NCBI GenBank assembly: GCA_016841905.1
Contig: JAENYF010000010.1
Location: forward strand, 1-64,000
Length of the DNA stretch: 64,000 bases
Reading direction: 5' to 3'
DNA from: Desulfoscipio geothermicus
GTDB lineage: Bacteria; Bacillota; Desulfotomaculia; Desulfotomaculales; Desulfallaceae
The translations under genes and the position numbers were made by a program. Below the pieces are notes generated by a model. That model searched no databases. It saw nothing but the letters and a program-made list of their open reading frames with translations, and had not been told where the DNA came from. Shown here in pieces: positions 1 through 64,000 of this stretch (position 1 is its first letter; each line of letters starts with the position of its first letter).

Positions 1-220
1 TCCAACCCCTTAACGCACAAGGGTTTAAGCTTATTTTAAGGGTGCGAAAGTTAAGTTAATAATTATAGAATTTTAAATATAATATTTTGGTCGATTATCT
101 CGCTACCTTGTTGACTATTACCCTGTTCCCAAATCCAGTAGTTCACTCACTATCCATAATACATTAATTGATAACTCAACAGATAATAGTCAAATAATTG
201 ATGGAGGTGACAAGATTAAA

Positions 221-976
221 ATGCTTGAAATGACTAACGTAGGTGTAACCATAGAAGGCGACAATGGCTCGGTAGAAGTATTAAAAGATATCAACCTAAA
301 ATTTGAAGAAAAAAAGATTTATGTGATGACAGGACCTAACGGTAGTGGTAAATCGTCCATAGCTAAAGCCATTATGGGGATTTACCAGCCGACTGCAGGT
401 AAAATCATCCTGGATAGCAATGATATCACCAATATGAACATTACGAAGCGGGCTCGTTTAGGGATTGGCTATGCTTTCCAAAGAACGCCGCTTTTTAAAG
501 GCATGACTGTGCGTGACTTTTTGAATTATGCCGCCGGTCCTGATAATCCAATCATGCATTGTGATCTCCTCTACGATGTAGGTTTATGTGCACAAGATTA
601 TTTGGAGCGTGAAATCAATGCCAGCTTTTCTGGGGGAGAACTGAAGCGAATTGAAATTGCCAGCATTTTAGCGCGCAATTTAAAAGTAGCAATTTTTGAT
701 GAGCCCGAGGCAGGGATTGATTTGTGGAGCTTTCAGCGTTTAACAGAAACTATAGCCAATATAAATATAAAATATGACACTACCATAGTGCTTATCTCAC
801 ATCAAGAGCGCATTATCAGATTAGCAGACGAAGTAATCCTGGTAGCTGAGGGAAGAATTAGCGGCATAACTACTCAGGGAAAAATCCTCGATGATATTCA
901 ATGTTTAGATACGGGCTGTGAATGCCGGAATAATTGTATTAAAGGGGGAGAGGATAACCAATGCTTGATGCTTTAG
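221..976 (+). CDS. sufC: SufC-like ABC ATPase of a minimal SUF system
   Basis: Cytosolic ATPase that should power Fe-S cluster assembly on its SufB/D-like partner encoded immediately downstream. Seen in the 251-aa product: Walker A GPNGSGKSS at residues 38-46, ABC signature SGGELKR at about 137-143, Walker B VAIFDEPEAGID at about 156-167 and an H-loop SHQ at 193-195. The E-x-G-I-D pattern after Walker B is typical of SufC rather than of importers. The last 25 residues carry four extra cysteines (DTGCECRNNC and QCLML), which ordinary SufC proteins lack. The ribosome site GGAGGTGA lies about 10 nt before the ATG. The stop overlaps the next start by 16 nt, so the two genes are probably translationally coupled. 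No sufS, sufU or sufD is adjacent, which matches the two-gene SufBC-type systems of anaerobes. Confidence 0.9.
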   Translation: MLEMTNVGVTIEGDNGSVEVLKDINLKFEEKKIYVMTGPNGSGKSSIAKAIMGIYQPTAGKIILDSNDITNMNITKRARLGIGYAFQRTPLFKGMTVRDFLNYAAGPDNPIMHCDLLYDVGLCAQDYLEREINASFSGGELKRIEIASILARNLKVAIFDEPEAGIDLWSFQRLTETIANINIKYDTTIVLISHQERIIRLADEVILVAEGRISGITTQGKILDDIQCLDTGCECRNNCIKGGEDNQCLML

Positions 977-1878
977 ATTTAAAGCTTTTAGAGGAAGTAG
1001 CCGATTTGCACGGAGTGCCTCAGGGAGCCTACAATATTCGGGAAAATGGCCAGGCTGCTGATCGCAAGACCACGGCCAATATTGATATAATAACCAAAAA
1101 AGATAAGCCAGGCATTGATATCGTTGTTAAACCAGGAACCAAGGAGGAAAGCGTGCATATTCCGGTGATTTTATCCCAGGGCATTGGTGATTTAGTTTAC
1201 AATACGTTTGAAATAGGCGCATGCGCAGATGTCTTGATTGTAGCGGGCTGCGGCATTCATAATCCTAGCAGTGAAAAGGCGCAGCATGACGGGATTCATG
1301 AATTTTTTGTCCGCAAAGGTGCAAGGATGAAGTATGTTGAAAAACACTATGGCGAAGGGGAAGGCACCGGACAACGAATTTTAAATCCGAAAACCATTAT
1401 CGAAGTAGAAGAAGATGGTATAGCTGAAATTGAAATGATTCAAATCAAGGGCGTTGATCATACTATTCGGGATACTGAAGTTCGCCTGCAAAAAAATGCC
1501 CGTTTAATCGTTTCGGAAAGGCTACTGACCAACTTGGAACAAACGGCTGTTTCCAACATTACAGTAGAATTGCTCGGAGATGAATCAACCGCGCAAATAA
1601 TTTCGCGTTCAGTGGCTCAGGACAATTCCCATCAGGATTTTCATTTAAATATGTATGGTTATTCCAAATGCCGAGGGCATATCCAGTGTGATTCGATTAT
1701 AATGGACCAGGCTCACGTTACCTCCAGCCCTATGATTAGCGCTTTAAACACAGATGCGCAGCTAATTCATGAAGCGGCCATCGGCAAAATCGCATCTGAA
1801 CAATTGATCAAACTAATGTCCATGGGCTTGACGGAAGACGAAGCGGAGACCGCCATTTTAAAAGGCTTCTTAAAATAA
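961..1878 (+). CDS. sufB: SufB/SufD-family Fe-S scaffold protein (short form)
   Basis: Scaffold partner of the SufC-like ATPase, with the SufB/SufD C-terminal beta-helix fold (UPF0051). At 305 aa it is much shorter than classical SufB (about 460 aa) and lacks the N-terminal helical part, as in the minimal SUF systems of archaea and anaerobic Firmicutes. Family-type segments seen: an acidic KYVEKHYGEGEG stretch near residue 125, the core around SRSVAQDNSHQDFHLNMYGY near 215-235, and the C-terminal LIHEAAIGKIASEQLIKLMS followed by GLTEDEAETAILKGF, which is characteristic of SufB/D tails. The 16-nt overlap with sufC and a GGGGGAG site inside the sufC end support one operon. The partner choice is firm; the exact division of labour is inferred. 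Confidence 0.88.
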   Translation: MLDALDLKLLEEVADLHGVPQGAYNIRENGQAADRKTTANIDIITKKDKPGIDIVVKPGTKEESVHIPVILSQGIGDLVYNTFEIGACADVLIVAGCGIHNPSSEKAQHDGIHEFFVRKGARMKYVEKHYGEGEGTGQRILNPKTIIEVEEDGIAEIEMIQIKGVDHTIRDTEVRLQKNARLIVSERLLTNLEQTAVSNITVELLGDESTAQIISRSVAQDNSHQDFHLNMYGYSKCRGHIQCDSIIMDQAHVTSSPMISALNTDAQLIHEAAIGKIASEQLIKLMSMGLTEDEAETAILKGFLK

Positions 1879-1904
1879 CAATACGCTTCCCAGCAGGTAG
1901 CCTT

Positions 1905-1958
1905 AAAAGGCTTATGGTATACTCGAAGTTAAAAGCTAATAATATAAGGCCTTTTATT
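1905..1958 (+). terminator. possible terminator after sufCB
   Basis: The arms AAAAGGCTTAT and ATAAGGCCTTTTATT can pair with one bulged base around a long loop of about 28 nt, and the 3' arm ends in a T-rich run. It lies just after the sufB stop. The loop is long, so this is only moderately convincing. Confidence 0.4.
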
Positions 1959-2004
1959 AATGTAGCAGGGTTAAATGCGGCAATAACAATAGAGTATATA
2001 GGAC

Positions 2005-2700
2005 TTATTTATCCTGCATATCATCTGTGTTTAAATCATTAAGAAGTAGTTCACATGTTTCCACCGCCTGTTTTAAAAAGCTATCAATAACATTTATATC
2101 ACACTGCTGGTTAACATTGCCAGGCTGAGTATTAATATCAATTTGAATTTTCAGAGCATCAAGTTCTCGACTTAGTTCTGATATTACATTTACGTCTGTA
2201 CTGGTACCAGCTAACTCCCAGACAACTCTAGCTGTTGAACTCAGTGTCCACTCAACAGGTTCATTCTCTAAATAATAATTAGTCGGAATAACAAATCTTG
2301 AATAAATACGCGGGTTGAAGTCTTGCTTTTCGCCAGTTGTATTAAAGGCAATACCAAAAAACGAAAAGTTAAATATATCAAGCATTTTTTGCAGCATATT
2401 TAAGGCTTTTTCTTTGAAAGAACCAACTACCTCCGTACTAATGCCTTCCTCATTAACTATTTTTTGTTGAACATCGATTCGTTTTCCATATAACATTATA
2501 TTCCATTCATTATTGACTGCATCTAACCGAGGTCTTACTATGGGCAGCTGTGCAGTAGAGTTTTTTTCTAAAAAAGTGTTCGGAATTAGTTCATATTCTT
2601 GAAATGCATCAGTTAATACCACCATCGACTGAGGTGAAACAGAAATATCTCCAAAATCGCCGAAAACACTAATTTTGTAGTTAATGTTTATATCCTTCAT
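2005..2700 (-). CDS. hypothetical protein, 231 aa
   Basis: I do not recognise this family with certainty. The product is soluble, acidic, and has no signal peptide or membrane segment. It alternates beta-like stretches (KISVFGDFGDISVSP, IVRPRLDAVNNEWNIMLYG) with a C-terminal helical part ending in a run of Asp/Asn. The overall layout (N-terminal beta region, conserved-looking RPRLD, C-terminal amphipathic helices) loosely recalls TIGR04255-type phage-defence-adjacent proteins, but that is only an impression. It stands alone between the sufCB operon (opposite strand) and an insertion sequence. Its ribosome site GGGAG sits in a 13-bp tandem duplication, so two identical Shine-Dalgarno copies precede the ATG. 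Confidence 0.6.
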   Translation of the reverse strand: MKDININYKISVFGDFGDISVSPQSMVVLTDAFQEYELIPNTFLEKNSTAQLPIVRPRLDAVNNEWNIMLYGKRIDVQQKIVNEEGISTEVVGSFKEKALNMLQKMLDIFNFSFFGIAFNTTGEKQDFNPRIYSRFVIPTNYYLENEPVEWTLSSTARVVWELAGTSTDVNVISELSRELDALKIQIDINTQPGNVNQQCDINVIDSFLKQAVETCELLLNDLNTDDMQDK

Positions 2701-2707
2701 CGTTTCT

Positions 2708-2733
2708 ACTCCCTTAACTAACTCCCTTAACTA
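2708..2733. repeat. 13-bp tandem duplication carrying the ribosome site
   Basis: The unit ACTCCCTTAACTA occurs twice head-to-tail. Read on the minus strand each copy contains the GGGAG ribosome site of the hypothetical gene that starts at 2700, giving two SD copies 13 nt apart. Only the copy nearer the ATG is at a usable spacing. Confidence 0.75.
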
Positions 2734-2779
2734 ACTTTGATTATTTTTAATTACCTTCGTTTTTCTTAGTATTTCACTT

Positions 2780-3176
2780 TTTATTCGGACAGCCTATCTC
2801 TTGTTATTTACATCAATGTGTAATATTGGGTGGTGGTGTGTAACTTTACCCAAGACCGCGTTTTTTTGTATCATGGCCAGTGGGATTCCACATCATCTCC
2901 CGGCAGCAAACCTCCCATGTCTTCCTGGGTCTTCGCCCTAAATTCCTTCGTCCTGCCTATCCAAGAGGTGGAACGTCAGTCATGCTCCTAGACCGGGTCT
3001 ATGCCCTAATGGAAAATTCAACCTGACTGTCCCGGCTCTCCGTTTTCAAAGTGCGTTTAAAGCCTGTGTATCATGTTTATGATGCTCACACCAACGTCTA
3101 GGTAGCTGCGGTACTTGCCACTAGGTGATAATGGTGCTTACGTTATTTTCATCGTTAACAGGATGTGTCAGCTTCT
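2780..3176 (-). mobile_element. 3' non-coding part of the IS110-type element, candidate guide-RNA region
   Basis: About 350-400 nt without an ORF follow the stop of the IS110-family transposase. The stretch contains several short complementary segments, for example GGGAGG, CTGCCGGGAG and GGAATCCCACTGGCC when read on the minus strand. IS110-family elements encode a structured bridge/seekRNA in a non-coding end; placement downstream of the transposase is the IS1111-subgroup arrangement. I could not fix the element ends or terminal repeats by eye, so the left boundary is approximate. Confidence 0.5.
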
Positions 3177-4457
3177 CTAAGCGGCTATTTTCATCGACTT
3201 TTGTATATCGCCCATCATTTTTTCCGGATTGTAGTCAACGTCTTTACTCAGTATGGCGTAGAATACCCGAATGAGTTTGCCACATAGGGCGACAATGGAT
3301 TGCATCTTATTTAGTGGGTTCTTTCCTCTTGTTATGTTGTTATGGTGTAGTTCCCGGAACTCCGGGTTCCTACACAGTATGGCGATCATGGCCATGAACA
3401 GCCCATGTCGTAGCCGTTTCCGGCCCCGGTGACTGATTGTGGTCTTGCCTTTGTGTTTGCCGGAGCTGTTCTCTACCAAGTTAAAGCCGGCTAGCTTTTG
3501 AATTTGACGCGGGTCTTCGAACCGATGAATATCTCCAGTTTCTCCGATAAAGGTTGCAGCTGTAACCAATCCTACTCCCTTGATGCCTAAAAGTTTGATG
3601 GCATTAGGTACCTGCAGTAGTAATTCTGACATCAATTGTTCCAAGCGTTCATGCTGTGCATGGTACAAATCGTACTCGGCAAGCAGGTTCTGTAGGCTGG
3701 CTTCCAAAACTACATGGCCATTGGTTCTGCCGATGCTGGTGGTTGCTGCTTTTATCAACGCCTGCGCTCTTTTTATACCCACGGAACGCTTTACTTCTGT
3801 TCGCCAGGTAGTCATTATTTCTTCTATGCCGGTTTCCAAAACTTTGGCTGGTGTTGGAAACATGCGAAGCGTCAGAAGTGCTGTTTTCCCTGTCCATTGC
3901 TTGAATACAGCTGTGAACTCTGGAAACCGGATATCTAGCCAGCGAACTACTCTGTTGTGGATTATGGTCAGTTGCTTTTGCAGTCTTTCTCTTTCAGCTA
4001 CCGCTTCGCGTAGTTCCTGGTAGATATCTTCCGGGATGTATACCTCCCTATAACGGCCGTCTTTCACCAACATGGCGATGGTCTTCGGATCTTTGCGGTC
4101 GTTCTTGGTGGGACTGTTGTCATCCAGTTCTTTGGTCCGTTTGACATGGAATGGGTTGACTATGGCCAGTTTATGGCCCTGATGATTCAGGTGGTCACCT
4201 AATGTAAACCAGTAATGTCCCGTGGGCTCAAAGCCGGTGATAACTTCAGCCTTGCCTTGCTGCTTACAGGTGGCCTTCATCCATTGGTCAAGGTGTTCGA
4301 AACCTTCCGCCGTGTTGCTGAATTTTAGCAGTTTGCTAAGTTCGATTCCTCTGTAGTCAAAGGATCTAGCGTAGTGAGTTTCTTTTCCTATGTCGATTCC
4401 CACCACTAAGGTTTCATTTTTGATTTGCAAAATCTTCTCGTTTTGTGTACGCTTCAT
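3177..4457 (-). CDS. IS110/IS1111-family transposase (DEDD recombinase)
   Basis: Recombinase of an insertion sequence, 426 aa and apparently intact. The N-terminal RuvC-like DEDD domain begins VVGIDIGKETHYARSFDYRG. A second acidic patch lies at about residues 110-120 (DDNSPTKNDRKDP). The C-terminal transposase_20 domain has the helix-hairpin-helix LLGIKGVGLVTAATFIGETG, then KLAGFNL and SHRGRKRLRHGLFMA, which are hallmarks of IS110/IS116/IS902 proteins. I place the start at the ATG at 4457, 9 nt after AGGAGG, rather than at the upstream TTG at 4475, which overlaps that ribosome site. The non-coding stretch is on the 3' side (2780-3176), which fits the IS1111 subgroup. Both flanks hold no intact native gene. 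Confidence 0.93.
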   Translation of the reverse strand: MKRTQNEKILQIKNETLVVGIDIGKETHYARSFDYRGIELSKLLKFSNTAEGFEHLDQWMKATCKQQGKAEVITGFEPTGHYWFTLGDHLNHQGHKLAIVNPFHVKRTKELDDNSPTKNDRKDPKTIAMLVKDGRYREVYIPEDIYQELREAVAERERLQKQLTIIHNRVVRWLDIRFPEFTAVFKQWTGKTALLTLRMFPTPAKVLETGIEEIMTTWRTEVKRSVGIKRAQALIKAATTSIGRTNGHVVLEASLQNLLAEYDLYHAQHERLEQLMSELLLQVPNAIKLLGIKGVGLVTAATFIGETGDIHRFEDPRQIQKLAGFNLVENSSGKHKGKTTISHRGRKRLRHGLFMAMIAILCRNPEFRELHHNNITRGKNPLNKMQSIVALCGKLIRVFYAILSKDVDYNPEKMMGDIQKSMKIAA

Positions 4458-4620
4458 GTAGAGGCGCCTCCTCAATCTGGTTTTGTGCCTTTCTGGCTGG
4501 GATCAGCACATTACCATTGTATTGTTAGGCGTCTCTTTTTTCAAAGGCCGGTTTTAATGATTACAGGAATGCTCCTATCTCTATATCTGTTATTATATAC
4601 TTAATTATACTAAAAACTAA
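4458..4620. other. 5' flank of the insertion sequence
   Basis: About 160 nt of non-coding sequence upstream of the transposase, presumably including the short right end of the element. No clear terminal inverted repeat with the 2780-3176 side could be matched by eye. Confidence 0.4.
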
Positions 4621-4938
4621 AATTTTCACCTAACCGCTAAAGATTCCAGAGACGAACCAATTATTAGAATTGTACAAAATCTTATCAATTTGCCAAAATC
4701 TATATATGTAAGCAAAAAGGGGTATTATTTGATAGTCTCATATCCCTAATTTCATTCACGCACCGACGCCGTTACGCGAATGGATGGTCGACAAACCGCT
4801 TGCCTTTTATCTGCAATACAGGAAACCGGTCATTATTGGCCGCCAGTATTATGCTCCGCTAAAGCAAAATGGGAAAAATAGTCATATTAATAGAATTGCT
4901 TTAAATTTTTCTGGGCAGAATAACATTAAAATCTTATA
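4621..4938 (+). pseudogene. coding remnants of an unidentified gene beside the insertion sequence
   Basis: Two consecutive protein-like stretches are open in two different frames without a start codon. The first (4621 to about 4750) includes DEPIIRIVQNLINLPKSIYV and SKKGYYLIVSYP, then stops. The second (about 4741 to 4938) includes APTPLREWMVDKPLAFYLQY and RKPVIIGRQYYAPLK, then stops at TAG. They may be the two halves of one frameshifted C-terminal region. The first half is reminiscent of DDE-type transposase tails, but I cannot assign it. Decay next to an IS is plausible. Confidence 0.35.
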
Positions 4939-4952
4939 GGAGGTTGGTTAGC

Positions 4953-5408
4953 TTGTTTATAAAAGATACAATTACCAGAGGTTTTGTCGCTGGCATAATT
5001 GCAGGCGTCCTAATGAACATTGTAAGCTACATATCTTTTTATCTAAATATAGCTAGCTTGCGGTTTTTAGATTGGCCAAGCATTATTGTAACAGGTCACA
5101 GCCCTGCAAATGCTTTGTCAGTTTTGTATTTTCTGCTCGTCCAATTAATTTTTGTAGGTTTTTTAGGATCAATATTTGCCTTGCTTATTACCAGAGTGAC
5201 TACTAGCATGAATCATTTATTTAAAGGATTCCTTTTTGGCGTAATATCATGGTTTTCCATATATGGACTAACCTATTTAGCAGATGTACCTAAGCTTACA
5301 CCGTTAGATATGGGTACAGCAGTAACAGACTTTATCGGTGCCATCGTTTTTGGAATTGTGTTAGCTGAATCATTAAATAAATTAGATACTAAGTATGACT
5401 TACTTTAA
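4953..5408 (+). CDS. hypothetical integral membrane protein, about 151 aa
   Basis: Small inner-membrane protein of unknown function. Four hydrophobic segments are visible: GFVAGIIAGVLMNIVSYISF near the N terminus, VLYFLLVQLIFVGFLGSIFA at about 55-75, GFLFGVISWFSIYGLTYLA at about 90-110, and FIGAIVFGIVLAESL near the C terminus. A charged tail follows. I prefer the TTG at 4953, 9 nt after TAGGAGG, over the TTG at 4944, which abuts the ribosome site. Monocistronic as far as can be seen. It resembles small four-helix proteins common in Clostridia, but no named family is claimed. Confidence 0.7.
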   Translation: MFIKDTITRGFVAGIIAGVLMNIVSYISFYLNIASLRFLDWPSIIVTGHSPANALSVLYFLLVQLIFVGFLGSIFALLITRVTTSMNHLFKGFLFGVISWFSIYGLTYLADVPKLTPLDMGTAVTDFIGAIVFGIVLAESLNKLDTKYDLL

Positions 5409-5632
5409 ATAAACAGCTGTTATTCCGAGCCAATAATAAGGTGCGGTATCCCCCGTAGAGCTTACGGCTATACCACTTATGTTTTAATAGATAGTGATTA
5501 TTGCTGTGTCAAGCTATCGCGACGTAAACTAACCCCTTAAAATCTCCTGCATCTTTAAATAATATTTTTATTGCATAAAAAATCCATAAGAGCTGTAATA
5601 GTATGGTTAATAATAAGTCGGGGGTGATACTA

Positions 5633-6607
5633 TTGGTCGATACAAATAACAAGCAACAAGCTTTAGAGCTGGCCACCTTTGCAGGCGGCTGCTTTTGGTG
5701 TCTGGTCGCTCCTTTTCAACAGCTGCCAGGAGTAGTTAAGGTGGTATCCGGTTATACCGGCGGTCACAAGGAGTTCCCCACCTATGAGGAAGTCTGCTCA
5801 AAATCAACGGGGCATTATGAGGCCGTACAAATAAACTCTAATCCAGAGTTGTGCTCTTATGAAAAATTACTGGATACGTACTGGCACCAGATTGACCCCA
5901 CCGATCCAGGCGGTCAGTTTGCCAACCGCGGGCAGTCCTATGCAACCGCGATTTTTTATCATAACCAGGATCAAAAGCAAAAGGCTGAGGCATCAATAAA
6001 GGCACTCGCCGAAAGCGGCCGTTTTGACCGGCCAATTGCCACTCAAATCATCGCAGCCTCCCGATTTTACCCTGCCGAGGAATACCACCAAAACTACCAC
6101 GAAAAAAATTACGTGCATTACAGTATGTATCGCCGAGGCTCGGGACGCGCTAGCTTCCTCGAGAAGTACTGGGGGGAAAAGATGGAGCGAGAATTACTTA
6201 AGAATAGGCTGACCAAACTCCAGTATGATGTAACTCAAAACAGCGCTACAGAGCCGCCCTTCAATAATGAGTACTGGGATCATAAGCAGGAAGGTATTTA
6301 TGTGGATATAGTATCCGGGGAACCGCTGTTTAGCTCCCAGGATAAATTTGATTCCGGGTGCGGGTGGCCCAGCTTCACCAGACCGCTCCACCCGGAGAAA
6401 ATCCAAGAAAAGTCAGACAAAAGCTATAACATGCTCCGCACAGAGGTTAGAAGCAGAGAAGCCGATTCTCACCTAGGCCATGTATTTGAGGATGGTCCCG
6501 CACCAACAGGTTTGCGCTACTGCATCAACTCAGCAGCATTGCGGTTTATTCCCAAGGAGGACATGGAAAAAGAAGGTTATAAGGATTGCCTAGGCCTTTT
6601 TTATTAA
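5633..6607 (+). CDS. msrAB: bifunctional methionine sulfoxide reductase MsrA-MsrB
   Basis: Repairs oxidised methionine: the N-terminal MsrA domain reduces the S-sulfoxide and the C-terminal MsrB domain the R-sulfoxide. The MsrA active site is GGCFWC with catalytic Cys20 (counted from the TTG start). HYEAVQ and [11 protein letters not shown] follow, as in the family. MsrB spans about residue 180 to the end, with [10 protein letters not shown] and catalytic Cys in [11 protein letters not shown] near residue 297. The zinc CxxC pairs of some MsrB proteins are absent. The active-site residue is Cys, not the selenocysteine found in some clostridial MsrA. I chose the TTG at 5633 because GGGGGTGA lies 8 nt upstream; the ATG at 5603 has no ribosome site. 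Confidence 0.95.
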
Positions 6608-6712
6608 GAGTATTTTTAATCATCCCTTTTTCCTAAAATCCAAATTAAACCAATTATAACTAAAATTACTACTACCTGCAAGAATTGCGGGTCCTGGCCT
6701 AATAATTGTAAA

Positions 6713-7075
6713 TTACATGTCAATGCCAAACATAGCAGTTATCTCATGCCCAATCATATGACTGGTCCAATCCTGTGGAACTCCGGCGCCGATTAATCCG
6801 TTAAGTCCCATTGTTGCGCACCAGACAAGATTTGCCCTGGCATCATAATCTGTCGGTACATCAATTGTCTTTGGCCTATTTCAATTAAGGTCTGCAAGAT
6901 ACCTTCGGCAGTGCGGTCCTAAAACCTGCCCTCAACAGGAAAGGTAAGGTACTACTCGGTTGCATAGACAAAGGTGTCTACAATGCCATTCGCTACCTGA
7001 CCTGACGGCAGAGTATAGGTGAGCGTTGGAGCAAGGATGGAAAACTTTCTCATACTGTTTGAGCGATAAAAGTCC
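6713..7075 (-). pseudogene. decayed iron-containing alcohol (butanol) dehydrogenase fragment
   Basis: No intact ORF, but the minus strand still encodes recognisable pieces of a BdhA/YugJ-type NADH-dependent alcohol dehydrogenase. In order: RKFSILAPTLTYTLPSGQ, VANGIVDTFVYATE then a stop, YLTFPVEGRF then a stop, DRTAEGILQTLIEI, a frame change, then PTDYDARANLVWCATMGLNG, GAGVPQDWTSHMIGHEITAM and FGID. The last blocks contain the conserved HxxGHE-like iron-binding region of the family. At least two in-frame stops and one frameshift are present, and both gene ends are missing. The remnant covers the middle third of a protein of about 390 aa. Confidence 0.8.
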
Positions 7076-7198
7076 TGTATACAAATCCAGTCAACCTAAA
7101 AAGACCCACCATTAAATCAACTGGCAGGTTTTCGTTTGATAACTTGTCATAAGCATCTATGTAACATAGGACCGCAACTGCTGGCTACCTACTTATTT

Positions 7199-7660
7199 CT
7201 ATAAAACAGGAAAGACCACTCTGGTCAAAAGTTCACTTTCCTCTGGTACGTCGTTCAGATAAAACTCATAAGCCACCCCGGTCGGTGCGTACCCTTTTTC
7301 TTCTATCCACTGCATCATTGCATTATAAACAGGCTCGACCTGGCTGTACGGGCCTTTATGGATACAGGACACCTGTTTACCAGCTGGTATCTCACTAGGT
7401 TTTATCCTATCTTTTCCCGGGAGAACTTTATTGACCGGAAAACCTATTTCCAAGTCCAGGTTCTGCATGTCCATGTTGAAGTAAGCCGCAAACGGCTCCC
7501 CGGACGGATTCTCACCCAGTTCCCGGAGGTATTTCATAATAGCACCGAAGGCTGCACCAAACACTTGCGGCAGGTCCCCTACCGCAGCCCTGGTCCGAAT
7601 TGATATAACAGGTTGGGCTGTTTGCTCATGTATTTCAATTTTGTATGATATTTTATACAT
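7199..7660 (-). CDS. GyrI-like / AraC effector-binding domain protein
   Basis: A 153-aa stand-alone effector-binding (GyrI-like, SOUL/BmrR-type) domain protein without a DNA-binding part. Such domains bind small hydrophobic ligands and can act as sensors or hydrolases; the ligand is unknown here. Typical features are the opening IEIHEQTAQPVISIRTRAAV, the central AAYFNMDMQNLDLEIGFPV, the turn EIPAGKQVSCIHKGPYSQVE and the C-terminal YEFYLNDVPEESELLTRVVF. The gene is monocistronic and points toward the decayed dehydrogenase at 6713-7075. Confidence 0.85.
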   Translation of the reverse strand: MYKISYKIEIHEQTAQPVISIRTRAAVGDLPQVFGAAFGAIMKYLRELGENPSGEPFAAYFNMDMQNLDLEIGFPVNKVLPGKDRIKPSEIPAGKQVSCIHKGPYSQVEPVYNAMMQWIEEKGYAPTGVAYEFYLNDVPEESELLTRVVFPVL

Positions 7661-7870
7661 CTCCCTTCCAGTTTATTGCCTTTATTATACAATATTAATA
7701 CAAAAAACACCATTTGATAATTCAGTAAGATTTTTCGCTTTATTTCCATATAACGAGAACTATTTTGTTCTTTTCTCGTCTTAGTTATTAAACGCTATAA
7801 GCCTTGAGTATCAAAACTACCCGGAAACAAGACATTTGGCTCTAGAAATAAAGAAAGGACGGTGTTTTTA

Positions 7871-8749
7871 ATGCGAAAGTTATTATTGTTCATGCTGGCT
7901 GTTTTACTCCTATTAACGGTGAGTGGCTGCAGCAGTGCAACCAAGAACACTGACGAATCGGTTGCCCCACGTGGCCAGTATGCTAATCAGGCTGCCGATA
8001 TGTCTACCGAACAAAGGGAAAAAACAGAGGCGAAGATAGATGGGCAGTCCAGCATGCAGAAAAAAATTATTACCACCGTAAACCTGGTGCTGCTTGTGTA
8101 CGACGTCGATAAAGCGGTCTTAGAAATAGAAAATATACTAAAAGGAGTTGAGGGTTATATACAGGCAGCCAACCTTTGGCATACCAACGAACAACCCCAG
8201 GGTAGTTTAGTTTTGCGCCTGTCCGCAGAAATGGTAGAGGAGTCTTTGCCCCGTTTAGAAGCCCTGGGTCATGTTGAAAATAAGAGCATTGCTAGGCAGG
8301 ATGTCGCTGAGAAATATTACGACACTGAAGCCCGCAAGAACAACCTGAAAAAACAGGAGGAAAGATACTTAGAGCTGCTGAGCAAGGCTAACACGGTAAA
8401 GGATATGTTGGAAATTGAGAACCAGCTGACGCAGGTACGCGGTGAAATCGAATCCTTTGAGGCCATGTTAAAGTTGCTAAACAGCCAGGTGGACTTAGCC
8501 ACCATAAATCTAGAACTCCGTTCACCCCAAGGCTTACCCACCGGCGAAACCCTGAGGGAACCTTTCGCCCAGCGGGTACAAGCCGGATGGCAGCGTGGTG
8601 TCAACGGCATGATCAATATAGTTCAGGCTCTACTTGTACTGGCGGTTATATTAGTGCCCTATATACCAATTTTGACCCTGGGCTGTTACCTCACCTACCG
8701 GTTATATAAAGCAAGACTGGCGAGAAAAAATAACCGTGGTGAAAAATAA
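7871..8749 (+). CDS. DUF4349 lipoprotein
   Basis: Predicted lipoprotein of 292 aa. The N terminus has a signal with lipobox LTVSGC (Cys near residue 20), and a low-complexity linker follows. The DUF4349 region starts around IITTVNLVLLVYDVDKAVLE and continues with a helical section rich in Lys/Glu (KNNLKKQEERYLELLSKANT) likely to form a coiled coil, then LELRSPQG. A C-terminal membrane segment (VQALLVLAVILVPYIPILTL) is followed by a basic tail, so the protein would be anchored at both ends. I prefer the ATG at 7871, about 9 nt after GAAAGGACGG, to the GTG at 7862. Function of DUF4349 proteins is unknown. Confidence 0.85.
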   Translation: MRKLLLFMLAVLLLLTVSGCSSATKNTDESVAPRGQYANQAADMSTEQREKTEAKIDGQSSMQKKIITTVNLVLLVYDVDKAVLEIENILKGVEGYIQAANLWHTNEQPQGSLVLRLSAEMVEESLPRLEALGHVENKSIARQDVAEKYYDTEARKNNLKKQEERYLELLSKANTVKDMLEIENQLTQVRGEIESFEAMLKLLNSQVDLATINLELRSPQGLPTGETLREPFAQRVQAGWQRGVNGMINIVQALLVLAVILVPYIPILTLGCYLTYRLYKARLARKNNRGEK

Positions 8750-9028
8750 CACTGGAGTGCAAACAATATTGGCAGTGCCGGGAACAGCTATGCCTTCATA
8801 ACCTGGCTACAATTTGGCAATTTCCGAACTAAAACTTATGCCCGAGGTTGATCAGTCACGCAATATCTTCGTAACTTTGGCCAATGTTGAATTAGTTATA
8901 TAAACCTTTGTTCCATGCGGAAGGCCGTTTTTATTTAATCAGCATACCGATAAAATGCTATAATAAACTATACAAAATAAATATATGATAATAATCAGTT
9001 ACATACTGATGAACGAAAGGTGAAGTTG

Positions 9029-9937
9029 ATGGAGCAACCGCGCAAAAAAGCAAACTGGCAGGTATGGTGGAGGTTATTACGGCCACATACCCTAACTGCT
9101 GCCTTTGTTCCCGTGTCAGTTGGCACAGCACTAGCTTTGCAGGAGGGACAAGTTAACTTGCCCCTATTTCTGGCTATGCTGTTGGCCTCATTGATCATCC
9201 AAGCAGCAACTAATATTTTTAATGAATACTTCGATTACGTTAAAGGGCTGGACACTGCTGAATCTGTAGGCATCGGCGGCACTATCGTCCGGGATGGTGT
9301 GCCGGCGTCTACCGTCTTATATATAGCCCTGGCTTTTTATGGCATCGCTATTATACTGGGCTTCTATATCTGCTCTGCGAGCAGTTGGTGGCTTGCCACT
9401 GTTGGTCTTGCCTGCATGGCAGCTGGTTACCTTTATACCGGTGGCCCCTGCCCAATTGCCTATACCCCGCTGGGAGAGATTCTTTCGGGGGTTTTAATGG
9501 GCATGACTATTATCCTGATTTCTTTCTTTATCCAAACCGGCACTGTATCTTTAGGAAGTATGCTGGTTTCTGTTCCCATTACCATGCTCATAGGGAACAT
9601 AATGCTTTCCAATAATATCCGTGACCTAGACGGTGACCGGGACAAAGGTCGACACACAGTGCCTATCCTATTGGGCAGGAATAATGCCATCACTCTGCTG
9701 GCAATAGTATTTACCTTTGCCTATCTCTGGCTTACCGGTTTGGTGCTGCTTAATATCATCACACCATGGTCCTTGCTGGCCCTAGTCAGTATTCCCAAAG
9801 CACGGCGGGCTGTGCTAGGCTTCCGTGGCAAAAGTTTAGCGGTAGAAATGATGCCGGCCATGCAAGCTACCGCCCAAACCAATACTATTTTCGGGCTATT
9901 ATTGGCCACTGGGCTAACCTTAGGTTGCTGGTTTTAA
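9029..9937 (+). CDS. UbiA-family prenyltransferase, MenA-like
   Basis: Integral-membrane prenyltransferase, most like 1,4-dihydroxy-2-naphthoate polyprenyltransferase (MenA), which attaches the side chain in menaquinone synthesis. About nine membrane helices can be traced in 302 aa. The first Asp-rich motif is NIFNEYFDYVKGLDT near residue 65 and the second is NNIRDLDGDRDKGRHTVP near 195; both bind Mg-prenyl diphosphate. The ATG at 9029 follows GAAAGGTG by 7 nt; the GTG at 9020 overlaps that site. No other men genes are adjacent, so the substrate is inferred from the family. Confidence 0.87.
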   Translation: MEQPRKKANWQVWWRLLRPHTLTAAFVPVSVGTALALQEGQVNLPLFLAMLLASLIIQAATNIFNEYFDYVKGLDTAESVGIGGTIVRDGVPASTVLYIALAFYGIAIILGFYICSASSWWLATVGLACMAAGYLYTGGPCPIAYTPLGEILSGVLMGMTIILISFFIQTGTVSLGSMLVSVPITMLIGNIMLSNNIRDLDGDRDKGRHTVPILLGRNNAITLLAIVFTFAYLWLTGLVLLNIITPWSLLALVSIPKARRAVLGFRGKSLAVEMMPAMQATAQTNTIFGLLLATGLTLGCWF

Positions 9938-10032
9938 AACATTCGAGTTGATTTTTAATAACATCATTGAAGTGTTTTACATTAATCGGTTATGATAATA
10001 AAGAAGATGTTAACAGGGGAGCGATTTATATT

Positions 10033-10320
10033 ATGGAAAAATGGGTAACCTTAAAGAACTTATTTGATACTGAGGGAAAAGCATTAAAAACCGCCAATAT
10101 TGTGGCTACTACCGAAGCTAGACTGGCCTGTGAACCCCATGGCCCCCAATACGAAGTGGAAACCAAGCTTGAACAGGTCGGTGACAAGTGGCAGGTATCC
10201 TGGCGCAAAGTGTTTGTTGGCTTTGCCTCCGGCTGTGGCAGCTGCCAATCCTGCCAGCCACCAGCACCCAAACGCACTGGTGGCGGTAAAGTGATCCCTT
10301 TTAGAAAACCGTCTGTCTAA
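10033..10320 (+). CDS. small Cys-rich hypothetical protein, 95 aa
   Basis: Unrecognised soluble protein. An N-terminal two-thirds without notable motifs (KNLFDTEGKALKTANIVATT) is followed by a cysteine knuckle SGCGSCQSCQPP near residue 70 and a basic tail ending VIPFRKPSV. The C-x2-C-x2-C pattern suggests metal binding but is not enough to name a fold. The start is the ATG at 10033, 11 nt after AGGGGAG; the upstream in-frame start at 9967 has no ribosome site. It may be co-transcribed with the prenyltransferase (95 nt gap). Confidence 0.7.
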   Translation: MEKWVTLKNLFDTEGKALKTANIVATTEARLACEPHGPQYEVETKLEQVGDKWQVSWRKVFVGFASGCGSCQSCQPPAPKRTGGGKVIPFRKPSV

Positions 10321-10355
10321 TACCGCTACTTATTTCGCATATTGCTTAATTGTTT

Positions 10356-10385
10356 AGCCTGTCGCTGCCTTAAGCCGGACAGGCT
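10356..10385 (+). terminator. hairpin between the Cys-rich ORF and the ABC-F gene
   Basis: AGCCTGTC pairs with GACAGGCT around a 14-nt loop. No T-run follows, so termination is uncertain; it could be an attenuator-like structure. Confidence 0.35.
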
Positions 10386-10443
10386 ATCATAATTACTGAT
10401 TAGTAACGTCACTGTATAGTAATGAGCCAGAAAGAAAGGGTAC

Positions 10444-12348
10444 ATGATGAGCTTATTAATTGCAGAAAGTCTTTCTAAAAGCTATAGTGATAAAATGCTG
10501 CTCAACCATGTCAATATCAGCTTAAATGATGGAGATAAGCTGGGGTTGATAGGTATTAACGGCACCGGCAAGTCCACACTGCTGAAAATTATAGCCGGTG
10601 TGGAGCAAGCGGATGAGGGACAGGTAATTAAAGGGAATAACATGCAAATAACCTACCTGCCTCAAAACCCTGATTTTGATGATCAGGCTACGGTACTGGA
10701 GCAGGTCTTTAAAGGTGACAGCCCGTTATTGAACTTAATCAGGGAGTATACGGCTGCCCTTAGCAACCCGGTTACCTCCAGCGAGCAAATTATGCAGCTT
10801 ACCCGCGACATGGATACCCTGAACGCCTGGAACTTGGAAAGTGAAGCACAGTCTGTCCTGACTAGGCTGGGCATAAGTGATTTTAATGTCCTCATCAGCA
10901 CGCTATCCGGCGGGCAGAAAAAAAGAATCGCGCTGGCAGCAGCCCTGGTCAAACCGGCAGATTTACTCATTTTAGATGAACCGACCAACCACCTAGACAA
11001 TGAGGCCATCCACTGGCTAGAGCAATTCCTGAATAAAAGAAACGGCTCATTGCTCATGATTACCCATGACCGGTATTTCTTAGACCGGATGGTCAACCAG
11101 ATTATTGAGCTGGACAGGGGCTGTCTTTATCTGTACAAAGGTAATTACAGCTACTACCTGGAGAAACAAATTGAACGAGAAGAAATGGAGCAATCCTCCG
11201 AGTTAAAAAGACAGCGGTTGCTCAGAAAAGAGCTGGCCTGGCTAAAAAAGGGGGCCAAAGCCAGATCCACCAAGCAAAAAGCCAGAATAGACCGATACCA
11301 CAAGTTAAACAGCCAATCCGTTATCCAGAAGGGGGAGCAGTTGCAAATATCCGTGGCTTCCAGTCGCCTAGGCAAGAAAACCATTGATCTAGAACAGGTA
11401 TGCAAAGCATTCGACGGCACCCTGGTTATAGATAATTTCAACTTCAAGTTAGCCAGAAACGACCGAGTCGGCATCGTTGGTCCTAACGGCAGCGGCAAGT
11501 CCACCCTTTTAAATATCATGTGCAGCCGGGTGCAGCCGGACAGCGGCACAGTGGATATAGGGGAAACGGTTAAGATTGGGCTTTACTCCCAAGAAATGCA
11601 GCATATAGACGGTAGTTTAAGAGTTATTGAATACATTAAGGAAGGGGCGGAGCTGTTAAACACGGCAGATGGGCATACCATAACGGCCTCGCAAATGTTG
11701 GAGCGGTTTTTGTTCCCTCCTGCCCTGCAGTGGAGTCTGATTGAAAAGCTTTCTGGCGGTGAGAAAAGAAGACTGTACCTGCTCAGGGTGCTGATGGAAG
11801 CGCCCAATATATTGCTATTGGACGAACCTACCAATGACCTAGATATAGCAACGCTATCCATTCTGGAAGATTACCTAGATGAATTTAACGGTGCAGTTCT
11901 GGCTGCTTCCCACGATAGGTATTTTTTAGACCGCATAGCAGAAAAAATTCTGTCCTTTGAGGGAGACGGCCATATTGTGCAATACACTGGTAACTATACA
12001 GATTACTGGGAGAAACGCAACGAACAGGTCATGGACAAAGCCAATTATAAAGCATATACTCGCGTTACTGCCCTCAAAAAGCAAGAAGAGCAAAAAGAAA
12101 TAAAAAACACTAAGCTCAAGTTTACCTATCAGGAGCAAAAAGAATATGCGGACATAGACGCTATCATCGCCGGGCTGGAAGAGAGTATAACGCAACTGCA
12201 AACCCAAATTAACGAGGCAACTACTGATTACGTCCTTTTACAGCAGTTGGTAGCAGAGAAGGACGAATTAAACAACCAGCTTCAAGAGAAGCTTGATAAG
12301 TGGGTTTACCTAAATGAGCTAGCTGAAAAAATCAGGGGTCAGGCTTAA
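10444..12348 (+). CDS. ABC-F family ATP-binding protein
   Basis: Soluble twin-ATPase of the ABC-F family, which acts on ribosomes (translation factor or antibiotic-resistance type), not in transport. The first domain has Walker A GINGTGKST near residue 40, signature LSGGQKKR near 157 and Walker B LLILDEPTNHLD near 178. The linker of about 80 residues (EEMEQSSELKRQRLLRKELA) joins to the second domain, with GPNGSGKST near 347, LSGGEKRRL near 437 and ILLLDEPTNDLD near 458. The C terminus is a long helical hairpin rich in Lys/Glu, as in Uup and YdiF-type members. ATG at 10444 follows GAAAGAAAGGG. Which ABC-F subfamily it belongs to cannot be settled by eye. Confidence 0.92.
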   Translation: MMSLLIAESLSKSYSDKMLLNHVNISLNDGDKLGLIGINGTGKSTLLKIIAGVEQADEGQVIKGNNMQITYLPQNPDFDDQATVLEQVFKGDSPLLNLIREYTAALSNPVTSSEQIMQLTRDMDTLNAWNLESEAQSVLTRLGISDFNVLISTLSGGQKKRIALAAALVKPADLLILDEPTNHLDNEAIHWLEQFLNKRNGSLLMITHDRYFLDRMVNQIIELDRGCLYLYKGNYSYYLEKQIEREEMEQSSELKRQRLLRKELAWLKKGAKARSTKQKARIDRYHKLNSQSVIQKGEQLQISVASSRLGKKTIDLEQVCKAFDGTLVIDNFNFKLARNDRVGIVGPNGSGKSTLLNIMCSRVQPDSGTVDIGETVKIGLYSQEMQHIDGSLRVIEYIKEGAELLNTADGHTITASQMLERFLFPPALQWSLIEKLSGGEKRRLYLLRVLMEAPNILLLDEPTNDLDIATLSILEDYLDEFNGAVLAASHDRYFLDRIAEKILSFEGDGHIVQYTGNYTDYWEKRNEQVMDKANYKAYTRVTALKKQEEQKEIKNTKLKFTYQEQKEYADIDAIIAGLEESITQLQTQINEATTDYVLLQQLVAEKDELNNQLQEKLDKWVYLNELAEKIRGQA

Positions 12349-12447
12349 ACTCCACCTCTTGACGGAATAGTGGATCGATGCGGGTAACACTTATCTTTCC
12401 AAAGTTAATAGTAATAGTGTGGCGTCACTCGTAAAACCTACAAACCG

Positions 12448-14052
12448 TTAGCCTCGCCCGATCTTTTCCAGAAAAGCAGCCATCCGACTACCACCGGGCA
12501 GGCGGCGCACATCTTCGGACCGCACACCACCAAGGAAGATCAGCGCTGTGGGGTACAGTACTGCACCGGCCAGCACAGCCAGCAGAGTAGGCCAGGTATT
12601 CCCCCCCATTTTCATAGCACTCAACCAGAAAACAGCCAGTACACCGGCAGACATACAAAGAGTAGCCAGCACTGACCGGGATAGTGCTTCCCACAGGTTA
12701 AACCGCATACCCACCAGGCGAGACAGCGCGATTATATTGAGCAGCGAGGAAACTATAAATATTACAACTGTGCCATAAGCTGCAGCCCGGATCCCCAGGA
12801 CCGGAGTCAGGTAATAAGTAATGGTTACTTCAAATACTATGCCGAAAACTAGGTTTCGCACAGGCACTATGGCCTTGCCCATGCCCTGCAGGGCTCCCGC
12901 CGTAACCAGGTGTATCGACCAAAAGACCACTACAGCGGACACAGCAGCCAGGGGTACCCCGGCTGCCGCCTCCGCAAACAATAGCTCGGTTAGCTGGGGG
13001 GCCAGTAAATACAGGCCCGCCGTGGCGGGCAGGGAAATTATAATGGACAGCCGCAGAGCCTGGGTCAATTGGGACCTGATCCGTATTATATTTCGCAGCG
13101 CGAAAAACTCCGCTACTGATGGCACCAGACTGGCTCCTAGTGAGACGGCTAGGGCGAGGGAGATATTGATAAAGGCCATAGCCATTTGGTTATATTGCCC
13201 GAACAGGGCAACGGACTGCTGGTGGCTGTAGCCAGCAAACTGCAGTCGGTCGATAATGAGCCACTGGTCAATCAGATGGGTAATGGACATAGCCACCGAA
13301 GCAAACGATACCGGTATGGCCACGCTAAATATCCGCTTGAGTAGGGACAGCGTGCCTTCTCTGGCTCCGGACAAATCCTGGTTGGCCAGCTCCAGCATAT
13401 CCCGGCGATGCCAACGGTAAAGGAAAACCAGCATCAGCGTAGCCCCCACCGCCCCGGGCACAGCACCGAAGTTAGCCCCAGCGGCGGCAATAGACAGGCC
13501 CTGCGGCAGCAGCAGGTAACTGAACAGTAGTGTACCCACTACCAATAGAACCTGGTCGGCTAGCTGCGAATAAGCAACCGCCCGCATATTTTGCAATCCC
13601 TGGAAAAGCCCCCGGTAAGCGGAGGTTACCGCAGCAAAAAATATAACTGGGGCAATGGCCAGCATACCCAGGTAAGATTCAGGTATCTGCACCAGGCCGC
13701 TCGCGATAAGCCAGTTCGCACCAAAGAATAACAGCAGCGAAAAGGTGACACCCAGTACCAGCATGGAAGCCCGGGCTACCCGGAAGGTACGTATCGCATC
13801 GCGGTAGTGCCCCAGAGCCATCTTTTCGGAAACAATACTGGCCACGGCCACAGGTATGCCAGCTGCAGAAAGAGTAAAGAATAGCAAATAAATTTGGTTG
13901 GGCACAGCATAGATCCCCAGCCCCTCATCCCCCAGCAAACGACCCAGAGGGATGCGGTAAACCGCGCCTAAAATTCTAATGATCATCCAGGAAACGGTCA
14001 GTGTCAGAGCACCCTGCAACACTGTTTGCTTATTTAGTAACTTATTGGCCAT
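12448..14052 (-). CDS. SpoVB/MurJ-like polysaccharide flippase (MVF/MATE superfamily)
   Basis: Integral-membrane protein of 534 aa with about 14 hydrophobic helices. It belongs to the stage V sporulation protein B / YtgP group that flips lipid-linked cell-wall or polysaccharide precursors. Diagnostic stretches are ILGAVYRIPLGRLLGDEGLG near the N terminus and AYRGLFQGLQNMRAVAYSQL near residue 145, and the C-terminal half repeats the fold (RNLVFGIVFEVTITYYLTPV). In a spore former it could serve cortex synthesis or the vegetative wall. It lies convergent to the ABC-F gene and is probably monocistronic. SpoVB and YtgP cannot be told apart from sequence alone here. Confidence 0.88.
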   Translation of the reverse strand: MANKLLNKQTVLQGALTLTVSWMIIRILGAVYRIPLGRLLGDEGLGIYAVPNQIYLLFFTLSAAGIPVAVASIVSEKMALGHYRDAIRTFRVARASMLVLGVTFSLLLFFGANWLIASGLVQIPESYLGMLAIAPVIFFAAVTSAYRGLFQGLQNMRAVAYSQLADQVLLVVGTLLFSYLLLPQGLSIAAAGANFGAVPGAVGATLMLVFLYRWHRRDMLELANQDLSGAREGTLSLLKRIFSVAIPVSFASVAMSITHLIDQWLIIDRLQFAGYSHQQSVALFGQYNQMAMAFINISLALAVSLGASLVPSVAEFFALRNIIRIRSQLTQALRLSIIISLPATAGLYLLAPQLTELLFAEAAAGVPLAAVSAVVVFWSIHLVTAGALQGMGKAIVPVRNLVFGIVFEVTITYYLTPVLGIRAAAYGTVVIFIVSSLLNIIALSRLVGMRFNLWEALSRSVLATLCMSAGVLAVFWLSAMKMGGNTWPTLLAVLAGAVLYPTALIFLGGVRSEDVRRLPGGSRMAAFLEKIGRG

Positions 14053-14187
14053 ATATTTTTTCTCCCGCCATATCCTATCGGTCTAAAGGCATCGTTTAAC
14101 GTAATTGCTATACTTACTCTTTACATTTTAAATTTTTTGCTTTGAAAGCTTATACAATTTTCTAACCGGTTTGGACAATAGAGCATA

Positions 14188-14775
14188 CTAGGCAAACTGA
14201 TACCTACCACTGCAGCCTGGGTGCAGCCCCTCGATAGCCAGGAGGCTCTCCTTCCAAGTAAGGCCACAGCCAAAACCACCCATAGTTCCGTCACCGCGGA
14301 TTACCCTGTGACAAGGTATCACAAGTAAAATACGGTTTGCTCCCAGAGCACCACCTACCGCCCGGGCGGCCCGGGGATAGCCCGCCAGGGCAGCAACCTG
14401 CCCATAAGAAAGCAGCGCACCGTAACGGAGCCCCTGCACAACCTGCAGCACCCGCTGCTGAAAAGGCGTAAACACGGACCAATCGACTGGGAAGTCAAGC
14501 TTCACAATCTCGCCGCTAAAATATCGGTTCAGCGCTTGGTCCAACCCATCTAGTATATGGCCGGGCTCCGGTGGCACAGCCGGACACCCATTATTTATTC
14601 CCAACCATGTTAAATTGCAGGCGCACTCTTCAAGACTGGGCTGGGGCAACGTTAACGCCATCAAACCGGCTTCACTGCGGGCAGCTCCCACCCAGCCATT
14701 TGGCGTAGAAAACGTCCAAACCAAAGGGGCAGGCTGAAAATCTAAGAAACTAGCTGTCTTATCCGCGCCCGACAA
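14188..14775 (-). CDS. ogt: methylated-DNA--protein-cysteine methyltransferase
   Basis: Suicide DNA-repair protein that removes alkyl groups from O6-alkylguanine. The product is 195 aa, with an N-terminal ribonuclease-like domain and a C-terminal winged helix. The active site is IPCHRVIRGDG with the acceptor Cys near residue 153. The arginine-finger helix is AALAGYPRAARAVGGALGAN just before it, and GFGCGLTWKESLLAIEG follows. Start is TTG, 7-8 nt after AAGAGGTG. No ada-type regulator domain is present. Monocistronic. Confidence 0.93.
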   Translation of the reverse strand: MSGADKTASFLDFQPAPLVWTFSTPNGWVGAARSEAGLMALTLPQPSLEECACNLTWLGINNGCPAVPPEPGHILDGLDQALNRYFSGEIVKLDFPVDWSVFTPFQQRVLQVVQGLRYGALLSYGQVAALAGYPRAARAVGGALGANRILLVIPCHRVIRGDGTMGGFGCGLTWKESLLAIEGLHPGCSGRYQFA

Positions 14776-15176
14776 TTTAGAACACCTCTTATTAGTTACT
14801 TAAATAGAAATTTGGCTTTCATCAAAATACAATTATCAATCAAGTCTAACTTGGTTAATCAAGTCTAATTATCTGCCTGATCATTGCCAAGGATAACCAA
14901 TCTTTAAACTGCCACAGAGGTAAAATACTCCAATTTGACCAGGAGCCGGGCAGGCAGGCCACAGCCAAAACGTTTCCAGTTATTAAATAGGCGTAATATC
15001 GAATTAATGCTTAATATCGTTAGTAAATGACAACACGACTACATTAATAACCTTAATTTTACAAATACTATCTTACTTTAACACCGCCAGCATAGCTTGT
15101 CAATTAAAGCCGCATAGGTAAGCTTTTTAAGCGCAGACTACCATGGAGATACTAAATAAAATCATAAGGAGCGAAA
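14776..15176. other. intergenic region with a 12-bp direct repeat
   Basis: No gene is visible. The only structure I see is AATCAAGTCTAA at 14838-14849, repeated at 14857-14868 (19-nt period), between the divergent ogt and flavin-reductase genes. It could be a paired operator site, but nothing links it to a named regulator. Confidence 0.4.
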
Positions 15177-15719
15177 ATGGATATGAAAGTTAGTAAAAGT
15201 CCCCGTACAGCTCTGTATCCTGTACCAGCAGTACTGGTCACCTCCGGCTTGGAGGGGTATCAGCCCGATATTATCACCATCGCTTGGACAGGTACCATAA
15301 ACTCCGAACCGCCGATGGTATATGTCAGTGTGAACACCTCCAGGCATTCCCACAAATTAATCAAGGAATCCGGTCAATATGCAATCAACATTCCATCGGC
15401 AGAGCAATCTAAAGAATTGAAATATTGTGGAACGGTTTCAGGCCGCGATGTGGATAAATTCAAGAACACTGGACTCACCCCAGTGCCGGCTACTAACGTG
15501 CAGGCCCCATTGATTAAAGAATGTCCGGTAAACCTGGAGTGCCAGGTAAGGCAAGTTGTTTCTTTGGGCAGCCATGATGCATTTATTGGTGAAATTTTAG
15601 CTGTGCATGTAAATGAAGATATTTTAGACACTCAGGGAAAAATTGATTATAGTTTGGCCAAACCTGTTGTTTTCTGTGGCGGTCAATACTTTATGTGCAT
15701 CAAAGGATCCAATTTATAG
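15177..15719 (+). CDS. flavin reductase-like / FMN-binding protein
   Basis: A 180-aa protein of the flavin reductase-like domain family (FMN-binding split barrel, as in flavoredoxin). Family features are VPAVLVTSGLEGYQPDIITI with TIAWTGTINSEPPMVYVSVN (flavin-binding strand pair), YAINIPSAEQ and CGTVSGRDVDKF. A terminal YSLAKPVVFCGGQYFMC carries a Cys pair near the end. In sulfate reducers, flavoredoxin-like proteins pass electrons in sulfur metabolism; that role is only possible here. Start at ATG 15177 after AAGGAG; a second ATG lies 6 nt on. Confidence 0.88.
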   Translation: MDMKVSKSPRTALYPVPAVLVTSGLEGYQPDIITIAWTGTINSEPPMVYVSVNTSRHSHKLIKESGQYAINIPSAEQSKELKYCGTVSGRDVDKFKNTGLTPVPATNVQAPLIKECPVNLECQVRQVVSLGSHDAFIGEILAVHVNEDILDTQGKIDYSLAKPVVFCGGQYFMCIKGSNL

Positions 15720-16031
15720 AAGTTTTGTTGCCAAACTTGAATGTTAAACAGGCAATAAATTAGAAAAGCTCTATGATAACTTACTTCCAAAGAAAGCCCT
15801 GGCTTGTTAAGAAGGGCTTGTTTATCAAATATTAATAAACCTTGGTGTAAATCGGGTAGGAGGCTACTCATTAATTGAGATCTGCCACATCTACACCGTA
15901 AGCTTCCGGATTGTTTAGGGCTTCGGTTTGTATGGCAACCTCACCCAGCTTACAATGCCTGATGTGAGCTATCAACCCACACTAAGGACTTTCACCAATT
16001 AGACTGCGCCCATGCCCGGGCGCACCACCAC
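15720..16031. other. intergenic stretch, possibly an old element end
   Basis: No ORF supported. From about 15880 to 16030 the base composition is richer in GC than the flanks, and the stretch looks like structured non-coding DNA (for example GCCCATGCCCGGGCGCACC). I suspect a decayed insertion-sequence end but cannot identify one. Confidence 0.25.
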
Positions 16032-16056
16032 AAAAAAGACCCCTTTGCAGGGGTCT
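16032..16056 (-). terminator. terminator of groESL
   Basis: On the minus strand AGACCCC pairs with GGGGTCT around a 6-nt loop and runs into TTTTTTG, immediately after the groEL stop. A textbook intrinsic terminator. Confidence 0.9.
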
Positions 16057-16072
16057 CTTCGTGTTTTATATA

Positions 16073-17719
<1,647 letters not shown>

Positions 17720-17795
17720 TTACCTCCTTCAATTGAATATATATAATCAGGTTAAATATAAATGCTATACTAAGAATTACTCTCTGACAAAATAA

Positions 17796-18080
17796 CTACT
17801 CGATTACGCCAAGAACGTCCACTTCCCGTAAAATCAAATACTCTTCATCGTCGATTTTAATATCATTGCCTGCATACTTAGAGAACAGCACCTTGTCCCC
17901 TGCTTTGAGATCAATAGCCACGCGCTGGCCATTATCTAACAGACGGCCAGAGCCTACGGACACTACTTCGCCTTGCTGCGGCTTTTCTTTGGCTGTATCC
18001 GGCAGCACAATACCGCTTTTAGTTACTTCTTCACTGAGCATAGGCTTAACAACCACTCGATCGCCTAAAGGTCTTATCAC
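17796..18080 (-). CDS. groES: co-chaperonin GroES (Hsp10)
   Basis: Heptameric lid of the GroEL chamber, 94 aa, the usual length. It shows the canonical start [12 protein letters not shown], the mobile-loop region [20 protein letters not shown] at about 18-37, then GEVVSVGSG and the terminal [16 protein letters not shown]. Start is GTG, preceded by AAGGAGGG at good spacing. First gene of the operon, directly downstream of a perfect CIRCE operator. Confidence 0.98.
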
Positions 18081-18133
18081 AAAAAACCCTCCTTAATATA
18101 ATTTGATAAAAGTATTGAGCGGTTTTATTATTG

Positions 18134-18160
18134 TTAGCACTCATCAATATCGAGTGCTAA
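18134..18160 (-). promoter_or_regulatory. CIRCE operator (HrcA binding site)
   Basis: Perfect inverted repeat TTAGCACTC, a 9-nt spacer, then GAGTGCTAA, 54 nt upstream of groES. This matches the CIRCE consensus bound by the heat-shock repressor HrcA. An AT-rich stretch (TATATTATATT on the minus strand) just upstream probably contains the -10 region. Confidence 0.97.
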
Positions 18161-18406
18161 TACCTAAGTAATATAATATAGAACGAGTCAGCCAAAAGCA
18201 AGTATTTTTTAGCAAGAAATTACCCTCTTTTTTTAAAAATAGGACAATTTTTTAAATATTGCTCAAGCTTTCTCCTTCTATATAATTATTGGAGTATTTT
18301 TTTACAGCATCACTGTACTGCTCTTTACGTTAATTTAAACTCCTAGAAATATTTTCCCACATTTTACATGGTATTATACAGGTTTTCAAAAATTTTTCGT
18401 CTGGAA

Positions 18407-18901
18407 TTACTCATCACTACCGCATTCTGTAGCTTGACCGGTAAGTATTTCAAGACCATGAGGCAGTGCCGGTAAAATAGCTTCCAGGCACTCCCGCACT
18501 CCTTTAGGGCTTCCGGGCAAATTAATAATAAGAGATTTATGCCTGATACCAGCTACTGCCCGGGAAAGCATGGCCCGGTTGGTTTCTTTCAGGCTTTCTA
18601 AACGCATAACTTCGGCAATGCCAGGTGCCTCACGATGGATTACCGCCCGTGTGGCTTCGGGTGTATTATCCCGCGGGCTAAAACCAGTGCCCCCGGTGGT
18701 TAAAATAAGTTCACACCGACCACGGTCAGCTAATTCAATTAGTGTTTCCACAATGACATCGTAATCATCAGGGATAACCCGATAATCTGCTACAATCCAG
18801 CCCTGCCGTTCCACTAATTCTTTGATTATCCCAACGCTGTGGTCTTCGCGTTCGCCTCGTGAACCCTTATCGCTCATAGTTAAAATGGCCGTTTTGAACA
18901 T
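18407..18901 (-). CDS. mogA: molybdopterin adenylyltransferase MogA/MoaB
   Basis: Activates molybdopterin by adenylation before metal insertion in Mo-cofactor synthesis. The 164-aa product has the MoCF-biosynthesis fold: AILTMSDKGSRGEREDHSV at the N terminus, TTGGTGFSPRDNTPEATRAV near residue 85 (the MPT-binding loop) and IINLPGSPKGVRECLEAILP near 130. It is downstream of, and parallel to, moeA-PBP and moeA (gap about 230 nt), so a shared Mo-cofactor function is well supported. MogA and MoaB are not distinguishable by eye. Confidence 0.93.
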   Translation of the reverse strand: MFKTAILTMSDKGSRGEREDHSVGIIKELVERQGWIVADYRVIPDDYDVIVETLIELADRGRCELILTTGGTGFSPRDNTPEATRAVIHREAPGIAEVMRLESLKETNRAMLSRAVAGIRHKSLIINLPGSPKGVRECLEAILPALPHGLEILTGQATECGSDE

Positions 18902-19134
18902 GCCTTAAATCCCCCTAATAATTATCTTATCATTATAAAATACTTATCTATTTAACAATAAAATCTTTAATTTTCCTCTACCCCATTATGCAAACTAAAT
19001 CTAACTAATCCGTCTGTAAAAACCGCCACTGGGAGCACACATAGTGTCGCCCTCAGTGACAGCGAACAGATCGACAAGCATCCGAACAGTAGCCAAAAAC
19101 AGGCTTGCCTTTCCCCGGAGCAACGGATGCTCAT
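18902..19134 (-). other. spacer between moeA-PBP and mogA
   Basis: About 230 nt without a gene. No clear Moco-riboswitch-like fold or terminator was recognised. Confidence 0.3.
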
Positions 19135-21063
19135 TTACACCCGGCTATCGTACATTATTTTTCCACAATCCCGCAAGTCGTAGCCTCCCAAAGCTTCGAC
19201 TTCCCGCTGGAAGGCGGGCTCGGCCATTATCTCTAGTAGACGCTGAATATACGGTGTATCATAGTAAGCCGCCGGGATACACAAATCGTAACGTTCCTCC
19301 ACGACAGGCACAAAATCCAGTTCTAAGGCTAGAGCTGCAGCCCGGATGCCCATACCGGCGGCGGCCGATCCCGAGGCTACCGCTGCGGCTACAGCCATAT
19401 GTGTATATTCTTCATGCTCATAGCCCTTGATGTCGTCCGGGTTAATATTATTTTCTTTTATTTTATAATCAAACAAAATGCGCGTACCCGCGCCTCGTTG
19501 CCGGTTTATGTAGCTGAGACCTCGCTCGGCTAGGTCCTCTACTCCACGGATATTATGGGGATTGCCGGGCGCCACCATTAAACCTTGCTCGCGGTAAACC
19601 AAATTAACCAGCACTACGGGCTGACCGGCCAGCAATCGCTTAATATAGGACACATTATAATCGCTGGTTTTCTCGTCCAGTAAGTGAATCCCGGCACAGT
19701 GTGTCTCGCCTCGTTTTAAGGCACCTAAACCCCCCAAGCTGCCAACATTGGCCGAGGAAAGAGTTGCAACAGGATATTTTTGGCGCAGGTGATTGGCCAA
19801 CACATCCAGAGTGATGTCGTGACTGCCAATAATCACAGTTGTCTCCCGAATTTCCTGCAATGGGCGCATTAATTCCACTGTTACGGACTCCCCTGCGTTA
19901 AAGCCCTCGGAAAGCCTGGGCACCCGCAGCATACCATCCGCCCGCACCAATGACATAATTACCCCGGCTCCCCGGGAAATAGCTGTAGCAATTATTTTAT
20001 CACCTACCTGTCCCATTTTAACCCGGACAAATTCCTCGGTACCCATAGGCGATACAATTTTACGCGATACAATAGCACTGGCTTTTTCACGGGCAGGTGG
20101 CACCACGCCCAATTTGCTGTAAATGATAGGCCGGACGAACTGCTCAGCAGCCACCACCGCAGACACCGAGTATCCAGGTACACCAACCACCGGTTTACCC
20201 GCAATTTCGCCCAGAATCACAGGCTTAGCAGGCTTAATGGCAACCCCATGAGTAAGCACACTCCCCAGTTCACCAATCAGCTCAGCGGTAAAGTCCTCCC
20301 GTCCCGCTGAGGAACCGGCATTGATCAGTACTATATCATAGTTCGCTACCGCTTCTTGCAACCGCGATTTTAGTGCTTGATAATCATCGATAGTAATCTC
20401 CTGACGCTGAGGAACGCCGCCCCATTTAGCCACCATAGCACCCAGCACCCGGGTATTATATTCAATGATATCACCGGGCTTAAGAGGTACCCCGGGCTGC
20501 ACCAACTCGGTCCCTGTGGGCAAAAGACCCACCCGGGGCCTGGAATGCACAGTTATTTCCGTTAAACCACCAGCCAGTATGCCGCCAAGATCCACCGGAC
20601 GTAACCGGTGGTTGGCAGGTACAATCATTTCTGTAGCTACCACATCCTCGCCAATCACACGCACATGCTGCCAAGGAACAGCACCGCTTGTTATTTCAAA
20701 TACATTTTCATCAATAAAATGTATGTCTTCAATCATAATTACTGCATCACATTCAGGCGGCAGGGGATCCCCAGTGTCCACCACAGAACTATATGTACCC
20801 AGAGTTAGCCTTTTGGGCGTAGCGTCGGATGCACCAAAGGTAATCGCCGCCTGCACTGCCACTCCGTCCACTGCTGACGCGTGATAGTGGGGTGAAGAAT
20901 TCCGAGCATAAACAGGACTTGCCGTCACCCGACCCGCTGCTTCATCTACTGAGATTAATTCACTGGACCCCGGTGCTAGCGCACCAAGCCCGGCTAGATA
21001 ATCAAGGTACTCCGCCAGCGCCTCTTCCAGCGGCTTGTCATCCAAGTAAACATCCCTTTTCAT
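19135..21063 (-). CDS. MoeA fused to a periplasmic-binding-like (PBP) domain
   Basis: Two-domain molybdenum-cofactor protein of about 642 aa. Residues 1-400 are MoeA-like: SSPHYHASAVDGVAVQA (substrate loop), the central MoCF domain with VLINAGSSAGREDFTAELIG and GVPGYSVSAVVAAEQFVRP, then domain IV. The last 230 residues form a PBP/LysR-substrate-like domain (PF12727-like) with SHDITLDVLANHLRQKYP, QRGAGTRILFDYKIKE and AAVASGSAAAGMGIRAAALA. In other MoeA-PBP proteins this domain is thought to bind oxyanions or cofactor, which is an inference here. I chose the ATG at 21063, 7 nt after GGAG; an alternative ATG at 21096 overlaps the upstream moeA stop (TAATG) but lacks a ribosome site. Translational coupling with moeA is likely. 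Confidence 0.9.
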   Translation of the reverse strand: MKRDVYLDDKPLEEALAEYLDYLAGLGALAPGSSELISVDEAAGRVTASPVYARNSSPHYHASAVDGVAVQAAITFGASDATPKRLTLGTYSSVVDTGDPLPPECDAVIMIEDIHFIDENVFEITSGAVPWQHVRVIGEDVVATEMIVPANHRLRPVDLGGILAGGLTEITVHSRPRVGLLPTGTELVQPGVPLKPGDIIEYNTRVLGAMVAKWGGVPQRQEITIDDYQALKSRLQEAVANYDIVLINAGSSAGREDFTAELIGELGSVLTHGVAIKPAKPVILGEIAGKPVVGVPGYSVSAVVAAEQFVRPIIYSKLGVVPPAREKASAIVSRKIVSPMGTEEFVRVKMGQVGDKIIATAISRGAGVIMSLVRADGMLRVPRLSEGFNAGESVTVELMRPLQEIRETTVIIGSHDITLDVLANHLRQKYPVATLSSANVGSLGGLGALKRGETHCAGIHLLDEKTSDYNVSYIKRLLAGQPVVLVNLVYREQGLMVAPGNPHNIRGVEDLAERGLSYINRQRGAGTRILFDYKIKENNINPDDIKGYEHEEYTHMAVAAAVASGSAAAGMGIRAAALALELDFVPVVEERYDLCIPAAYYDTPYIQRLLEIMAEPAFQREVEALGGYDLRDCGKIMYDSRV

Positions 21064-21095
21064 GGTTTCACTCCGTTCGCCAAATAATCCATCCA

Positions 21096-22331
21096 TTAAA
21101 ACAACTTTACCTCAATATATTCTCCGGCTTCGACGCCTTCTTTTTCTGAGGCTATGCGGGCTAGACCAGTAGCCCTCACCATTGTACTGATCAACCCCGA
21201 TTTACCAAGCACAGGGTCGGCAACCAACGCGCCATTATCCTGGTACAGACGAACCCGCAGGTAGTCCTCCCGCCCAGAGGCTGAGCGCATATTACGAGTC
21301 AAACGGGCCCGTACGGGGAATTCCAGAGGGTCCTCCAAGTAAACACCGTACCTTAAAAGGGGCGTAACTAGCAAATCAAACACTACCATTGCCGAGACCG
21401 GATGACCTGGCAAGCCAAATACAGGCTTGCCCTCTACCACAGCCCCCACTGTTGGTTTGCCGGGCTTAATTGAAATACCGTGGAACAGCACCCCTGGCGA
21501 GCCCAAGGTATCCAGCGCCCGCGCAGCCACATCTCTTGTACCAATTGAGCTGCCACCTGAAAGCAGTACCATATCACATTCCGCCAGCGCCTGTTTGAGC
21601 CTATCCAACAGCAAGTTAAAATTATCACGCACAATGCCGTAAATATGAGGCTGGGCACCAGCAGCCACCGTCTGGCCGTATAAAGCATAGGAATTAATAT
21701 CCCGCACCTGGCCTGGACCGGGCTGCTCCCAGGTTTCCACCAACTCGTCACCAGTAGAAATGATGCCTACCTTGGCCGGCACTAGTACCGGCACACTGGG
21801 CACACCAACCGCTCCAAGCAACCCCAGGTCCTGAGGCCTGAGTATGTGTCCCCGGGATAGCACACCAGCCCCAGCATTAATATCTTCACCGGCAAACACA
21901 ATATTCTCTCCCGGCGATACCGGCCTGGTTACCCCTATGGTCAGCTCATCTAAGTCTTCAGTATATTCAACCATTACGACTGCATCAGCCCCGGGCGGCA
22001 ACATACCACCGGTTGGCATACGCCAGGCCTGTCCCACCCCGACTACACCTGTAGCCGCGGCATCTTGCCCCATCAATACTTCACCGGTTACATCAAGGTA
22101 GGCAGGCAGGCTTTCCGTAGCTCCAAATGTATCCCTTGCTCGCAAGGCAAAGCCGTCTACAGTAGAGCGAGCAAAACCAGGTACTGCATCTAAAGCCGTC
22201 AGATCTTGGGCCAGCCTACGCCCCATTGCCTCCAGTAACGGTACCTGCTCAACCTGGTAATCCGTCTTGATATGTTCCCTCAACAATTCTCGGGCATCCT
22301 GCACCGTCCGGGCCTGAAACAGTTCACCCAT
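21096..22331 (-). CDS. moeA: molybdopterin molybdenumtransferase MoeA
   Basis: Inserts molybdate (or tungstate) into adenylated molybdopterin. Full-length MoeA of 411 aa: PGFARSTVDGFALRARDTFG in the N-terminal region, MPTGGMLPPGADAVVMVEYT in the hinge, GIISTGDELVE, VLLSGGSSIGTRDVAARALD and KPGKPTVGAVVEGKPVFGLP in the MoCF core, and GREDYLRVRL in the C-terminal domain. Start is the ATG at 22331, 7 nt after GGGAGG; the TTG at 22346 lies inside that ribosome site. A second, fused MoeA follows directly, so the organism has two paralogues in one operon, perhaps one per metal or per target enzyme (inference). Confidence 0.95.
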   Translation of the reverse strand: MGELFQARTVQDARELLREHIKTDYQVEQVPLLEAMGRRLAQDLTALDAVPGFARSTVDGFALRARDTFGATESLPAYLDVTGEVLMGQDAAATGVVGVGQAWRMPTGGMLPPGADAVVMVEYTEDLDELTIGVTRPVSPGENIVFAGEDINAGAGVLSRGHILRPQDLGLLGAVGVPSVPVLVPAKVGIISTGDELVETWEQPGPGQVRDINSYALYGQTVAAGAQPHIYGIVRDNFNLLLDRLKQALAECDMVLLSGGSSIGTRDVAARALDTLGSPGVLFHGISIKPGKPTVGAVVEGKPVFGLPGHPVSAMVVFDLLVTPLLRYGVYLEDPLEFPVRARLTRNMRSASGREDYLRVRLYQDNGALVADPVLGKSGLISTMVRATGLARIASEKEGVEAGEYIEVKLF

Positions 22332-22440
22332 AAAATTACCTCCCAACGCTCATCATCCAAGGCTAGCGGTCCCACGCATAGCTGTGACCAGGAACTGTTT
22401 TTTACTACATTAACAAAAAATTGTTTACGCTATCTGTAAA

Positions 22441-22620
22441 TTAAAAGCAACCCAATTCACAACCGCAAAGTTTTATTTTCAGTTCATTTGCCGTCTGGCC
22501 TATTTCCTTAGGTGCAACGCCCAGCTCGCTGGCCAATTTTCTGGCCACGGCACAGCTCAATTTGCCATCTTTGGCTGCGTTCTGCACGGCAGTTCTAATT
22601 TCCTCAGTGTTTATGGACAT
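22441..22620 (-). CDS. 59-aa Cys-rich small protein upstream of moeA
   Basis: A short ORF with an ATG about 8 nt after GGGAGA. The product has 59 residues: an N-terminal helical region INTEEIRTAVQNAAKDGKLS, then CAVARKLASELGVAPKEIGQ, and a Cys-rich end KLCGCELGCF. The middle part has the size and pattern of a helix-turn-helix or small helical domain, and the tail could bind metal. It lies 110 nt upstream of moeA on the same strand, so it is probably the first gene of the Mo-cofactor operon. Function unknown; I do not assign a family. Confidence 0.75.
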   Translation of the reverse strand: MSINTEEIRTAVQNAAKDGKLSCAVARKLASELGVAPKEIGQTANELKIKLCGCELGCF

Positions 22621-23100
22621 ATATATAATCTCCCTTCATACATTAAAAACAGCTTTCATTGAGTCAAAGCAACCTCTCATACCAGAAAAACCATAATTAA
22701 TACAGTATCCTTAATAAACAACAAAGGGGACCGGTAAGCCAGGTAGAGCCCAAGCCAAAAGTTAAAATTAACAGCCACCAATGTATAACTCTATAGCAAT
22801 ATGTTTTTAAAAACACATTACCATTATAAAGATAACCTTTATGACCTTATTGTGCAACAGATAAAGTTAACCTAATTGACAAAAACACTGACATAAATTA
22901 ATTATTATGTAGAATTATTGCTATTTTTGCTATCACTGCCGCCCGATTGCCTAATGAAAATATCCAAGTATCCACTATTGTCTTAACAATATTTATCTTT
23001 TTCACAATGCCATAACTAAATTTTTACCAAAGCCAGCCTATAATATTAGCCGGATTCTCACAACTCAAATTATTCCTCAAGAATATTATCGATTGACATC
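22621..23100. other. AT-rich intergenic region
   Basis: About 480 nt of AT-rich sequence with no supported ORF or clear structured element; presumably includes the promoter of the Mo-cofactor operon on the minus strand. Confidence 0.3.
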
Positions 23101-23119
23101 CACACAACAAAGGTTGACC

Positions 23120-23382
23120 CGGTGATGAAAATGAAATTTGAGTTTGGTGGGAACGCAGAAAAGCATATAAGGTGATTGTTGTTCCGGTTGACCAGCCTAA
23201 TGTAGATGTAATACCTCTTAGCTTTTGGGTCAAGCACCCAGCCATGAGCTTTACTATATGCCCGTGCAATATTTGGGCTAAGTATATATGACCTGGATAC
23301 AACGGCGAAAATATCAAAAAAATTACCCCCAAAAGATGAGCCTTATAGAATTGAAGCTGCGCTTTACGAACACTACGATTAA
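23120..23382 (+). pseudogene. frameshifted remnant of an unidentified gene
   Basis: Three protein-like stretches lie in order in different frames: DPVMKMKFEFGGNAEKHI, then VIVVPVDQPNVDVIPLSFWV with KHPAMSFT, then LLYARAIFGLSIYDLDTTAK and PPKDEPYRIEAALYEHYD followed by TAA. Together they read like the C-terminal half of one protein broken by two frameshifts. I do not recognise the family. Confidence 0.4.
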
Positions 23383-23401
23383 TTTAGTATGATATTAAAT
23401 G

Positions 23402-23432
23402 AACCACCCCTTCATATTTAAGAGGTGGTTTT
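23402..23432. terminator. bidirectional terminator candidate
   Basis: AACCACC pairs with GGTGGTT, followed by TTTT on the plus strand. It lies between the pseudogene end and the convergent DUF503 gene. Confidence 0.55.
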
Positions 23433-23458
23433 ACATATTAACTTTAGTGTTACAATTA

Positions 23459-23740
23459 TTAAAGCAGCTCCCGTTCCATACTAATCACTTCCACACCCTC
23501 ATGGTTCTCGACAAAACGCACCACCGAATCCAGCATGTTTTGCATATGCGCAAAATCACCACTGACTGAGCTTATACCCACGGTGGAATATTTCCAATTA
23601 TCCTGACGTCCTACCTCCGCCACTGATATATTAAAACGGTGCTTCAGCCTCTCGAGCAAGCTTTTTAACACCTTCCTTTTGTCCTTCAAAGATTGGGCCC
23701 CAGCCAGTAATAATTCCAGGGTTATTACTCCCACCACCAT
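23459..23740 (-). CDS. DUF503 (YlxP-like) protein
   Basis: A 93-aa protein of the DUF503 family; YlxP in Bacillus lies in the nusA-infB-rbfA region and may touch ribosome assembly, but here the gene stands alone. Typical pattern: VVGVITLELLLAGAQSLKDK, KRKVLKSLLERLKHRFNISV, EVGRQDNWKYSTVGISSVSG and the terminal EVISMERELL. The family's ferredoxin-like fold is expected. Start ATG 23740 with GGAGG about 12 nt upstream. Confidence 0.9.
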   Translation of the reverse strand: MVVGVITLELLLAGAQSLKDKRKVLKSLLERLKHRFNISVAEVGRQDNWKYSTVGISSVSGDFAHMQNMLDSVVRFVENHEGVEVISMERELL

Positions 23741-24098
23741 AATACTGCTCTACCTCCATAAATGCACACTTCAGTATAAATGCTCATCCCGTTCGTTAAC
23801 CTGTAATATATCATCTTCCTTGAGTCGGTGAGGATATTAATAAACTCTGAGCAGATCTTAATGCTTAAACATTTATTATAAACATAATAACAGCGCAGTA
23901 TACAACATGCAAGGCTAGACTTTTGGAGCAGGCGAAGAGTAGAGTGCAACGGGTAGCCGGCGCTAATATATATGGTTTTACCATAATGGCTAATATTTAT
24001 TTACCCATTTTATATTGAAAGTTATGTATCTCTGCATGTAAAATAAGACTGAAGCTCTATACAATAAATAAATAAAAATATTATGGGGAGGGAAAATT
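23741..24098. other. intergenic region upstream of the 46-aa peptide
   Basis: No supported gene in about 360 nt; short ORFs here lack ribosome sites and protein-like composition. Confidence 0.3.
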
Positions 24099-24239
24099 AT
24101 GGATCCACATGATGCACATGGTGCACCGGCACAAGAAGACTTCAGAATGGACTATTCAGAGTGGAGCAACAATAACATTATCCCAGCTGTCATATTTTTT
24201 GGTTTTTTATTCTGCGCAGCAGCAATTTTTATATTTTAA
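24099..24239 (+). CDS. 46-aa single-helix membrane peptide
   Basis: Short ORF with a good ribosome site (GGGGAGGG, 7 nt before the ATG). The N-terminal half is polar and His/Asp-rich (MDPHDAHGAPAQEDFRMDYS), then EWSNNNIIPA, and the C-terminal half is one hydrophobic helix VIFFGFLFCAAAIFIF. It has the shape of a small accessory subunit of a membrane complex or a sporulation peptide. No partner gene is adjacent, so function is unknown. The ribosome site and the polar-then-hydrophobic layout make it more than chance. Confidence 0.65.
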   Translation: MDPHDAHGAPAQEDFRMDYSEWSNNNIIPAVIFFGFLFCAAAIFIF

Positions 24240-24308
24240 TTAACCAATTAAAAAACCGTTTGGACGTTGGTTCAATCTAGTTTAACGGCAAATTCACTCA
24301 TACCATTT

Positions 24309-24348
24309 AAATCAGCAGGTGCTACCTGACAGGTACGCCTGCTGATTT
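24309..24348. terminator. bidirectional terminator after malic enzyme and the 46-aa ORF
   Basis: A long hairpin: AAATCAGCAGGTG with CGCCTGCTGATTT, and an inner stem TACCTG / CAGGTA. It lies between the ends of two convergent genes. The flanking T-runs are short on both strands. Confidence 0.65.
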
Positions 24349-24374
24349 TATATTGTCGGATGTTTTGCGCTAAG

Positions 24375-25817
24375 TTAGTCAGCGTTAAAAACAAACATTT
24401 TGTCTTGTTGCTTTTCCTCATAACGATATCTGCGGGACACGCCGGTTTCTTTGGCTGCTTGCTGCACTGCATGGGAGACTGCCGGGCAAACACCTTCATG
24501 AAAAACCGAAGGGATAATATATTCTGGGGACAGCTTCTCGGCTGGCACCAGATCTGCCAGCACACGGGCCGCCGCGAGGCACATGGCATCGTCTATTGTA
24601 CGGGCATGGCAATCCAATGCCCCCCGAAAAATTCCGGGAAAAGCCAGCACGTTGTTAATTTGATTGGGGAAATCAGAACGCCCGGTAGCGATAACTCCGG
24701 CAATATCCTGTATCTCCTTGGGATCCACCTCGGGTACGGGGTTAGCCAGGGCAAAAATAACCGGTTTTTCCGCCATGCGCAATATGTCTTCCCGATGCAG
24801 TAAACCAGGACCGGAAACCCCGATAAAAACGTCGGCCTCTCCGATAACTTCCGGCAAGCTGCCATGCACGCAACCCTCGTTGGTATGCTCGGCCAGCCAT
24901 TTTTTAGAGTCAACTGCCAACAAATTGTCCCGGCTAATAGCTCCATTGCGGTCGCAAATTATTATATCCCGTGCCCCCGTCACCAGCAGCATTTTAGTTA
25001 CAGCCACACCAGCCGCACCTGCGCCGTTAATCACTATTTTAATCTGGTTGATACTTTTACCCACCACCCGCAGCGCATTGATCAGACCTGCTGTCACTAC
25101 AATAGCCGTACCGTGCTGGTCATCGTGAAATACCGGAATATCCAGCCGGCGGACCAGTTCTTCCTCAATAGCAAAACACTGGGGAGCGGCTATATCCTCC
25201 AGGTTAATACCGCCATAGGTGGGGGCACAGGCCACCACTGTGTCCACAATTTCCTTTATGCTGTGTACATTAAGACACAGAGGCACCGCGTCGATACCAC
25301 CAAACTTTTTAAATAATAAAGCTTTACCTTCCATCACCGGCAAGGCTGCTTCGGGACCGATGTCACCCAATCCTAAAACAGCTGTGCCATCGGTTACAAT
25401 AGCCACCGAATTACCTTTGATGGTCAGCTGGTAAACCAATTCGGGGTCTTCTGCAATAGCCTGGGAAGCGCGGGCCACCCCCGGAGTGTATACCAAGCTT
25501 AAATCCTCACGGTCAAGGATTTCACTTCGAGCTTTAATTTCCATTTTACCACCCAGGTGTTTAGTAAATACCCGATCAGCAACCTGCTCCACCTCTACGC
25601 CTGGAATCTCTTCCAGTGCACCAACCAATCTAGTCATGTTTTTCTGTTCAGAAAATCCAACCATTAATTCCCTAATAACATAACCGGATTTAACGGATAC
25701 CACATCTATGGAACCCAAATTGCCTCTCTCCGCAGCAATTACAGCCAGCACCTGGGCCAGCATGCCGGGCTGATTGACCAACTTTAAACGAATAGTAACA
25801 TTAAGCGAAATTGCCAT
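24375..25817 (-). CDS. NAD(P)-dependent malic enzyme with N-terminal ACT domain
   Basis: Oxidative decarboxylation of malate to pyruvate, linking C4 acids to central metabolism. The 480-aa protein opens with an ACT regulatory domain at about residues 5-80 (KLVNQPGMLAQVLAVIAAER). The malic enzyme core follows: VYTPGVARASQAI, the acid/base region VTDGTAVLGLGDIGPEAALP, KALLFKKFGGIDAVPLC, metal ligands in FHDDQHGTAIV, the Rossmann motif INGAGAAGVAVTKML and ALANPVPEVDPKEIQDIAGV. ACT fusion suggests control by an amino acid, ligand unknown. GGGGGG ribosome site before the ATG. Monocistronic. Confidence 0.93.
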   Translation of the reverse strand: MAISLNVTIRLKLVNQPGMLAQVLAVIAAERGNLGSIDVVSVKSGYVIRELMVGFSEQKNMTRLVGALEEIPGVEVEQVADRVFTKHLGGKMEIKARSEILDREDLSLVYTPGVARASQAIAEDPELVYQLTIKGNSVAIVTDGTAVLGLGDIGPEAALPVMEGKALLFKKFGGIDAVPLCLNVHSIKEIVDTVVACAPTYGGINLEDIAAPQCFAIEEELVRRLDIPVFHDDQHGTAIVVTAGLINALRVVGKSINQIKIVINGAGAAGVAVTKMLLVTGARDIIICDRNGAISRDNLLAVDSKKWLAEHTNEGCVHGSLPEVIGEADVFIGVSGPGLLHREDILRMAEKPVIFALANPVPEVDPKEIQDIAGVIATGRSDFPNQINNVLAFPGIFRGALDCHARTIDDAMCLAAARVLADLVPAEKLSPEYIIPSVFHEGVCPAVSHAVQQAAKETGVSRRYRYEEKQQDKMFVFNAD

Positions 25818-26060
25818 ACATTAACCCCCCAACAGTTTTCTGTGTGTCTTATGGATCCTGAATATATTTTGAAAATACTACTGCAACCTTCTAGTGTATA
25901 TTAGACATGCCTGCTCTCCTATTTACAAGGCTAACATACCAAACCTCGCCATGTAAAGAACTACAATTAATACCAACAATACTTTCCTGTACAGTATGCC
26001 TTAAATATATGATAGAGTAAATATAAAGCATAAAACCAGTGGTATATGGGAGGGATTGCT

Positions 26061-26939
26061 GTGTTTACATCAACTAAACAAGAATTGCTCAATCCGGCCC
26101 AAATCAGCCAGACACTGGGCATTAACCCCAATAATATTAAACGGCTGACCGGAGAGGGTTACCTTGAGGTGAAAAAACAGGTAAGCTTTAAAAACGGTGT
26201 CATGCAGCTATTTAACAGTACACAGGTTCAGGCTCTTATACCTGCCATACCCAGAATTAAACAAGCCTGGGAACGATATGACAACTACCACCAGGGCGGC
26301 AACAAGATGGCCCAGGCAAGGGCTAACAGACACCAATCCTACCAGGACAAGGTTAATCGTAAGGAACAATTTTTAAATTCGTTAAATGAACTGCCCCAAG
26401 AGCTACATGAAATACTTAAAGTCGCCTACTACCTTTACTATCTCAATCATTATGCCAAAGCAGGCAGCTCCTACCTGTATGATTTAAAGGAGACCGTACT
26501 GCGTACCCTGGTCAAGAACTATTACCAGCGAACTGATTGGCTTAAGATCAGTTTTATTGAAGGGACCAATAAAATCTTGTTATGCCCTAAATGCCGAGCT
26601 AAGGCTAACAACCAGCGTCTCAGTTACCTGGAATACCTGGATAAAACCGGTGGATGTTTTAAATGTACAAAAGAATATAAGTATTACAGCCTATACGAAT
26701 TTACCATCTGCTGGCAGGACTACCGGTTCTGCTTTCACACACCCTATTCTACAGCTAAAAGATGGTTTAATAAACAAGCTTTGCCTCCATGCAAAGAATG
26801 CCCTGAAAGGGAAGGGGCTTACGCCTTTGGGCGAGCGATATACGCTTCCGAAGCAAAGGCTGTAGAATTAATCGAAGTGATTGACGTACTGCAAAATTTC
26901 CTGGCCTTGTTTAATATTGAGCCACTCATTGACACTTAG
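26061..26939 (+). CDS. hypothetical protein with MerR-like HTH and zinc fingers, 292 aa
   Basis: Unrecognised protein. Residues 5-55 look like a MerR/Xis-type helix-turn-helix (LNPAQISQTLGINPNNIKRL then TGEGYLEV), suggesting DNA binding. The middle is helical and basic. The C-terminal third has paired CxxC motifs (LLCPKCRAKAN and GGCFKCTKEY near residues 175-205) and a further CKECPE near 255, consistent with zinc binding. I use the GTG at 26061, about 6 nt after GGGAGGG, rather than the ATG at 26046, which has no ribosome site of its own. Possibly a regulator or mobile-element-associated protein; there are no neighbours to help. Confidence 0.65.
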   Translation: MFTSTKQELLNPAQISQTLGINPNNIKRLTGEGYLEVKKQVSFKNGVMQLFNSTQVQALIPAIPRIKQAWERYDNYHQGGNKMAQARANRHQSYQDKVNRKEQFLNSLNELPQELHEILKVAYYLYYLNHYAKAGSSYLYDLKETVLRTLVKNYYQRTDWLKISFIEGTNKILLCPKCRAKANNQRLSYLEYLDKTGGCFKCTKEYKYYSLYEFTICWQDYRFCFHTPYSTAKRWFNKQALPPCKECPEREGAYAFGRAIYASEAKAVELIEVIDVLQNFLALFNIEPLIDT

Positions 26940-27154
26940 TGACTGTCATGAACTCTGCTAAAAACCCAATAAAGACTTGGTACTTTCATTACAATCGGTC
27001 GCCCGGCGGCGGGACGGTATCGAATCGCCAACAATATCGGTACCGGCAATAAAAGAAAGATAACCAGGCAGTAAAGGCAGCACGCGGGAGATAAAAAAGA
27101 AAGGCTGCCAAATACAAAGGCAGTTGACAAACTTACCGCGGATAAGCCTTTCAA
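26936..27154 (-). CDS. possible small membrane protein, about 72 aa
   Basis: ORF starting just after the CBS-domain gene on the same strand. The TTG at 27154 lies 8 nt after GCGGAG. The N-terminal half is strongly hydrophobic with a Cys-rich helix (LSPACCLYCLVIFLLLPVPI), and the rest is basic. Its end overlaps the end of the convergent zinc-finger gene by 3 nt. It could be a real small membrane partner of the CBS protein or a chance ORF. Confidence 0.4.
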   Translation of the reverse strand: MKGLSAVSLSTAFVFGSLSFLSPACCLYCLVIFLLLPVPILLAIRYRPAAGRPIVMKVPSLYWVFSRVHDSH

Positions 27155-27169
27155 TTTAGGCACTCCGCT

Positions 27170-27640
27170 TTACTTCTGGTCTTCACCTTTAAAACTCGCT
27201 TTTATGATATCCTGCCGGGTTATGATCCCGATTAGTTTACCAACATTATCAACTACTGGCACCCGGTTAACATCCTTTTCGGTAATGATTGTGGCCACAT
27301 CCTCAATTAATGCGTCAGGACCAACAGTGTAGAGTTTGGTTGACATCAGGACACCTACCTTTTGAGCAACCGCACGCTTGATATCATGAATAAACCGGTT
27401 GGGGTTTTCCAAATAAATGGGGCTGTCGAATAGTACCACATAAAACGGAGTTCTAACTGGTTTTTCCTGAAAAACCAGGTCTGTCTCACTAACTACACCT
27501 ACTAATTTACCGTTATCATCCACCACCGGTAACCCGCTGATCCGGTGCTCCAACAATAAGCGCGCCATTTTATCTACATCATCATTGGCGTTAACAGTAA
27601 TCACATTAGCAGTCATGATATCCTTGGCTTTTTTCATCAT
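27170..27640 (-). CDS. tandem CBS-domain protein
   Basis: A 156-aa protein made of two CBS domains, which form an adenosine-nucleotide-binding Bateman module. CBS1 is AKDIMTANVITVNANDDVDK through LPVVDDNGKLVGVVSETDLV. An insert with FYVVLFDSPIYLENPNRFIH sits between the repeats, and CBS2 ends VPVVDNVGKLIGIITRQDII. No effector domain is attached, so it probably regulates a partner by adenylate energy state (inference). Start is the ATG at 27640, 5 nt after GGGAGG; a second ATG follows immediately. Confidence 0.9.
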   Translation of the reverse strand: MMKKAKDIMTANVITVNANDDVDKMARLLLEHRISGLPVVDDNGKLVGVVSETDLVFQEKPVRTPFYVVLFDSPIYLENPNRFIHDIKRAVAQKVGVLMSTKLYTVGPDALIEDVATIITEKDVNRVPVVDNVGKLIGIITRQDIIKASFKGEDQK

Positions 27641-27708
27641 TTTCGCCTCCCTAATACTAACTTTCAAATTATTATATTATTTGCATCGCTACTCTTCAAA
27701 CCCAGTTT

Positions 27709-28695
27709 TCATTGACCCGCATAATTATGCACGTACTCCTCCAGCGTCAAAATATTTTTTGCTTGCATGAAAGTAGCCACCGGCGTACCTATATAGCGAA
27801 AATGCCAGGGCTCATAAATATAGCCTGTGATATATTCTTTCCCACTGGGGTAACGCAATATAAAGCCATAGCGCGGCCCGTTAGCTGCCAACCACTGGTA
27901 GACGGCCGCACTGCCGCCAAAATCCACAGCCAGTCCGGTTTCATGCTCACTGTGACCAGGAAGTCCAACGGTTTCCTTTGCCACTTCTGCACCATACAGT
28001 TTGACCCGTGCATCAAAAAGAGCCTTTTGTTCGGTGCGGCTACGGTAGGCTGAGTTCACGGTGATATAAATTCCCTGCTGCATAGCGGTATCATAAAGCT
28101 GTTGCAGCGGTTGCTGTAACTGGGCAGCCACCTGGTAAGAGCCAAAATTGACCAGCGACCCTGGCTGAAAATCCTGCGGTAGCCCATTTACTTTGTTAAC
28201 CAGTAATAATTGTTGGATTTGTATCACCTGCGGTCTACCATCCTCCGGCAGGTATACCAGTACAGCGTTACCTGGTGCATCCCATTCCACAGTATAACCA
28301 ATATATTGGGCCACCCACCGGGCTGGCAGGTAAATACGCCCACAGATTACTTGCGGAACAACATCCATCTCCAACGGTCCTTCCGCAGTAACCAGACGTT
28401 TACTGCCCGCCTTTAAAGTTAACACCTGATTTCTGCCTTTAAGGGTCACCGTCTGGGATAAACCATTCCAGGTTATGCCTTCGTCTGGTAATTCGCAAGC
28501 ATAGGCCAAATAACGCACTGGGACAAAAACCCGACTGTTTTCGATAAAACAAACGGCATCCATCTTTTGCTGGTGACCGTTTAATATATATACGTCGCCG
28601 CCTGTTGGGAACACTGTTTGGTTTGCTGCTATCGATACTACATCCAAAGCAAGGCACAAAATACATGTTATCGTGCACAATGCAACTCTTTTCAC
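27709..28695 (-). CDS. exported D-Ala-D-Ala carboxypeptidase, VanY/M15B family, with copper-amine-oxidase-like N domain
   Basis: Secreted cell-wall peptidase of about 328 aa. After a signal peptide comes a pair of copper-amine-oxidase N-terminal-like repeats (SRVFVPVRYLAYACELPDEG and GRIYLPARWVAQYIGYTVEW), a common wall-binding module in this order. The C-terminal part is the M15B zinc peptidase: SAYRSRTEQKALFDARVKLY, the zinc-ligand motif GHSEHETGLAVDFGG and the terminal YEPWHFRYIG with the second His. Start GTG at 28695, 8 nt after GGGGGGAG. A role in trimming peptidoglycan stem peptides is expected. Confidence 0.9.
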   Translation of the reverse strand: MKRVALCTITCILCLALDVVSIAANQTVFPTGGDVYILNGHQQKMDAVCFIENSRVFVPVRYLAYACELPDEGITWNGLSQTVTLKGRNQVLTLKAGSKRLVTAEGPLEMDVVPQVICGRIYLPARWVAQYIGYTVEWDAPGNAVLVYLPEDGRPQVIQIQQLLLVNKVNGLPQDFQPGSLVNFGSYQVAAQLQQPLQQLYDTAMQQGIYITVNSAYRSRTEQKALFDARVKLYGAEVAKETVGLPGHSEHETGLAVDFGGSAAVYQWLAANGPRYGFILRYPSGKEYITGYIYEPWHFRYIGTPVATFMQAKNILTLEEYVHNYAGQ

Positions 28696-28818
28696 TCTGC
28701 CAACTCCCCCCAAATCAGGTTTCCCTCAAGCAATATAACATATGTTACCTAATTGGCTAGCTACTGCCCAAATCCTCCTGTCATTTATCACAATCCCCGG
28801 CCAAGCGCATCAAGGCAC

Positions 28819-28858
28819 AAAAAAAGATGCTGCCGGGTACCTCTGGCAGCATCTTTTT
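28819..28858 (-). terminator. terminator of the SASP gene
   Basis: AAAAAGATGCTGCC pairs with GGCAGCATCTTTTT across a 10-nt loop, just after the SASP stop; T-run on the minus strand. It is symmetrical enough to work in both directions. Confidence 0.9.
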
Positions 28859-28860
28859 GG

Positions 28861-29199
28861 TTATTCAGTAATCATATCCGGCTGTGCATCTACCGCCTCA
28901 TTCAGCAAAGTACGGTTTTTATAGTTCCAAGCCAGCACCGCTTCGGCAAAGGTGACCATTTTTTTAGTCATTCCACCACCCACTTTACCATTTAAGCGGC
29001 TGGGCAGTTCTCCTTTGTCTATATAGGCGTAATCGTGCATACCCAATTCAGAGGCCATTTCATTTCTAAACTCCTCAAGAGCAGGGGCCACATAAGGCTG
29101 TAAATCATGTGGCACTAAACCGGTGGCGGCAGTTTTGCTCATTAATTCCGGGAGCGAGTTCTCCAAGGTCATCAAATTTGTTGCCTGTCCTTCTGCCAA
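28861..29199 (-). CDS. small acid-soluble spore protein, alpha/beta type
   Basis: Spore-core DNA-binding protein that protects DNA from UV and heat and is degraded by GPR at germination. Family signatures: ALEEFRNEMASELGM (first helix with the GPR-site region) and ELPSRLNGKVGGGMTKKMV (second conserved block, normally GxxxARxNGxVGGxMVKKMI). At 112 aa it is longer than the usual 60-75, with an N-terminal extension (LENSLPELMSKTAATGLVPH) and a C-terminal tail. The TTG at 29199 follows GGAGG by 8 nt; the GTG at 29208 overlaps that site. Likely under sigma-G, though no promoter was pinned down. Confidence 0.88.
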   Translation of the reverse strand: MAEGQATNLMTLENSLPELMSKTAATGLVPHDLQPYVAPALEEFRNEMASELGMHDYAYIDKGELPSRLNGKVGGGMTKKMVTFAEAVLAWNYKNRTLLNEAVDAQPDMITE

Positions 29200-29304
29200 A
29201 ACCGTCACCTCCTAGAAAATTTAATAGATTATCATATAAATTTTTAAAGATAATCATATCCAGTTAACGATTTTAGTATCCCATCATAAATAATTTATAT
29301 GCTA

Positions 29305-29333
29305 TAAAAAAATGCCCAGTTTTTTTACTGAGC
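29305..29333 (-). terminator. terminator of the GerMN lipoprotein gene
   Basis: On the minus strand GCTCAGT pairs with ACTGGGC (one G-T) around an A-rich loop and is followed by ATTTTTTT. Confidence 0.8.
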
Positions 29334-29351
29334 ACGCGAAAAAAATAATTT

Positions 29352-29966
29352 TTATTTCTTAACTAAGTTATAATCGGGTTCGATTGGCACAGTCGTATCC
29401 ATGTTGCCGTTTAAAATACTTTCCTTCTTCTCACCCTCCAATAAAAACTGCACCTTTTCGATACCCGTGAGTTCGCCCAACGAATTAACCACTGAGTACA
29501 AGGTCATAGTTTCACCCGCTGAACCGCCCCAATGTTTACTTTGAAATTCCTTGGAGAAGTTGACATTAGCTACTCCATTAACCACCGTTATAGAGATCAG
29601 TTTAGTGCCTTCAGGAATCGTTCGCACCAAACCATCTTTTTCCGGACCGTTAATCAAATCCTGAATAACCGCTGCCTCTAGTGATTTATCTCCTTTGGTG
29701 ATGGTTCTTTCCTCAGGCAATAAATACATGGCCTGCTCATCACTGAAGTAAAAAGTAACTTTTTGCTGGTTTTGAGCCGGTTGGTCGCTGCCATCGCCAG
29801 TCTGATTTGAAGTTTTCCCCTTATCCCCCTGTGCTGTGTTGGGGTTCTGGTTACCATCTGTGTTGTCATTATCCCCACAACCCGACGGCACTAAAACAAT
29901 AAGCATTAGAACCGCCACTAATGCCAATATAAACTTAAGTCTAAAACCATTTGCTTTTTTCAGCAT
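29352..29966 (-). CDS. GerMN-domain lipoprotein
   Basis: Lipoprotein of about 204 aa: signal LALVAVLMLIVLVPSGC with the lipobox Cys near residue 30, then an Asn/Asp/Thr/Gln-rich linker, then one GerMN domain (VTFYFSDEQAMYLLPEERTI, IQDLINGPEKDGL, GTKLISITVVNGVANVNFSK). GerM in Bacillus functions in sporulation and germination and carries two such domains; this protein has one. The ATG at 29966 follows GGGGAG by 9 nt. Exported and membrane-tethered; probably spore-envelope related. Confidence 0.88.
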   Translation of the reverse strand: MLKKANGFRLKFILALVAVLMLIVLVPSGCGDNDNTDGNQNPNTAQGDKGKTSNQTGDGSDQPAQNQQKVTFYFSDEQAMYLLPEERTITKGDKSLEAAVIQDLINGPEKDGLVRTIPEGTKLISITVVNGVANVNFSKEFQSKHWGGSAGETMTLYSVVNSLGELTGIEKVQFLLEGEKKESILNGNMDTTVPIEPDYNLVKK

Positions 29967-30188
29967 CAATAAAAACTCCCCTTTACATAATTGTGCTAAA
30001 TCTGCCGGTAAGAATAGTATACCTTAAAATATTTCACTAGTGAAAGTATCTATCATGATTTTTTGCTAATTGTTTGATTTAAAATTTTGGCTAAATAACC
30101 TGAAAACTAATTTGCGTATGCAGAACCAACTGTTTTTTGATGTAAAGAGCAGACATTTTTTTACCTTAAAACTAATAAAATAACTAGG

Positions 30189-30214
30189 GAGTTAGACTAA
30201 TATAAGTTTAGCTC
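30189..30214 (+). promoter_or_regulatory. imperfect palindrome, candidate operator of the DtxR-like gene
   Basis: GAGTTAGACT, 6 nt, then AGTTTAGCTC: 8 of 10 arm positions are complementary. It lies 46 nt before the start of the DtxR-like regulator, and the TTAG half-sites recall DtxR-family boxes. Autoregulation is inferred. Confidence 0.45.
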
Positions 30215-30245
30215 AAAGCACCAATTTGCAAAGCAGTCTTTATTT

Positions 30246-30255
30246 GGGGGGGGGG
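30246..30255 (+). repeat. G10 homopolymer in the ribosome site of the regulator
   Basis: Ten consecutive G residues, 5 nt before the TTG start of the DtxR-like gene, form its Shine-Dalgarno region. Tracts of this length slip during replication. Confidence 0.85.
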
Positions 30256-30260
30256 TAGAC

Positions 30261-30710
30261 TTGTTATCACCAAGCCTTGAGGATTACCTGGAAGAAATCT
30301 ATCGTTTCTCATTGAACAATGATGTAGTGCGGGTCAGCGATATTGCCGCTTGCCTTGGTGTAACCATGCCCTCGGTAAATAACGCCATTAGGAAACTAAG
30401 CAGTGAAAATTATTTGGTATATAAAAAATACAGAGAACTGGTTTTAACTGATAAAGGACGCAAGCTGGGTCATTTCCTCGTTAAGAGGAACAGTATACTG
30501 CAAAGATTTTTACACGTAATTAATTCCAGTTGCGATATCAAAGCTGAGACTGAGGCAATGGAACATTATTTATCGATGCCCACCATCTGGGCCATAGAAA
30601 GCCTGGTCGATTTTTTTAAGCTGAACGACGAGTGCGCACAGCAGTTCTTAAAGCACTCTCAACAAAGAAAACAACAAGGACTGGGCTTAGTTGATGGTTA
30701 CGAGAAATGA
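30261..30710 (+). CDS. DtxR/MntR-family metal-dependent regulator
   Basis: A 149-aa metal-responsive repressor, probably sensing Fe2+ or Mn2+. The winged helix occupies residues 1-65: SPSLEDYLEEIYRFSLNNDV, the recognition helix region AACLGVTMPSVNNAIRKLSS, and wing YRELVLTDKGRKLG. The dimerisation/metal domain follows with residues such as LQRFLHVI and ETEAMEHYLS, where Glu/His ligands occur in the family. No SH3 domain is present, as in MntR. Position upstream of feoA-feoB suggests control of ferrous iron uptake. Start is TTG behind a G10 tract. Confidence 0.88.
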   Translation: MLSPSLEDYLEEIYRFSLNNDVVRVSDIAACLGVTMPSVNNAIRKLSSENYLVYKKYRELVLTDKGRKLGHFLVKRNSILQRFLHVINSSCDIKAETEAMEHYLSMPTIWAIESLVDFFKLNDECAQQFLKHSQQRKQQGLGLVDGYEK

Positions 30711-30732
30711 TACGACTTAGCAACACCAGTTT

Positions 30733-30771
30733 TGAAAAAACCTCATCCGGCTATTACAGTCGGTTTTTTTG
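30733..30771 (+). terminator. weak terminator after the DtxR-like gene
   Basis: AAAAAACC and GGTTTTTTT flank a loop of about 19 nt; the stem is AT-rich, so the call is tentative. Confidence 0.4.
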
Positions 30772-30898
30772 TTGCTATGCTGCCACGTTTTGACACGCCG
30801 GAGCAGTAACACCTTAAGTACAAACTACATATTATATAGAGAAATGTTAGATACCTATAACAAAATAATACACCATAAAGTTTGGGGGGATTATACGC

Positions 30899-31138
30899 GT
30901 GAGTGCTACCACAACACTAAATCGCCTGAGCAACGGGTCTTTCGCCCTAGTCAAAGAAGTTATGGCCGAGGGGTTAACCCGGCGCAGGCTGCTGGATCTT
31001 GGCCTTGTTCCAGGGACTAAAGTGGAAGTGATCCGGCGCAGTCCAGCAGGTGACCCAATTGCCTTTAATATCAGAGGCGCAGTAATTGCGCTGCGCCGGG
31101 ATGTGGCTGGGCAAGTGCTGGTAAGTCCATGGAAATAG
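30899..31138 (+). CDS. feoA: ferrous iron transport protein FeoA
   Basis: A 79-aa SH3-like accessory protein of the Feo ferrous-iron system. It matches FeoA patterns: RLSNGSFALVKEVMAEGLTR, RRLLDLGLVPGTKVEVIRRS, AGDPIAFNIRGAVIALRRDV. Start is GTG, 9 nt after GGGGGG. It is followed by two genes that together make FeoB. A short inverted repeat GTTAGATACCTATAAC lies at 30846-30861 in its leader; a regulatory role is only possible. Confidence 0.92.
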   Translation: MSATTTLNRLSNGSFALVKEVMAEGLTRRRLLDLGLVPGTKVEVIRRSPAGDPIAFNIRGAVIALRRDVAGQVLVSPWK

Positions 31139-31251
31139 CAGCGTTACCACCATTGGAAATTTTCGGCAAGTTGAAAAATTAATTACCAGCACCAATACAG
31201 AGGCCATAAAACTAATGGATAACCATATTATTAACGAAAGGATCGGGGGAA

Positions 31252-32040
31252 ATGGGCCTTACCTACCAATCAACCGGACAGTCAACCACCCGAGAGATTT
31301 TTAATGCACTTGCAGACCACTGCGATTATGCAATCGCGCTGGCAGGTAATCCCAATACCGGCAAAAGCACTGTATTTAATGCTTTAACGGGCTTACGCCA
31401 GCATACCGGCAACTGGCCTGGCAAAACGGTACAACGGGCTGAAGGCAGTTATATATACAAATCGCACCGGTTCCGATTGATCGATCTGCCAGGCACCTAT
31501 TCGCTGCTGTCCAATTCAGCAGACGAAGAAGTAGCTCGGGATTTCATCTGTTTTGCCAGGCCGGATGCCACCATTGTAGTAGTAGATGCCACGTGTTTAG
31601 AACGCAACCTGAACCTGGCTCTGCAGGTCATGGAAATCACCGGTAGGGTGGTCATTTGTGTGAATCTAATTGACGAAGCCAGGCGTAAAAAAATAAGGAT
31701 AGACATCGACAAACTGGGTAAACGACTGGGAGTACCTGTTGTCGCCACCGCCGCCAGAAGCGGTGAGGGCATGCCTCGGCTGAAAGAGCTGGTTAGCGAT
31801 GTGGCAAGTAAACGTGTGCAAACAAAACTGCAGCCGGTACGCTACAGCCAAGAGGTAGAGAATGCTATCGCCCGACTGGAACCCCGGGTGCAGGCCATAG
31901 TAGGCAATTCTATAAACTCCCGCTGGCTGACCCTGCGCTTACTAGACGGTGATACCAGGCTGGTGCATACTATGGAGAATTATTTAAACACCGGCGAAAC
32001 AGTATCTGTAATGCCTGTGGTGCAGGAGGGATTAGTCTGA
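31252..32040 (+). CDS. feoB: FeoB N-terminal GTPase domain, encoded as a separate protein
   Basis: A 262-aa G protein corresponding to the soluble N-terminal part of FeoB. G1 is AGNPNTGKSTVFNALTG, G2 is the HTGNWPGKTV region, G3 is IDLPGTYSL, G4 is NLID (NxxD) and G5 lies near ATAARSGEGM. The helical S domain (guanine-nucleotide dissociation inhibitor) follows. In most bacteria this domain is fused to the membrane permease; here the gene ends TGA-TAA and a new gene begins 2 nt later in another frame. GGGGG ribosome site before the ATG. Confidence 0.9.
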   Translation: MGLTYQSTGQSTTREIFNALADHCDYAIALAGNPNTGKSTVFNALTGLRQHTGNWPGKTVQRAEGSYIYKSHRFRLIDLPGTYSLLSNSADEEVARDFICFARPDATIVVVDATCLERNLNLALQVMEITGRVVICVNLIDEARRKKIRIDIDKLGKRLGVPVVATAARSGEGMPRLKELVSDVASKRVQTKLQPVRYSQEVENAIARLEPRVQAIVGNSINSRWLTLRLLDGDTRLVHTMENYLNTGETVSVMPVVQEGLV

Positions 32041-32042
32041 TA

Positions 32043-33434
32043 ATGCAAAAATCTTTAGCACCGCTGCTTGAGGATGCTCAAGAGATCGTCGGACTACGGC
32101 AGAACCAATTACAGGACAATATTGTAGCCAGCATCTACAGCACTGCCGAACAGATTGCCGGTGAAGTAGTCAGCCACACCTCCCCAAAGAGGCGAGATTT
32201 GGATCGCCAAATTGACAACATATTAACATCCCCAATATGGGGCTTCCCTATCATGTTCGGCGTGCTGGCTGTGGTATTCTGGGTAACCATTGTCGGCGCA
32301 AATATACCTTCGAGCTTACTAGCAACGGAACTTTTTTGGATTGAGGCCAGGCTGACGGACTTATTTATGGCCCTTAATGCCCCCGGCTGGCTGCACGGCT
32401 TTTTGGTTTTAGGCGTTTACCGGAGTTTAGCCTGGGTTGTATCAGTCATGCTGCCCCCGATGGCCATTTTCTTCCCCCTGTTCACCCTTTTGGAAGACCT
32501 GGGTTACTTGCCCCGGGTGGCCTTTAACCTGGACCGTTTTTTCAAAAAAGCCGGTGCCCACGGCAAGCAAGCCCTGACTATGAGCATGGGCTTTGGCTGC
32601 AACGCTGCTGGCATTATTGCCTGCCGCATTATTGAGTCACCCCGGGAGCGGCTGATTGCCACACTAACCAACAATTTTGTGCCCTGTAACGGCAGGTTTC
32701 CTACATTAATTGCCCTGGTTAGCATATTTATAGCCGGTTCCGTGTCTTTATCACTGAGCAGCATCGTAGCTACCCTGGCCGTAGCCGGGCTAGTTGTCTT
32801 TGGCATTGCCGTTACGCTCGCCATATCATGGCTGTTATCCATAACGATATTGCGAGGTGAGCCGTCCTCATTTACCCTGGAGCTACCACCTTATCGAAGA
32901 CCACTGGTGGGTCAGGTGCTCGTGCGCTCAGTACTGGACCGTACAATATTTGTTTTAAGACGTGCTGTAATTATCGCCGCGCCCGCCGGTGGTTTAATCT
33001 GGATACTAGCCAATGCCACAGTTGACGGCGCCAGCCTATTATCTACCCTAGCTGGCTGGTTGGACACTCCGGCCAGGTTTATGGGTTTAGATGGTTTTAT
33101 ATTGCTAGCCTTCATACTAGGTCTACCGGCCAATGAAATTGTTTTACCCATCCTGATCATGAGCTATGTTTGCGGTGGTGCTATGACAGAACTGGCCAGC
33201 CTGGCCGACCTGCGCCATCTGCTGGTAGAGCAGCACGGGTGGACCTGGTTGACAGCGCTTTGCACCATGATATTTTCCCTTTGCCACTGGCCGTGCGGCA
33301 CCACATTGTTCACCATTCAAAGGGAACAACGCAGCCGGCGTTGGACTTTACTGGCTGCTTTGATACCCACTGCTGTAGGTGTAGTGGTCTGCATATTTAT
33401 AAACAACCTGGTACGGTTGCTAGATTTAGTTTAG
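32043..33434 (+). CDS. feoB: FeoB membrane permease domain, encoded as a separate protein
   Basis: The 463-aa integral-membrane part of FeoB with two Gate domains and about eight helices. The conserved Gate motifs are visible: MSMGFGCNAAGIIACRIIES near residue 180 and TNNFVPCNGRFPTLIALVSI near 215, and later LGLPANEIVLPILIMSYVCG near 360. The conserved cysteines in GCN and PCN are retained. The N-terminal 70 residues look like the end of the helical domain that links G domain and channel. It has its own ribosome site (GGAGGG, about 12 nt before ATG). FeoC is absent. Confidence 0.9.
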   Translation: MQKSLAPLLEDAQEIVGLRQNQLQDNIVASIYSTAEQIAGEVVSHTSPKRRDLDRQIDNILTSPIWGFPIMFGVLAVVFWVTIVGANIPSSLLATELFWIEARLTDLFMALNAPGWLHGFLVLGVYRSLAWVVSVMLPPMAIFFPLFTLLEDLGYLPRVAFNLDRFFKKAGAHGKQALTMSMGFGCNAAGIIACRIIESPRERLIATLTNNFVPCNGRFPTLIALVSIFIAGSVSLSLSSIVATLAVAGLVVFGIAVTLAISWLLSITILRGEPSSFTLELPPYRRPLVGQVLVRSVLDRTIFVLRRAVIIAAPAGGLIWILANATVDGASLLSTLAGWLDTPARFMGLDGFILLAFILGLPANEIVLPILIMSYVCGGAMTELASLADLRHLLVEQHGWTWLTALCTMIFSLCHWPCGTTLFTIQREQRSRRWTLLAALIPTAVGVVVCIFINNLVRLLDLV

Positions 33435-33444
33435 AACAATTATC

Positions 33445-33479
33445 AAAAGGCCTCCATGCTAGTCAACGGAGGCCTTTTT
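33445..33479 (+). terminator. terminator of the feo operon
   Basis: AAAAGGCCTCC pairs with GGAGGCCTTTT around a 12-nt loop, followed by T. It may also serve the convergent LysM locus. Confidence 0.92.
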
Positions 33480-34066
33480 ACGGGTTATTCATTGCATACA
33501 ACCAGGATTTCATCAGATTTAGCACAGATATTGTTAATGCAGCCACAACAAATACTCGTCCCAAGGTTCCTGCGGACACCTGACAAATTATCTCAGCAGC
33601 CCCGTAACTGCGCTGGGGCAATCAACACCGATCAGTTGGACGAGTTCACAAGTTTCGGTGCCGGTAGGTTCGAGAAAGAAGAAAACCCGGAAGACCTGGC
33701 GAGTAAAAGTAGCTCTTACAATCACTCGGGGATTCAGCTGAACAGCACCATTAGCCGAGGGTAACGGTTGACCTGTTTCTGTTAAGAATCTAAGCGTAAG
33801 TACGCGAAACTGCTCATTTGGTGGTGGCGTGGGAGCACCGCTGGGTATACAGATAAACTGTCCTATATATAAATGTCAGGATCTGCAATCTGAGGATTAG
33901 CTGCCAATATCTGCTGAACGGTCACGCCAAATCTCTGAGCAATACCAAATAGTGTATTGGAAGCTTTTACGGCGTACAACTGTCCGTCACATTTTTGGGG
34001 CGGTGGCGCTACCTGTCTTGTAACCACAGGCATCATAGCTTCCAAATTACTATCCCTACTCATCAT
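33478..34066 (-). pseudogene. LysM protein gene broken by frameshifts
   Basis: The ATG at 34066 has a strong ribosome site (AAGGAGATATA). The first frame encodes MMPVVTRQVAPPPQKCDGQL then a LysM motif YAVKASNTLFGIAQRFGVTV QQILAANPQIADPDIYI and stops. Removing 2 nt from a TA run at about 33862-33870 restores GQFICIPSGAPTPPP (the usual LysM end) and a further 75 residues of beta-rich sequence (RVIVRATFTRQVFRVFFFLE, TCELVQLIGVDCPSAVTGLL). That frame meets TAA at 33588-33590, and another shift there would add ICQVSAGTLGRVFVVAALTI before a stop at 33478-33480. A wall- or spore-surface protein is likely when intact. The TA run could be a slippage hot-spot. Confidence 0.65.
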
Positions 34067-34122
34067 TATATCTCCTTGCGATAGTTGATACACTATATGC
34101 AAAGGATAGCTGAGAAGTTTGA

Positions 34123-34362
34123 GCCATTAGAAACGAAAACCGTCTAGCAAAGATATTAGATCAATTCAGTAAGAAAATTGTCACCGTACATATTAGCGGG
34201 TTTGCCAACAATAATAACCGGCTCTTCCTATTGTCCAGCGGCCAACATTATCTATTAAATGAAATCAGTTCCTTACCAGTCCTATTTATTATTAAAGGTT
34301 TGATTACTCCTAATGATTATCCAGCCATACTAAATGAAAAAACTTTAATAACAAAAAAATAA
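34123..34362 (+). CDS. open frame without a standard start, hypothetical
   Basis: An 80-codon open frame with protein-like composition (LAKILDQFSKKIVTVHISGF, SSGQHYLLNEISSLPVLFII, KGLITPNDYPAILNEKTLIT) ending at TAA. No ATG/GTG/TTG lies near its beginning; an ATT is at 34126 without a clear ribosome site. It is either a truncated remnant or a gene with an atypical start. No family recognised. Confidence 0.3.
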   Translation, partial: AIRNENRLAKILDQFSKKIVTVHISGFANNNNRLFLLSSGQHYLLNEISSLPVLFIIKGLITPNDYPAILNEKTLITKK

Positions 34363-34702
34363 GTAACGTCATCCCCAGCTGCCACTTATGGTGCTATGCG
34401 CTCGTTTATCCCAACAGCTTTTTCCCCCTGCTTATTTGTATTCTCCATAACCTCACTTTTTTTTGTTTTTATTTTTTATGCGCCACCTCCTAGTCTTTGA
34501 ATCACCTAATCCGGCATTATTAAACTGACAACTAAGACATGATTTTTGTTATAGTATATTAGGAATTTTTCGGAAGTGCTGTAAAAAAGCCGGTTACCGT
34601 CTGAAAAATCCACAGATCCTGATTTAATTTATGAAACTTTATGCCGTTATTTGGTGTCATAATATAAATGGATAAATTATAAAGTGCAAAGGAGTTACTG
34701 CA
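34363..34702. other. intergenic region upstream of the VanW gene
   Basis: AT-rich stretch of 340 nt without an ORF; presumably carries the vanW-like promoter. No motif recognised. Confidence 0.3.
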
Positions 34703-36250
34703 ATGGCACCTAGAAAAAAAAATAAATACAAACTGATTAGGTTTGGGTTATTGCTGTTGCTATCCCTGGCACTTGGAGTTATAGCAATGGCCATGGTAAA
34801 TAAAAACTGTTTTTCCAATCCAAACACGGCAACCGACATCCTACCCCCTAGTACTATAGTACGGAAACTAGAATTATCAAATTTAACAAAACAAGCTGCC
34901 ATGGCCAAATTAATTCAGTTGGAACAACAGCTGCAAAAACAACAAGTGAAAATAACATACCAAGAAGTTGACTATGAAGTTACTCTAGGTGCACTGGGTC
35001 TTAGCCTAAATGCCGCTAAAACCATCGAGCAGGCACTGGAAAATGCCAACCAAATGGGAATAATCAAGCGCTGGCAAGCCCGTTTGCATCTCATAGGACA
35101 ACAACCGGCCGTGATTAGCCTGGACCGTAATAAGACCAAGTCCGCCTTGCAAACAATAGTAAACCCTCTGTATATTCCAGCAATAAATGCCAGTCCCACA
35201 GTAAACAGCCAGGGGCAAGTAATGGTGCAACCGGCTAAGGATGGTTTTCGGGTGGAAATTGATCAGTTTACTAATCAATTATTAGAGATGGTAAATGATA
35301 ACAATCGCTTATCCCTAGAGCTAGCAACAGCCAAAATCAAACCAGAACTAAGTACAGAAGAGGTAACTAAATGGAACATAAAAGAAATGGTAGCCCATTA
35401 TACTACCCGTTTCAATTCGGCTTCAACCGGGCGCACCCAGAATATTAAGATCGCCGCCGACGTCTTAGACGATCTGGTCGTGCCACCAGGAGAGATAATC
35501 TCCTTCAATGATGTAGTTGGGCCTCGGGAAGTTGATAAGGGCTATCAAAATGCCGGGATTATTGTAGGCAATACATTGACGGAAGGTATAGGAGGCGGAA
35601 TATGCCAGGTGGTCACAACGTTATATAACGCTGTTTTGCTGGCTGATCTGGACATCGTCCAGAGGGGGAATCACAACATTCCCATTAGCTACGCCCCCAT
35701 CGGACTTGATGCTGCGGTTTCTTACGGCTCGTTGGACCTAAAGTTTAAAAACACTACCGATAGTCACATGTTGATTAAAACCAGCGTCGAGGGGAACTAT
35801 ATCACAGTAAAAATATATGGAAACAATGAAGAGAAAAAAAATATTCAATTAAAAAGCTGGGTGACCGAGACATTTGAACCAAAGGTGGTTTATAAGGTGG
35901 ATCCCTCTTTAGAACCCGAGCAGTCTAAAGAGCTCCAAAAGGGTGCCAGCGGGTACCGAGCCCAGGCACAGAGGATAGTGACTGTGAATGGCAAGGAAGA
36001 ACAGGAAGCACTGCCCAGCAGTTATTACCTGCCAGTGGAGCAAATAATTGCCGTGCAAAGCGAAACTCAGATACCAGGTCATGAACCTGTGGAAGAACCT
36101 CAAGAAGAGCCCGGGGAGGAACCTGAGGAGACTGCAAGTGAACCTAAAGATCAGCCCGAAGACAAAACAATGGACTCGGACCAAACAACGGTTCCCCCCG
36201 AACCTGAAACTGTTAATCCACTGCGGAACCCAACCACTGAAACAATTTAA
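34703..36250 (+). CDS. VanW-family exported protein
   Basis: A 515-aa membrane-anchored envelope protein. Residues 12-32 form an N-terminal anchor (LIRFGLLLLLSLALGVIAMA). A peptidoglycan-binding_4-like domain follows (TLGALGLSLNAAKTIEQALE onward), then the VanW domain with FNDVVGPREVDKGYQNAGII and GIGGGICQVVTTLYNAVLLA at about 270-320. The next region ends with a short G5-like part (KGASGYRAQAQRIVTVNGKE). The tail of about 65 residues is Glu/Pro-rich and acidic, probably disordered. VanW function is unknown despite its place in some vancomycin clusters; related exported proteins occur in germination/wall loci. AAAGGAG precedes the ATG. Confidence 0.9.
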   Translation: MAPRKKNKYKLIRFGLLLLLSLALGVIAMAMVNKNCFSNPNTATDILPPSTIVRKLELSNLTKQAAMAKLIQLEQQLQKQQVKITYQEVDYEVTLGALGLSLNAAKTIEQALENANQMGIIKRWQARLHLIGQQPAVISLDRNKTKSALQTIVNPLYIPAINASPTVNSQGQVMVQPAKDGFRVEIDQFTNQLLEMVNDNNRLSLELATAKIKPELSTEEVTKWNIKEMVAHYTTRFNSASTGRTQNIKIAADVLDDLVVPPGEIISFNDVVGPREVDKGYQNAGIIVGNTLTEGIGGGICQVVTTLYNAVLLADLDIVQRGNHNIPISYAPIGLDAAVSYGSLDLKFKNTTDSHMLIKTSVEGNYITVKIYGNNEEKKNIQLKSWVTETFEPKVVYKVDPSLEPEQSKELQKGASGYRAQAQRIVTVNGKEEQEALPSSYYLPVEQIIAVQSETQIPGHEPVEEPQEEPGEEPEETASEPKDQPEDKTMDSDQTTVPPEPETVNPLRNPTTETI

Positions 36251-36299
36251 TTCTTTTCGAAGAGCATCGAATTACAGATAGTTTGTGCATAAAGAATAG

Positions 36300-36327
36300 C
36301 CTCGGATTTAAAACCGAGGTTTTTTTG
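36300..36327 (+). terminator. terminator of the VanW gene
   Basis: CCTCGG pairs with CCGAGG around an 8-nt loop followed by TTTTTTT. Confidence 0.92.
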
Positions 36328-36524
36328 CTGCAAAAACCCCTTAGCGATTATTAAGACTTACTAAGCAAAGTAAATATAGAGCATTTTAGTAGCACATTAC
36401 CTAATTATACATACATTGGAATAAGGGTGAATAACACAGATAACACACATCTCAAAATGTTCAAAATCCAGCGAGGCAATAATTCTTTGGCAAGGAGGGG
36501 TGAAGAATAGACTACGTAAAGATT

Positions 36525-38486
36525 ATGGGAAGAGCAAAAGCAGCTGCCGGTGTAAGCAAGGCCATTTCCATCCAAGAAATCGGAATATCCGCTAATGGAA
36601 AGAAACTATTTTGTATACATGTAAGTCAAAATAAAGAACTGCGGCAACCGGGGAACTTTCAGAGCGGGTCTGAGCATGAGAATATCAAGGTTCCTGTAGT
36701 TGTAACTGCTGCTGTTCATGGTAATGAAACTTGCGGCACTGAGGCACTACTTCAGCTGTTAGAGTATTTCTCGAAGCAAGAAGAATTGCTCAGGCACCTT
36801 GACCTAATTCTTGCTCCTTGTGTAAATCCGGATGGTTTTGATAATAATACAAGATTTAACGGAAGGGGCTTCGATTTAAACAGGGATTTCATTACCCAGT
36901 CCCAGTCTGAAACCAAAGCCATGGCTGGCCTTATTGCATGTTATAACCCTGTCGTTCTATTGGATTTGCATGGATATGTTTGCAAGGATCGATATAAAAT
37001 AGGTGTAATTGAACCATGCACACCTCCCCATAATCCAGTCTACGAATATGATCTGTATTTGCCGAGTGCCCTGTTGATGGCAGAGTATATAGAAGGATAT
37101 CTTTTAGACAATAAAAAAATATTTGTTTCAAAGCGATATAAAGAAATGACCGGCACTTTTATTCCCTTCCGTGACATGACATCAGGCTGGGATGATTACT
37201 CACCATTCAGCATAGCCATGTATTCTATACTACATGGTACAGTTGGCTGTACCATAGAGGCACCAACAAATGAAGCTGATTGCATTTACTGGCTTTATTT
37301 TGCTGTTTTAGGTGCTTGTGAATTTATCATTAATCATAAACAAAGCTTACTAAGAAATCATAATGAGTTTTTTAACAGGGGAAAAGAAGGACGCCACCCC
37401 TTTCACCCTAAAGGGTTTTTCCCCGAGGCATATTTACTACGCAAAAAAACAGAAGATGAAGCTTCACTAATTAAATTAGTTAAGCATTTATATAGTAACG
37501 GAGTAAGTATGACTAAAAGTAGTAATGATAAATATTATGCTGATTTACATCAACCCAAGGCAGTTCTCGCCCACGCGCTCTTATGGACCGGTGAGGATCT
37601 TTCCCAACAGCCAATAAAAATGACGGATCTATGCGCATGGAGTTTGCCGCTTCTTTGGGGTGTGCAGGCTGTTCCCCTGTATAACTCAAAAAAAACCGCA
37701 GCAATTGAGATGAAGGCCATTCCCCACTGCCCTAAGGAATATGAGAAGGAACCAAGTACTATTCATGCAACTCCGTTTCATCTAGCCTCTCCCCAAAAAA
37801 TTGCCATTATTCGGGATGGTGGATTGTACGGAAAACAATCCCACTCAGGAGCAAGAGAAGCATTAACACGAATGGGTTTTTCAGTAACAGAACTCCACCC
37901 ACGAAAGTTGGCCGACAAATACGTTTTAAACAGCTTTAATGTCTTCATATATAACGGTTTTGAACAACTCTTTAATATTGCGGAGAAAATGCCTGAACGA
38001 TATAGACAATATGTATTTGAATCTCTCTCCCAACGGGAACATGGAGTTAAAAATATCACTGATTTTATTGATGCGGGAGGTTTGTTTATCACCATAGGGG
38101 CCGGAGGAGCCAGAGTAGCCAGAAATTTTCTTAAACTGACAAAAGTAAAGATTAATGTCAGCGGATGGAATAACAATGGAATTGTACGCATACATTATTT
38201 TCCCAACCAACTAACAGAAGGTTACTCAGAAATAGATATTGGCTTCGTTTACCGGCCAGTATGGTTCACCAGCAAGGAGGACACTGAAGTAGCTGCAGAA
38301 TATGCTTCTGGTCCAGACTCCTTGCTCGCAGGTTATTGGCCTGAACACCCAAAGGCAGAAGACCAAGCGGCCATTATTTCTGAAAAAAACGGACGGGTAG
38401 TATTGATCGGCCCCGAGATCTGCCACCGTGCACATCCCGAATATCTGTACCGGCTCCTGCTCAATGCCATACACCAGTATATTTAG
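36525..38486 (+). CDS. M14-family zinc carboxypeptidase with an extra C-terminal domain
   Basis: A 653-aa peptidase. The M14 motifs in order are AAVHGNETCGTEALL (zinc ligands His and Glu near residue 70), CVNPDGF and RGFDLNRDF (substrate residues), LLDLHGYVC (third zinc ligand His) and VGCTIEAPTNE (catalytic-Glu region). Residues from about 400 onward form an unrelated domain (SHSGAREALTRMGFSVTELH, AGGLFITIGAGGARVARNFL) that resembles glutamine-amidotransferase-like folds without an obvious nucleophile. No signal peptide is visible, so the substrate may be internal peptides or wall fragments. The ATG used lies 24 nt after the strong AGGAGGGG site; an in-frame ATA at 36507 is at ideal spacing, and the frame is open back to a TGA at 36501. 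Confidence 0.82.
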   Translation: MGRAKAAAGVSKAISIQEIGISANGKKLFCIHVSQNKELRQPGNFQSGSEHENIKVPVVVTAAVHGNETCGTEALLQLLEYFSKQEELLRHLDLILAPCVNPDGFDNNTRFNGRGFDLNRDFITQSQSETKAMAGLIACYNPVVLLDLHGYVCKDRYKIGVIEPCTPPHNPVYEYDLYLPSALLMAEYIEGYLLDNKKIFVSKRYKEMTGTFIPFRDMTSGWDDYSPFSIAMYSILHGTVGCTIEAPTNEADCIYWLYFAVLGACEFIINHKQSLLRNHNEFFNRGKEGRHPFHPKGFFPEAYLLRKKTEDEASLIKLVKHLYSNGVSMTKSSNDKYYADLHQPKAVLAHALLWTGEDLSQQPIKMTDLCAWSLPLLWGVQAVPLYNSKKTAAIEMKAIPHCPKEYEKEPSTIHATPFHLASPQKIAIIRDGGLYGKQSHSGAREALTRMGFSVTELHPRKLADKYVLNSFNVFIYNGFEQLFNIAEKMPERYRQYVFESLSQREHGVKNITDFIDAGGLFITIGAGGARVARNFLKLTKVKINVSGWNNNGIVRIHYFPNQLTEGYSEIDIGFVYRPVWFTSKEDTEVAAEYASGPDSLLAGYWPEHPKAEDQAAIISEKNGRVVLIGPEICHRAHPEYLYRLLLNAIHQYI

Positions 38487-38535
38487 CCATTAAAAGTTAA
38501 ACTCATTTTATTGCCACCCAACATATTTAACAATG

Positions 38536-38583
38536 CAAAAGACCAAGGAAACAAACGAAAAAATCGCAGTTCCCTGGTCTTTT
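38536..38583. terminator. bidirectional terminator between the M14 and NlpC/P60 genes
   Basis: AAAGACCAAGGAA can pair with TTCCCTGGTCTTT around a loop of about 20 nt, with an A-run on one side and a T-run on the other, between convergent genes. Confidence 0.7.
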
Positions 38584-38604
38584 CTTAATTGGTTGCAGAT
38601 AGTA

Positions 38605-39930
38605 TTATAAATAACGTTTGGCGGTAACGAACCTCGGTTGATAATAATCATATGACAATTTTTTTTCAACTACCCCGGCTGAAGGAACGTTAACCCAAAA
38701 TGCATCATTGCCACAGTATATTCCTACCATCGAATATGAGGATACCTGACCACCGGGTACAACGGAAAAGAAAATTAGATCACCTGGCTGTAATGCTTCT
38801 TTAGAAACAGTCTTTCCTAATTGAGCTAGTTTGGGGGCATCAGTTGCGCCTAAAGTAATCCCATTTTTCTTGTAAACATAATAAGCAAATTCTGAGCTAT
38901 TAAAAGTTAAAGTTCCTTCATTATATGGTGAAGCGTACTTAACTTTACCAACCAATGACTTTGCAGTTGAACAAATATTTGCCGCTTGATTATTATTTGG
39001 ATAGGAAGTTGAGTTATTCAGATCCAAACGCCGTGCTGTTACGTAATTAGCTTTATAGAAATCATAAGCCAGAAGCACTTTGTTGGCGCCTGCCTGTGAA
39101 GCACAGATGACCACTTGGAGGTTACCGGCATAGACACCTACAAGAGCTACTTTACCAGGATTTGCTTCTGTTGAGAAGAACACTAAATCTCCTCTCTGAA
39201 GTTTTTCTTTGGGTACATACTGACCTACCAAAACCTGATCCTTGGCATACATGCCGATATCAAATCCGAATTGTTTATATATATATCTTACAAAAGCAGG
39301 ACTTGTAAAGGTTAATGTATTTTCGTTAGTTGGATAACCAAACTTGGCAACACCAATTAATCTTTCAGCAAACTCTACAACCTCATCAGCTCTGGTTTTG
39401 GCTCCAAATGACATATAGCCCGGTATAACTCTGCGCGCGGTAGCATAATATGTTTTGTAATAAGGGTCGTTTAAATCTGAAATGACCACATTTAATCTAG
39501 TATCTGCCATATGGATAACCTTATTGTCCCCGTAATAAATTGCTACGTGAGTCGATGGTGCCTTGTCATTCAAATTGGAATCAAATAATACTAAATCACC
39601 CTTCTTTAGCTCACTTTTTGGGACGTAAGTCCCAAGCTCAATCATATGATTATTGTTGCGAGTATGCAGATCTATCCCATTCTGCAGAAAAACGTAATAC
39701 ACAAAGCCACCACAACCAAATTCGTAAGGATAAGTGTCCTTGTAGACGCTGTTATTATATGTAGCTTTCCCGATTAAACTGGCTGCAGTATCAACAATTG
39801 AATCTGCTTTCCGATCAACCAACTGCTGCTGGTATGACGTTAGTGCCTCAGCTGTGCCTGGACCGCCAACCAATAGCATACAAAAAGTAAAAATTAATGC
39901 ACTTACTAACGAGACAGCATATCTTACCAC
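38605..39930 (-). CDS. exported protein with three NlpC/P60-like repeats, only the first catalytic
   Basis: A secreted 441-aa protein: signal peptide at 1-29 (VSLVSALIFTFCMLLVGGPG), then three repeats of about 130 aa. Each repeat has an SLIGKATY-like start, a FVYYVF-like helix, a GDLVLF strand and a VAIYYGD strand, closing with YYATARR. In repeat 1 the catalytic pair is present: Cys73 in EFGCGGFVYYV and His128 in STHVAIYYG. In repeats 2 and 3 the Cys position is Ser (S210 in TFTSPAF, S345 in TFNSSEF) and the His position is Leu or Met, so they should be inactive, probably binding modules. A wall endopeptidase role is expected. Start GTG, 7 nt after GGAG. Confidence 0.85.
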   Translation of the reverse strand: MVRYAVSLVSALIFTFCMLLVGGPGTAEALTSYQQQLVDRKADSIVDTAASLIGKATYNNSVYKDTYPYEFGCGGFVYYVFLQNGIDLHTRNNNHMIELGTYVPKSELKKGDLVLFDSNLNDKAPSTHVAIYYGDNKVIHMADTRLNVVISDLNDPYYKTYYATARRVIPGYMSFGAKTRADEVVEFAERLIGVAKFGYPTNENTLTFTSPAFVRYIYKQFGFDIGMYAKDQVLVGQYVPKEKLQRGDLVFFSTEANPGKVALVGVYAGNLQVVICASQAGANKVLLAYDFYKANYVTARRLDLNNSTSYPNNNQAANICSTAKSLVGKVKYASPYNEGTLTFNSSEFAYYVYKKNGITLGATDAPKLAQLGKTVSKEALQPGDLIFFSVVPGGQVSSYSMVGIYCGNDAFWVNVPSAGVVEKKLSYDYYQPRFVTAKRYL

Positions 39931-40268
39931 AACTTCACTCCTTTTTAAAAAGTAATCTGTTTATGCAAACAATGCATTAATTTTATCATCCTTATAGTTT
40001 AATGTACAAATTTGCGTTGAAGTTAATTAAGCTTAAAACGAAAAGTTTTTGACTCCGGGTTATAGCTGAGTATATATTTCTCCTAATTATTTATTAATTC
40101 TATAATATGTAATATTTTTGGCTCACTCCGAATAAATTGGAGGTTATAAACCTCCAATTTTTATTAACGCTATATAATAAAAAGTAATCAATAAATATCC
40201 AAGACGGTAATTCAACAGGTTATCCAAAAAATAAATGGTTTAACCAGGGCAAATGGTGACAAATATAT
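39931..40268. other. intergenic region with hairpin
   Basis: No gene. Contains the hairpin at 40134-40160 and the AT-rich promoter region of the NlpC/P60 gene. Confidence 0.35.
40134..40160. terminator. hairpin, possible terminator of the PLP operon
   Basis: AAATTGGAGG pairs with CCTCCAATTT around a short loop, with T-rich flanks on both strands. It lies about 110 nt past the stop of the minus-strand PLP gene. Confidence 0.65.
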
Positions 40269-42359
40269 TTACTGCAACAAATCCTGGTATTTAAGTATTA
40301 AGCCGATTTTTTGGATTATTACTTTTACCTGAGCAACCTCTTCTTTAACCTTACCCAAGAAAAGGCTTATATTCCGACTTTGCCAGCATTCCGAGACTAG
40401 ACGCGCACCTACACTTATCCGAAGAACCGCGGTTTCCTCTCCTGATGGATGGGTCAGCTTTACCGGTTGCCCAATATGACAGCACTGGGATGCTAGGTTC
40501 TTCACATAACTGCTCGATTCTAGAATAAGCGCGGTAATATCCTTGTTGAGTAACACATACAATTTATCTACCTGCTCGGCACTAAGTATTTTGGCACCAT
40601 CTTGACAGGAAGAGATGAAAAAGGGGAAAATCGTTCGCCTTGCTGTTAACTCCGTACCATTGGCGGATGACGAATAATAAGGTTGGTTAGATTCAGAAAG
40701 CAGCTCAATGTATGGGGTATCATTAAAAAGATCCAATACCTTGGCACAAAATAGGTCTAAAGCCAGTAGCCGGAGCACTTTAGGCACATTCCGATATCGT
40801 TGCATCTCGCATAATGCAGCCTGCCAGCGCATATAAACGCCTAGATTGTAACCCTGGTCCAAAGTCTTTATGCACCTCCACCCAGCCGGCCACTCAGCAA
40901 TATTAGAATAATCCGCCAATCCAGTAGGTAAAAGCCTGCGCAGGACGCACAACCGTTTACTTAAGCTTGGGGGAACAATAACCGCTCCACTAAAAGGGGG
41001 ACCGGTAAAAAATTTTGAACCCGTAATGGTGACTAGATATCCCTTGCCGAGGCACTTTTTCAGATCTTTGGTCTCGAGACGCAACTGACAGGCATCAAGC
41101 ACAATTAAAAGCTTATTTCCGTGGCGTTGAGCTAACTGGTCGACAACCTTGGGGGACGGTATTCTATAACCCAGCTTCGATTGGTCCATAACGTGCAAAA
41201 TTACACTGTAGCCACGCGATATAGCTTTGTTGACTTCAAGCTGAACAGTCCTGTCAAGACAACTATTATCCAGTAGCCTTCCGTGTTCATCTCGCATAGG
41301 AACAGGAATAACTTCCATATTTTTAGGAAACCCTTCAATTCTTGCACCCTTTACTACCTGTGCGCCCCGGGCAGTGCAGGTCGCAAAATGCTTTCCTGCA
41401 GCTGCTAGATGTACACCGCTCCCGGTCTGATCCGAGCCAACCACAATACTAACTATCGGCTTATCATATAGCAGCGTAGCCAATCCGGCAGTATGTAAAG
41501 TAGAATCAGTACCGGATGGGGATAGTATGACATTACAATCTGCTGCAAGACTCAAAATGTTCCTGATTGAATTTGCTGTTTCCTTAGCTAGATTATTAAG
41601 AGCAGCACTCATTCCTGCTGTTAAACACCGTTCAATCATTTTCTGGCGCAAAAATTCGACCCTCTTATAGCCGTAATTGGATACTGAAGTGGCGGTAGAG
41701 GATGAGAAGGTATACGCCTCCGGCCGTGGAAAAGGTCTGCAGCCGTATACATTGAGCAAATTCTGAGGCTCAATCTGTAAACGCACGTCGCCACCAGCAA
41801 TGAAAAGGGCTTCTGTTGGATTAGCAAGTGTAGCTAAAAGCTCATCCCATGCTTTCGCTGGAGACAGGGTTTCTGCTCCTTCAGGTTCCTTTTCTCGTAA
41901 TAAAGCAAGATAGGCAACTTCATCGTCTGTTAGTTGAGGGATCGAGGAGCCGGCGTCAGTAAACTTCCTCAAGACATGTTCAAAATTTTCGGGAAGTGCC
42001 ATTGCAACAGTATGCTGCTCTTCAGTCGTAAGCATAGCTCTAAATAAGGCCGTTACCCTGACAGCAGCAAGATCATACAAACAATGACTAAAGCGACCTT
42101 TACTTGCTCGATACCATATTTGCCACTCCAACCCATAACGAATGTATATGGTGGCAAGCTGATTATTTTTCAAAATTTCCTGCCCCAGTTCCAACCTTTT
42201 ACCTGGTATAATACGAAAATCAGAAGCTGAAGAAGCCAGAAGCCTAATGTGGCAGTAATACAGTTTGGGTAGCAAACTTGCTTTAGCAATTATCCGAACA
42301 AGCTTCTCATGTTGTGCATTAGTAGTTTTGTGATTAATTTGACGTCTTCCTTCAATCAA
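40269..42359 (-). CDS. large PLP-dependent enzyme of unknown specificity, 696 aa
   Basis: A fold-type I PLP enzyme by motif, of no family I can name. The first 200 residues are a helical region without close likeness to known PLP enzymes. The core then shows LSPSGTDSTLHTAGLATLLY (cofactor-phosphate loop), VVGSDQTGSGVHLAAAGKHF, VILHVMDQSKLGYRIPSPKV, LLIVLDACQLRLETKDLKKC (Asp that pairs with the pyridine nitrogen) and TITGSKFFTGPPFSGAVIVP, whose Lys is the likely Schiff-base residue. Its TTG start overlaps the stop of the upstream decarboxylase by 4 nt, with GGGGGAGG inside that gene's end, so the two are coupled. Likely substrate unknown; together they may make and modify an amine. Confidence 0.7.
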   Translation of the reverse strand: MIEGRRQINHKTTNAQHEKLVRIIAKASLLPKLYYCHIRLLASSASDFRIIPGKRLELGQEILKNNQLATIYIRYGLEWQIWYRASKGRFSHCLYDLAAVRVTALFRAMLTTEEQHTVAMALPENFEHVLRKFTDAGSSIPQLTDDEVAYLALLREKEPEGAETLSPAKAWDELLATLANPTEALFIAGGDVRLQIEPQNLLNVYGCRPFPRPEAYTFSSSTATSVSNYGYKRVEFLRQKMIERCLTAGMSAALNNLAKETANSIRNILSLAADCNVILSPSGTDSTLHTAGLATLLYDKPIVSIVVGSDQTGSGVHLAAAGKHFATCTARGAQVVKGARIEGFPKNMEVIPVPMRDEHGRLLDNSCLDRTVQLEVNKAISRGYSVILHVMDQSKLGYRIPSPKVVDQLAQRHGNKLLIVLDACQLRLETKDLKKCLGKGYLVTITGSKFFTGPPFSGAVIVPPSLSKRLCVLRRLLPTGLADYSNIAEWPAGWRCIKTLDQGYNLGVYMRWQAALCEMQRYRNVPKVLRLLALDLFCAKVLDLFNDTPYIELLSESNQPYYSSSANGTELTARRTIFPFFISSCQDGAKILSAEQVDKLYVLLNKDITALILESSSYVKNLASQCCHIGQPVKLTHPSGEETAVLRISVGARLVSECWQSRNISLFLGKVKEEVAQVKVIIQKIGLILKYQDLLQ

Positions 42360-43810
42360 GTTGATTCCTCCCCCATCCTTTCTATACCCAACAGCAGCAC
42401 TGACTGCACCAACCTATTAAGGTCCGCTTCTTCGGTACGATGATTAACCAATGCCACCCTGATCGCAACTTTCCCACCAATAATAGTAGTCGATGGTACA
42501 GCCTTACCAGTTTCATGCAAGTCAGCAACAATTTGTTGATTAAAATCGTTTACAAAATCGACATCGCCTTTCTTTGGAACATAACGAAAACAAACTATAT
42601 TAAGGGACACCTGGGCCATTAATTCGAGCGTGGGATAATGTTCTTCCACCAACCGCGCAAGGTATAAAGCCTGAAGACAATTTCGACATATTACGTTTTT
42701 TAAGGCATCCATACCACAGGACTTGATGGTGAACCAAACCTTAAGAGCTCGAAAACTGCGGGATAGTTCCGGACCAAACTCACAAAACCAGGGTTCACCG
42801 CTAGCGAGTCCGCGAGATGCCCCTTGCAAGTAATCTTTACGTGCCGAAAAAGATGCCCGGTGTGCAATAGCATCTTTGATCAGGACGCACCCGGCATCAT
42901 AAGGCACTTGGAGCCATTTATGAAAATCGAATGCCACGGAATCGGCTTCTTGGATTGCACAAAGGCGGTCTTTATATTCATCAAGCAGAATTGCAAATCC
43001 ACCAAAAGCCCCATCTACATGCAGCCACAAGTTATTTTGCTTGCAAATCTCTGCTACTCCCTCAATATTGTCAATAGCACCGGTGTTTACTGTGCCCGCA
43101 TTGGCGACTACACAAAACGGACGCAGGCCTGCGCTTTTGTCTTCTTCTATCGTTTGTTTAAATGCATCCAGGTCAAGTTCAAAAGCGCCGTTAGTACGCA
43201 CCTGACGCAAAGAGTGTTCTCCAAGCCCCAACAACTGAAAGGCCTTGCTTACCGAACTATGAGTTTCCGTAGAGCAATAACCAACTAATCCTTTTCCCGC
43301 CTCGGCAACTCCATCCTTTGCCACATTCCCCACAGCTTGAGTGTTTCGTGCTACAGTAAGCGCTATTAGCGTGCCCATGGATGTACCGCTGGTGAGAATT
43401 CCGCTAGCAGATGCAGGGAACCCGAAAACTTCGCGAAACCAGGCAAGCACCTGCCGTTCCACATACACTGCTACATGATCGCGCCCCCCCACGTTACAAT
43501 TCATAAAGGCAGCACATATATCACCTAAAACTCCGTATAAATTACCAGCACCATGCACCCAACCCCAGAAGGCCGGGTGCAAATTGCCAACCCCATAAGG
43601 CAGAATGTGCTTGCGAAACTGTTCGTAGACTTCATTTACTGGAGAAGGATTAACCGGAAGTGGCTCTGGTTCCTTCATGAAATTAGGCGTAGGCTGCCAA
43701 ACCGGCCTTTCTCGAATCGTCCGGGTATAGTCTAATCCGTCCTTAACCGCTTCTTCATATAATAAACGGATAGCCTCCCAATCCTCTGGATCTAAATTTG
43801 TTTGAACCAT
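42356..43810 (-). CDS. group II PLP-dependent amino-acid decarboxylase
   Basis: A 484-aa enzyme of the glutamate/aromatic-L-amino-acid decarboxylase family, which releases CO2 from an L-amino acid to give an amine. Motifs: LTSGTSMGTLIALTVARN (phosphate loop), STETHSSVSKAFQLLG (stacking His), CVVANAGTVNTGAIDNIEGV, WLHVDGAFGGFAILL (Asp) and VAFDFHKWLQVPYDAGCVLI (PLP-binding Lys in HKW). Whether it uses Tyr, Trp, Asp, Glu or another substrate cannot be told by eye. Start ATG after AAGGGGGG; first gene of the two-gene PLP operon. Its divergent neighbour is the MurF-like ligase at 44140. Confidence 0.9.
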   Translation of the reverse strand: MVQTNLDPEDWEAIRLLYEEAVKDGLDYTRTIRERPVWQPTPNFMKEPEPLPVNPSPVNEVYEQFRKHILPYGVGNLHPAFWGWVHGAGNLYGVLGDICAAFMNCNVGGRDHVAVYVERQVLAWFREVFGFPASASGILTSGTSMGTLIALTVARNTQAVGNVAKDGVAEAGKGLVGYCSTETHSSVSKAFQLLGLGEHSLRQVRTNGAFELDLDAFKQTIEEDKSAGLRPFCVVANAGTVNTGAIDNIEGVAEICKQNNLWLHVDGAFGGFAILLDEYKDRLCAIQEADSVAFDFHKWLQVPYDAGCVLIKDAIAHRASFSARKDYLQGASRGLASGEPWFCEFGPELSRSFRALKVWFTIKSCGMDALKNVICRNCLQALYLARLVEEHYPTLELMAQVSLNIVCFRYVPKKGDVDFVNDFNQQIVADLHETGKAVPSTTIIGGKVAIRVALVNHRTEEADLNRLVQSVLLLGIERMGEEST

Positions 43811-44139
43811 TATGCCCCCCTTGTATAAACATGGTACAACTTAAAACCACATAACAAATCAGCGTTTAGGAATTATTTGTTTGGATATTATTTTATTTCT
43901 TTTAGTTAAAATATGTTTTTATGTATAAAAATTCCCCAACTTTAAAAAAATTTATTATATTTTACGGCTCGGCACAAAGTCCTATATTGTCATGCATAGT
44001 GATAACTTTACACTTACACTAATCAAGAATTAGTACCTACAGAAAGTGCTACACATATATTAATAGTTAGCATTGCAATTTTATGGCAGTGCGCACTTAA
44101 AACCATAAAAACGCAAAAGAGAAAGAGTGATGAACTAGG
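43811..44139. other. divergent promoter region between the PLP and Mur-ligase genes
   Basis: About 330 nt of AT-rich DNA separating the decarboxylase (leftward) and the first MurF-like gene (rightward). No operator or riboswitch was recognised. Confidence 0.35.
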
Positions 44140-45519
44140 ATGAAACAACTTTTAGTTGGTCAAATTCGCGAATTGATTGAAGGTCAATTAATACAGGGCT
44201 CTGAAGATTTGCCAATTCTACATGCAGTTTGTTACAGCAAGCAATTAAACAGCAAGAATACCATTATATTCGCACGATTTAAAAGAATGTTTAAATGGGA
44301 TACCGTGCAAAAATATATGCCTTGCGCTATTGTAATAGATAAACCCTTTGACAAGTTAAAGACAATTCAAGGATGTACTATAATAAAGGTTGCAAATCTT
44401 GAAAAAGCTTATTGGAAATTTGTTGACTATTATAGAAACCTTTATAACATCCCGGTGATCGCTATTACTGGTACAACCGGAAAATCAACAACAAAAGATA
44501 TGGTCAAACATATTCTCAAATATACCCATCGAGTACATGGTACGATCGCTTCCGCCAACGGTCGGCCTGGTCACTTGAATTATTTGCTAGGCATAGATGA
44601 GTCCACAGAGGTTGCCGTATTTGAAACTGCAGTTGGCAGACCGGGTGATATTACAGGTAGTTGCAAATATTTTAAACCCACTATTGGCGTCATAACCAAC
44701 ATTGGGGTATACCACCTAGATAACTGCAAAACCCTCGATGCATACATTAAAGCTAAAGCTGAAATAATCACTGCATTAGATAATAAGGGCGTTTTAATAG
44801 TTAATGCCGATGACGAAAACACAAAAATAATTAACCTTGCCCAATTTAAAGGACGCATCATCTATTTTGGCATGCATAAACCGGCAAATTTTTTCGCATC
44901 AAATGTCCGGTACGGGAAAAACGGTATGGATTTTTTGTTAACCTATGCTAACAGGACGTATCCTGTATACGTACCGGGTTATGGCACACATCAAGTCTAT
45001 AATGCCCTGGCAGCTTTAGCTGTTGTAAATGAACTAGGGATAAGCATGAAAGAGGCAGCCATACGGCTTAGGAATTTTAAAAACATTATTAAGCATCTTG
45101 AAATTGCTCCATGTATAGGTGGTTCAACGATCATTGATGATACGTGGAATTTGTCACCCAGCTCCTTAAAAGCAGGTTTGGAAGTTTTGCGTAATCTGGA
45201 CAGAAGCAAGAAAAAGGTCGCGCTATTAGGGGATGTAATTAGGCTAGGAGAATCATATCAGGAATATTATAGTCAATTAGGTCAAATTATTACAGATTCA
45301 GGTATAGATGTCTTTATTAGTTTCGGGACTTTGGCGGCAGAAATCGCTTCACAAGCTTCGGAAAAAGGATTTACTGGTACAATCTACTCTTTCAGGGATA
45401 TTGATGATTTGTATCTAGCCCTGCAAAAAAACTTAGATGAAAAGACCATGTTGCTGGTTCAGTGCTCCGCAATTAATAAACAAATGTTAGGTTTGGTTAA
45501 AAAATTACGCATTAAATAA
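44140..45519 (+). CDS. MurF-like amide ligase (Mur ligase family), complete
   Basis: A 459-aa ATP-dependent ligase with the three Mur domains. Domain 1 (1-100) is present. The ATP site is AITGTTGKSTTKDMVKHIL near residue 110; the central domain has NGRPGHLNYLLGID, AVFETAVGRPGDI and TNIGVYHLDN. The C-terminal domain starts near the IIDDTWNLSPSSLKAGLEVL motif, which matches MurF (DDTYNANPxSMxAAL). It forms an amide bond using an acyl-phosphate intermediate. The organism should have its true murF in the mur-fts cluster, and this copy sits among ATP-grasp genes, so an amino-acid ligase role in a special pathway is inferred. It is not followed closely by the next gene (180 nt, with a terminator). 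Confidence 0.82.
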   Translation: MKQLLVGQIRELIEGQLIQGSEDLPILHAVCYSKQLNSKNTIIFARFKRMFKWDTVQKYMPCAIVIDKPFDKLKTIQGCTIIKVANLEKAYWKFVDYYRNLYNIPVIAITGTTGKSTTKDMVKHILKYTHRVHGTIASANGRPGHLNYLLGIDESTEVAVFETAVGRPGDITGSCKYFKPTIGVITNIGVYHLDNCKTLDAYIKAKAEIITALDNKGVLIVNADDENTKIINLAQFKGRIIYFGMHKPANFFASNVRYGKNGMDFLLTYANRTYPVYVPGYGTHQVYNALAALAVVNELGISMKEAAIRLRNFKNIIKHLEIAPCIGGSTIIDDTWNLSPSSLKAGLEVLRNLDRSKKKVALLGDVIRLGESYQEYYSQLGQIITDSGIDVFISFGTLAAEIASQASEKGFTGTIYSFRDIDDLYLALQKNLDEKTMLLVQCSAINKQMLGLVKKLRIK

Positions 45520-45537
45520 AGAGCTACATCATTTTCT

Positions 45538-45570
45538 AAAACCTCGAAGCAAATCCGAGGTTTTATTTTT
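45538..45570 (+). terminator. terminator after the first MurF-like gene
   Basis: AAAACCTCG pairs with CGAGGTTTT, followed by ATTTTT. Confidence 0.85.
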
Positions 45571-45700
45571 ATATAAAATACTAATTTTGCCCAAGCCTGT
45601 CCAGTGATAACCACATTAAGGATTTATGCATAAATTAAAAGTGTTGTCAAAAATATTTTTTTATACAGGTATATGTCGTTGACAGAAAAGAGGTGGCGTT

Positions 45701-46777
45701 TTGATCATCGGTATGCTGCATCATCGCAGGGATCCGCAAAAAGTATTTAAATCCTATGCTTATGCCGCAGTGGCCAAAGCTGAGGGTGCAGAATTGCTTT
45801 ATTTTACCCCCAAAGCAGTAGACTTTGCACAACAAACAATTCATGGCTACGTATACGAAAATGGATATTGGCAAAAAAAGGATAGCCCTTTTCCAGAAGT
45901 AGTCTATAACGCGGGGAGTCCTGAAAAGCTAGATAGATCGTCAGAAATATTAGCTAAACTAAAAGAGTTAATTCCCTTCACAACTTATTCCATAGGTAAT
46001 AAAATGAGAGTTTATCAAAGGCTGAAGTCAGAAGGGGAGTTTATGCAATATCTTATTCCTTCTGTAATTATTCACTCGATAGGCAGATTTTTTAATAATT
46101 TTAAAATTTACCGTAAAGTTGTATTTAAACCGGTAAATGGGCGCAAAGGATTGGGTATAACCTACATTGAAAATGTTCGTGACCAGTACAACGTAAAGTT
46201 AGGTGAAACTGACCACCTGTTTAGCTATGAGGAGTTAAGCAATTTTGTTTCCCAAAAATTACGGGAAGAACCTTATCTGCTGCAGCCATACATTAACTGC
46301 AAAACCAAATCAGGGACGTCCTATGATATAAGGTTGCATGTGCAAAAAAACGGAGAAGGTGAATGGGTTACCACAGCCGTTTACCCGCGTTTTGGTCCTG
46401 AGGGGAGTATCGTATCCAATATCAACAGCGGGGGCTCCACCAACTATTTAGTGCCCTTCTTAAAACAGGAATTTGGCGAGGAGTATTTTAACATTAAACG
46501 CTACCTGGAACACTTTTCAATCCAGTTAGCTAGACACATGGACGAAGTGCAGCAAAAATACTTCAGTGAGAGAATCGATGAACTGGGCATTGATGTGGGC
46601 CTAGACGATTTGGGGAAAATATGGATTTACGAAGTCAACTGGCGCCCGGGCTGCCCTCCAACTTTTTATTTAGAGCTGGATGTGGTCAGGAATATGATTA
46701 AATACGCCATGTTTTTAGCAAGGGAACATAAAGATATATATAACCATGTTTCAGGAGGGGAGTCTGTTGGTATTTAA
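45701..46777 (+). CDS. YheC/YheD-family ATP-grasp protein
   Basis: A 358-aa ATP-grasp enzyme of the YheC/YheD group, a family linked to spore-coat and endospore loci. The N-terminal domain is followed by the ATP-grasp fold: RKVVFKPVNGRKGLGITYIE near residue 140-160 (ATP lysine and Gly-rich loop), EEPYLLQPYINCKTKSGTSY with DIRLHVQ near 200-220, and KIWIYEVNWRPGCPP near 305 (metal-binding Glu/Asn). ATP-grasp enzymes join a carboxylate to an amine. TTG start after AGAGGTGG. Its end overlaps the next MurF-like gene by 11 nt, so the two are almost certainly one functional unit. Confidence 0.85.
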   Translation: MIIGMLHHRRDPQKVFKSYAYAAVAKAEGAELLYFTPKAVDFAQQTIHGYVYENGYWQKKDSPFPEVVYNAGSPEKLDRSSEILAKLKELIPFTTYSIGNKMRVYQRLKSEGEFMQYLIPSVIIHSIGRFFNNFKIYRKVVFKPVNGRKGLGITYIENVRDQYNVKLGETDHLFSYEELSNFVSQKLREEPYLLQPYINCKTKSGTSYDIRLHVQKNGEGEWVTTAVYPRFGPEGSIVSNINSGGSTNYLVPFLKQEFGEEYFNIKRYLEHFSIQLARHMDEVQQKYFSERIDELGIDVGLDDLGKIWIYEVNWRPGCPPTFYLELDVVRNMIKYAMFLAREHKDIYNHVSGGESVGI

Positions 46778-47882
46778 CCCTTATGTAGAGAAACCGATCA
46801 TAGCTGTCACCGGGAGCGCCGGAAAAACCATGGTTAAAACAATGGTTTCCGCCATTCTCAGGACCAGATGGATTATATTTGAGTCTAATGACTATAACAA
46901 TACCACTGATAAAACCAAAGAGCATGCGGAGCAAATTAGTTTTATCCATCGCGCGGCCGTGCTGGAATACGGGATGGCTTATCCTGGCGTTATAACCGAG
47001 CATTGCCGGATCCTTCGTCCCAACATTGGTATAATTACCAATGTTGGTCTGGCACACATTGGTAATTTTGAATCCAAACTGGAAAATCTAGCCGCCGCCA
47101 AATCCGAAATAATTCACGGCATGCATCCCACCGGCATTTTAATTATTAATGCCGATGACCCAAATGCCAAACTATTAAGCACCCAAAGCTTCCAGGGTAA
47201 GCTGCTCAAGGTGGGAATTAAATCGGGTACTGATTACCGGGCTAGGCACGTGATATACACCAAGCAGGGGATGGAATTTATCGTTAAGTTCAAGGGCGAG
47301 GAATACACCTTTATGATTCCTGTGCTTGGCAGGCATAATGTAATTAATGCCTTGTTTGCAATCGCAGTTGGAAATCAATTGGGTTTCCTTCCGGAGGAAT
47401 TACAAAACGGGCTCAGGGACTTAAAGTGGCCCAAGCACAGGTTAGAAGATTATCATTTAAAAGATGACATTATGGTCATAGATGACACCGTTCATGCTCA
47501 CCCCCCGGCGATGAAAGTCGCCCTTGATGTGCTTGAGGAAATAGCAAAAGGGAAAAAAATTGCCATACTGGGAAGCATGCCGGAACTCGGTGACCGTACA
47601 GATCAAGACCATGAAGATGTCGGCAGGTACGCAGCCTCAAAAAACCTGGACTTTCTTTATACTTATGGCAATATATCCGTGCAAATAGGCCATGCCGCGA
47701 TAGAAGCAGGAATGTCGGCAGAAAATGTAAAACACATTACACCACTATACCGAAAAGTAATGCACCGGGAATTAGTGCAAATGATTGAGCCTGGAACCAC
47801 CATACTAGTCAAAGGTGCCAGCCGCTTAAAGATGTCCGATACTGTAGGTTTTTTATGTGAATATTTTCAGAAGGACGCTTAA
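46767..47882 (+). CDS. MurF-like ligase lacking the first domain
   Basis: A 371-aa Mur-ligase protein that begins directly at the ATP-binding domain: the P-loop AVTGSAGKTMVKTMVSAIL is only about 10 residues from the start, so the UDP-substrate-binding N-terminal domain of MurC-F is missing, as in the Mur half of cyanophycin synthetase and in CapB. Further motifs: LEYGMAYPGVIT, TNVGLAHIGNFESKLENLAA, INADDPN, VLGRHNVINALFAIAVGNQL and MVIDDTVHAHPPAMKVALDV. I use the TTG at 46767, 6 nt after GGAGGGG; the ATG at 46746 lies before that site. It overlaps the upstream ATP-grasp gene by 11 nt. Confidence 0.85.
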   Translation: MVFNPYVEKPIIAVTGSAGKTMVKTMVSAILRTRWIIFESNDYNNTTDKTKEHAEQISFIHRAAVLEYGMAYPGVITEHCRILRPNIGIITNVGLAHIGNFESKLENLAAAKSEIIHGMHPTGILIINADDPNAKLLSTQSFQGKLLKVGIKSGTDYRARHVIYTKQGMEFIVKFKGEEYTFMIPVLGRHNVINALFAIAVGNQLGFLPEELQNGLRDLKWPKHRLEDYHLKDDIMVIDDTVHAHPPAMKVALDVLEEIAKGKKIAILGSMPELGDRTDQDHEDVGRYAASKNLDFLYTYGNISVQIGHAAIEAGMSAENVKHITPLYRKVMHRELVQMIEPGTTILVKGASRLKMSDTVGFLCEYFQKDA

Positions 47883-47885
47883 CAA

Positions 47886-47923
47886 AACAGGTGGTAGACT
47901 TTGATAGCCTACCACCTGTTTTT
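47886..47923. terminator. bidirectional terminator between convergent genes
   Basis: AACAGGTGGTAG pairs with CTACCACCTGTT around a 10-nt loop, with A/T runs on both sides. It closes both the MurF-like gene and the opposite ATP-grasp gene. Confidence 0.92.
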
Positions 47924-47931
47924 GCTTTCGC

Positions 47932-49191
47932 TTATTTTTCAGGCATATGATTTTGGTCTTTCTGGATAATATACACACCCGAAAGTAAGAACTTAATTTG
48001 AGCCGCAGCTTGTTTTGCATTTTCTTTTGCTTCCTGCTCGGTGCTGCCTTTGGCTATAACATACGCGTACCTATCTCCCATAGAAAGAGGAGGGGTAAGC
48101 AACCTGCCCTTGCGCGGCTTAACATATACTTCTAAAACGCCGTGAGTTCTTAAGGCCTTTTTTTTACCAGTAACTTTCACTAAATAGCCAGTTTCCGAGA
48201 TAACTAGATATTGTGCAAAAACAGGTTGTTTAAATTTGGCCTGTAGATTCGGCTCTTGACCGAGGGATATTTTTAGCGTTTGCTCAACCAAATTGATACC
48301 AAAACCAAATTCAATTAATTTGTTCATACCTGCACCTGAAATGCGAGGGTTTATTTCAATTAGTTTCCATTCCTGATTTACTAGGCGCAATTCCAAGTGA
48401 CAAGCTCCTGACTCCATCCCGTGGAGTTTCACAATTGCACTCACAGTTTCCCGTAAACTGCGTAAAAAACCCACTTCCGGCTCGATCAACAAACTATAGC
48501 CAGTTACAATAAATTTTTTGTTAAAGGTAATCTCCTGCTCAATTATAGCAATAATATAAGTCTCCTGTTGGTATACAACTGCTTCAACTAGATATTGTGG
48601 GCCATCTAGATATTCCTCAACCAATATGGGGACACCAGGGTATTTTTTGTCCAGTAATTCCATATATCGTTCCAGTTTTTTTTCACTATTGATTACGTAA
48701 ACGTCTTTAGAACCAGTGGAATTAGGTGATTTTACGATAAACCTGGTTTGCTGGTTGTCTTCTATATTGAGCGTTATCCCGGTTAATTCGTCCGACAGAA
48801 CCTGATATTTAGGGACATACGGTGAATGCGCGAGAGCTTCACGGGAAAGAATTTTATCCTGCATTTTTATAATAGCCCGGGTGGAAAAACGGTTAACTCC
48901 GAACTCTTCGGCCATAAGACAGGCCGTATGACAATAAGGATCAACGAAACTAATAATACTGTGAATATCAAGGGCTCTTAAGGTAAGAGCTCTTATATTA
49001 TCGCGTATTTCTTCAATATCTGATAAATTGCATAATCGCATCAAATGGACATCAGGAAATTCAGAACGTTTTTCCAAAAAAGATGGACGGTTTGTCAGCA
49101 GCACTGTATAATACCCCAGTCGTTCTGCAGCTCTAATTGCTTCTCTGCTTGAACCGGATTTCTGGGTCTCAATGAACACTATTGTTTTCAT
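47932..49191 (-). CDS. ATP-grasp carboxylate-amine ligase, L-amino-acid-ligase type
   Basis: A 419-aa ATP-grasp_4-type enzyme like BacD-style L-amino-acid ligases or PurK-like ligases. The N-terminal Rossmann-like part begins TIVFIETQKSGSSREAIRAA. ATP-grasp motifs are TRFIVKSPNSTGSKDVYVIN, PILVEEYLDGPQYLVEAVVY, and GACHLELRLVNQEWKLIEIN followed by PRISGAGM (metal ligands E and N). A C-terminal domain of about 100 aa with KKALRTHGVLEVYVKPRKGR resembles the LAL C-terminal lid. Expected reaction: ATP-dependent dipeptide or amide formation. It is convergent to the MurF-like gene and could share its pathway. Confidence 0.85.
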   Translation of the reverse strand: MKTIVFIETQKSGSSREAIRAAERLGYYTVLLTNRPSFLEKRSEFPDVHLMRLCNLSDIEEIRDNIRALTLRALDIHSIISFVDPYCHTACLMAEEFGVNRFSTRAIIKMQDKILSREALAHSPYVPKYQVLSDELTGITLNIEDNQQTRFIVKSPNSTGSKDVYVINSEKKLERYMELLDKKYPGVPILVEEYLDGPQYLVEAVVYQQETYIIAIIEQEITFNKKFIVTGYSLLIEPEVGFLRSLRETVSAIVKLHGMESGACHLELRLVNQEWKLIEINPRISGAGMNKLIEFGFGINLVEQTLKISLGQEPNLQAKFKQPVFAQYLVISETGYLVKVTGKKKALRTHGVLEVYVKPRKGRLLTPPLSMGDRYAYVIAKGSTEQEAKENAKQAAAQIKFLLSGVYIIQKDQNHMPEK

Positions 49192-49315
49192 AGCTTAACC
49201 AATACCTCGCATCATAAACTTTACTAATCTACCGGAAGTTCAAAGCTTCAAATTATATTATTCAAAGCAAAGGCTAAATGTTTGACATTGGGCAAAGTCA
49301 AATGCATTTCTGGGC

Positions 49316-49345
49316 CAAAAAAATTACCCCTTTACCTGGGGTAAT
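49316..49345 (-). terminator. terminator of the 150-aa hypothetical gene
   Basis: ATTACCCC pairs with GGGGTAAT around a 7-nt loop, followed on the minus strand by TTTTTTT. Confidence 0.88.
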
Positions 49346-49391
49346 CCGTAAATATATGTTAGTTGTAATGTGATGGATATCAATACAATTA

Positions 49392-49844
49392 TTAATAAAA
49401 TTTCCCAGTAGCTATTAAAGACCCCTGGGGTACCTTGACAACCCCGCCTTGACTAAAGAAATTTGCTATAACAAATGATTGAACGGTGTCATTTCCGGCA
49501 GGTGTGGGTTGATCAACAAATTCAGCAACAAAGTAACGCTGAAAACTGGTACCGGCAAAAGTTCCTTTGCCCTCTACCCTAACCAAAGCATTATTACATA
49601 TCTTTCGGCAAGTCACACAGCTTATTTGACAGGCTTCGAACCTAAAACTCCTAGCACCATAATTCTCCTCTTTAAACTCCAGGGTCAGTTTAGAGTCGTA
49701 ACGCGGGTCTGCACTTACATTCACCTTATAGAGCAAGCTGCCCTTTATAGCTCTGGGGATGTGTGCAAATGTTACTTTAACTTTTTGTGCAAAAGCTTTA
49801 ATCGTTGAAGATGTAACCATACCACAGCAACTTTGAAGGCCCAT
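49392..49844 (-). CDS. hypothetical Cys-containing beta protein, 150 aa
   Basis: Unrecognised soluble protein, Ser/Gly/Val-rich and probably beta-sheet. Six cysteines stand out: two near the start (GLQSCCGMVTSSTIKAF) and a cluster FEACQISCVTCRKICNNALV near residue 75. The C-terminal half (GTFAGTSFQRYFVAEFVDQP, ANFFSQGGVVKVPQGSL) looks like a repeated beta-hairpin fold such as found in spore-surface or exosporium proteins, but this is only an impression. It has its own terminator and lies within the ligase region, so it could be a substrate or structural protein of that system. Confidence 0.6.
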   Translation of the reverse strand: MGLQSCCGMVTSSTIKAFAQKVKVTFAHIPRAIKGSLLYKVNVSADPRYDSKLTLEFKEENYGARSFRFEACQISCVTCRKICNNALVRVEGKGTFAGTSFQRYFVAEFVDQPTPAGNDTVQSFVIANFFSQGGVVKVPQGSLIATGKFY

Positions 49845-50180
49845 TCTTCTTTCTCAGCCCCTTTCTTTATTTAACCCATAATATTCTAAAAAAGTATAAA
49901 CGTGCTTCAACTGCACCGATTTATTAGACAATAACTAAAACAGTCTTTAATAAAAATTACTAAATCTCGAGTTATTAAAAAATAATTACCCCATTAACAT
50001 TTGTTGCAATAGCCTCGATAGTGGTAAATACACCGCAGGTACAACGAATACCCATTTTTCTCCCCCTTTCTGCATGTAATATATTCCCACAACCATAATA
50101 TTCAAAAAAAAGTCTAATCGTGCATGAACATACTTGAATATAATAAGTCAATTCAAATTAATTAAAACGGAGTTGGCGGT
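49845..50180. other. intergenic region holding the 26-aa ORF
   Basis: Apart from the 26-aa ORF on the minus strand I see only AT-rich sequence, presumably with divergent promoters for the 150-aa and YheC/D-like genes. Confidence 0.35.
49975..50055 (-). CDS. 26-aa small ORF, paralogous-looking start of the 150-aa protein
   Basis: ATG at 50055 preceded by GGGGGAG at about 5 nt. The peptide begins MGIRCTCGVF, then TTIEAIATNVNGVIIF. Its N terminus parallels the neighbouring 150-aa protein (MGLQSCCGMVTSS...), sharing the MG-x2-Cys-x-Cys/CG pattern. It could be a small peptide or a truncated paralogue. Too short for certainty. Confidence 0.4.
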   Translation of the reverse strand: MGIRCTCGVFTTIEAIATNVNGVIIF

Positions 50181-51461
50181 ATGAGAGTAAAGAAAGGAAG
50201 ATGGAGTCGTTACCAGATTTTAAGATCTGATAAAGAAATCTCTAAACACCTGACACAATCTGAGCTTTTAAATTCAGAATCGCTAGATATGTACATCAAT
50301 CGATACCAAAAGGTACAAATAATGCCATGTTATGGACATGTGCGAATTTTTATTTCTTCGATGGGACAGGGACAATACAAGGTACACGCTTACCGTAAAG
50401 AGGAAATGTTCAGCAATGTTATCGACTTACATGAATATCTAATCAATCGTGGCATACTGAAAAGTAAGCAATATTATGTTATTCAACCAAGTTTAAAAGA
50501 GGGCGAACGCGAGTATTTAGTAACAATGCAACGTATTGCTTTTACCCAGCAATGGGAAGCACAACTAAGCGAACTCAGACAGAACGCAAACATGGTGGCT
50601 TGTAACAATCTAGCCAAACTGGCAGTAGAATGCTTGGAGGAATCTTTGACCGAATATCTGACGGTTGTTGTGAAAATAATTATCGATCAAAAAGGTCAGG
50701 CATACGTGGCAGATATACAGGATCACCCTCCATCAAGCAAGTGGACACAGTACCAGGTGCTGAACGGCACTGGAAAAGATTTATACCTAGTTCCGGAAAC
50801 CCAACTTTTTGATGAGAGCTCGTTCTTTTATTTACTCCAAAAGCACAAGCAAATATTTATCAAACCTACTATTGGCCAGTTGGGGTTAGGAATCGCCCAG
50901 GTCACCTTAAAAGAAAATAATGTGTATAAAGTTCATTCCGGAAGGGTAACCAAGGAAATATCCGGGAAAAAACATCTAATTGATTATTTATTAACCAACT
51001 ATATATTAAAAAACCACTATCTTGTTCAACAAAAAATTCCACTGGCAAAAATAGAAGGCAACCCCATTGATATAAGAGTAATCACCCAGTGGGACCCTGA
51101 TTTTGATAATTGGTCAGTAAACGGCAAGCTGGTCAAAATAGCTCAAAAAGGTTATGTGGTTACCAACGTGGCCAGAGAGTTACTCTTGTTAGATGAAGCT
51201 TTAATGCGGGGAGCTATTGGCAATGCTCAAAACATTGAAGATGAGATTAATAGAGCTTGTATTGATATGTCCAGACGATTACATAAAAATTTTCCTACTA
51301 TAACCATCATCGGATTTGACTTAGGTGTTGACCAACAAGGTCATATTTGGTTCATTGAAGCCAACCTGAAACCGGACATCTTCATGTTTTATAGACTGGG
51401 AGATATGCAAATGTACCAAACAATAATCGATGGAATTAAAAATACAAAGGCCTTGACTTAA
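50181..51461 (+). CDS. YheC/YheD-like ATP-grasp protein with an internal degenerate duplication
   Basis: A 426-aa protein. Residues 186-426 are a YheC/YheD-type ATP-grasp domain: SSKWTQYQVLNG, then KQIFIKPTIGQLGLGIAQVT (ATP lysine and loop near 224-243), HYLVQQKIPLAKIEGNPIDI with RVIT (near 279-302), and GHIWFIEANLKPDIF (metal ligands near 390). Residues 1-185 repeat the same plan in a degraded form: GRWSRYQILRS at 6-16, KVQIMPCYGHVRIFISSMGQ at 44-63, QYYVIQPSLKEGEREYLV at 97-114 and KGQAYVADIQDHPPSS at 171-186. In the first copy the catalytic lysine and acidic metal ligands are not conserved, so it is probably a regulatory or substrate-binding pseudo-domain. Confidence 0.82.
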   Translation: MRVKKGRWSRYQILRSDKEISKHLTQSELLNSESLDMYINRYQKVQIMPCYGHVRIFISSMGQGQYKVHAYRKEEMFSNVIDLHEYLINRGILKSKQYYVIQPSLKEGEREYLVTMQRIAFTQQWEAQLSELRQNANMVACNNLAKLAVECLEESLTEYLTVVVKIIIDQKGQAYVADIQDHPPSSKWTQYQVLNGTGKDLYLVPETQLFDESSFFYLLQKHKQIFIKPTIGQLGLGIAQVTLKENNVYKVHSGRVTKEISGKKHLIDYLLTNYILKNHYLVQQKIPLAKIEGNPIDIRVITQWDPDFDNWSVNGKLVKIAQKGYVVTNVARELLLLDEALMRGAIGNAQNIEDEINRACIDMSRRLHKNFPTITIIGFDLGVDQQGHIWFIEANLKPDIFMFYRLGDMQMYQTIIDGIKNTKALT

Positions 51462-51733
51462 AAGACCATAGTAATTAATATAATAGTTAAATAATTTAAT
51501 AACATGCTCCGAGTTAAAAATACCTAAAGCGCAAGCTATGGCTTTTAACCAATGGGTGCAGGGGGAAACATCTGTGCCTCCCTTTTGGAAAGGAGATTTT
51601 ATTTCAGAGACATCTTACGAATTTGTCTCGAGTTAATTTGTAGAAATAAAGCAGTTTCCAAGAGGAAACTGCTTTATTTTCCATTAATCTTAAGATTGAC
51701 AACATTAAGAACACTGCGAGGTTTAACTATAAC
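51462..51733. other. intergenic region with terminator
   Basis: No supported gene; the short plus-strand ORF here lacks a good ribosome site. A terminator lies at 51648-51675. Confidence 0.35.
51648..51675 (+). terminator. terminator hairpin before the HdrD-like gene
   Basis: AAAGCAGTTTCC pairs with GGAAACTGCTTT around AAGA, followed by ATTTT. Confidence 0.85.
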
Positions 51734-53680
51734 ATGCGTATATTGATATTTTCTTCATTATTAATTTTTTCTCTAGCCTATTTTTCCTACCAAATTTACA
51801 GGCGCATTTGTTATATCCGTCTGGGGAAACAAGAAGATTACAGCGAGCCTGTAGCAAGAATAAAATATTTATGTCAGGCTATTTTCCTGCAAAAGAAAAT
51901 TGCAGATTATCCCCTTTCCGGTACTTTACACTTTTTTATTATGTGGGGCTTAATAATTTTAATGTTCAGCAGCTTGGACATGGCTGCCTTGGGTCTTTTT
52001 AATGCAAAAATTTCCTGGTTGGAGTACCCGTTTTTTTTGTTCCTAAGAGATCTGTTTATCCTATTGTTAGTCATTGGGATTATAGGTTTTGTTTTGCGCC
52101 GCCTGGTCTTAAAACTCTTAAAACAAGACTGGCTACACAGTTCTTCAAAAACATACACAATCTTGATTTTAATATTCATCATTGACTGTAGCTTACTTAG
52201 CTATTTCGCTGTTTATACTGCACTAATGGAATGGCCCTTGCCTGGTGCCTGGCTGGTTAATCCAATTGCTTACGGGCTTGCTTCCCTAAGTGAGCCAGCC
52301 ACAGAAATGCTGCTGGGAATAAGCTGGTGGTCACACTTTCTAACCATCTTTGCTTTTCTACTGGTCATTCCAAATTCTAATTATTTACATCTTGTCTTTG
52401 CACCATTTAGTATTTACTGGCGTTCTTTGCGCCAGAGAGGCTCCCTTATGCCGGTTGCACTGCCAGGTACAAATAAACAAACCTGCGGTGTAAAGCTGGT
52501 AAATGACTTCACTAGAAAGCAACTGCTTGATACCTTTAGCTGTTTATTATGCGGGCGCTGCCACCGCGAATGCCCGTCTGAACGCAGTAATGAGCGGTTA
52601 AAGCCCAAACGGCTCAATGGTTTCATTCGCGCTTATTTAGAGGACGAGGGCCATAAGCTATTAGCTGGTCAGCCATCTATCAAAATGGCCGGTGACCTTT
52701 TTTACCATGATTTTATTTGGAGCTGTACCACCTGTGGCAGTTGTAACGAAGTTTGCCCCGTATCAGTAGATCATATCTCCAAGATTATTGATTTACGGCG
52801 CGGTATTATTTCTGAGCAAGAATGCATTCCTGCTGCCATTCAGGAGTTTTTTAACAATGTAGAACACGCAGGTAATCCCTTTGGCAGATTGCGCAAATTA
52901 GAGCAAGACTATGCATGGGCCGGTGATTTGGAAATTCACAGTCTGTCAAAGAAACCTCATGCCGAATATTTGTTTTATATCGGCTGTCAGGGAACCTTTG
53001 ACACATCAACCGCAAAAGTAGCTGTAGCGTTGGCTAAAATTATGCAGCTTGCCGGGGTGGATTATGCAATTCTCGGGGATGAAGAATGGTGCTGCGGGGA
53101 AACAGCCAGAAGAATGGGTAATGAGCTTCTTTTCCAAAATACAGTCAAGAAGAATATTGCCCTATGGCAAGTGTATGGGGTTAAAAGAATTATTACCTTC
53201 TGTCCCCACTGCTTTAATACCCTAAAAAATGAATACCCTCAATTCGGAGGAAATTATGAGGTCGTCCCCCACCCTGTTTTCTTAGCAGAACTGCTGAAGC
53301 AAGGCTTACTGCCCATCGCCCGCTCGCAGGATATTGTGGTTACTTACCATGATGCCTGTTATCTGGGACGCTATAATGATATTTTTGAGCACCCCAGACA
53401 AGTATTAAGGTCCATACCTGGGGTGCTTTTAATAGAGATGCCCCGGTGCCAAAAAGAGTCCTTTTGTTGTGGTGCAGGCGGAGGTCGTTTCTGGACCAAG
53501 TCAAGCAAGGAAAACCCGATCAGCGTGAACCGGGTTAAAGAGGCCCTAGCTACGGAGGCAACAACGGTAATCACCGCCTGCCCTTATTGCCGAAATACTT
53601 TTGAGGGCGATATGTTAGTTCAGGACATTGCAGAATTGTTGCTCTCTACTTTCCCAACAAATGATATTTTACCTGCCTGA
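51734..53680 (+). CDS. membrane-bound HdrD-like Fe-S reductase (NarI-like cytochrome domain plus CCG domains)
   Basis: A 648-aa electron-transfer protein. The N-terminal 235 residues carry five or six membrane helices with conserved His (GTLHFFIMWG, ISWWSHFLTIFAF, NYLHLVF), like the NarI/HdrE heme b domain. Two [4Fe-4S] motifs follow: CLLCGRCHRECPSERS and CTTCGSCNEVCPVSVDHI. The C-terminal half has two CCG cysteine-rich domains (EEWCCGETARRMGNELLF and KESFCCGAGGGRFW) as in HdrD/GlpC, binding a further Fe-S centre. Such fused proteins in anaerobes and sulfate reducers connect quinone or ETF/acyl-CoA dehydrogenase electrons to the membrane. The acyl-CoA ligase downstream supports a link to fatty or organic acid oxidation. 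Confidence 0.88.
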   Translation: MRILIFSSLLIFSLAYFSYQIYRRICYIRLGKQEDYSEPVARIKYLCQAIFLQKKIADYPLSGTLHFFIMWGLIILMFSSLDMAALGLFNAKISWLEYPFFLFLRDLFILLLVIGIIGFVLRRLVLKLLKQDWLHSSSKTYTILILIFIIDCSLLSYFAVYTALMEWPLPGAWLVNPIAYGLASLSEPATEMLLGISWWSHFLTIFAFLLVIPNSNYLHLVFAPFSIYWRSLRQRGSLMPVALPGTNKQTCGVKLVNDFTRKQLLDTFSCLLCGRCHRECPSERSNERLKPKRLNGFIRAYLEDEGHKLLAGQPSIKMAGDLFYHDFIWSCTTCGSCNEVCPVSVDHISKIIDLRRGIISEQECIPAAIQEFFNNVEHAGNPFGRLRKLEQDYAWAGDLEIHSLSKKPHAEYLFYIGCQGTFDTSTAKVAVALAKIMQLAGVDYAILGDEEWCCGETARRMGNELLFQNTVKKNIALWQVYGVKRIITFCPHCFNTLKNEYPQFGGNYEVVPHPVFLAELLKQGLLPIARSQDIVVTYHDACYLGRYNDIFEHPRQVLRSIPGVLLIEMPRCQKESFCCGAGGGRFWTKSSKENPISVNRVKEALATEATTVITACPYCRNTFEGDMLVQDIAELLLSTFPTNDILPA

Positions 53681-53863
53681 GCAGATTATACAGGGCAAAT
53701 CGTCCAGCATCTGCTTGCACTGCTAATCTGCTGTTGATTAACTGTCGTCATAGCTTTATAATTTAAAGGATAAAGTACTTATGAAGTACGGCCTTAGCCT
53801 ACAAATATTTTAAAAGACAAATTATTTTTTGCTGTATTGGTAGAACGGGAGGAAAGTTTAAAA

Positions 53864-55498
53864 ATGCCCATCACGGAAATATTATCGCGCAATGCCGAGT
53901 TGTACCCCCAAGAAACCTGCCTGACTGAGATTAATATGGACCTCCAGGAAAGCCATAATGTCACTTGGCTGGAGTACGAGCTAATTGAAAACAGCCCAGC
54001 CGGTGAATACCGGCGGGAAATGTCCTGGCAAGTTTTTGACGAAAAAGCAAATCGGCTTGCCAATCTACTGCTGAAGAGGGGGATACAAAAAGGAGATAAG
54101 GTAGCTATTCTCTTAATGAATTGCCTGGAATGGTTGCCGATATATTTTGGTATATTAAAAGCCGGCGCTGTTGCCGTACCTTTAAATTTTCGTTACACAG
54201 CTGAGGAGATCAAGTATTGTTTAGATTTATCGGATACCATTGCTTTAATTTTCGGACCTGAATTTATTGGCCGGGTGGAAACGATTTATGCTCAGATACC
54301 TAAAGTGAAGATAATTTTTTATGCCGGAGAAAACCGTCCCAGTTTTGCTGAAAACTATGACCGTCTTACCGCCAATTGCTGTTCCAGAGCCCCAAAGATT
54401 AAACTTACCGATGAAGATGATGCAGTTATTTACTTCTCCTCTGGAACGACGGGCTTTCCCAAGGCAATTTTGCATACACACCAAAGTTTGATGTCATCAT
54501 GCATGACAGAACTTAAACACCACGCCCAAACACATGAGGATAATTTTTTGTGCATACCACCACTATACCATACCGGTGCTAAAATGCACTGGTTCGGTAG
54601 TTTGGTGTCAGGGAGCAAAGCCGTATTACTGCGCGGTGTTAAGCCGGAATGGATCCTTAAAACAGTCTCTGAGGAAAAAATTACCATTGTTTGGCTTTTA
54701 GTGCCCTGGGCCCAGGATATTTTAGATGCTTTAGATAGAGACGATATAAAGCTAGAAGATTATGAGCTTTCCCAGTGGCGCCTGATGCACATTGGCGCGC
54801 AGCCAGTGCCGCCCAGTCTGATCCGTCGCTGGAAAGAGTATTTTCCTAACCATTTATACGATACTAACTATGGCCTTAGCGAAGCTATCGGACCCGGCTG
54901 TGTTCATTTAGGCACTGAGAACATTCACAAAATCGGCGCCATCGGAATACCGGGCTACAATTGGGAAGCTAAGATCACCGACGAAAATGGCTGCGAGGTA
55001 ACCCAGGGACAGGTTGGGGAACTGGTAGTTAAAGGTCCGGGGGTCATGAAATGCTATTATAACGACCCGGAATCAACAACTGCAGTAATTAAGGACGGCT
55101 GGTTATTCACTGGCGATATGGCTCGAATGGATACTGATGGTTTTATTTATTTGGTTGACCGGAAAAAAGATGTGATTATCAGCGGTGGGGAAAATTTATA
55201 TCCGGTACAAATTGAAGATTTTCTGCGTGCGCATCAGGCTGTTAAGGATGTTGCAGTCATTGGTCTGCCTGATCAGCGGCTAGGTGAAATAGCAGCTGCA
55301 ATCATTGAACTAAAACCAGATTGCCAGTGCACTGACGAAGAAATTAAGTCCTTTTGCAAACCAATGCCCCGGTATAAACGCCCGCGAAAAATAATTTTTG
55401 ATGAGGTCCCGCGCAACCCTACCGGCAAAATTGAAAAACCGAGGTTAAGGGAAAAATACGGTGCAATTAGTTTAGTAGCAGCACAAACAGAGAGATAA
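53864..55498 (+). CDS. AMP-forming acyl-CoA synthetase / ligase
   Basis: A 544-aa adenylate-forming enzyme that activates a carboxylic acid to acyl-CoA. Motifs: YFSSGTTGFPKAILHTHQSL (P-loop), the substrate-site region IGAQPVPPSLIRRWKEYFPN, TNYGLSEAIGPGCVHLG, GWLFTGDMARMDTDGFIYLV, DRKKDVIISGGENLYPVQIE and the catalytic Lys in NPTGKIEKPRLREKYG. The acid used (fatty, aromatic or other) cannot be told by eye. The ATG at 53864 follows GGGAGGA by 10 nt; the TTG at 53837 lies before it. Gap of about 180 nt to the HdrD-like gene, same strand, so a possible shared pathway. Confidence 0.92.
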   Translation: MPITEILSRNAELYPQETCLTEINMDLQESHNVTWLEYELIENSPAGEYRREMSWQVFDEKANRLANLLLKRGIQKGDKVAILLMNCLEWLPIYFGILKAGAVAVPLNFRYTAEEIKYCLDLSDTIALIFGPEFIGRVETIYAQIPKVKIIFYAGENRPSFAENYDRLTANCCSRAPKIKLTDEDDAVIYFSSGTTGFPKAILHTHQSLMSSCMTELKHHAQTHEDNFLCIPPLYHTGAKMHWFGSLVSGSKAVLLRGVKPEWILKTVSEEKITIVWLLVPWAQDILDALDRDDIKLEDYELSQWRLMHIGAQPVPPSLIRRWKEYFPNHLYDTNYGLSEAIGPGCVHLGTENIHKIGAIGIPGYNWEAKITDENGCEVTQGQVGELVVKGPGVMKCYYNDPESTTAVIKDGWLFTGDMARMDTDGFIYLVDRKKDVIISGGENLYPVQIEDFLRAHQAVKDVAVIGLPDQRLGEIAAAIIELKPDCQCTDEEIKSFCKPMPRYKRPRKIIFDEVPRNPTGKIEKPRLREKYGAISLVAAQTER

Positions 55499-55513
55499 GG
55501 AACACTGTCAGAA

Positions 55514-55541
55514 AGCACGCTGATTTGTCTATCGGCGTGCT
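55514..55541. terminator. hairpin between convergent genes
   Basis: AGCACGCTGAT pairs with ATCGGCGTGCT (one G-T) around a 6-nt loop; T-run weak. Confidence 0.55.
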
Positions 55542-55562
55542 CCTTTATGAACTCAAACACTG

Positions 55563-57098
55563 CTACATTAATGGTGCGAATATCCGAACAAAGCTCTGCA
55601 AAGCCCTGGTAGGCCATTTAATAGCGGCAATATCTTCGACTTGAATTTGGGTACAGATTTTTAGCGTGTTAAGATAATCCTCCTTGAGCTGCCAGACTGC
55701 TTCAGATTTATATAACCATGTACCACATTCAAAATGTAAATATAAACTTCTAAAGTCAAGGTTAGCTGAACCTACTGTAGCTAATTCATCGTCTGCCACA
55801 AAGGTTTTGGAATGGTTAAAGCCAGGTTGATATTCATATATTTTTACCCCTGCTTCAATAAGCTGCGAATAATATGATTGGGTCACCAAGTGTACATACC
55901 ATTTATCCGGGCAGTGCGGAGTGACAATCCTTACATCTACACCATTCCGGGCAGCTAGGCAAAGGGCAGTAACTATTTCATTATCCGCGATGAGATATGG
56001 CGTATTGATATATACGTAATTTTTAGCTTTATTAATAATATTAAGATAAATATTTTCCGCTACCAGGTCCTCATCAAGGGGCATATCCGCATAGGGCTGG
56101 ACGAATCCATCGGAAGCATATGGTAGCCCATTGTGATAGGACGGCCTGTAACTTTCATAATCAGTATCTGTAGGTATAGTCGCATTCCAAAGGTGCAGGA
56201 ACATAAAAGTAAAACTCCAGGCCGCATCACCTTTAACCATAATGCCGGCATCTTTCCAATGACCATGTTTGGGATAAGCATTAATATATTCATCAGCCAG
56301 ATTTATACCGCCGGTAAAGGCAACCCGTCCATCAATAACAACAATTTTTCTATGGTCACGGTTATTCATACGAAGCGACAAAACCGGTGAAACAGGATTA
56401 AAAGCGATACATTGAATACCCATACTGGCTAGTTTCTGATTAAAACCGGGCGGCAGAAGGTAAATCGACCCCACATCATCATACATAATCCGCACCTCTA
56501 CTCCCTCCCGCACCTTCTGCACCACAATCGCCAGGATTTCGTCCCAAAGCAGGCCTTCTTCCAAAATAAAGAATTCCATAAAAATGTATTGCTTAGCCTG
56601 TAGTAACTCTTCAATTACTTTTTTGAACATAACTTCTCCGGGAGACAAATATTGAGTAACGGTATTTTTATAAATTGGGAATAGTGAAGTATTTAAAATA
56701 TATCTCGATTGATTGGCGATACTCTTGTCTAATTCCGCCAATTCATTGATTATATTTTGATCCTGAGCCAGGTAATGGCTAATGGTTAGAAATTCTTTGA
56801 GGATTTTTTCCTTGAATATTCTCATACTTTTGTTATTACCCAGTACAAAATACAGCAGAGCGCCAATAATTGGCAAGGTTAATAACGGTATGATTAAGGC
56901 AATCTTGTAAATTGGGTTGCTGCGGCTATTAATAATTTTGAACAACAGCATAATACTCAGCAGCATAAATAAGCCTTGTACATAGATAAAATATTCATTT
57001 AGTTTCCAGAGAAAGAACAGTAAAAAAGCTATCTGAATAATAATCGCTATAGCTACAATGGTCATCCTGTTTATAATAAATTTGAGTATTTTCTTCAC
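55563..57098 (-). CDS. cls: cardiolipin synthase (phospholipase D family)
   Basis: Membrane enzyme that condenses two phosphatidylglycerols into cardiolipin. About 511 aa: two N-terminal membrane helices (IVAIAIIIQIAFLLFFLWKL, and IIPLLTLPIIGALLYFVLGN with the PLDc_N motif), then two PLD domains with HxKxxxxD motifs: NNRDHRKIVVIDGRVAFTGG and GFNHSKTFVADDELATVGSA. The C terminus ends FVRIFAPLM, close to the usual FxRLFSPIL tail. The GTG at 57098 lies 10 nt after GGAGGGAG; upstream in-frame starts to 57161 have no ribosome site. Confidence 0.93.
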   Translation of the reverse strand: MKKILKFIINRMTIVAIAIIIQIAFLLFFLWKLNEYFIYVQGLFMLLSIMLLFKIINSRSNPIYKIALIIPLLTLPIIGALLYFVLGNNKSMRIFKEKILKEFLTISHYLAQDQNIINELAELDKSIANQSRYILNTSLFPIYKNTVTQYLSPGEVMFKKVIEELLQAKQYIFMEFFILEEGLLWDEILAIVVQKVREGVEVRIMYDDVGSIYLLPPGFNQKLASMGIQCIAFNPVSPVLSLRMNNRDHRKIVVIDGRVAFTGGINLADEYINAYPKHGHWKDAGIMVKGDAAWSFTFMFLHLWNATIPTDTDYESYRPSYHNGLPYASDGFVQPYADMPLDEDLVAENIYLNIINKAKNYVYINTPYLIADNEIVTALCLAARNGVDVRIVTPHCPDKWYVHLVTQSYYSQLIEAGVKIYEYQPGFNHSKTFVADDELATVGSANLDFRSLYLHFECGTWLYKSEAVWQLKEDYLNTLKICTQIQVEDIAAIKWPTRALQSFVRIFAPLM

Positions 57099-57286
57099 GT
57101 ATGATGTTCTCCCTCCATGCAAAGGTGTCAACATATGCATAATACATCTATTCTTGTGCACAGCACAACTTATTTAGGTCAGTAAAATTTTATCAATAGT
57201 TAATGGGATAAGAAGGCGGTATGGGTAGGTAGAAGCTATTTTACTCTTTAAAGAGCTTAATTATGACTAAACCGAGGTGAAATAAA

Positions 57287-57496
57287 ATGTTTGGCTTTGG
57301 CTTACAAAAAAAAACCATCAAAGAACTTCGTAAAAACCAAGGTTTAACAGCAAAAGAACTGGCTCAGTTGGTAAAAGTAGAAACCGTGAAGATCCTACAA
57401 ATTGAGGATACAAAGCTTAGAGATGTACCGGAACCTCTGAAAACAAGGCTAATACCATTGTTAAGGGGTGACTATATGAACAAAATACCGTGGTAA
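57287..57496 (+). CDS. small helix-turn-helix (Xre-like) protein, 69 aa
   Basis: A short DNA-binding protein with an HTH: TIKELRKNQGLTAKELAQLV followed by KVETVKILQIEDTKLRDVPE, similar to the Cro/C1 fold. No other domain. ATG after GAGGTG. It lies upstream of the DUF3048 gene on the same strand (about 100 nt) and might regulate it, though this is only positional. Confidence 0.8.
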   Translation: MFGFGLQKKTIKELRKNQGLTAKELAQLVKVETVKILQIEDTKLRDVPEPLKTRLIPLLRGDYMNKIPW

Positions 57497-57600
57497 ATAC
57501 GCCCATTGGCAAAATTCAATGATAACCTATCTCTTAAAATACCTTACCCGCACGTAAATAATGTTAATATAGAAAAAATGGAAGCGGAAAGGTGAATAAA

Positions 57601-58623
57601 ATGTCGAATATTAGGATAGGCCTTTGGTTAAAATATGCCCTATTACTCCTAATTACAGTTATTCTTTTCATTGCTCTCCATGGCTGCGGCAAGAAGCACA
57701 TTCAGTATGCCATGGAAAGACCTGGTGAAAATCCTTCATCGGAGACGGAATTTTACAGACCGCAGGATAGCGTTCCAGTTAATGCAATGCTTGCGCGGCC
57801 TATTGCCGTAACAATAGATAATTCCAGCTCGGCCCGTCCCCAATCAGGACTAGACCAGGCCGGCCTAGTCTATGAGGTACCTGTGGAGGGAGGCGTCACC
57901 AGGTATCTCGCTGTCTTTTTTCACGAAGGCGCAAAAACCATCGGCCCAATTCGCTCCGCCCGACCTTACTTGATCGAGTTGGCCCGGGAATGGGATGCCA
58001 TCTACATTCATTGCGGCCAAAGTCCCCAGGCCCAAACATATTTTGCCGAAAACCAGGTCGCCCATATCAACGAAATGTTCCACCCTACCGGTTTCTGGCG
58101 GAATAAATCCAGGCAGGCACCCTTCAATCTATACACCGACACTAATTCCCTATGGCAGGAAATTACCAAATTAGGCTGGGGTAACAAGGTAGTTCTCGCC
58201 GACTACCCGTTACGTGGAGCAGGAGATCAGCTCTCCGGTCAAGTTGCAGAGAAACTGACCATTATCTATCCATACGGCAGAGTGGGCTTTCAATATGATG
58301 CCACAACCAATACCTACTTGCGTTTTTTGAACGACTGTCCTTACTTGGATTTAAATTCTGGTATGCAGCTATCAGCTGCCAATGTCTTGATACAACAGGT
58401 ATCCATGTGGGCATTTGACAGCGAGGGCCGACTGGAGGTGGATCTATTTGGTCAGGGAAAAGCTTGGTTTTTCTCCAACGGTCAGATGCAGGAAGGAACT
58501 TGGCGCAAAGATTCTAGCACTAGCCGTACCCGTTTTTATGACCAAACAAACGTGGAGTTGAGCATGACCAAAGGTATCACCTGGATCCAGCTGATTTCAG
58601 AACAAATGCAGCTAAATTTTTAG
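57601..58623 (+). CDS. DUF3048 lipoprotein (YerB-like)
   Basis: Lipoprotein of 340 aa. Signal YALLLLITVILFIALHGCGK with the lipobox Cys near residue 29. The DUF3048 region has PIAVTIDNSSSARPQSGLDQ, AGLVYEVPVEGGVTRYLAVF and GPIRSARPYLIELAREWDAI, then a C-terminal beta domain. Members such as YerB are exported and of unknown function, often in spore formers. The ATG at 57601 follows GCGGAAAGG by 9 nt; the GTG at 57592 overlaps that site. Confidence 0.9.
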   Translation: MSNIRIGLWLKYALLLLITVILFIALHGCGKKHIQYAMERPGENPSSETEFYRPQDSVPVNAMLARPIAVTIDNSSSARPQSGLDQAGLVYEVPVEGGVTRYLAVFFHEGAKTIGPIRSARPYLIELAREWDAIYIHCGQSPQAQTYFAENQVAHINEMFHPTGFWRNKSRQAPFNLYTDTNSLWQEITKLGWGNKVVLADYPLRGAGDQLSGQVAEKLTIIYPYGRVGFQYDATTNTYLRFLNDCPYLDLNSGMQLSAANVLIQQVSMWAFDSEGRLEVDLFGQGKAWFFSNGQMQEGTWRKDSSTSRTRFYDQTNVELSMTKGITWIQLISEQMQLNF

Positions 58624-58822
58624 TAATACACCTAGACAATGCAAAGACGCCCTTCTCCATTACGAGAATGTGCCTTTTCTAATGTAGGCGACACATTGAT
58701 TGAACCGGTGATAATAATTTGCAGTCCTCTTCCTTGCTACTTGGATATGCCGCTTTATATATTTGTCCGTTGCATAAACATTTCTAAAGCTAAAAACACA
58801 ACGCTGAATAACTTCTTTATCT

Positions 58823-59434
58823 TTATATTATAGCTGCTAAAGCATCTGTAATTTTATTAGCACCTATGTATATCATTTCCTTGGATACTGCGTTTAAATA
58901 TTCCAGACTTGATTCGTTTACTTTGGTATGTGTTACCACCATACCAACTGATATATTACCGATAGGAGGCAACCTGTTTTTTATTTGTTTAATAGAAGAA
59001 GCAGGCCATATCGGTGCATGTTTTACACATAAATAACCTAGTACATTAACGTCATGGGTATTTAGAGCATCGACACCGATAATCAGGGTTTCCTTGTCTT
59101 TTGGCAGAATTGACGCATATTGGGCTACTTTAGTTGCACCAATTGGTTTATCCAATGTGCCCCATACATTTCTAAAGCCCCGGTCTCTTAGCATTGTCCC
59201 TACTAATGGTCCCAATGAATCACCTATAATTTCGTTAGTACCTATACATACCACCAGTATTCTTTGATATACTTCGAAAAGCTCATATTTAGTAATCCCT
59301 TCGATAATTCGTTGCGTTGCGTTTTCATCTTTATAATATGCATATCCAGCCCACGTTTCAGGTACTATTACCTGCCTATTGTCTAAATTGATATTTTGAT
59401 TACTTTCAATTGCAGTATTAACTGGCTTATTAAT
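58823..59434 (-). CDS. DUF1256 / YyaC-like sporulation protein with a long N terminus
   Basis: Relative of Bacillus YyaC and, in fold, of GPR and hydrogenase-maturation peptidases. The core has VVCIGTNEIIGDSLGPLVGT, GTLDKPIGATKVAQYASI, LIIGVDALNTHDVNVLGYLC and GNISVGMVVTHTKVN. Starting at the GTG at 59254 would drop a protein-like extension in the same frame: LDNRQVIVPETWAGYAYYKD, NATQRIIEGITKYELFEVYQ and RILVV. The frame is open back to an AGT-GAT-ATT after a TGA. The only start near the GGGGGGTG site in this frame is ATT at 59434; a GTG at 59439 is in another frame. So either an ATT start or a small frameshift at the beginning is implied. Confidence 0.75.
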   Translation of the reverse strand: MNKPVNTAIESNQNINLDNRQVIVPETWAGYAYYKDENATQRIIEGITKYELFEVYQRILVVCIGTNEIIGDSLGPLVGTMLRDRGFRNVWGTLDKPIGATKVAQYASILPKDKETLIIGVDALNTHDVNVLGYLCVKHAPIWPASSIKQIKNRLPPIGNISVGMVVTHTKVNESSLEYLNAVSKEMIYIGANKITDALAAII

Positions 59435-59844
59435 ATCACTTCACCCCCCAAATATTCATTTTTCTATGCCATGCTGCTCAAATTAATATTGATATTACTT
59501 AGTTATTTTTGATTTCTTATTTGTTGTAGCATTTACTGTTCTTTATGCTTACGCAACTGATATTCTATTGCACTTTAATTCACCGTGATTATCTGCCCTT
59601 AAGGAATATAGTTCATTGCAGCCCCATAATAATATTGAGCAGCACAAACATATTAAAAAAATTTGAGTTTTCTCAACATTGCCCCCTCAAATTCATGCTT
59701 CTATTTTACCACTTGAAGCGGTTTGTTCACAGAACCCTTTCTTTTACTCATTCAAATTGGCTACAGCGCTTATCCCCAGTAACATCACTAACACTTTTGC
59801 ACCCTTTAAGCTCCACATCTTTCTAGGTTAATGTTATCATTAAT
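59435..59844. other. intergenic region
   Basis: About 410 nt; the plus-strand ORF of 93 codons here has no ribosome site and unbalanced composition, so I do not call it. Otherwise only promoter-like AT-rich DNA for the DUF1256 gene. Confidence 0.35.
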
Positions 59845-59881
59845 AAAAAAACAGGCCTGCTTGTGCAATAGCCAGGCCTGC
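59845..59881 (-). terminator. terminator of the fdh-nuo operon
   Basis: On the minus strand CAGGCCTG occurs twice (self-complementary) around a 13-nt loop and is followed by TTTTTTT, just past the NuoF stop. Confidence 0.88.
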
Positions 59882-59900
59882 TCTATATATGCCGTTATGT

Positions 59901-61124
59901 TTACGAAATCAGTTTTCGTTCATACTCATACCTAAAATGCTGCAGTGAGGTAAGGATAGGGCTGGGGGAAGCTTGACCCAAACCACATAAACAAACTCTC
60001 TCCATTACTTTTGTTAACTGAATCATATGCTCAATGTCCTGCAAAGTCCCCCGACCCCTGTTTATCCTGTCCATTATCTCGTAACACCTGAATGTACCTT
60101 CGCGGCAGGGATTGCATTTGCCGCAAGATTCTTCTTTAAAAAATTTAGCTATATGGGTGACGATATCGACTATATCTCGGGTCTCATCCATAATAAATAA
60201 AGCACCTGTGCCTAGCGTGGCTCCTATGCCACGCATGGAATCAAAATCAATGGGGGTATCCAGCAGGTATTCCGGGATAAAACCGCCTGAAGTACCGCCA
60301 ACCTGCACCGCCTTGAACTTCCTGCCGCATTTAACTCCGCCGCCAAAATCATAAATTATTTCTCGGAGTGTAGCACTTGTCGGTACTTCGATAAAGACCC
60401 GGTTTTCAACATCGCCCGTTAGAGTTAATACTTTTGTCCCCGGGTATTTAGACGCACCTATAGCAGCAAACCAATCGGCACCGTTGAGCACGATTTGAGG
60501 CAGGTTAGCGAAGGTTTCAACATTGTTGACTATAGTTGGCTTACCCCAAAGGCCGGAAACGCCGGGAAACGGCGGTTTAAAGCGGGGTTCACCGCGATGG
60601 CCTTCAATTGATTCAATGAGAGCGGATTCTTCACCGCAGACATAGGCACCACCACCCATGCGTACTTCGATATTGAAATCACCCAATATACCTTTGCTGC
60701 GGGCTTTGTCAATAGCCAGGTTCAGCAATTCTACCACATAGGGATATTCTCCTCGACAGTAAATATAACCCTGTTTGGCATTGACCGCATGGCCGCAGAT
60801 AGCCATACCCTCAAGCAACTGCTGGGGGTCCTTCTGCACGATAATGCGGTCCTTATAGGTACCAGGTTCACCTTCGTCAAAATTGCAAACTACATAGGTC
60901 ACCTCGGCATCGGTGGGTACAAAGCTCCATTTAAGTCCACAGTTGAAAGCTGCTCCGCCACGGCCGCGCAGGTTGGACTTTTTAACCTCGGCAATCAGGT
61001 CGGCTCGGGACATCGACCGAGCTTTCTCCAGACCCTGATAACCGCCAGCTTGCAAGTAGTCCTCGAGCTTTGCTGGGTTAATTTGGTCTGCGTTGCGCAG
61101 AACAATACGCTGTTCTTCAGTCAA
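59901..61124 (-). CDS. NuoF-like NADH dehydrogenase subunit (formate dehydrogenase beta)
   Basis: A 407-aa FMN- and NAD-binding subunit like NuoF/HoxF. Seen: the FMN/NAD motif LRGRGGAAFNCGLKWSFVP near residue 55, CNFDEGEPGTYKDR, MGGGAYVCGEESALIESIEG, VGGTSGGFIPEYLL, and the [4Fe-4S] N3-type motif ESCGKCNPCREGTFRCYEI with its fourth ligand in VCLCGLGQ. The N-terminal thioredoxin-like and C-terminal double-ferredoxin modules of HydB-type proteins are missing, so this is the short form. Start TTG, 7 nt after GGGAGG. Third gene of the fdhA-nuoE-nuoF operon: with FdhA and NuoE it should form an NAD-linked formate dehydrogenase. Confidence 0.93.
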   Translation of the reverse strand: MTEEQRIVLRNADQINPAKLEDYLQAGGYQGLEKARSMSRADLIAEVKKSNLRGRGGAAFNCGLKWSFVPTDAEVTYVVCNFDEGEPGTYKDRIIVQKDPQQLLEGMAICGHAVNAKQGYIYCRGEYPYVVELLNLAIDKARSKGILGDFNIEVRMGGGAYVCGEESALIESIEGHRGEPRFKPPFPGVSGLWGKPTIVNNVETFANLPQIVLNGADWFAAIGASKYPGTKVLTLTGDVENRVFIEVPTSATLREIIYDFGGGVKCGRKFKAVQVGGTSGGFIPEYLLDTPIDFDSMRGIGATLGTGALFIMDETRDIVDIVTHIAKFFKEESCGKCNPCREGTFRCYEIMDRINRGRGTLQDIEHMIQLTKVMERVCLCGLGQASPSPILTSLQHFRYEYERKLIS

Positions 61125-61148
61125 TTCAATACCTCCCTTCTTTTGTGC

Positions 61149-61595
61149 TTACCTGCATTGAGCCAGCATTTCAGGCACCTGTGCAGGCTTAATATCAGTA
61201 TAGGGCACGCCGTTGATGGTAATAACCGGGGTGGCCTGACATTGGCCAACGCACTCGGTAAACTCCAGGGTAAATTTTCCGTCCGCCGTGGTTTCACCCA
61301 TCTTGATGCCCAGCTCTCTTTCCAGAACGGCAATCACTTCTGCAACTCCGGCTATATGACAAGGAGCGCTTTCGCAGATCCGAATTATATATCTGCCTCT
61401 CTTGTCAAACTTTAAATATGAATAAAAAGTGGCCGTGCCAAAGGCCTGAGATGCCGAAACGCTAAAAACCGCTGCCGCTTCGCGCACTGCCTCTTCCGGG
61501 AGATAGTTATATTCTCTTTGCACCGCGTGATAAGCTTCAAGCAATCCGCCGGGCAGATCTTTGTAGTTATTCAGAATCTGTTTATATTCCTCCAC
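61149..61595 (-). CDS. NuoE-like thioredoxin-fold [2Fe-2S] subunit
   Basis: A 148-aa subunit of the 24-kDa NuoE family. The N-terminal helical bundle (LPGGLLEAYHAVQREYNYLP, then EEAVREAAAVFSVS) is followed by the thioredoxin-like [2Fe-2S] domain with ligands in RICESAPCHIAG and ECVGQCQATPVITING. It transfers electrons between FdhA and the NuoF-like subunit. GTG start; gap of 24 nt to the next gene and about 60 nt to fdhA, so one operon. Confidence 0.93.
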   Translation of the reverse strand: MEEYKQILNNYKDLPGGLLEAYHAVQREYNYLPEEAVREAAAVFSVSASQAFGTATFYSYLKFDKRGRYIIRICESAPCHIAGVAEVIAVLERELGIKMGETTADGKFTLEFTECVGQCQATPVITINGVPYTDIKPAQVPEMLAQCR

Positions 61596-61656
61596 TGGTA
61601 GTTCACCACCTCAATGGATTTTAATCTTCTTCCAATAAACTCCAGCTTAGCTGCAG

Positions 61657-64000
61657 CTACTGGATTTTTTCTATTTTTACTGCACATACCTTATATTCAC
61701 CGGTTTTAGTAACCGGATCCAAGGCAGCACTGGTCAAAGCATTAGTAGGAGTATCCTCGTAATGGAATGACATCCAAATCATGCCTGGGAAAACCCGGTC
61801 AGTGACCTTAACTTTGGTAGTAACTTCGCCACGCCGAGAGGTTACTTTAACAGTTTCGCCGTTATACAACCCCAATCGCGTAGCATCTTCCGGGCTAATT
61901 TCGGCATTTTCCTCCGACCACATACTGTTGATAGCAGTTGAATACGGCGTTGTTACATTATAGTGATACAGAATACGGCCTGTAGATAATAAGAAGGGGT
62001 ACTCCTGATCCGGCAATTCCGCCGGTGGTATGTGTTCGACCGCCTGGAAAAGACCTTTACCCCGGGTAAATGAAGAGGCGTGTAAATAAGGCGTACCCGG
62101 GTGTTCAGCAGTTGGACATGGCCACTGGATGCCCTGTTTATTAATACGGGCATAGCTTATCCCGCCGTAAGACGGTGTAAGGGCAGACATCTCAGTGAAA
62201 ATCTCCTCAGCACTGCCATAATTAACTACAAGCCCCATCTTGGTACAAAGTTCTGCAATGACCTGCCAGTTGCTTTTACCCGCCAGCGGCTCAATAGCTT
62301 TTCTAACCCGCTGTACCCGGCGTTCAGTACTGGTGAAAGTGCCATTCGTTTCCGCAAAGCTAGCGGCAGGCAAGATTACATCAGCATATGCCGCCGTCTC
62401 AGTCAAAAATAGCTCTTGAACTACCAGAAATTCCAACCTATCAAGACCTGAGCGAATATGATTGCTGTTGGGATCAGTGAGCACCGGGTTTTCGCCAAGA
62501 ATATACATAGCCTTAACCTCGCCGGAGTTGGCTCGCTCAAACATATCAGGAATCATCAGACCAACATCACCGGACAGAGAAACACCCCAGGCCTGCTCGA
62601 ATTTTTCCCGGGCAGCGGGTTCAATCACCTTCTGATAACCTGTGAACACATTGGGCAGTGCTCCCATGTCGCAGGCGCCCTGCACGTTGTTTTGACCGCG
62701 TATCGGGTTAACCCCGGTGCCTGGCCGCCCCAAATGCCCAGTTAGCATAGCCAAGTTGGCAATACTCATTACATTATTGGTACCGCACACATGCTCAGTA
62801 ATACCTAGGGTATAAAACGTCATCGCTTTATCGGTACTTGCATAAAGGTGGGCCACTGCATAAAGTTCTGGAGTAGATATACCGGTTAACTCGGATACGT
62901 AACCAGGTGTATATTTTTCAACGGTTTCCTTTAAGGCCTCAAAATTTTCAGTTCGTTCTTCAACAAAGGTCTTGTTATACAGCCCTTCGCTAATGATGAT
63001 ATGCATTAAACCGTTTAGAAACGGAATATCGGTACCTGGTTGGATACGCAGCCAGTAATCAGCTTCCTCCGCAAGTTCTATTCGCCGCGGATCCACGACA
63101 ATAAGTTTAGCTCCCCGGCGTGCGGCCTGCCTCATTTTATAACCAATCACCGGATGAGCTTCGGTGGTATTAGTACCTACTAATAGCAATAATTCAGCTT
63201 GCCCAATCTCAGAAATTGAATTGGTCATCGCACCGCTACCGAAAGAAGTGGCTAGACCAGCCACCGTCGGAGCGTGTCAGGTACGGGCACAATGATCGAC
63301 ATTATTTGTGCCCATCACCCCCCTGGTAAACTTTTGCATTAGGTAATTCTCTTCATTGGTACACCTGGCCGAACTTAGTGCAGCAAAGCTGTCAGAGCCG
63401 TATTTGTTTTTTATTTCGCTTAGCCGCTCAGCTATTAGATTAATAGCCTCGTCCCAGGATGCAGGTACGAAATTTCCATCACGTTTAATTAATGGAGTAG
63501 TTAAACGTTGATCGTTATTTATAAAATCCCAGCCAAACCTTCCTTTAACGCAAAGAGCACGGCCGTTCACCACACTGTCAGAACTTGATTTGACCCCAAC
63601 CACTTGGCCTTCATAGACACACAGGTCAAAATTGCAACCGGTACCGCAAAATGGGCAGGTGGTTCGCACTTTTTTAAGTTCCCAGGTTCTAGCTTTACCA
63701 TGTATCTGCTTCTCTGTCAGTGCTCCGGTCGGACAAACTGCCACGCATTGACCGCAAAAAACGCAATCAGAGTTTACAAAGGAGACATCGTCTGCCGTAG
63801 TCACCTTTCGATTGTAGCCTCGATACATATATGACAGGTTATCCCGTCCAGTAATTTCTTCACAGGCCCTTACACAAGCACCGCATTGGATACATTTATT
63901 CAAATCACGGATAATAAATGGATTGCTCTCATCAACAGCATAGTTGTGCCTCTCTCCAACAAAGCGACTGTCACGAACACCATATTGATAAGCGTATTCA
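61657..64000 (-). CDS. fdhA: formate dehydrogenase alpha subunit with selenocysteine (in-frame UGA), 5' end beyond the window
   Basis: Catalytic Mo/W subunit that oxidises formate (or reduces CO2). Reading from the right edge, the frame is open with DSRFVGERHNYAVDESNPFI, then ferredoxin-type clusters CIQCGACVRACEE and CVFCGQCVAVCPTGAL, the molybdopterin-oxidoreductase [4Fe-4S] motif CPFCGTGCNFD and CVKGRFGWDF. At VDHCART the codon at 63277-63279 is TGA, then the same frame continues HAPTVAGLATSFGSGAM, exactly where formate dehydrogenases have Sec or Cys. A SECIS hairpin follows. The C-terminal molydopterin-dinucleotide-binding domain ends EYKVCAVKIEKIQ. The two apparent ORFs (61657-63264 and 63277-63903) are one gene. 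The NuoG-like N terminus and the NuoE/NuoF partners indicate NAD(P) coupling. Confidence 0.93.
63248..63264 (-). promoter_or_regulatory. SECIS-like hairpin after the UGA codon
   Basis: On the minus strand GTGGCT, loop GGTCT, AGCCAC: a perfect 6-bp stem starting 12 nt after the TGA. The GGUCU apical loop is the same as in the E. coli fdhF SECIS element, recognised by SelB. Confidence 0.9.

Follow-up and report, generated by a model that had tools for sequence, protein, structure and literature searches.

Gene content of the ligase locus

The window analyzed here is a stretch of 64,000 nucleotides of Desulfoscipio geothermicus DNA. Between positions 44140 and 51461 it carries genes for five predicted amide ligases and for a 150-residue protein, hyp150 (Table 1). 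The five ligase ORFs are intact and their products match named Pfam families, as expected from a first-pass annotation made from the sequence alone, which had recognized five amide-bond-forming enzymes at this locus. Both YheC/YheD-type proteins score above the Pfam cut-off for PF14398 (26.8 bits), and the N-terminal part of Yhe2 is a partial match to the same profile as the remainder. A search of the PDB with YheC returned no match at E 0.01. LAL exceeds the cut-offs of both PF18603 (29.4 bits) and PF13535 (48.2 bits; cut-off 27), and so has the LAL_C2 domain and the ATP-grasp core of L-amino acid ligases. No mur, fts or ddl genes were found among the Pfam-scanned neighbors of the ligases, again in line with the first-pass annotation. 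Predicted sigma-70-type promoters (33 versus 25.6 in shuffled sequences) and terminators (7 versus 6.4) between 43800 and 51800 are not used as support.

Table 1 Features of the ligase cluster and the wider block in the window.
Feature	Position	Strand	Profile matches and remarks
VanW/G5 protein, probable block edge	34703..36250	+	Pfam VanW 168 bits, G5
M14-type zinc carboxypeptidase	36525..38486	+	Pfam Peptidase_M14 62 bits
NlpC/P60 protein, secreted-looking, three domains	38605..39930	-	Pfam NLPC_P60, 3 stretches
MurF-derived ligase, altered N-domain ("MurA-like")	44140..45519	+	Pfam Mur_ligase_M 135 bits
YheC-type ATP-grasp amide ligase (YheC)	45701..46777	+	Start TTG; PF14398 (ATPgrasp_YheCD) 210.4 bits
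Truncated MurF-type ligase ("MurB-like"), N-terminal domain absent	46767..47882	+	Mur_ligase_M 125 bits, Mur_ligase_C 62 bits
L-amino-acid-ligase-like ATP-grasp protein (LAL)	47932..49191	-	LAL_C2 (PF18603) 69.5 bits, ATP-grasp_4
hyp150, 150 aa, cysteine-containing, beta-rich, family unknown	49392..49844	-	
Second YheC/YheD-type ATP-grasp protein (Yhe2)	50181..51461	+	PF14398 185.3 bits, 2 stretches

The locus is larger than first noted, since a syntenic block in Sporotomaculum syntrophicum (L012) includes the VanW, M14 carboxypeptidase and NlpC/P60 genes that lie at 34703–39930 in the window. In L012 the M14 counterpart (7966–9966) is 69% identical and VanW adjoins the ligases; each of these two genes occurs in 2 of the 28 loci tallied. 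Judged by eye, the NlpC/P60 protein has a signal-like N-terminus and keeps the catalytic-motif cysteine in the first of its three domains only. A PLP decarboxylase (42356) and a 696-residue ORF (40269) were set aside as pathway members, each being present in 1 of the 28 loci, the window itself.

Yhe2 and hyp150 are found in nine and seven of the 28 loci, respectively. hyp150 has no Pfam or NCBIfam match at E 0.01, and its predicted model (pLDDT 76) matches no PDB fold at E 0.001. Its N-terminal cysteine pair resembles, in our reading, that of an endospore-appendage subunit; with neither a fold match nor a Pfam match at these thresholds, assignment as such a subunit is unsupported.

Mur ligases derived from MurF

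Among characterized Mur ligases, MurF is closest to both Mur proteins of the cluster. On the MurF model TIGR01143 the long ligase scores 248.6 and the truncated ligase 250.5 bits, below the cut-off of 288.6, while the genome's own canonical MurF reaches 428.3. That murF is on contig C10 (59–68 kb), apart from the cluster and together with canonical murE, murD and murC, which rules out the case, raised in the first-pass annotation, that the cluster proteins are the organism's only MurF. In the tree, both groups are set apart from the organism's own MurF, as a "MurA-like" clade (n = 30, support 99) and a truncated-Mur clade (40 rows, support 99). "MurA-like" is used here as a label for the long MurF-derived ligase and does not denote the enolpyruvyl transferase.

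The two ligases had been described as MurF-like, one of them without the UDP-binding domain. The truncated protein indeed has no N-terminal domain; the description needs correction for the long protein, which keeps an N-terminal domain but has lost the MurF signature. The consensus of 30 MurA-like proteins lacks the N-domain signature common to 24 MurF-family proteins, which we take to be UDP-binding. The P-loop GxxGKT/S, the AK(S/A)E lysine and the IDDT motif, to which we assign the usual roles in Mur catalysis, are present in the window sequences and in the clade consensus.

Descent from MurF would fit a role in modified spore peptidoglycan, in which stem peptides or cross-bridges of the cortex or germ cell wall are made or rebuilt by the ligases and processed by the NlpC/P60, M14 and VanW proteins. 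Two of these, NlpC/P60 and M14, do match murein peptidase models, although below cut-off, and in L056 a Ddl-like gene shares one stretch with a Mur ligase and arrayed YheC/D proteins. However, a complete mur set is present elsewhere in the genome, and because one cluster ligase lacks the N-domain and the other lacks its MurF signature, binding of UDP-MurNAc-peptide by either is unlikely. We regard this explanation as quite unlikely.

Pairing and fusion of YheC with the truncated Mur ligase

The 11-nt overlap between YheC and the truncated Mur gene reported in the first-pass annotation is correct if translation of the latter starts at TTG 46767, just downstream of a GGAGG; an alternative ATG at 46746 would extend the overlap to 32 nt. 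Among 22 genomes of a Bacilli-class sample that carry YheC, the truncated Mur ligase is fused to YheC in nine and adjacent in one, and the same ten loci also encode another MurF-derived ligase, one that lacks the N-domain signature of MurF. YheC-Mur fusions were seen in loci L013–L017, L019, L097, L098 and L114–L118. In the window, the pair is encoded by two overlapping genes rather than as one chain. The predicted structure of a fusion has a pLDDT of 56.

The modules in these fusions follow the order of cyanophycin synthetase, an enzyme that polymerizes Asp and Arg, with ATP-grasp before Mur, but belong to other families. The comparison with cyanophycin synthetase drawn earlier thus gains from the fusion of the two halves in relatives. 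Describing the halves as equivalent was an overstatement, however: on the cyanophycin synthetase model the truncated Mur reaches 67 bits, against 250 on the MurF model, and its ATP-grasp partner belongs to the YheC/D type. Scores on TIGR02068 (78.8 bits, and the 67 bits of the truncated Mur) are far below its cut-off of 850; no protein of this genome exceeds it, which rules out a cyanophycin synthetase here.

Recurrence of the cluster

Co-occurrence was assessed in a sample of 299 Bacilli-class genomes, with YheC counted at 43% identity or more. YheC was found in 22 genomes at this threshold (28 at E 1e-50) and LAL in 27. Both are present in 21 genomes and lie less than 4 kb apart in all 21 (p = 7e-26, a value that ignores shared ancestry), so homologues do co-occur elsewhere, as the first-pass annotation would lead one to expect. 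YheC and the truncated Mur ligase occur together in 18 of the 28 loci, accompanied by LAL in all 18, by the MurA-like ligase in 17 and by an NlpC/P60 gene in 14; the tally of 28 leaves out the YheC of L094, which is present in the 299-genome search. By NCBI taxonomy these 18 loci span Clostridia (Sporotomaculum) and Bacilli. The recurrence of YheC, truncated Mur and LAL together in 18 loci indicates that the grouping of ligases is not due to chance.

The components also occur apart. The truncated Mur ligase does not lie beside such a YheC in 35 of 45 genomes, and YheC has no adjoining truncated Mur in 12 of 22. At 33–36% identity there are six weaker YheC relatives, and the genomes carrying four of these have no spoIVA match. 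A sample of the window's own phylum yielded the cluster rarely (2 of 299 genomes). The locus is best explained as a core of LAL and YheC to which two Mur-ligase subfamilies are added as modules.

LAL-family enzymes form dipeptides, some of them bioactive, and this, together with the patchy distribution, would suit a small secreted peptide metabolite such as an antibiotic, signal or siderophore-like compound. No recurring exporter or regulator was noticed in the loci inspected, however, and synteny across two classes and the link to CotZ described below are ill-suited to an accessory metabolite, making this the least probable of the readings considered. Among the matches listed from the open PMC library, no title concerns this cluster; a survey of amidoligases from 2009 (Iyer and colleagues) may cover parts of it.

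Association with sporulation

spoIVA is present in all 45 genomes with a truncated Mur ligase (match at E 1e-70 or better), compared with 210 of 299 genomes of the Bacilli sample overall (p = 2.5e-8, ignoring shared ancestry). It is also present in the window's genome and in ten further genomes; in the own-phylum sample it was looked up only in genomes with a match. A CotZ-like ORF lies near YheC, the only gene beside which it was counted, in 13 loci, and nine of the 13 match the spore-coat CotZ family PF10612 at E 0.01. The match in L098 reaches 44.4 bits (cut-off 24), those in L016 and L017 fall just below, and the ORF in L097 has none. The window, L012, L013, L014, L018, L050 and L094 showed no CotZ-like gene next to the ligases. 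A passage in PMC7352945 lists YheC of B. subtilis as an ATP-binding spore coat protein of unknown function. A link of this locus to spores, previously suggested with reference to the spore association of YheC/YheD proteins, is supported by spoIVA and the CotZ-family neighbors.

Promoter motifs did not add to this. Three sigma patterns were used, and the sigma-K spacer was narrowed from 14–18 to 15–17. Sigma-K-like motifs were seen in 10 of 61 versus 3 of 127 cases in a first set, three of the ten coming from three close Sporosarcina loci, but in 0 of 26 versus 1 of 41 in five held-out genomes, where neither spacer gave enrichment. Sigma-K control, positive in the first set and negative in the held-out genomes, was dropped as support.

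The neighboring coat-type genes also fit protein modification, in which no free polymer is made and coat proteins, CotZ-like proteins or hyp150 for example, receive amino acids or short peptides on their C-termini or side chains from the ligases, much as with tubulin-tyrosine-ligase (TTL)-like enzymes. In addition to CotZ-like ORFs in 13 loci and hyp150 in seven, both YheC and Yhe2 show weak matches to the TTL profile in Pfam, and the profile of the fusion weakly matches a TTL structure (E 0.0098). Yet some clusters lack a CotZ-like protein and some lack hyp150, G304 has three hyp150 relatives in ligase-free stretches of ~3.4 kb, and a dipeptide ligase with several Mur ligases would exceed the needs of tagging. 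This alternative appears unlikely.

A cyanophycin-like storage polymer of vegetative cells would account for the ATP-grasp and Mur layout, fused in relatives in the order described for cyanophycin synthetase in an excerpt of PMC9262961. Against it stand the spoIVA association, the CotZ neighbors and the TIGR02068 scores, and among the features examined nothing was specific to storage. We consider it highly improbable. The earlier suggestion of a non-ribosomal spore-coat or storage peptide is accordingly partly supported: the link to spores has support, and a storage role has none.

A proposed pathway for a spore-envelope peptide

The probable product of the cluster is a peptide or peptide polymer destined for the spore surface. 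We give roughly even chances to the fuller proposal, in which the locus specifies a non-ribosomal amide-ligation pathway that serves sporulation and whose product, a peptide or short isopeptide polymer, joins the spore envelope. Catalysis, the order of steps, substrates, polymer versus oligomer, place in the spore and timing are what we infer from the genes. LAL would form a dipeptide from two amino acids, and YheC would extend the peptide at a carboxyl group. Paired with or fused to YheC, the truncated Mur ligase would then add another residue via an acyl-phosphate, like the M domain of cyanophycin synthetase (CphA), and further residues may come from the MurF-derived long ligases. UDP-MurNAc is expected to be unnecessary for all these ligases. 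The product would be built into the spore envelope and trimmed by the secreted-looking NlpC/P60 protein.

More tentatively, and with less confidence than in that pathway, many spore formers may make an undescribed, non-ribosomal isopeptide polymer, incorporated in the spore surface, with a YheC-Mur synthetase whose layout became cyanophycin-synthetase-like independently. Its MurF-type half would have lost the nucleotide-sugar domain, with LAL dipeptides priming synthesis and the second MurF-derived family elaborating the product.

The pairing of YheC/YheD with LAL and its fusion to Mur ligases point to a concrete, testable activity for these proteins, in which they would activate carboxylates and extend peptides. 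If the proposal is right, spore surfaces of many Bacillota carry peptide material that has no ribosomal gene, with a bearing on spore resistance and adhesion, and the enzymes are new amide-polymer synthetases.

Comparison with known polymer and spore systems

The cluster Mur proteins differ from MurF in scoring below its cut-off, in an absent or signatureless N-domain, in lying outside the mur set on C10 and in forming separate clades. With B. subtilis YheC and YheD, which excerpted literature describes as expressed in sporulation and associated with the coat, the cluster proteins share PF14398, a profile that also matches in the B. subtilis control genome. They differ in having LAL as a partner and in being coupled to Mur ligases or fused with them; to our knowledge, the B. 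subtilis proteins have no LAL or Mur-ligase partners of this kind.

PgsB (CapB) is a Mur-type polymer synthetase, but on its model TIGR04012 the long Mur protein reaches 16.8 bits (cut-off 222.7) and the truncated one gives no match at E 0.01. In CphA1, according to a section of PMC9262961, main-chain extension falls to the G domain and side-chain addition to the M domain. The fusions in relatives resemble CphA1 in that a single chain carries an ATP-grasp module and, after it, a Mur-ligase module. In contrast, the ATP-grasp module is of YheC/D type rather than a CphA G domain, the Mur half is MurF-like rather than CphA-like, no CphA N domain was matched, the window pair is split and the locus holds several ligases.

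In a further similarity to the poly-gamma-glutamate system, other members of the truncated-Mur clade adjoin CapA-like genes. The hydrolase of that system, PgdS, is described in PMC5880399 as having a signal peptide of 32 residues together with three NlpC/P60 repeats, one of them active. As a candidate PgdS-like hydrolase, the NlpC/P60 protein of the window has three repeats by Pfam and, by eye, a signal-like N-terminus and one cysteine-bearing repeat; the cysteine is kept in the first repeat here and, according to PMC5880399, in the second in PgdS.

Amide ligases of the window and the canonical Mur enzymes

The first-pass annotation described five amide-ligase-type proteins at 44140-51461, and this description holds: all five ORFs are intact and their families agree in Pfam and NCBIfam. 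They comprise two MurF-type ligases, two YheC/YheD ATP-grasp proteins (YheC and Yhe2) and one L-amino-acid-ligase-like ATP-grasp protein (LAL). The longer MurF-type ligase is called MurA-like here, and the shorter MurB-like or truncated Mur; these labels differ from the peptidoglycan enzymes named MurA and MurB. The 11-nt overlap reported between YheC and truncated Mur is right for a TTG start at 46767, with GGAGG directly before it.

Eight Mur_ligase_M matches were found in the host genome (3.08 Mb, 91 contigs, 93% complete), two of them inside the window. Contig C10 accounts for four, canonical murE, murF, murD and murC; one on C38 is MurT-like with a score below its cut-off, and C46 carries one further match. 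The window Mur ligases are therefore extra to the canonical set, and the separate murF on C10 disposes of the concern, raised with the first description, that the MurF-like proteins might be the host's only MurF.

Consensus sequences were compared for 30 MurA-like, 20 MurB-like and 24 MurF-family proteins, the last being best matches from the window's genome and phylum genomes, with that of L002 confirmed as MurF. The P-loop, lysine motif and IDDT motif are retained in both the MurA-like and MurB-like consensus; the MurF N-domain signature is lost in the MurA-like group, and the whole N-domain is absent in the MurB-like group. A quick tree was built from 101 rows and has long outgroup branches (the L112 row being a longer ORF with a provisional start). 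All 30 MurA-like rows cluster together in it (support 99), and a second group (support 99) holds 40 rows, 20 MurB-like and 20 from other settings. A larger group with both Mur clades (support 100) takes in seven of the 24 comparison rows; the other 17, including L002, fall outside.

Conservation of the cluster

Named genomes were scanned with truncated Mur as the single query, which gave eight loci (Sporotomaculum, three Bacillus, Calidifontibacillus and three Sporosarcina). YheC and LAL lie near truncated Mur in 8/8, and a single ORF of 724-812 aa spans YheC and truncated Mur in six; YheCD, Mur_ligase_M and Mur_ligase_C were all matched in the fused protein of Bacillus ectoiniformans (L013). 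Mean column identity across eight YheC-Mur fused proteins is 72%.

Among 299 Bacilli-class genomes, truncated Mur was found in 45 at E 1e-72 or better, a threshold chosen to exclude MurF. YheC matched at E 1e-50 in 28 genomes. Identity is 43-59% in 22 of them and 33-36% in the other six, and the gap between these groups was used as the cut; 27 genomes have LAL at E 1e-60 or better. The expected co-occurrence of the cluster families in other genomes was borne out, as YheC and LAL are paired in 21 of the 22 YheC genomes, always on the same contig and <4 kb apart (hypergeometric p 7e-26). The remaining genome (G486) has only a 62-residue LAL match within the stretch around YheC, and LAL is present in 0/6 genomes with weak YheC. 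Truncated Mur accompanies YheC directly in 10/22 (fused in nine, adjacent in one), and the LAL-YheC pair stands without it in 11. The LAL-YheC pair is therefore the most secure unit, to which the Mur ligases are added as modules. In the sample from the window's phylum, 286/299 genomes match at E 1e-30, presumably mostly through MurF itself, and six reach E 1e-70; among the stretches read from this sample, YheC and LAL lie beside truncated Mur only in the window's genome and G043. The cluster is real and conserved.

Gene content and extent of the locus

Gene content was tabulated for 28 loci (the window, L012-L019, L050, L094, L097, L098, L114-L118 and L121-L130). Since these were chosen for truncated Mur or the LAL-YheC pair, and several are closely related, the counts are conditional. 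Outside the table are L131-L134 and loci with truncated Mur in other settings; 10 of the 11 pair-only genomes were fetched (without G560). Table misses of YheC (L094, L126) and LAL (L129) are due to the ORF overlap filter, and separate YheC and LAL searches list them. Where truncated Mur lies beside YheC (18 loci), LAL is present in 18/18, the MurA-like gene in 17 (missing from L050) and NlpC/P60 in 14 (missing from L018, L050, L094 and L097).

Features of the window and selected loci, with occurrence among the 28 tabulated loci
Feature	Position (strand)	Loci (of 28)	Remark
Group II intron D1D4-3 fragment	15885-15967 (-)		RF02001, 54.2 bits
FeoB, two ORFs	31252-33434 (+)		GTPase part and membrane part
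VanW	34703-36250 (+)	2	
M14	36525-38486 (+)	2	
NlpC/P60	38605-39930 (-)	14	
696-aa ORF	40269-42359 (-)	1	4-base overlap with PLP decarboxylase gene
PLP decarboxylase		1	
MurA-like	44140-45519 (+)	18	
YheC	45701-46777 (+)	26	
Truncated Mur (MurB-like)	46767-47882 (+)	18	
LAL	47932-49191 (-)	27	
hyp150 (150 aa, beta-rich)	49392-49844 (-)	7	
Yhe2	50181-51461 (+)	9	
Mo/W cofactor riboswitch	51495-51611 (+)		RF01055, 62.4 bits (cut-off 36)
CotZ-like		12	13 with L015 copy, added separately
CapA-like		2	
Second hyp150, intact	L012 16882-17367		
Truncated Mur/ATP-grasp-like fusion	L105 8489-10921		~800 aa
Polysaccharide deacetylase	L052 10261-11199		PdaB type, 191 bits (under cut-off 237.4)

Of the named relatives found, Sporotomaculum syntrophicum (L012; class Clostridia) is the nearest, and it carries a block in the order VanW, two MurA-like genes, M14 carboxypeptidase, MurB-like, Yhe2, NlpC/P60, YheC, LAL, two hyp150 genes and Yhe2. 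Window counterparts of its VanW, M14 and NlpC/P60 genes lie at 34703-39930. Between these and the ligases stand the PLP decarboxylase gene and the 696-aa ORF, found in the window only among the 28 loci; the ORF, which we take to resemble a PLP enzyme, had no match in Pfam and NCBIfam scans. The minus strand has an apparent remnant of a second hyp150 copy immediately upstream of 50181, at the site corresponding to the intact L012 copy. The FeoB split is equally found in L012 (93-95% identity). The riboswitch lies ahead of a gene for an iron-sulfur protein (51734), so the ligase cluster probably does not share a transcription unit with what follows it.

Link to spore formation

Besides the window's genome, 210/299 Bacilli-class genomes carry a match to the spore gene spoIVA (PF09547). 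When lists were compared by eye, all 45 truncated-Mur genomes (p 2.5e-8), all 22 YheC genomes (p 3e-4) and all 27 LAL genomes (p 4e-5) fell within these 210, with genomes taken as independent of ancestry. It was also found in 10/10 further genomes, a selected set with no phylum background rate behind the figure (the five other phylum-sample genomes at E 1e-70 or better, G018, and the genomes of L012, L015, L016 and L018). A spoIVA match is absent in four of the six genomes with weaker YheC relatives.

A CotZ-like ORF occurs near YheC in 13 loci, adjoining it in 12 and ~4.4 kb off in L116. Nine of the 13 matched PF10612 at E 0.01, while that of L097 had no PF10612 match; scored singly against the curated cut-off, L098 is above and L016 and L017 are slightly below. 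No CotZ-like ORF was found in the window and six others among the 18 YheC/truncated-Mur loci. For B. subtilis, PMC7352945 lists YheC among the spore coat proteins, as one that binds ATP. A sigma-K-like pattern before cluster genes was enriched in a first set (10/61 vs 3/127, p 9e-4) but not in five held-out genomes (0/26 vs 1/41), and was therefore left out of the evidence. Two lines, spoIVA and CotZ, tie the cluster to spore formers, the latter confined to part of the loci.

Truncated Mur in other settings

Truncated Mur occurs in settings other than beside YheC in 35 of the 45 Bacilli-class genomes that carry it. In five fetched loci (L099, L100, L101, L104 and L106) it stands alone beside a PGA_cap/CapA-type gene, assigned in L104 by Pfam (251.5 bits) and in the other four by resemblance; this arrangement is possibly a simpler polymer system. 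Some other copies adjoin repeated genes that we take to be glycosyltransferase-like, one of which was scanned and had no NCBIfam match. Fusions with an ATP-grasp-like part are seen in L105, L051 and L108; that of L105 begins with its Mur part and so has the opposite order to the YheC-Mur proteins. In L052 the neighbor is a polysaccharide deacetylase of the sporulation PdaB type. L056 (G043:C3) has many YheC/YheD-type ORFs arrayed around a single Mur ligase, sister to the MurA-like clade in the tree, with a D-alanine--D-alanine-ligase-like gene in the same stretch; the array in L130 is smaller.

Proposed mechanism and comparison with known systems

No title on the cluster was found in the open-access literature searched, a scope outside which one subscription amidoligase survey lies. 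The best reading of the product, to which we give about even credence, would be a spore-envelope peptide or polymer; its substrates are not deducible from sequence.

The window NlpC/P60 protein starts with a signal-like stretch and contains three repeats, with the motif cysteine kept in the first repeat only. Twelve such proteins compared by eye, the window's included, have two or three repeats and the same cysteine pattern (those of L017 and L019 and the second of L117 were omitted). PgdS, the poly-gamma-glutamate hydrolase of B. subtilis, is described in an excerpt of PMC5880399 as having a signal peptide and three repeats, of which the second is active. The window protein resembles this layout, except that its cysteine-bearing repeat is the first; the likeness points, short of proof, to an extracytoplasmic substrate with gamma or isopeptide linkages.

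Cyanophycin synthetase, as summarized in an excerpt of PMC9262961, handles the main chain with an ATP-grasp domain and the side chain with a Mur-like one. By analogy, YheC and truncated Mur would take turns on a single growing peptide, for which LAL would provide the dipeptide start; such alternation would account for their coupling and fusion. The ATP-grasp half of the fusion profile, compared with solved structures, gave nothing except a weak tubulin-tyrosine ligase match. The families differ from those of cyanophycin synthetase: truncated Mur scores 67 bits vs a cut-off of 850, and the YheC-Mur fusion profile places MurF far above cyanophycin synthase among solved structures.
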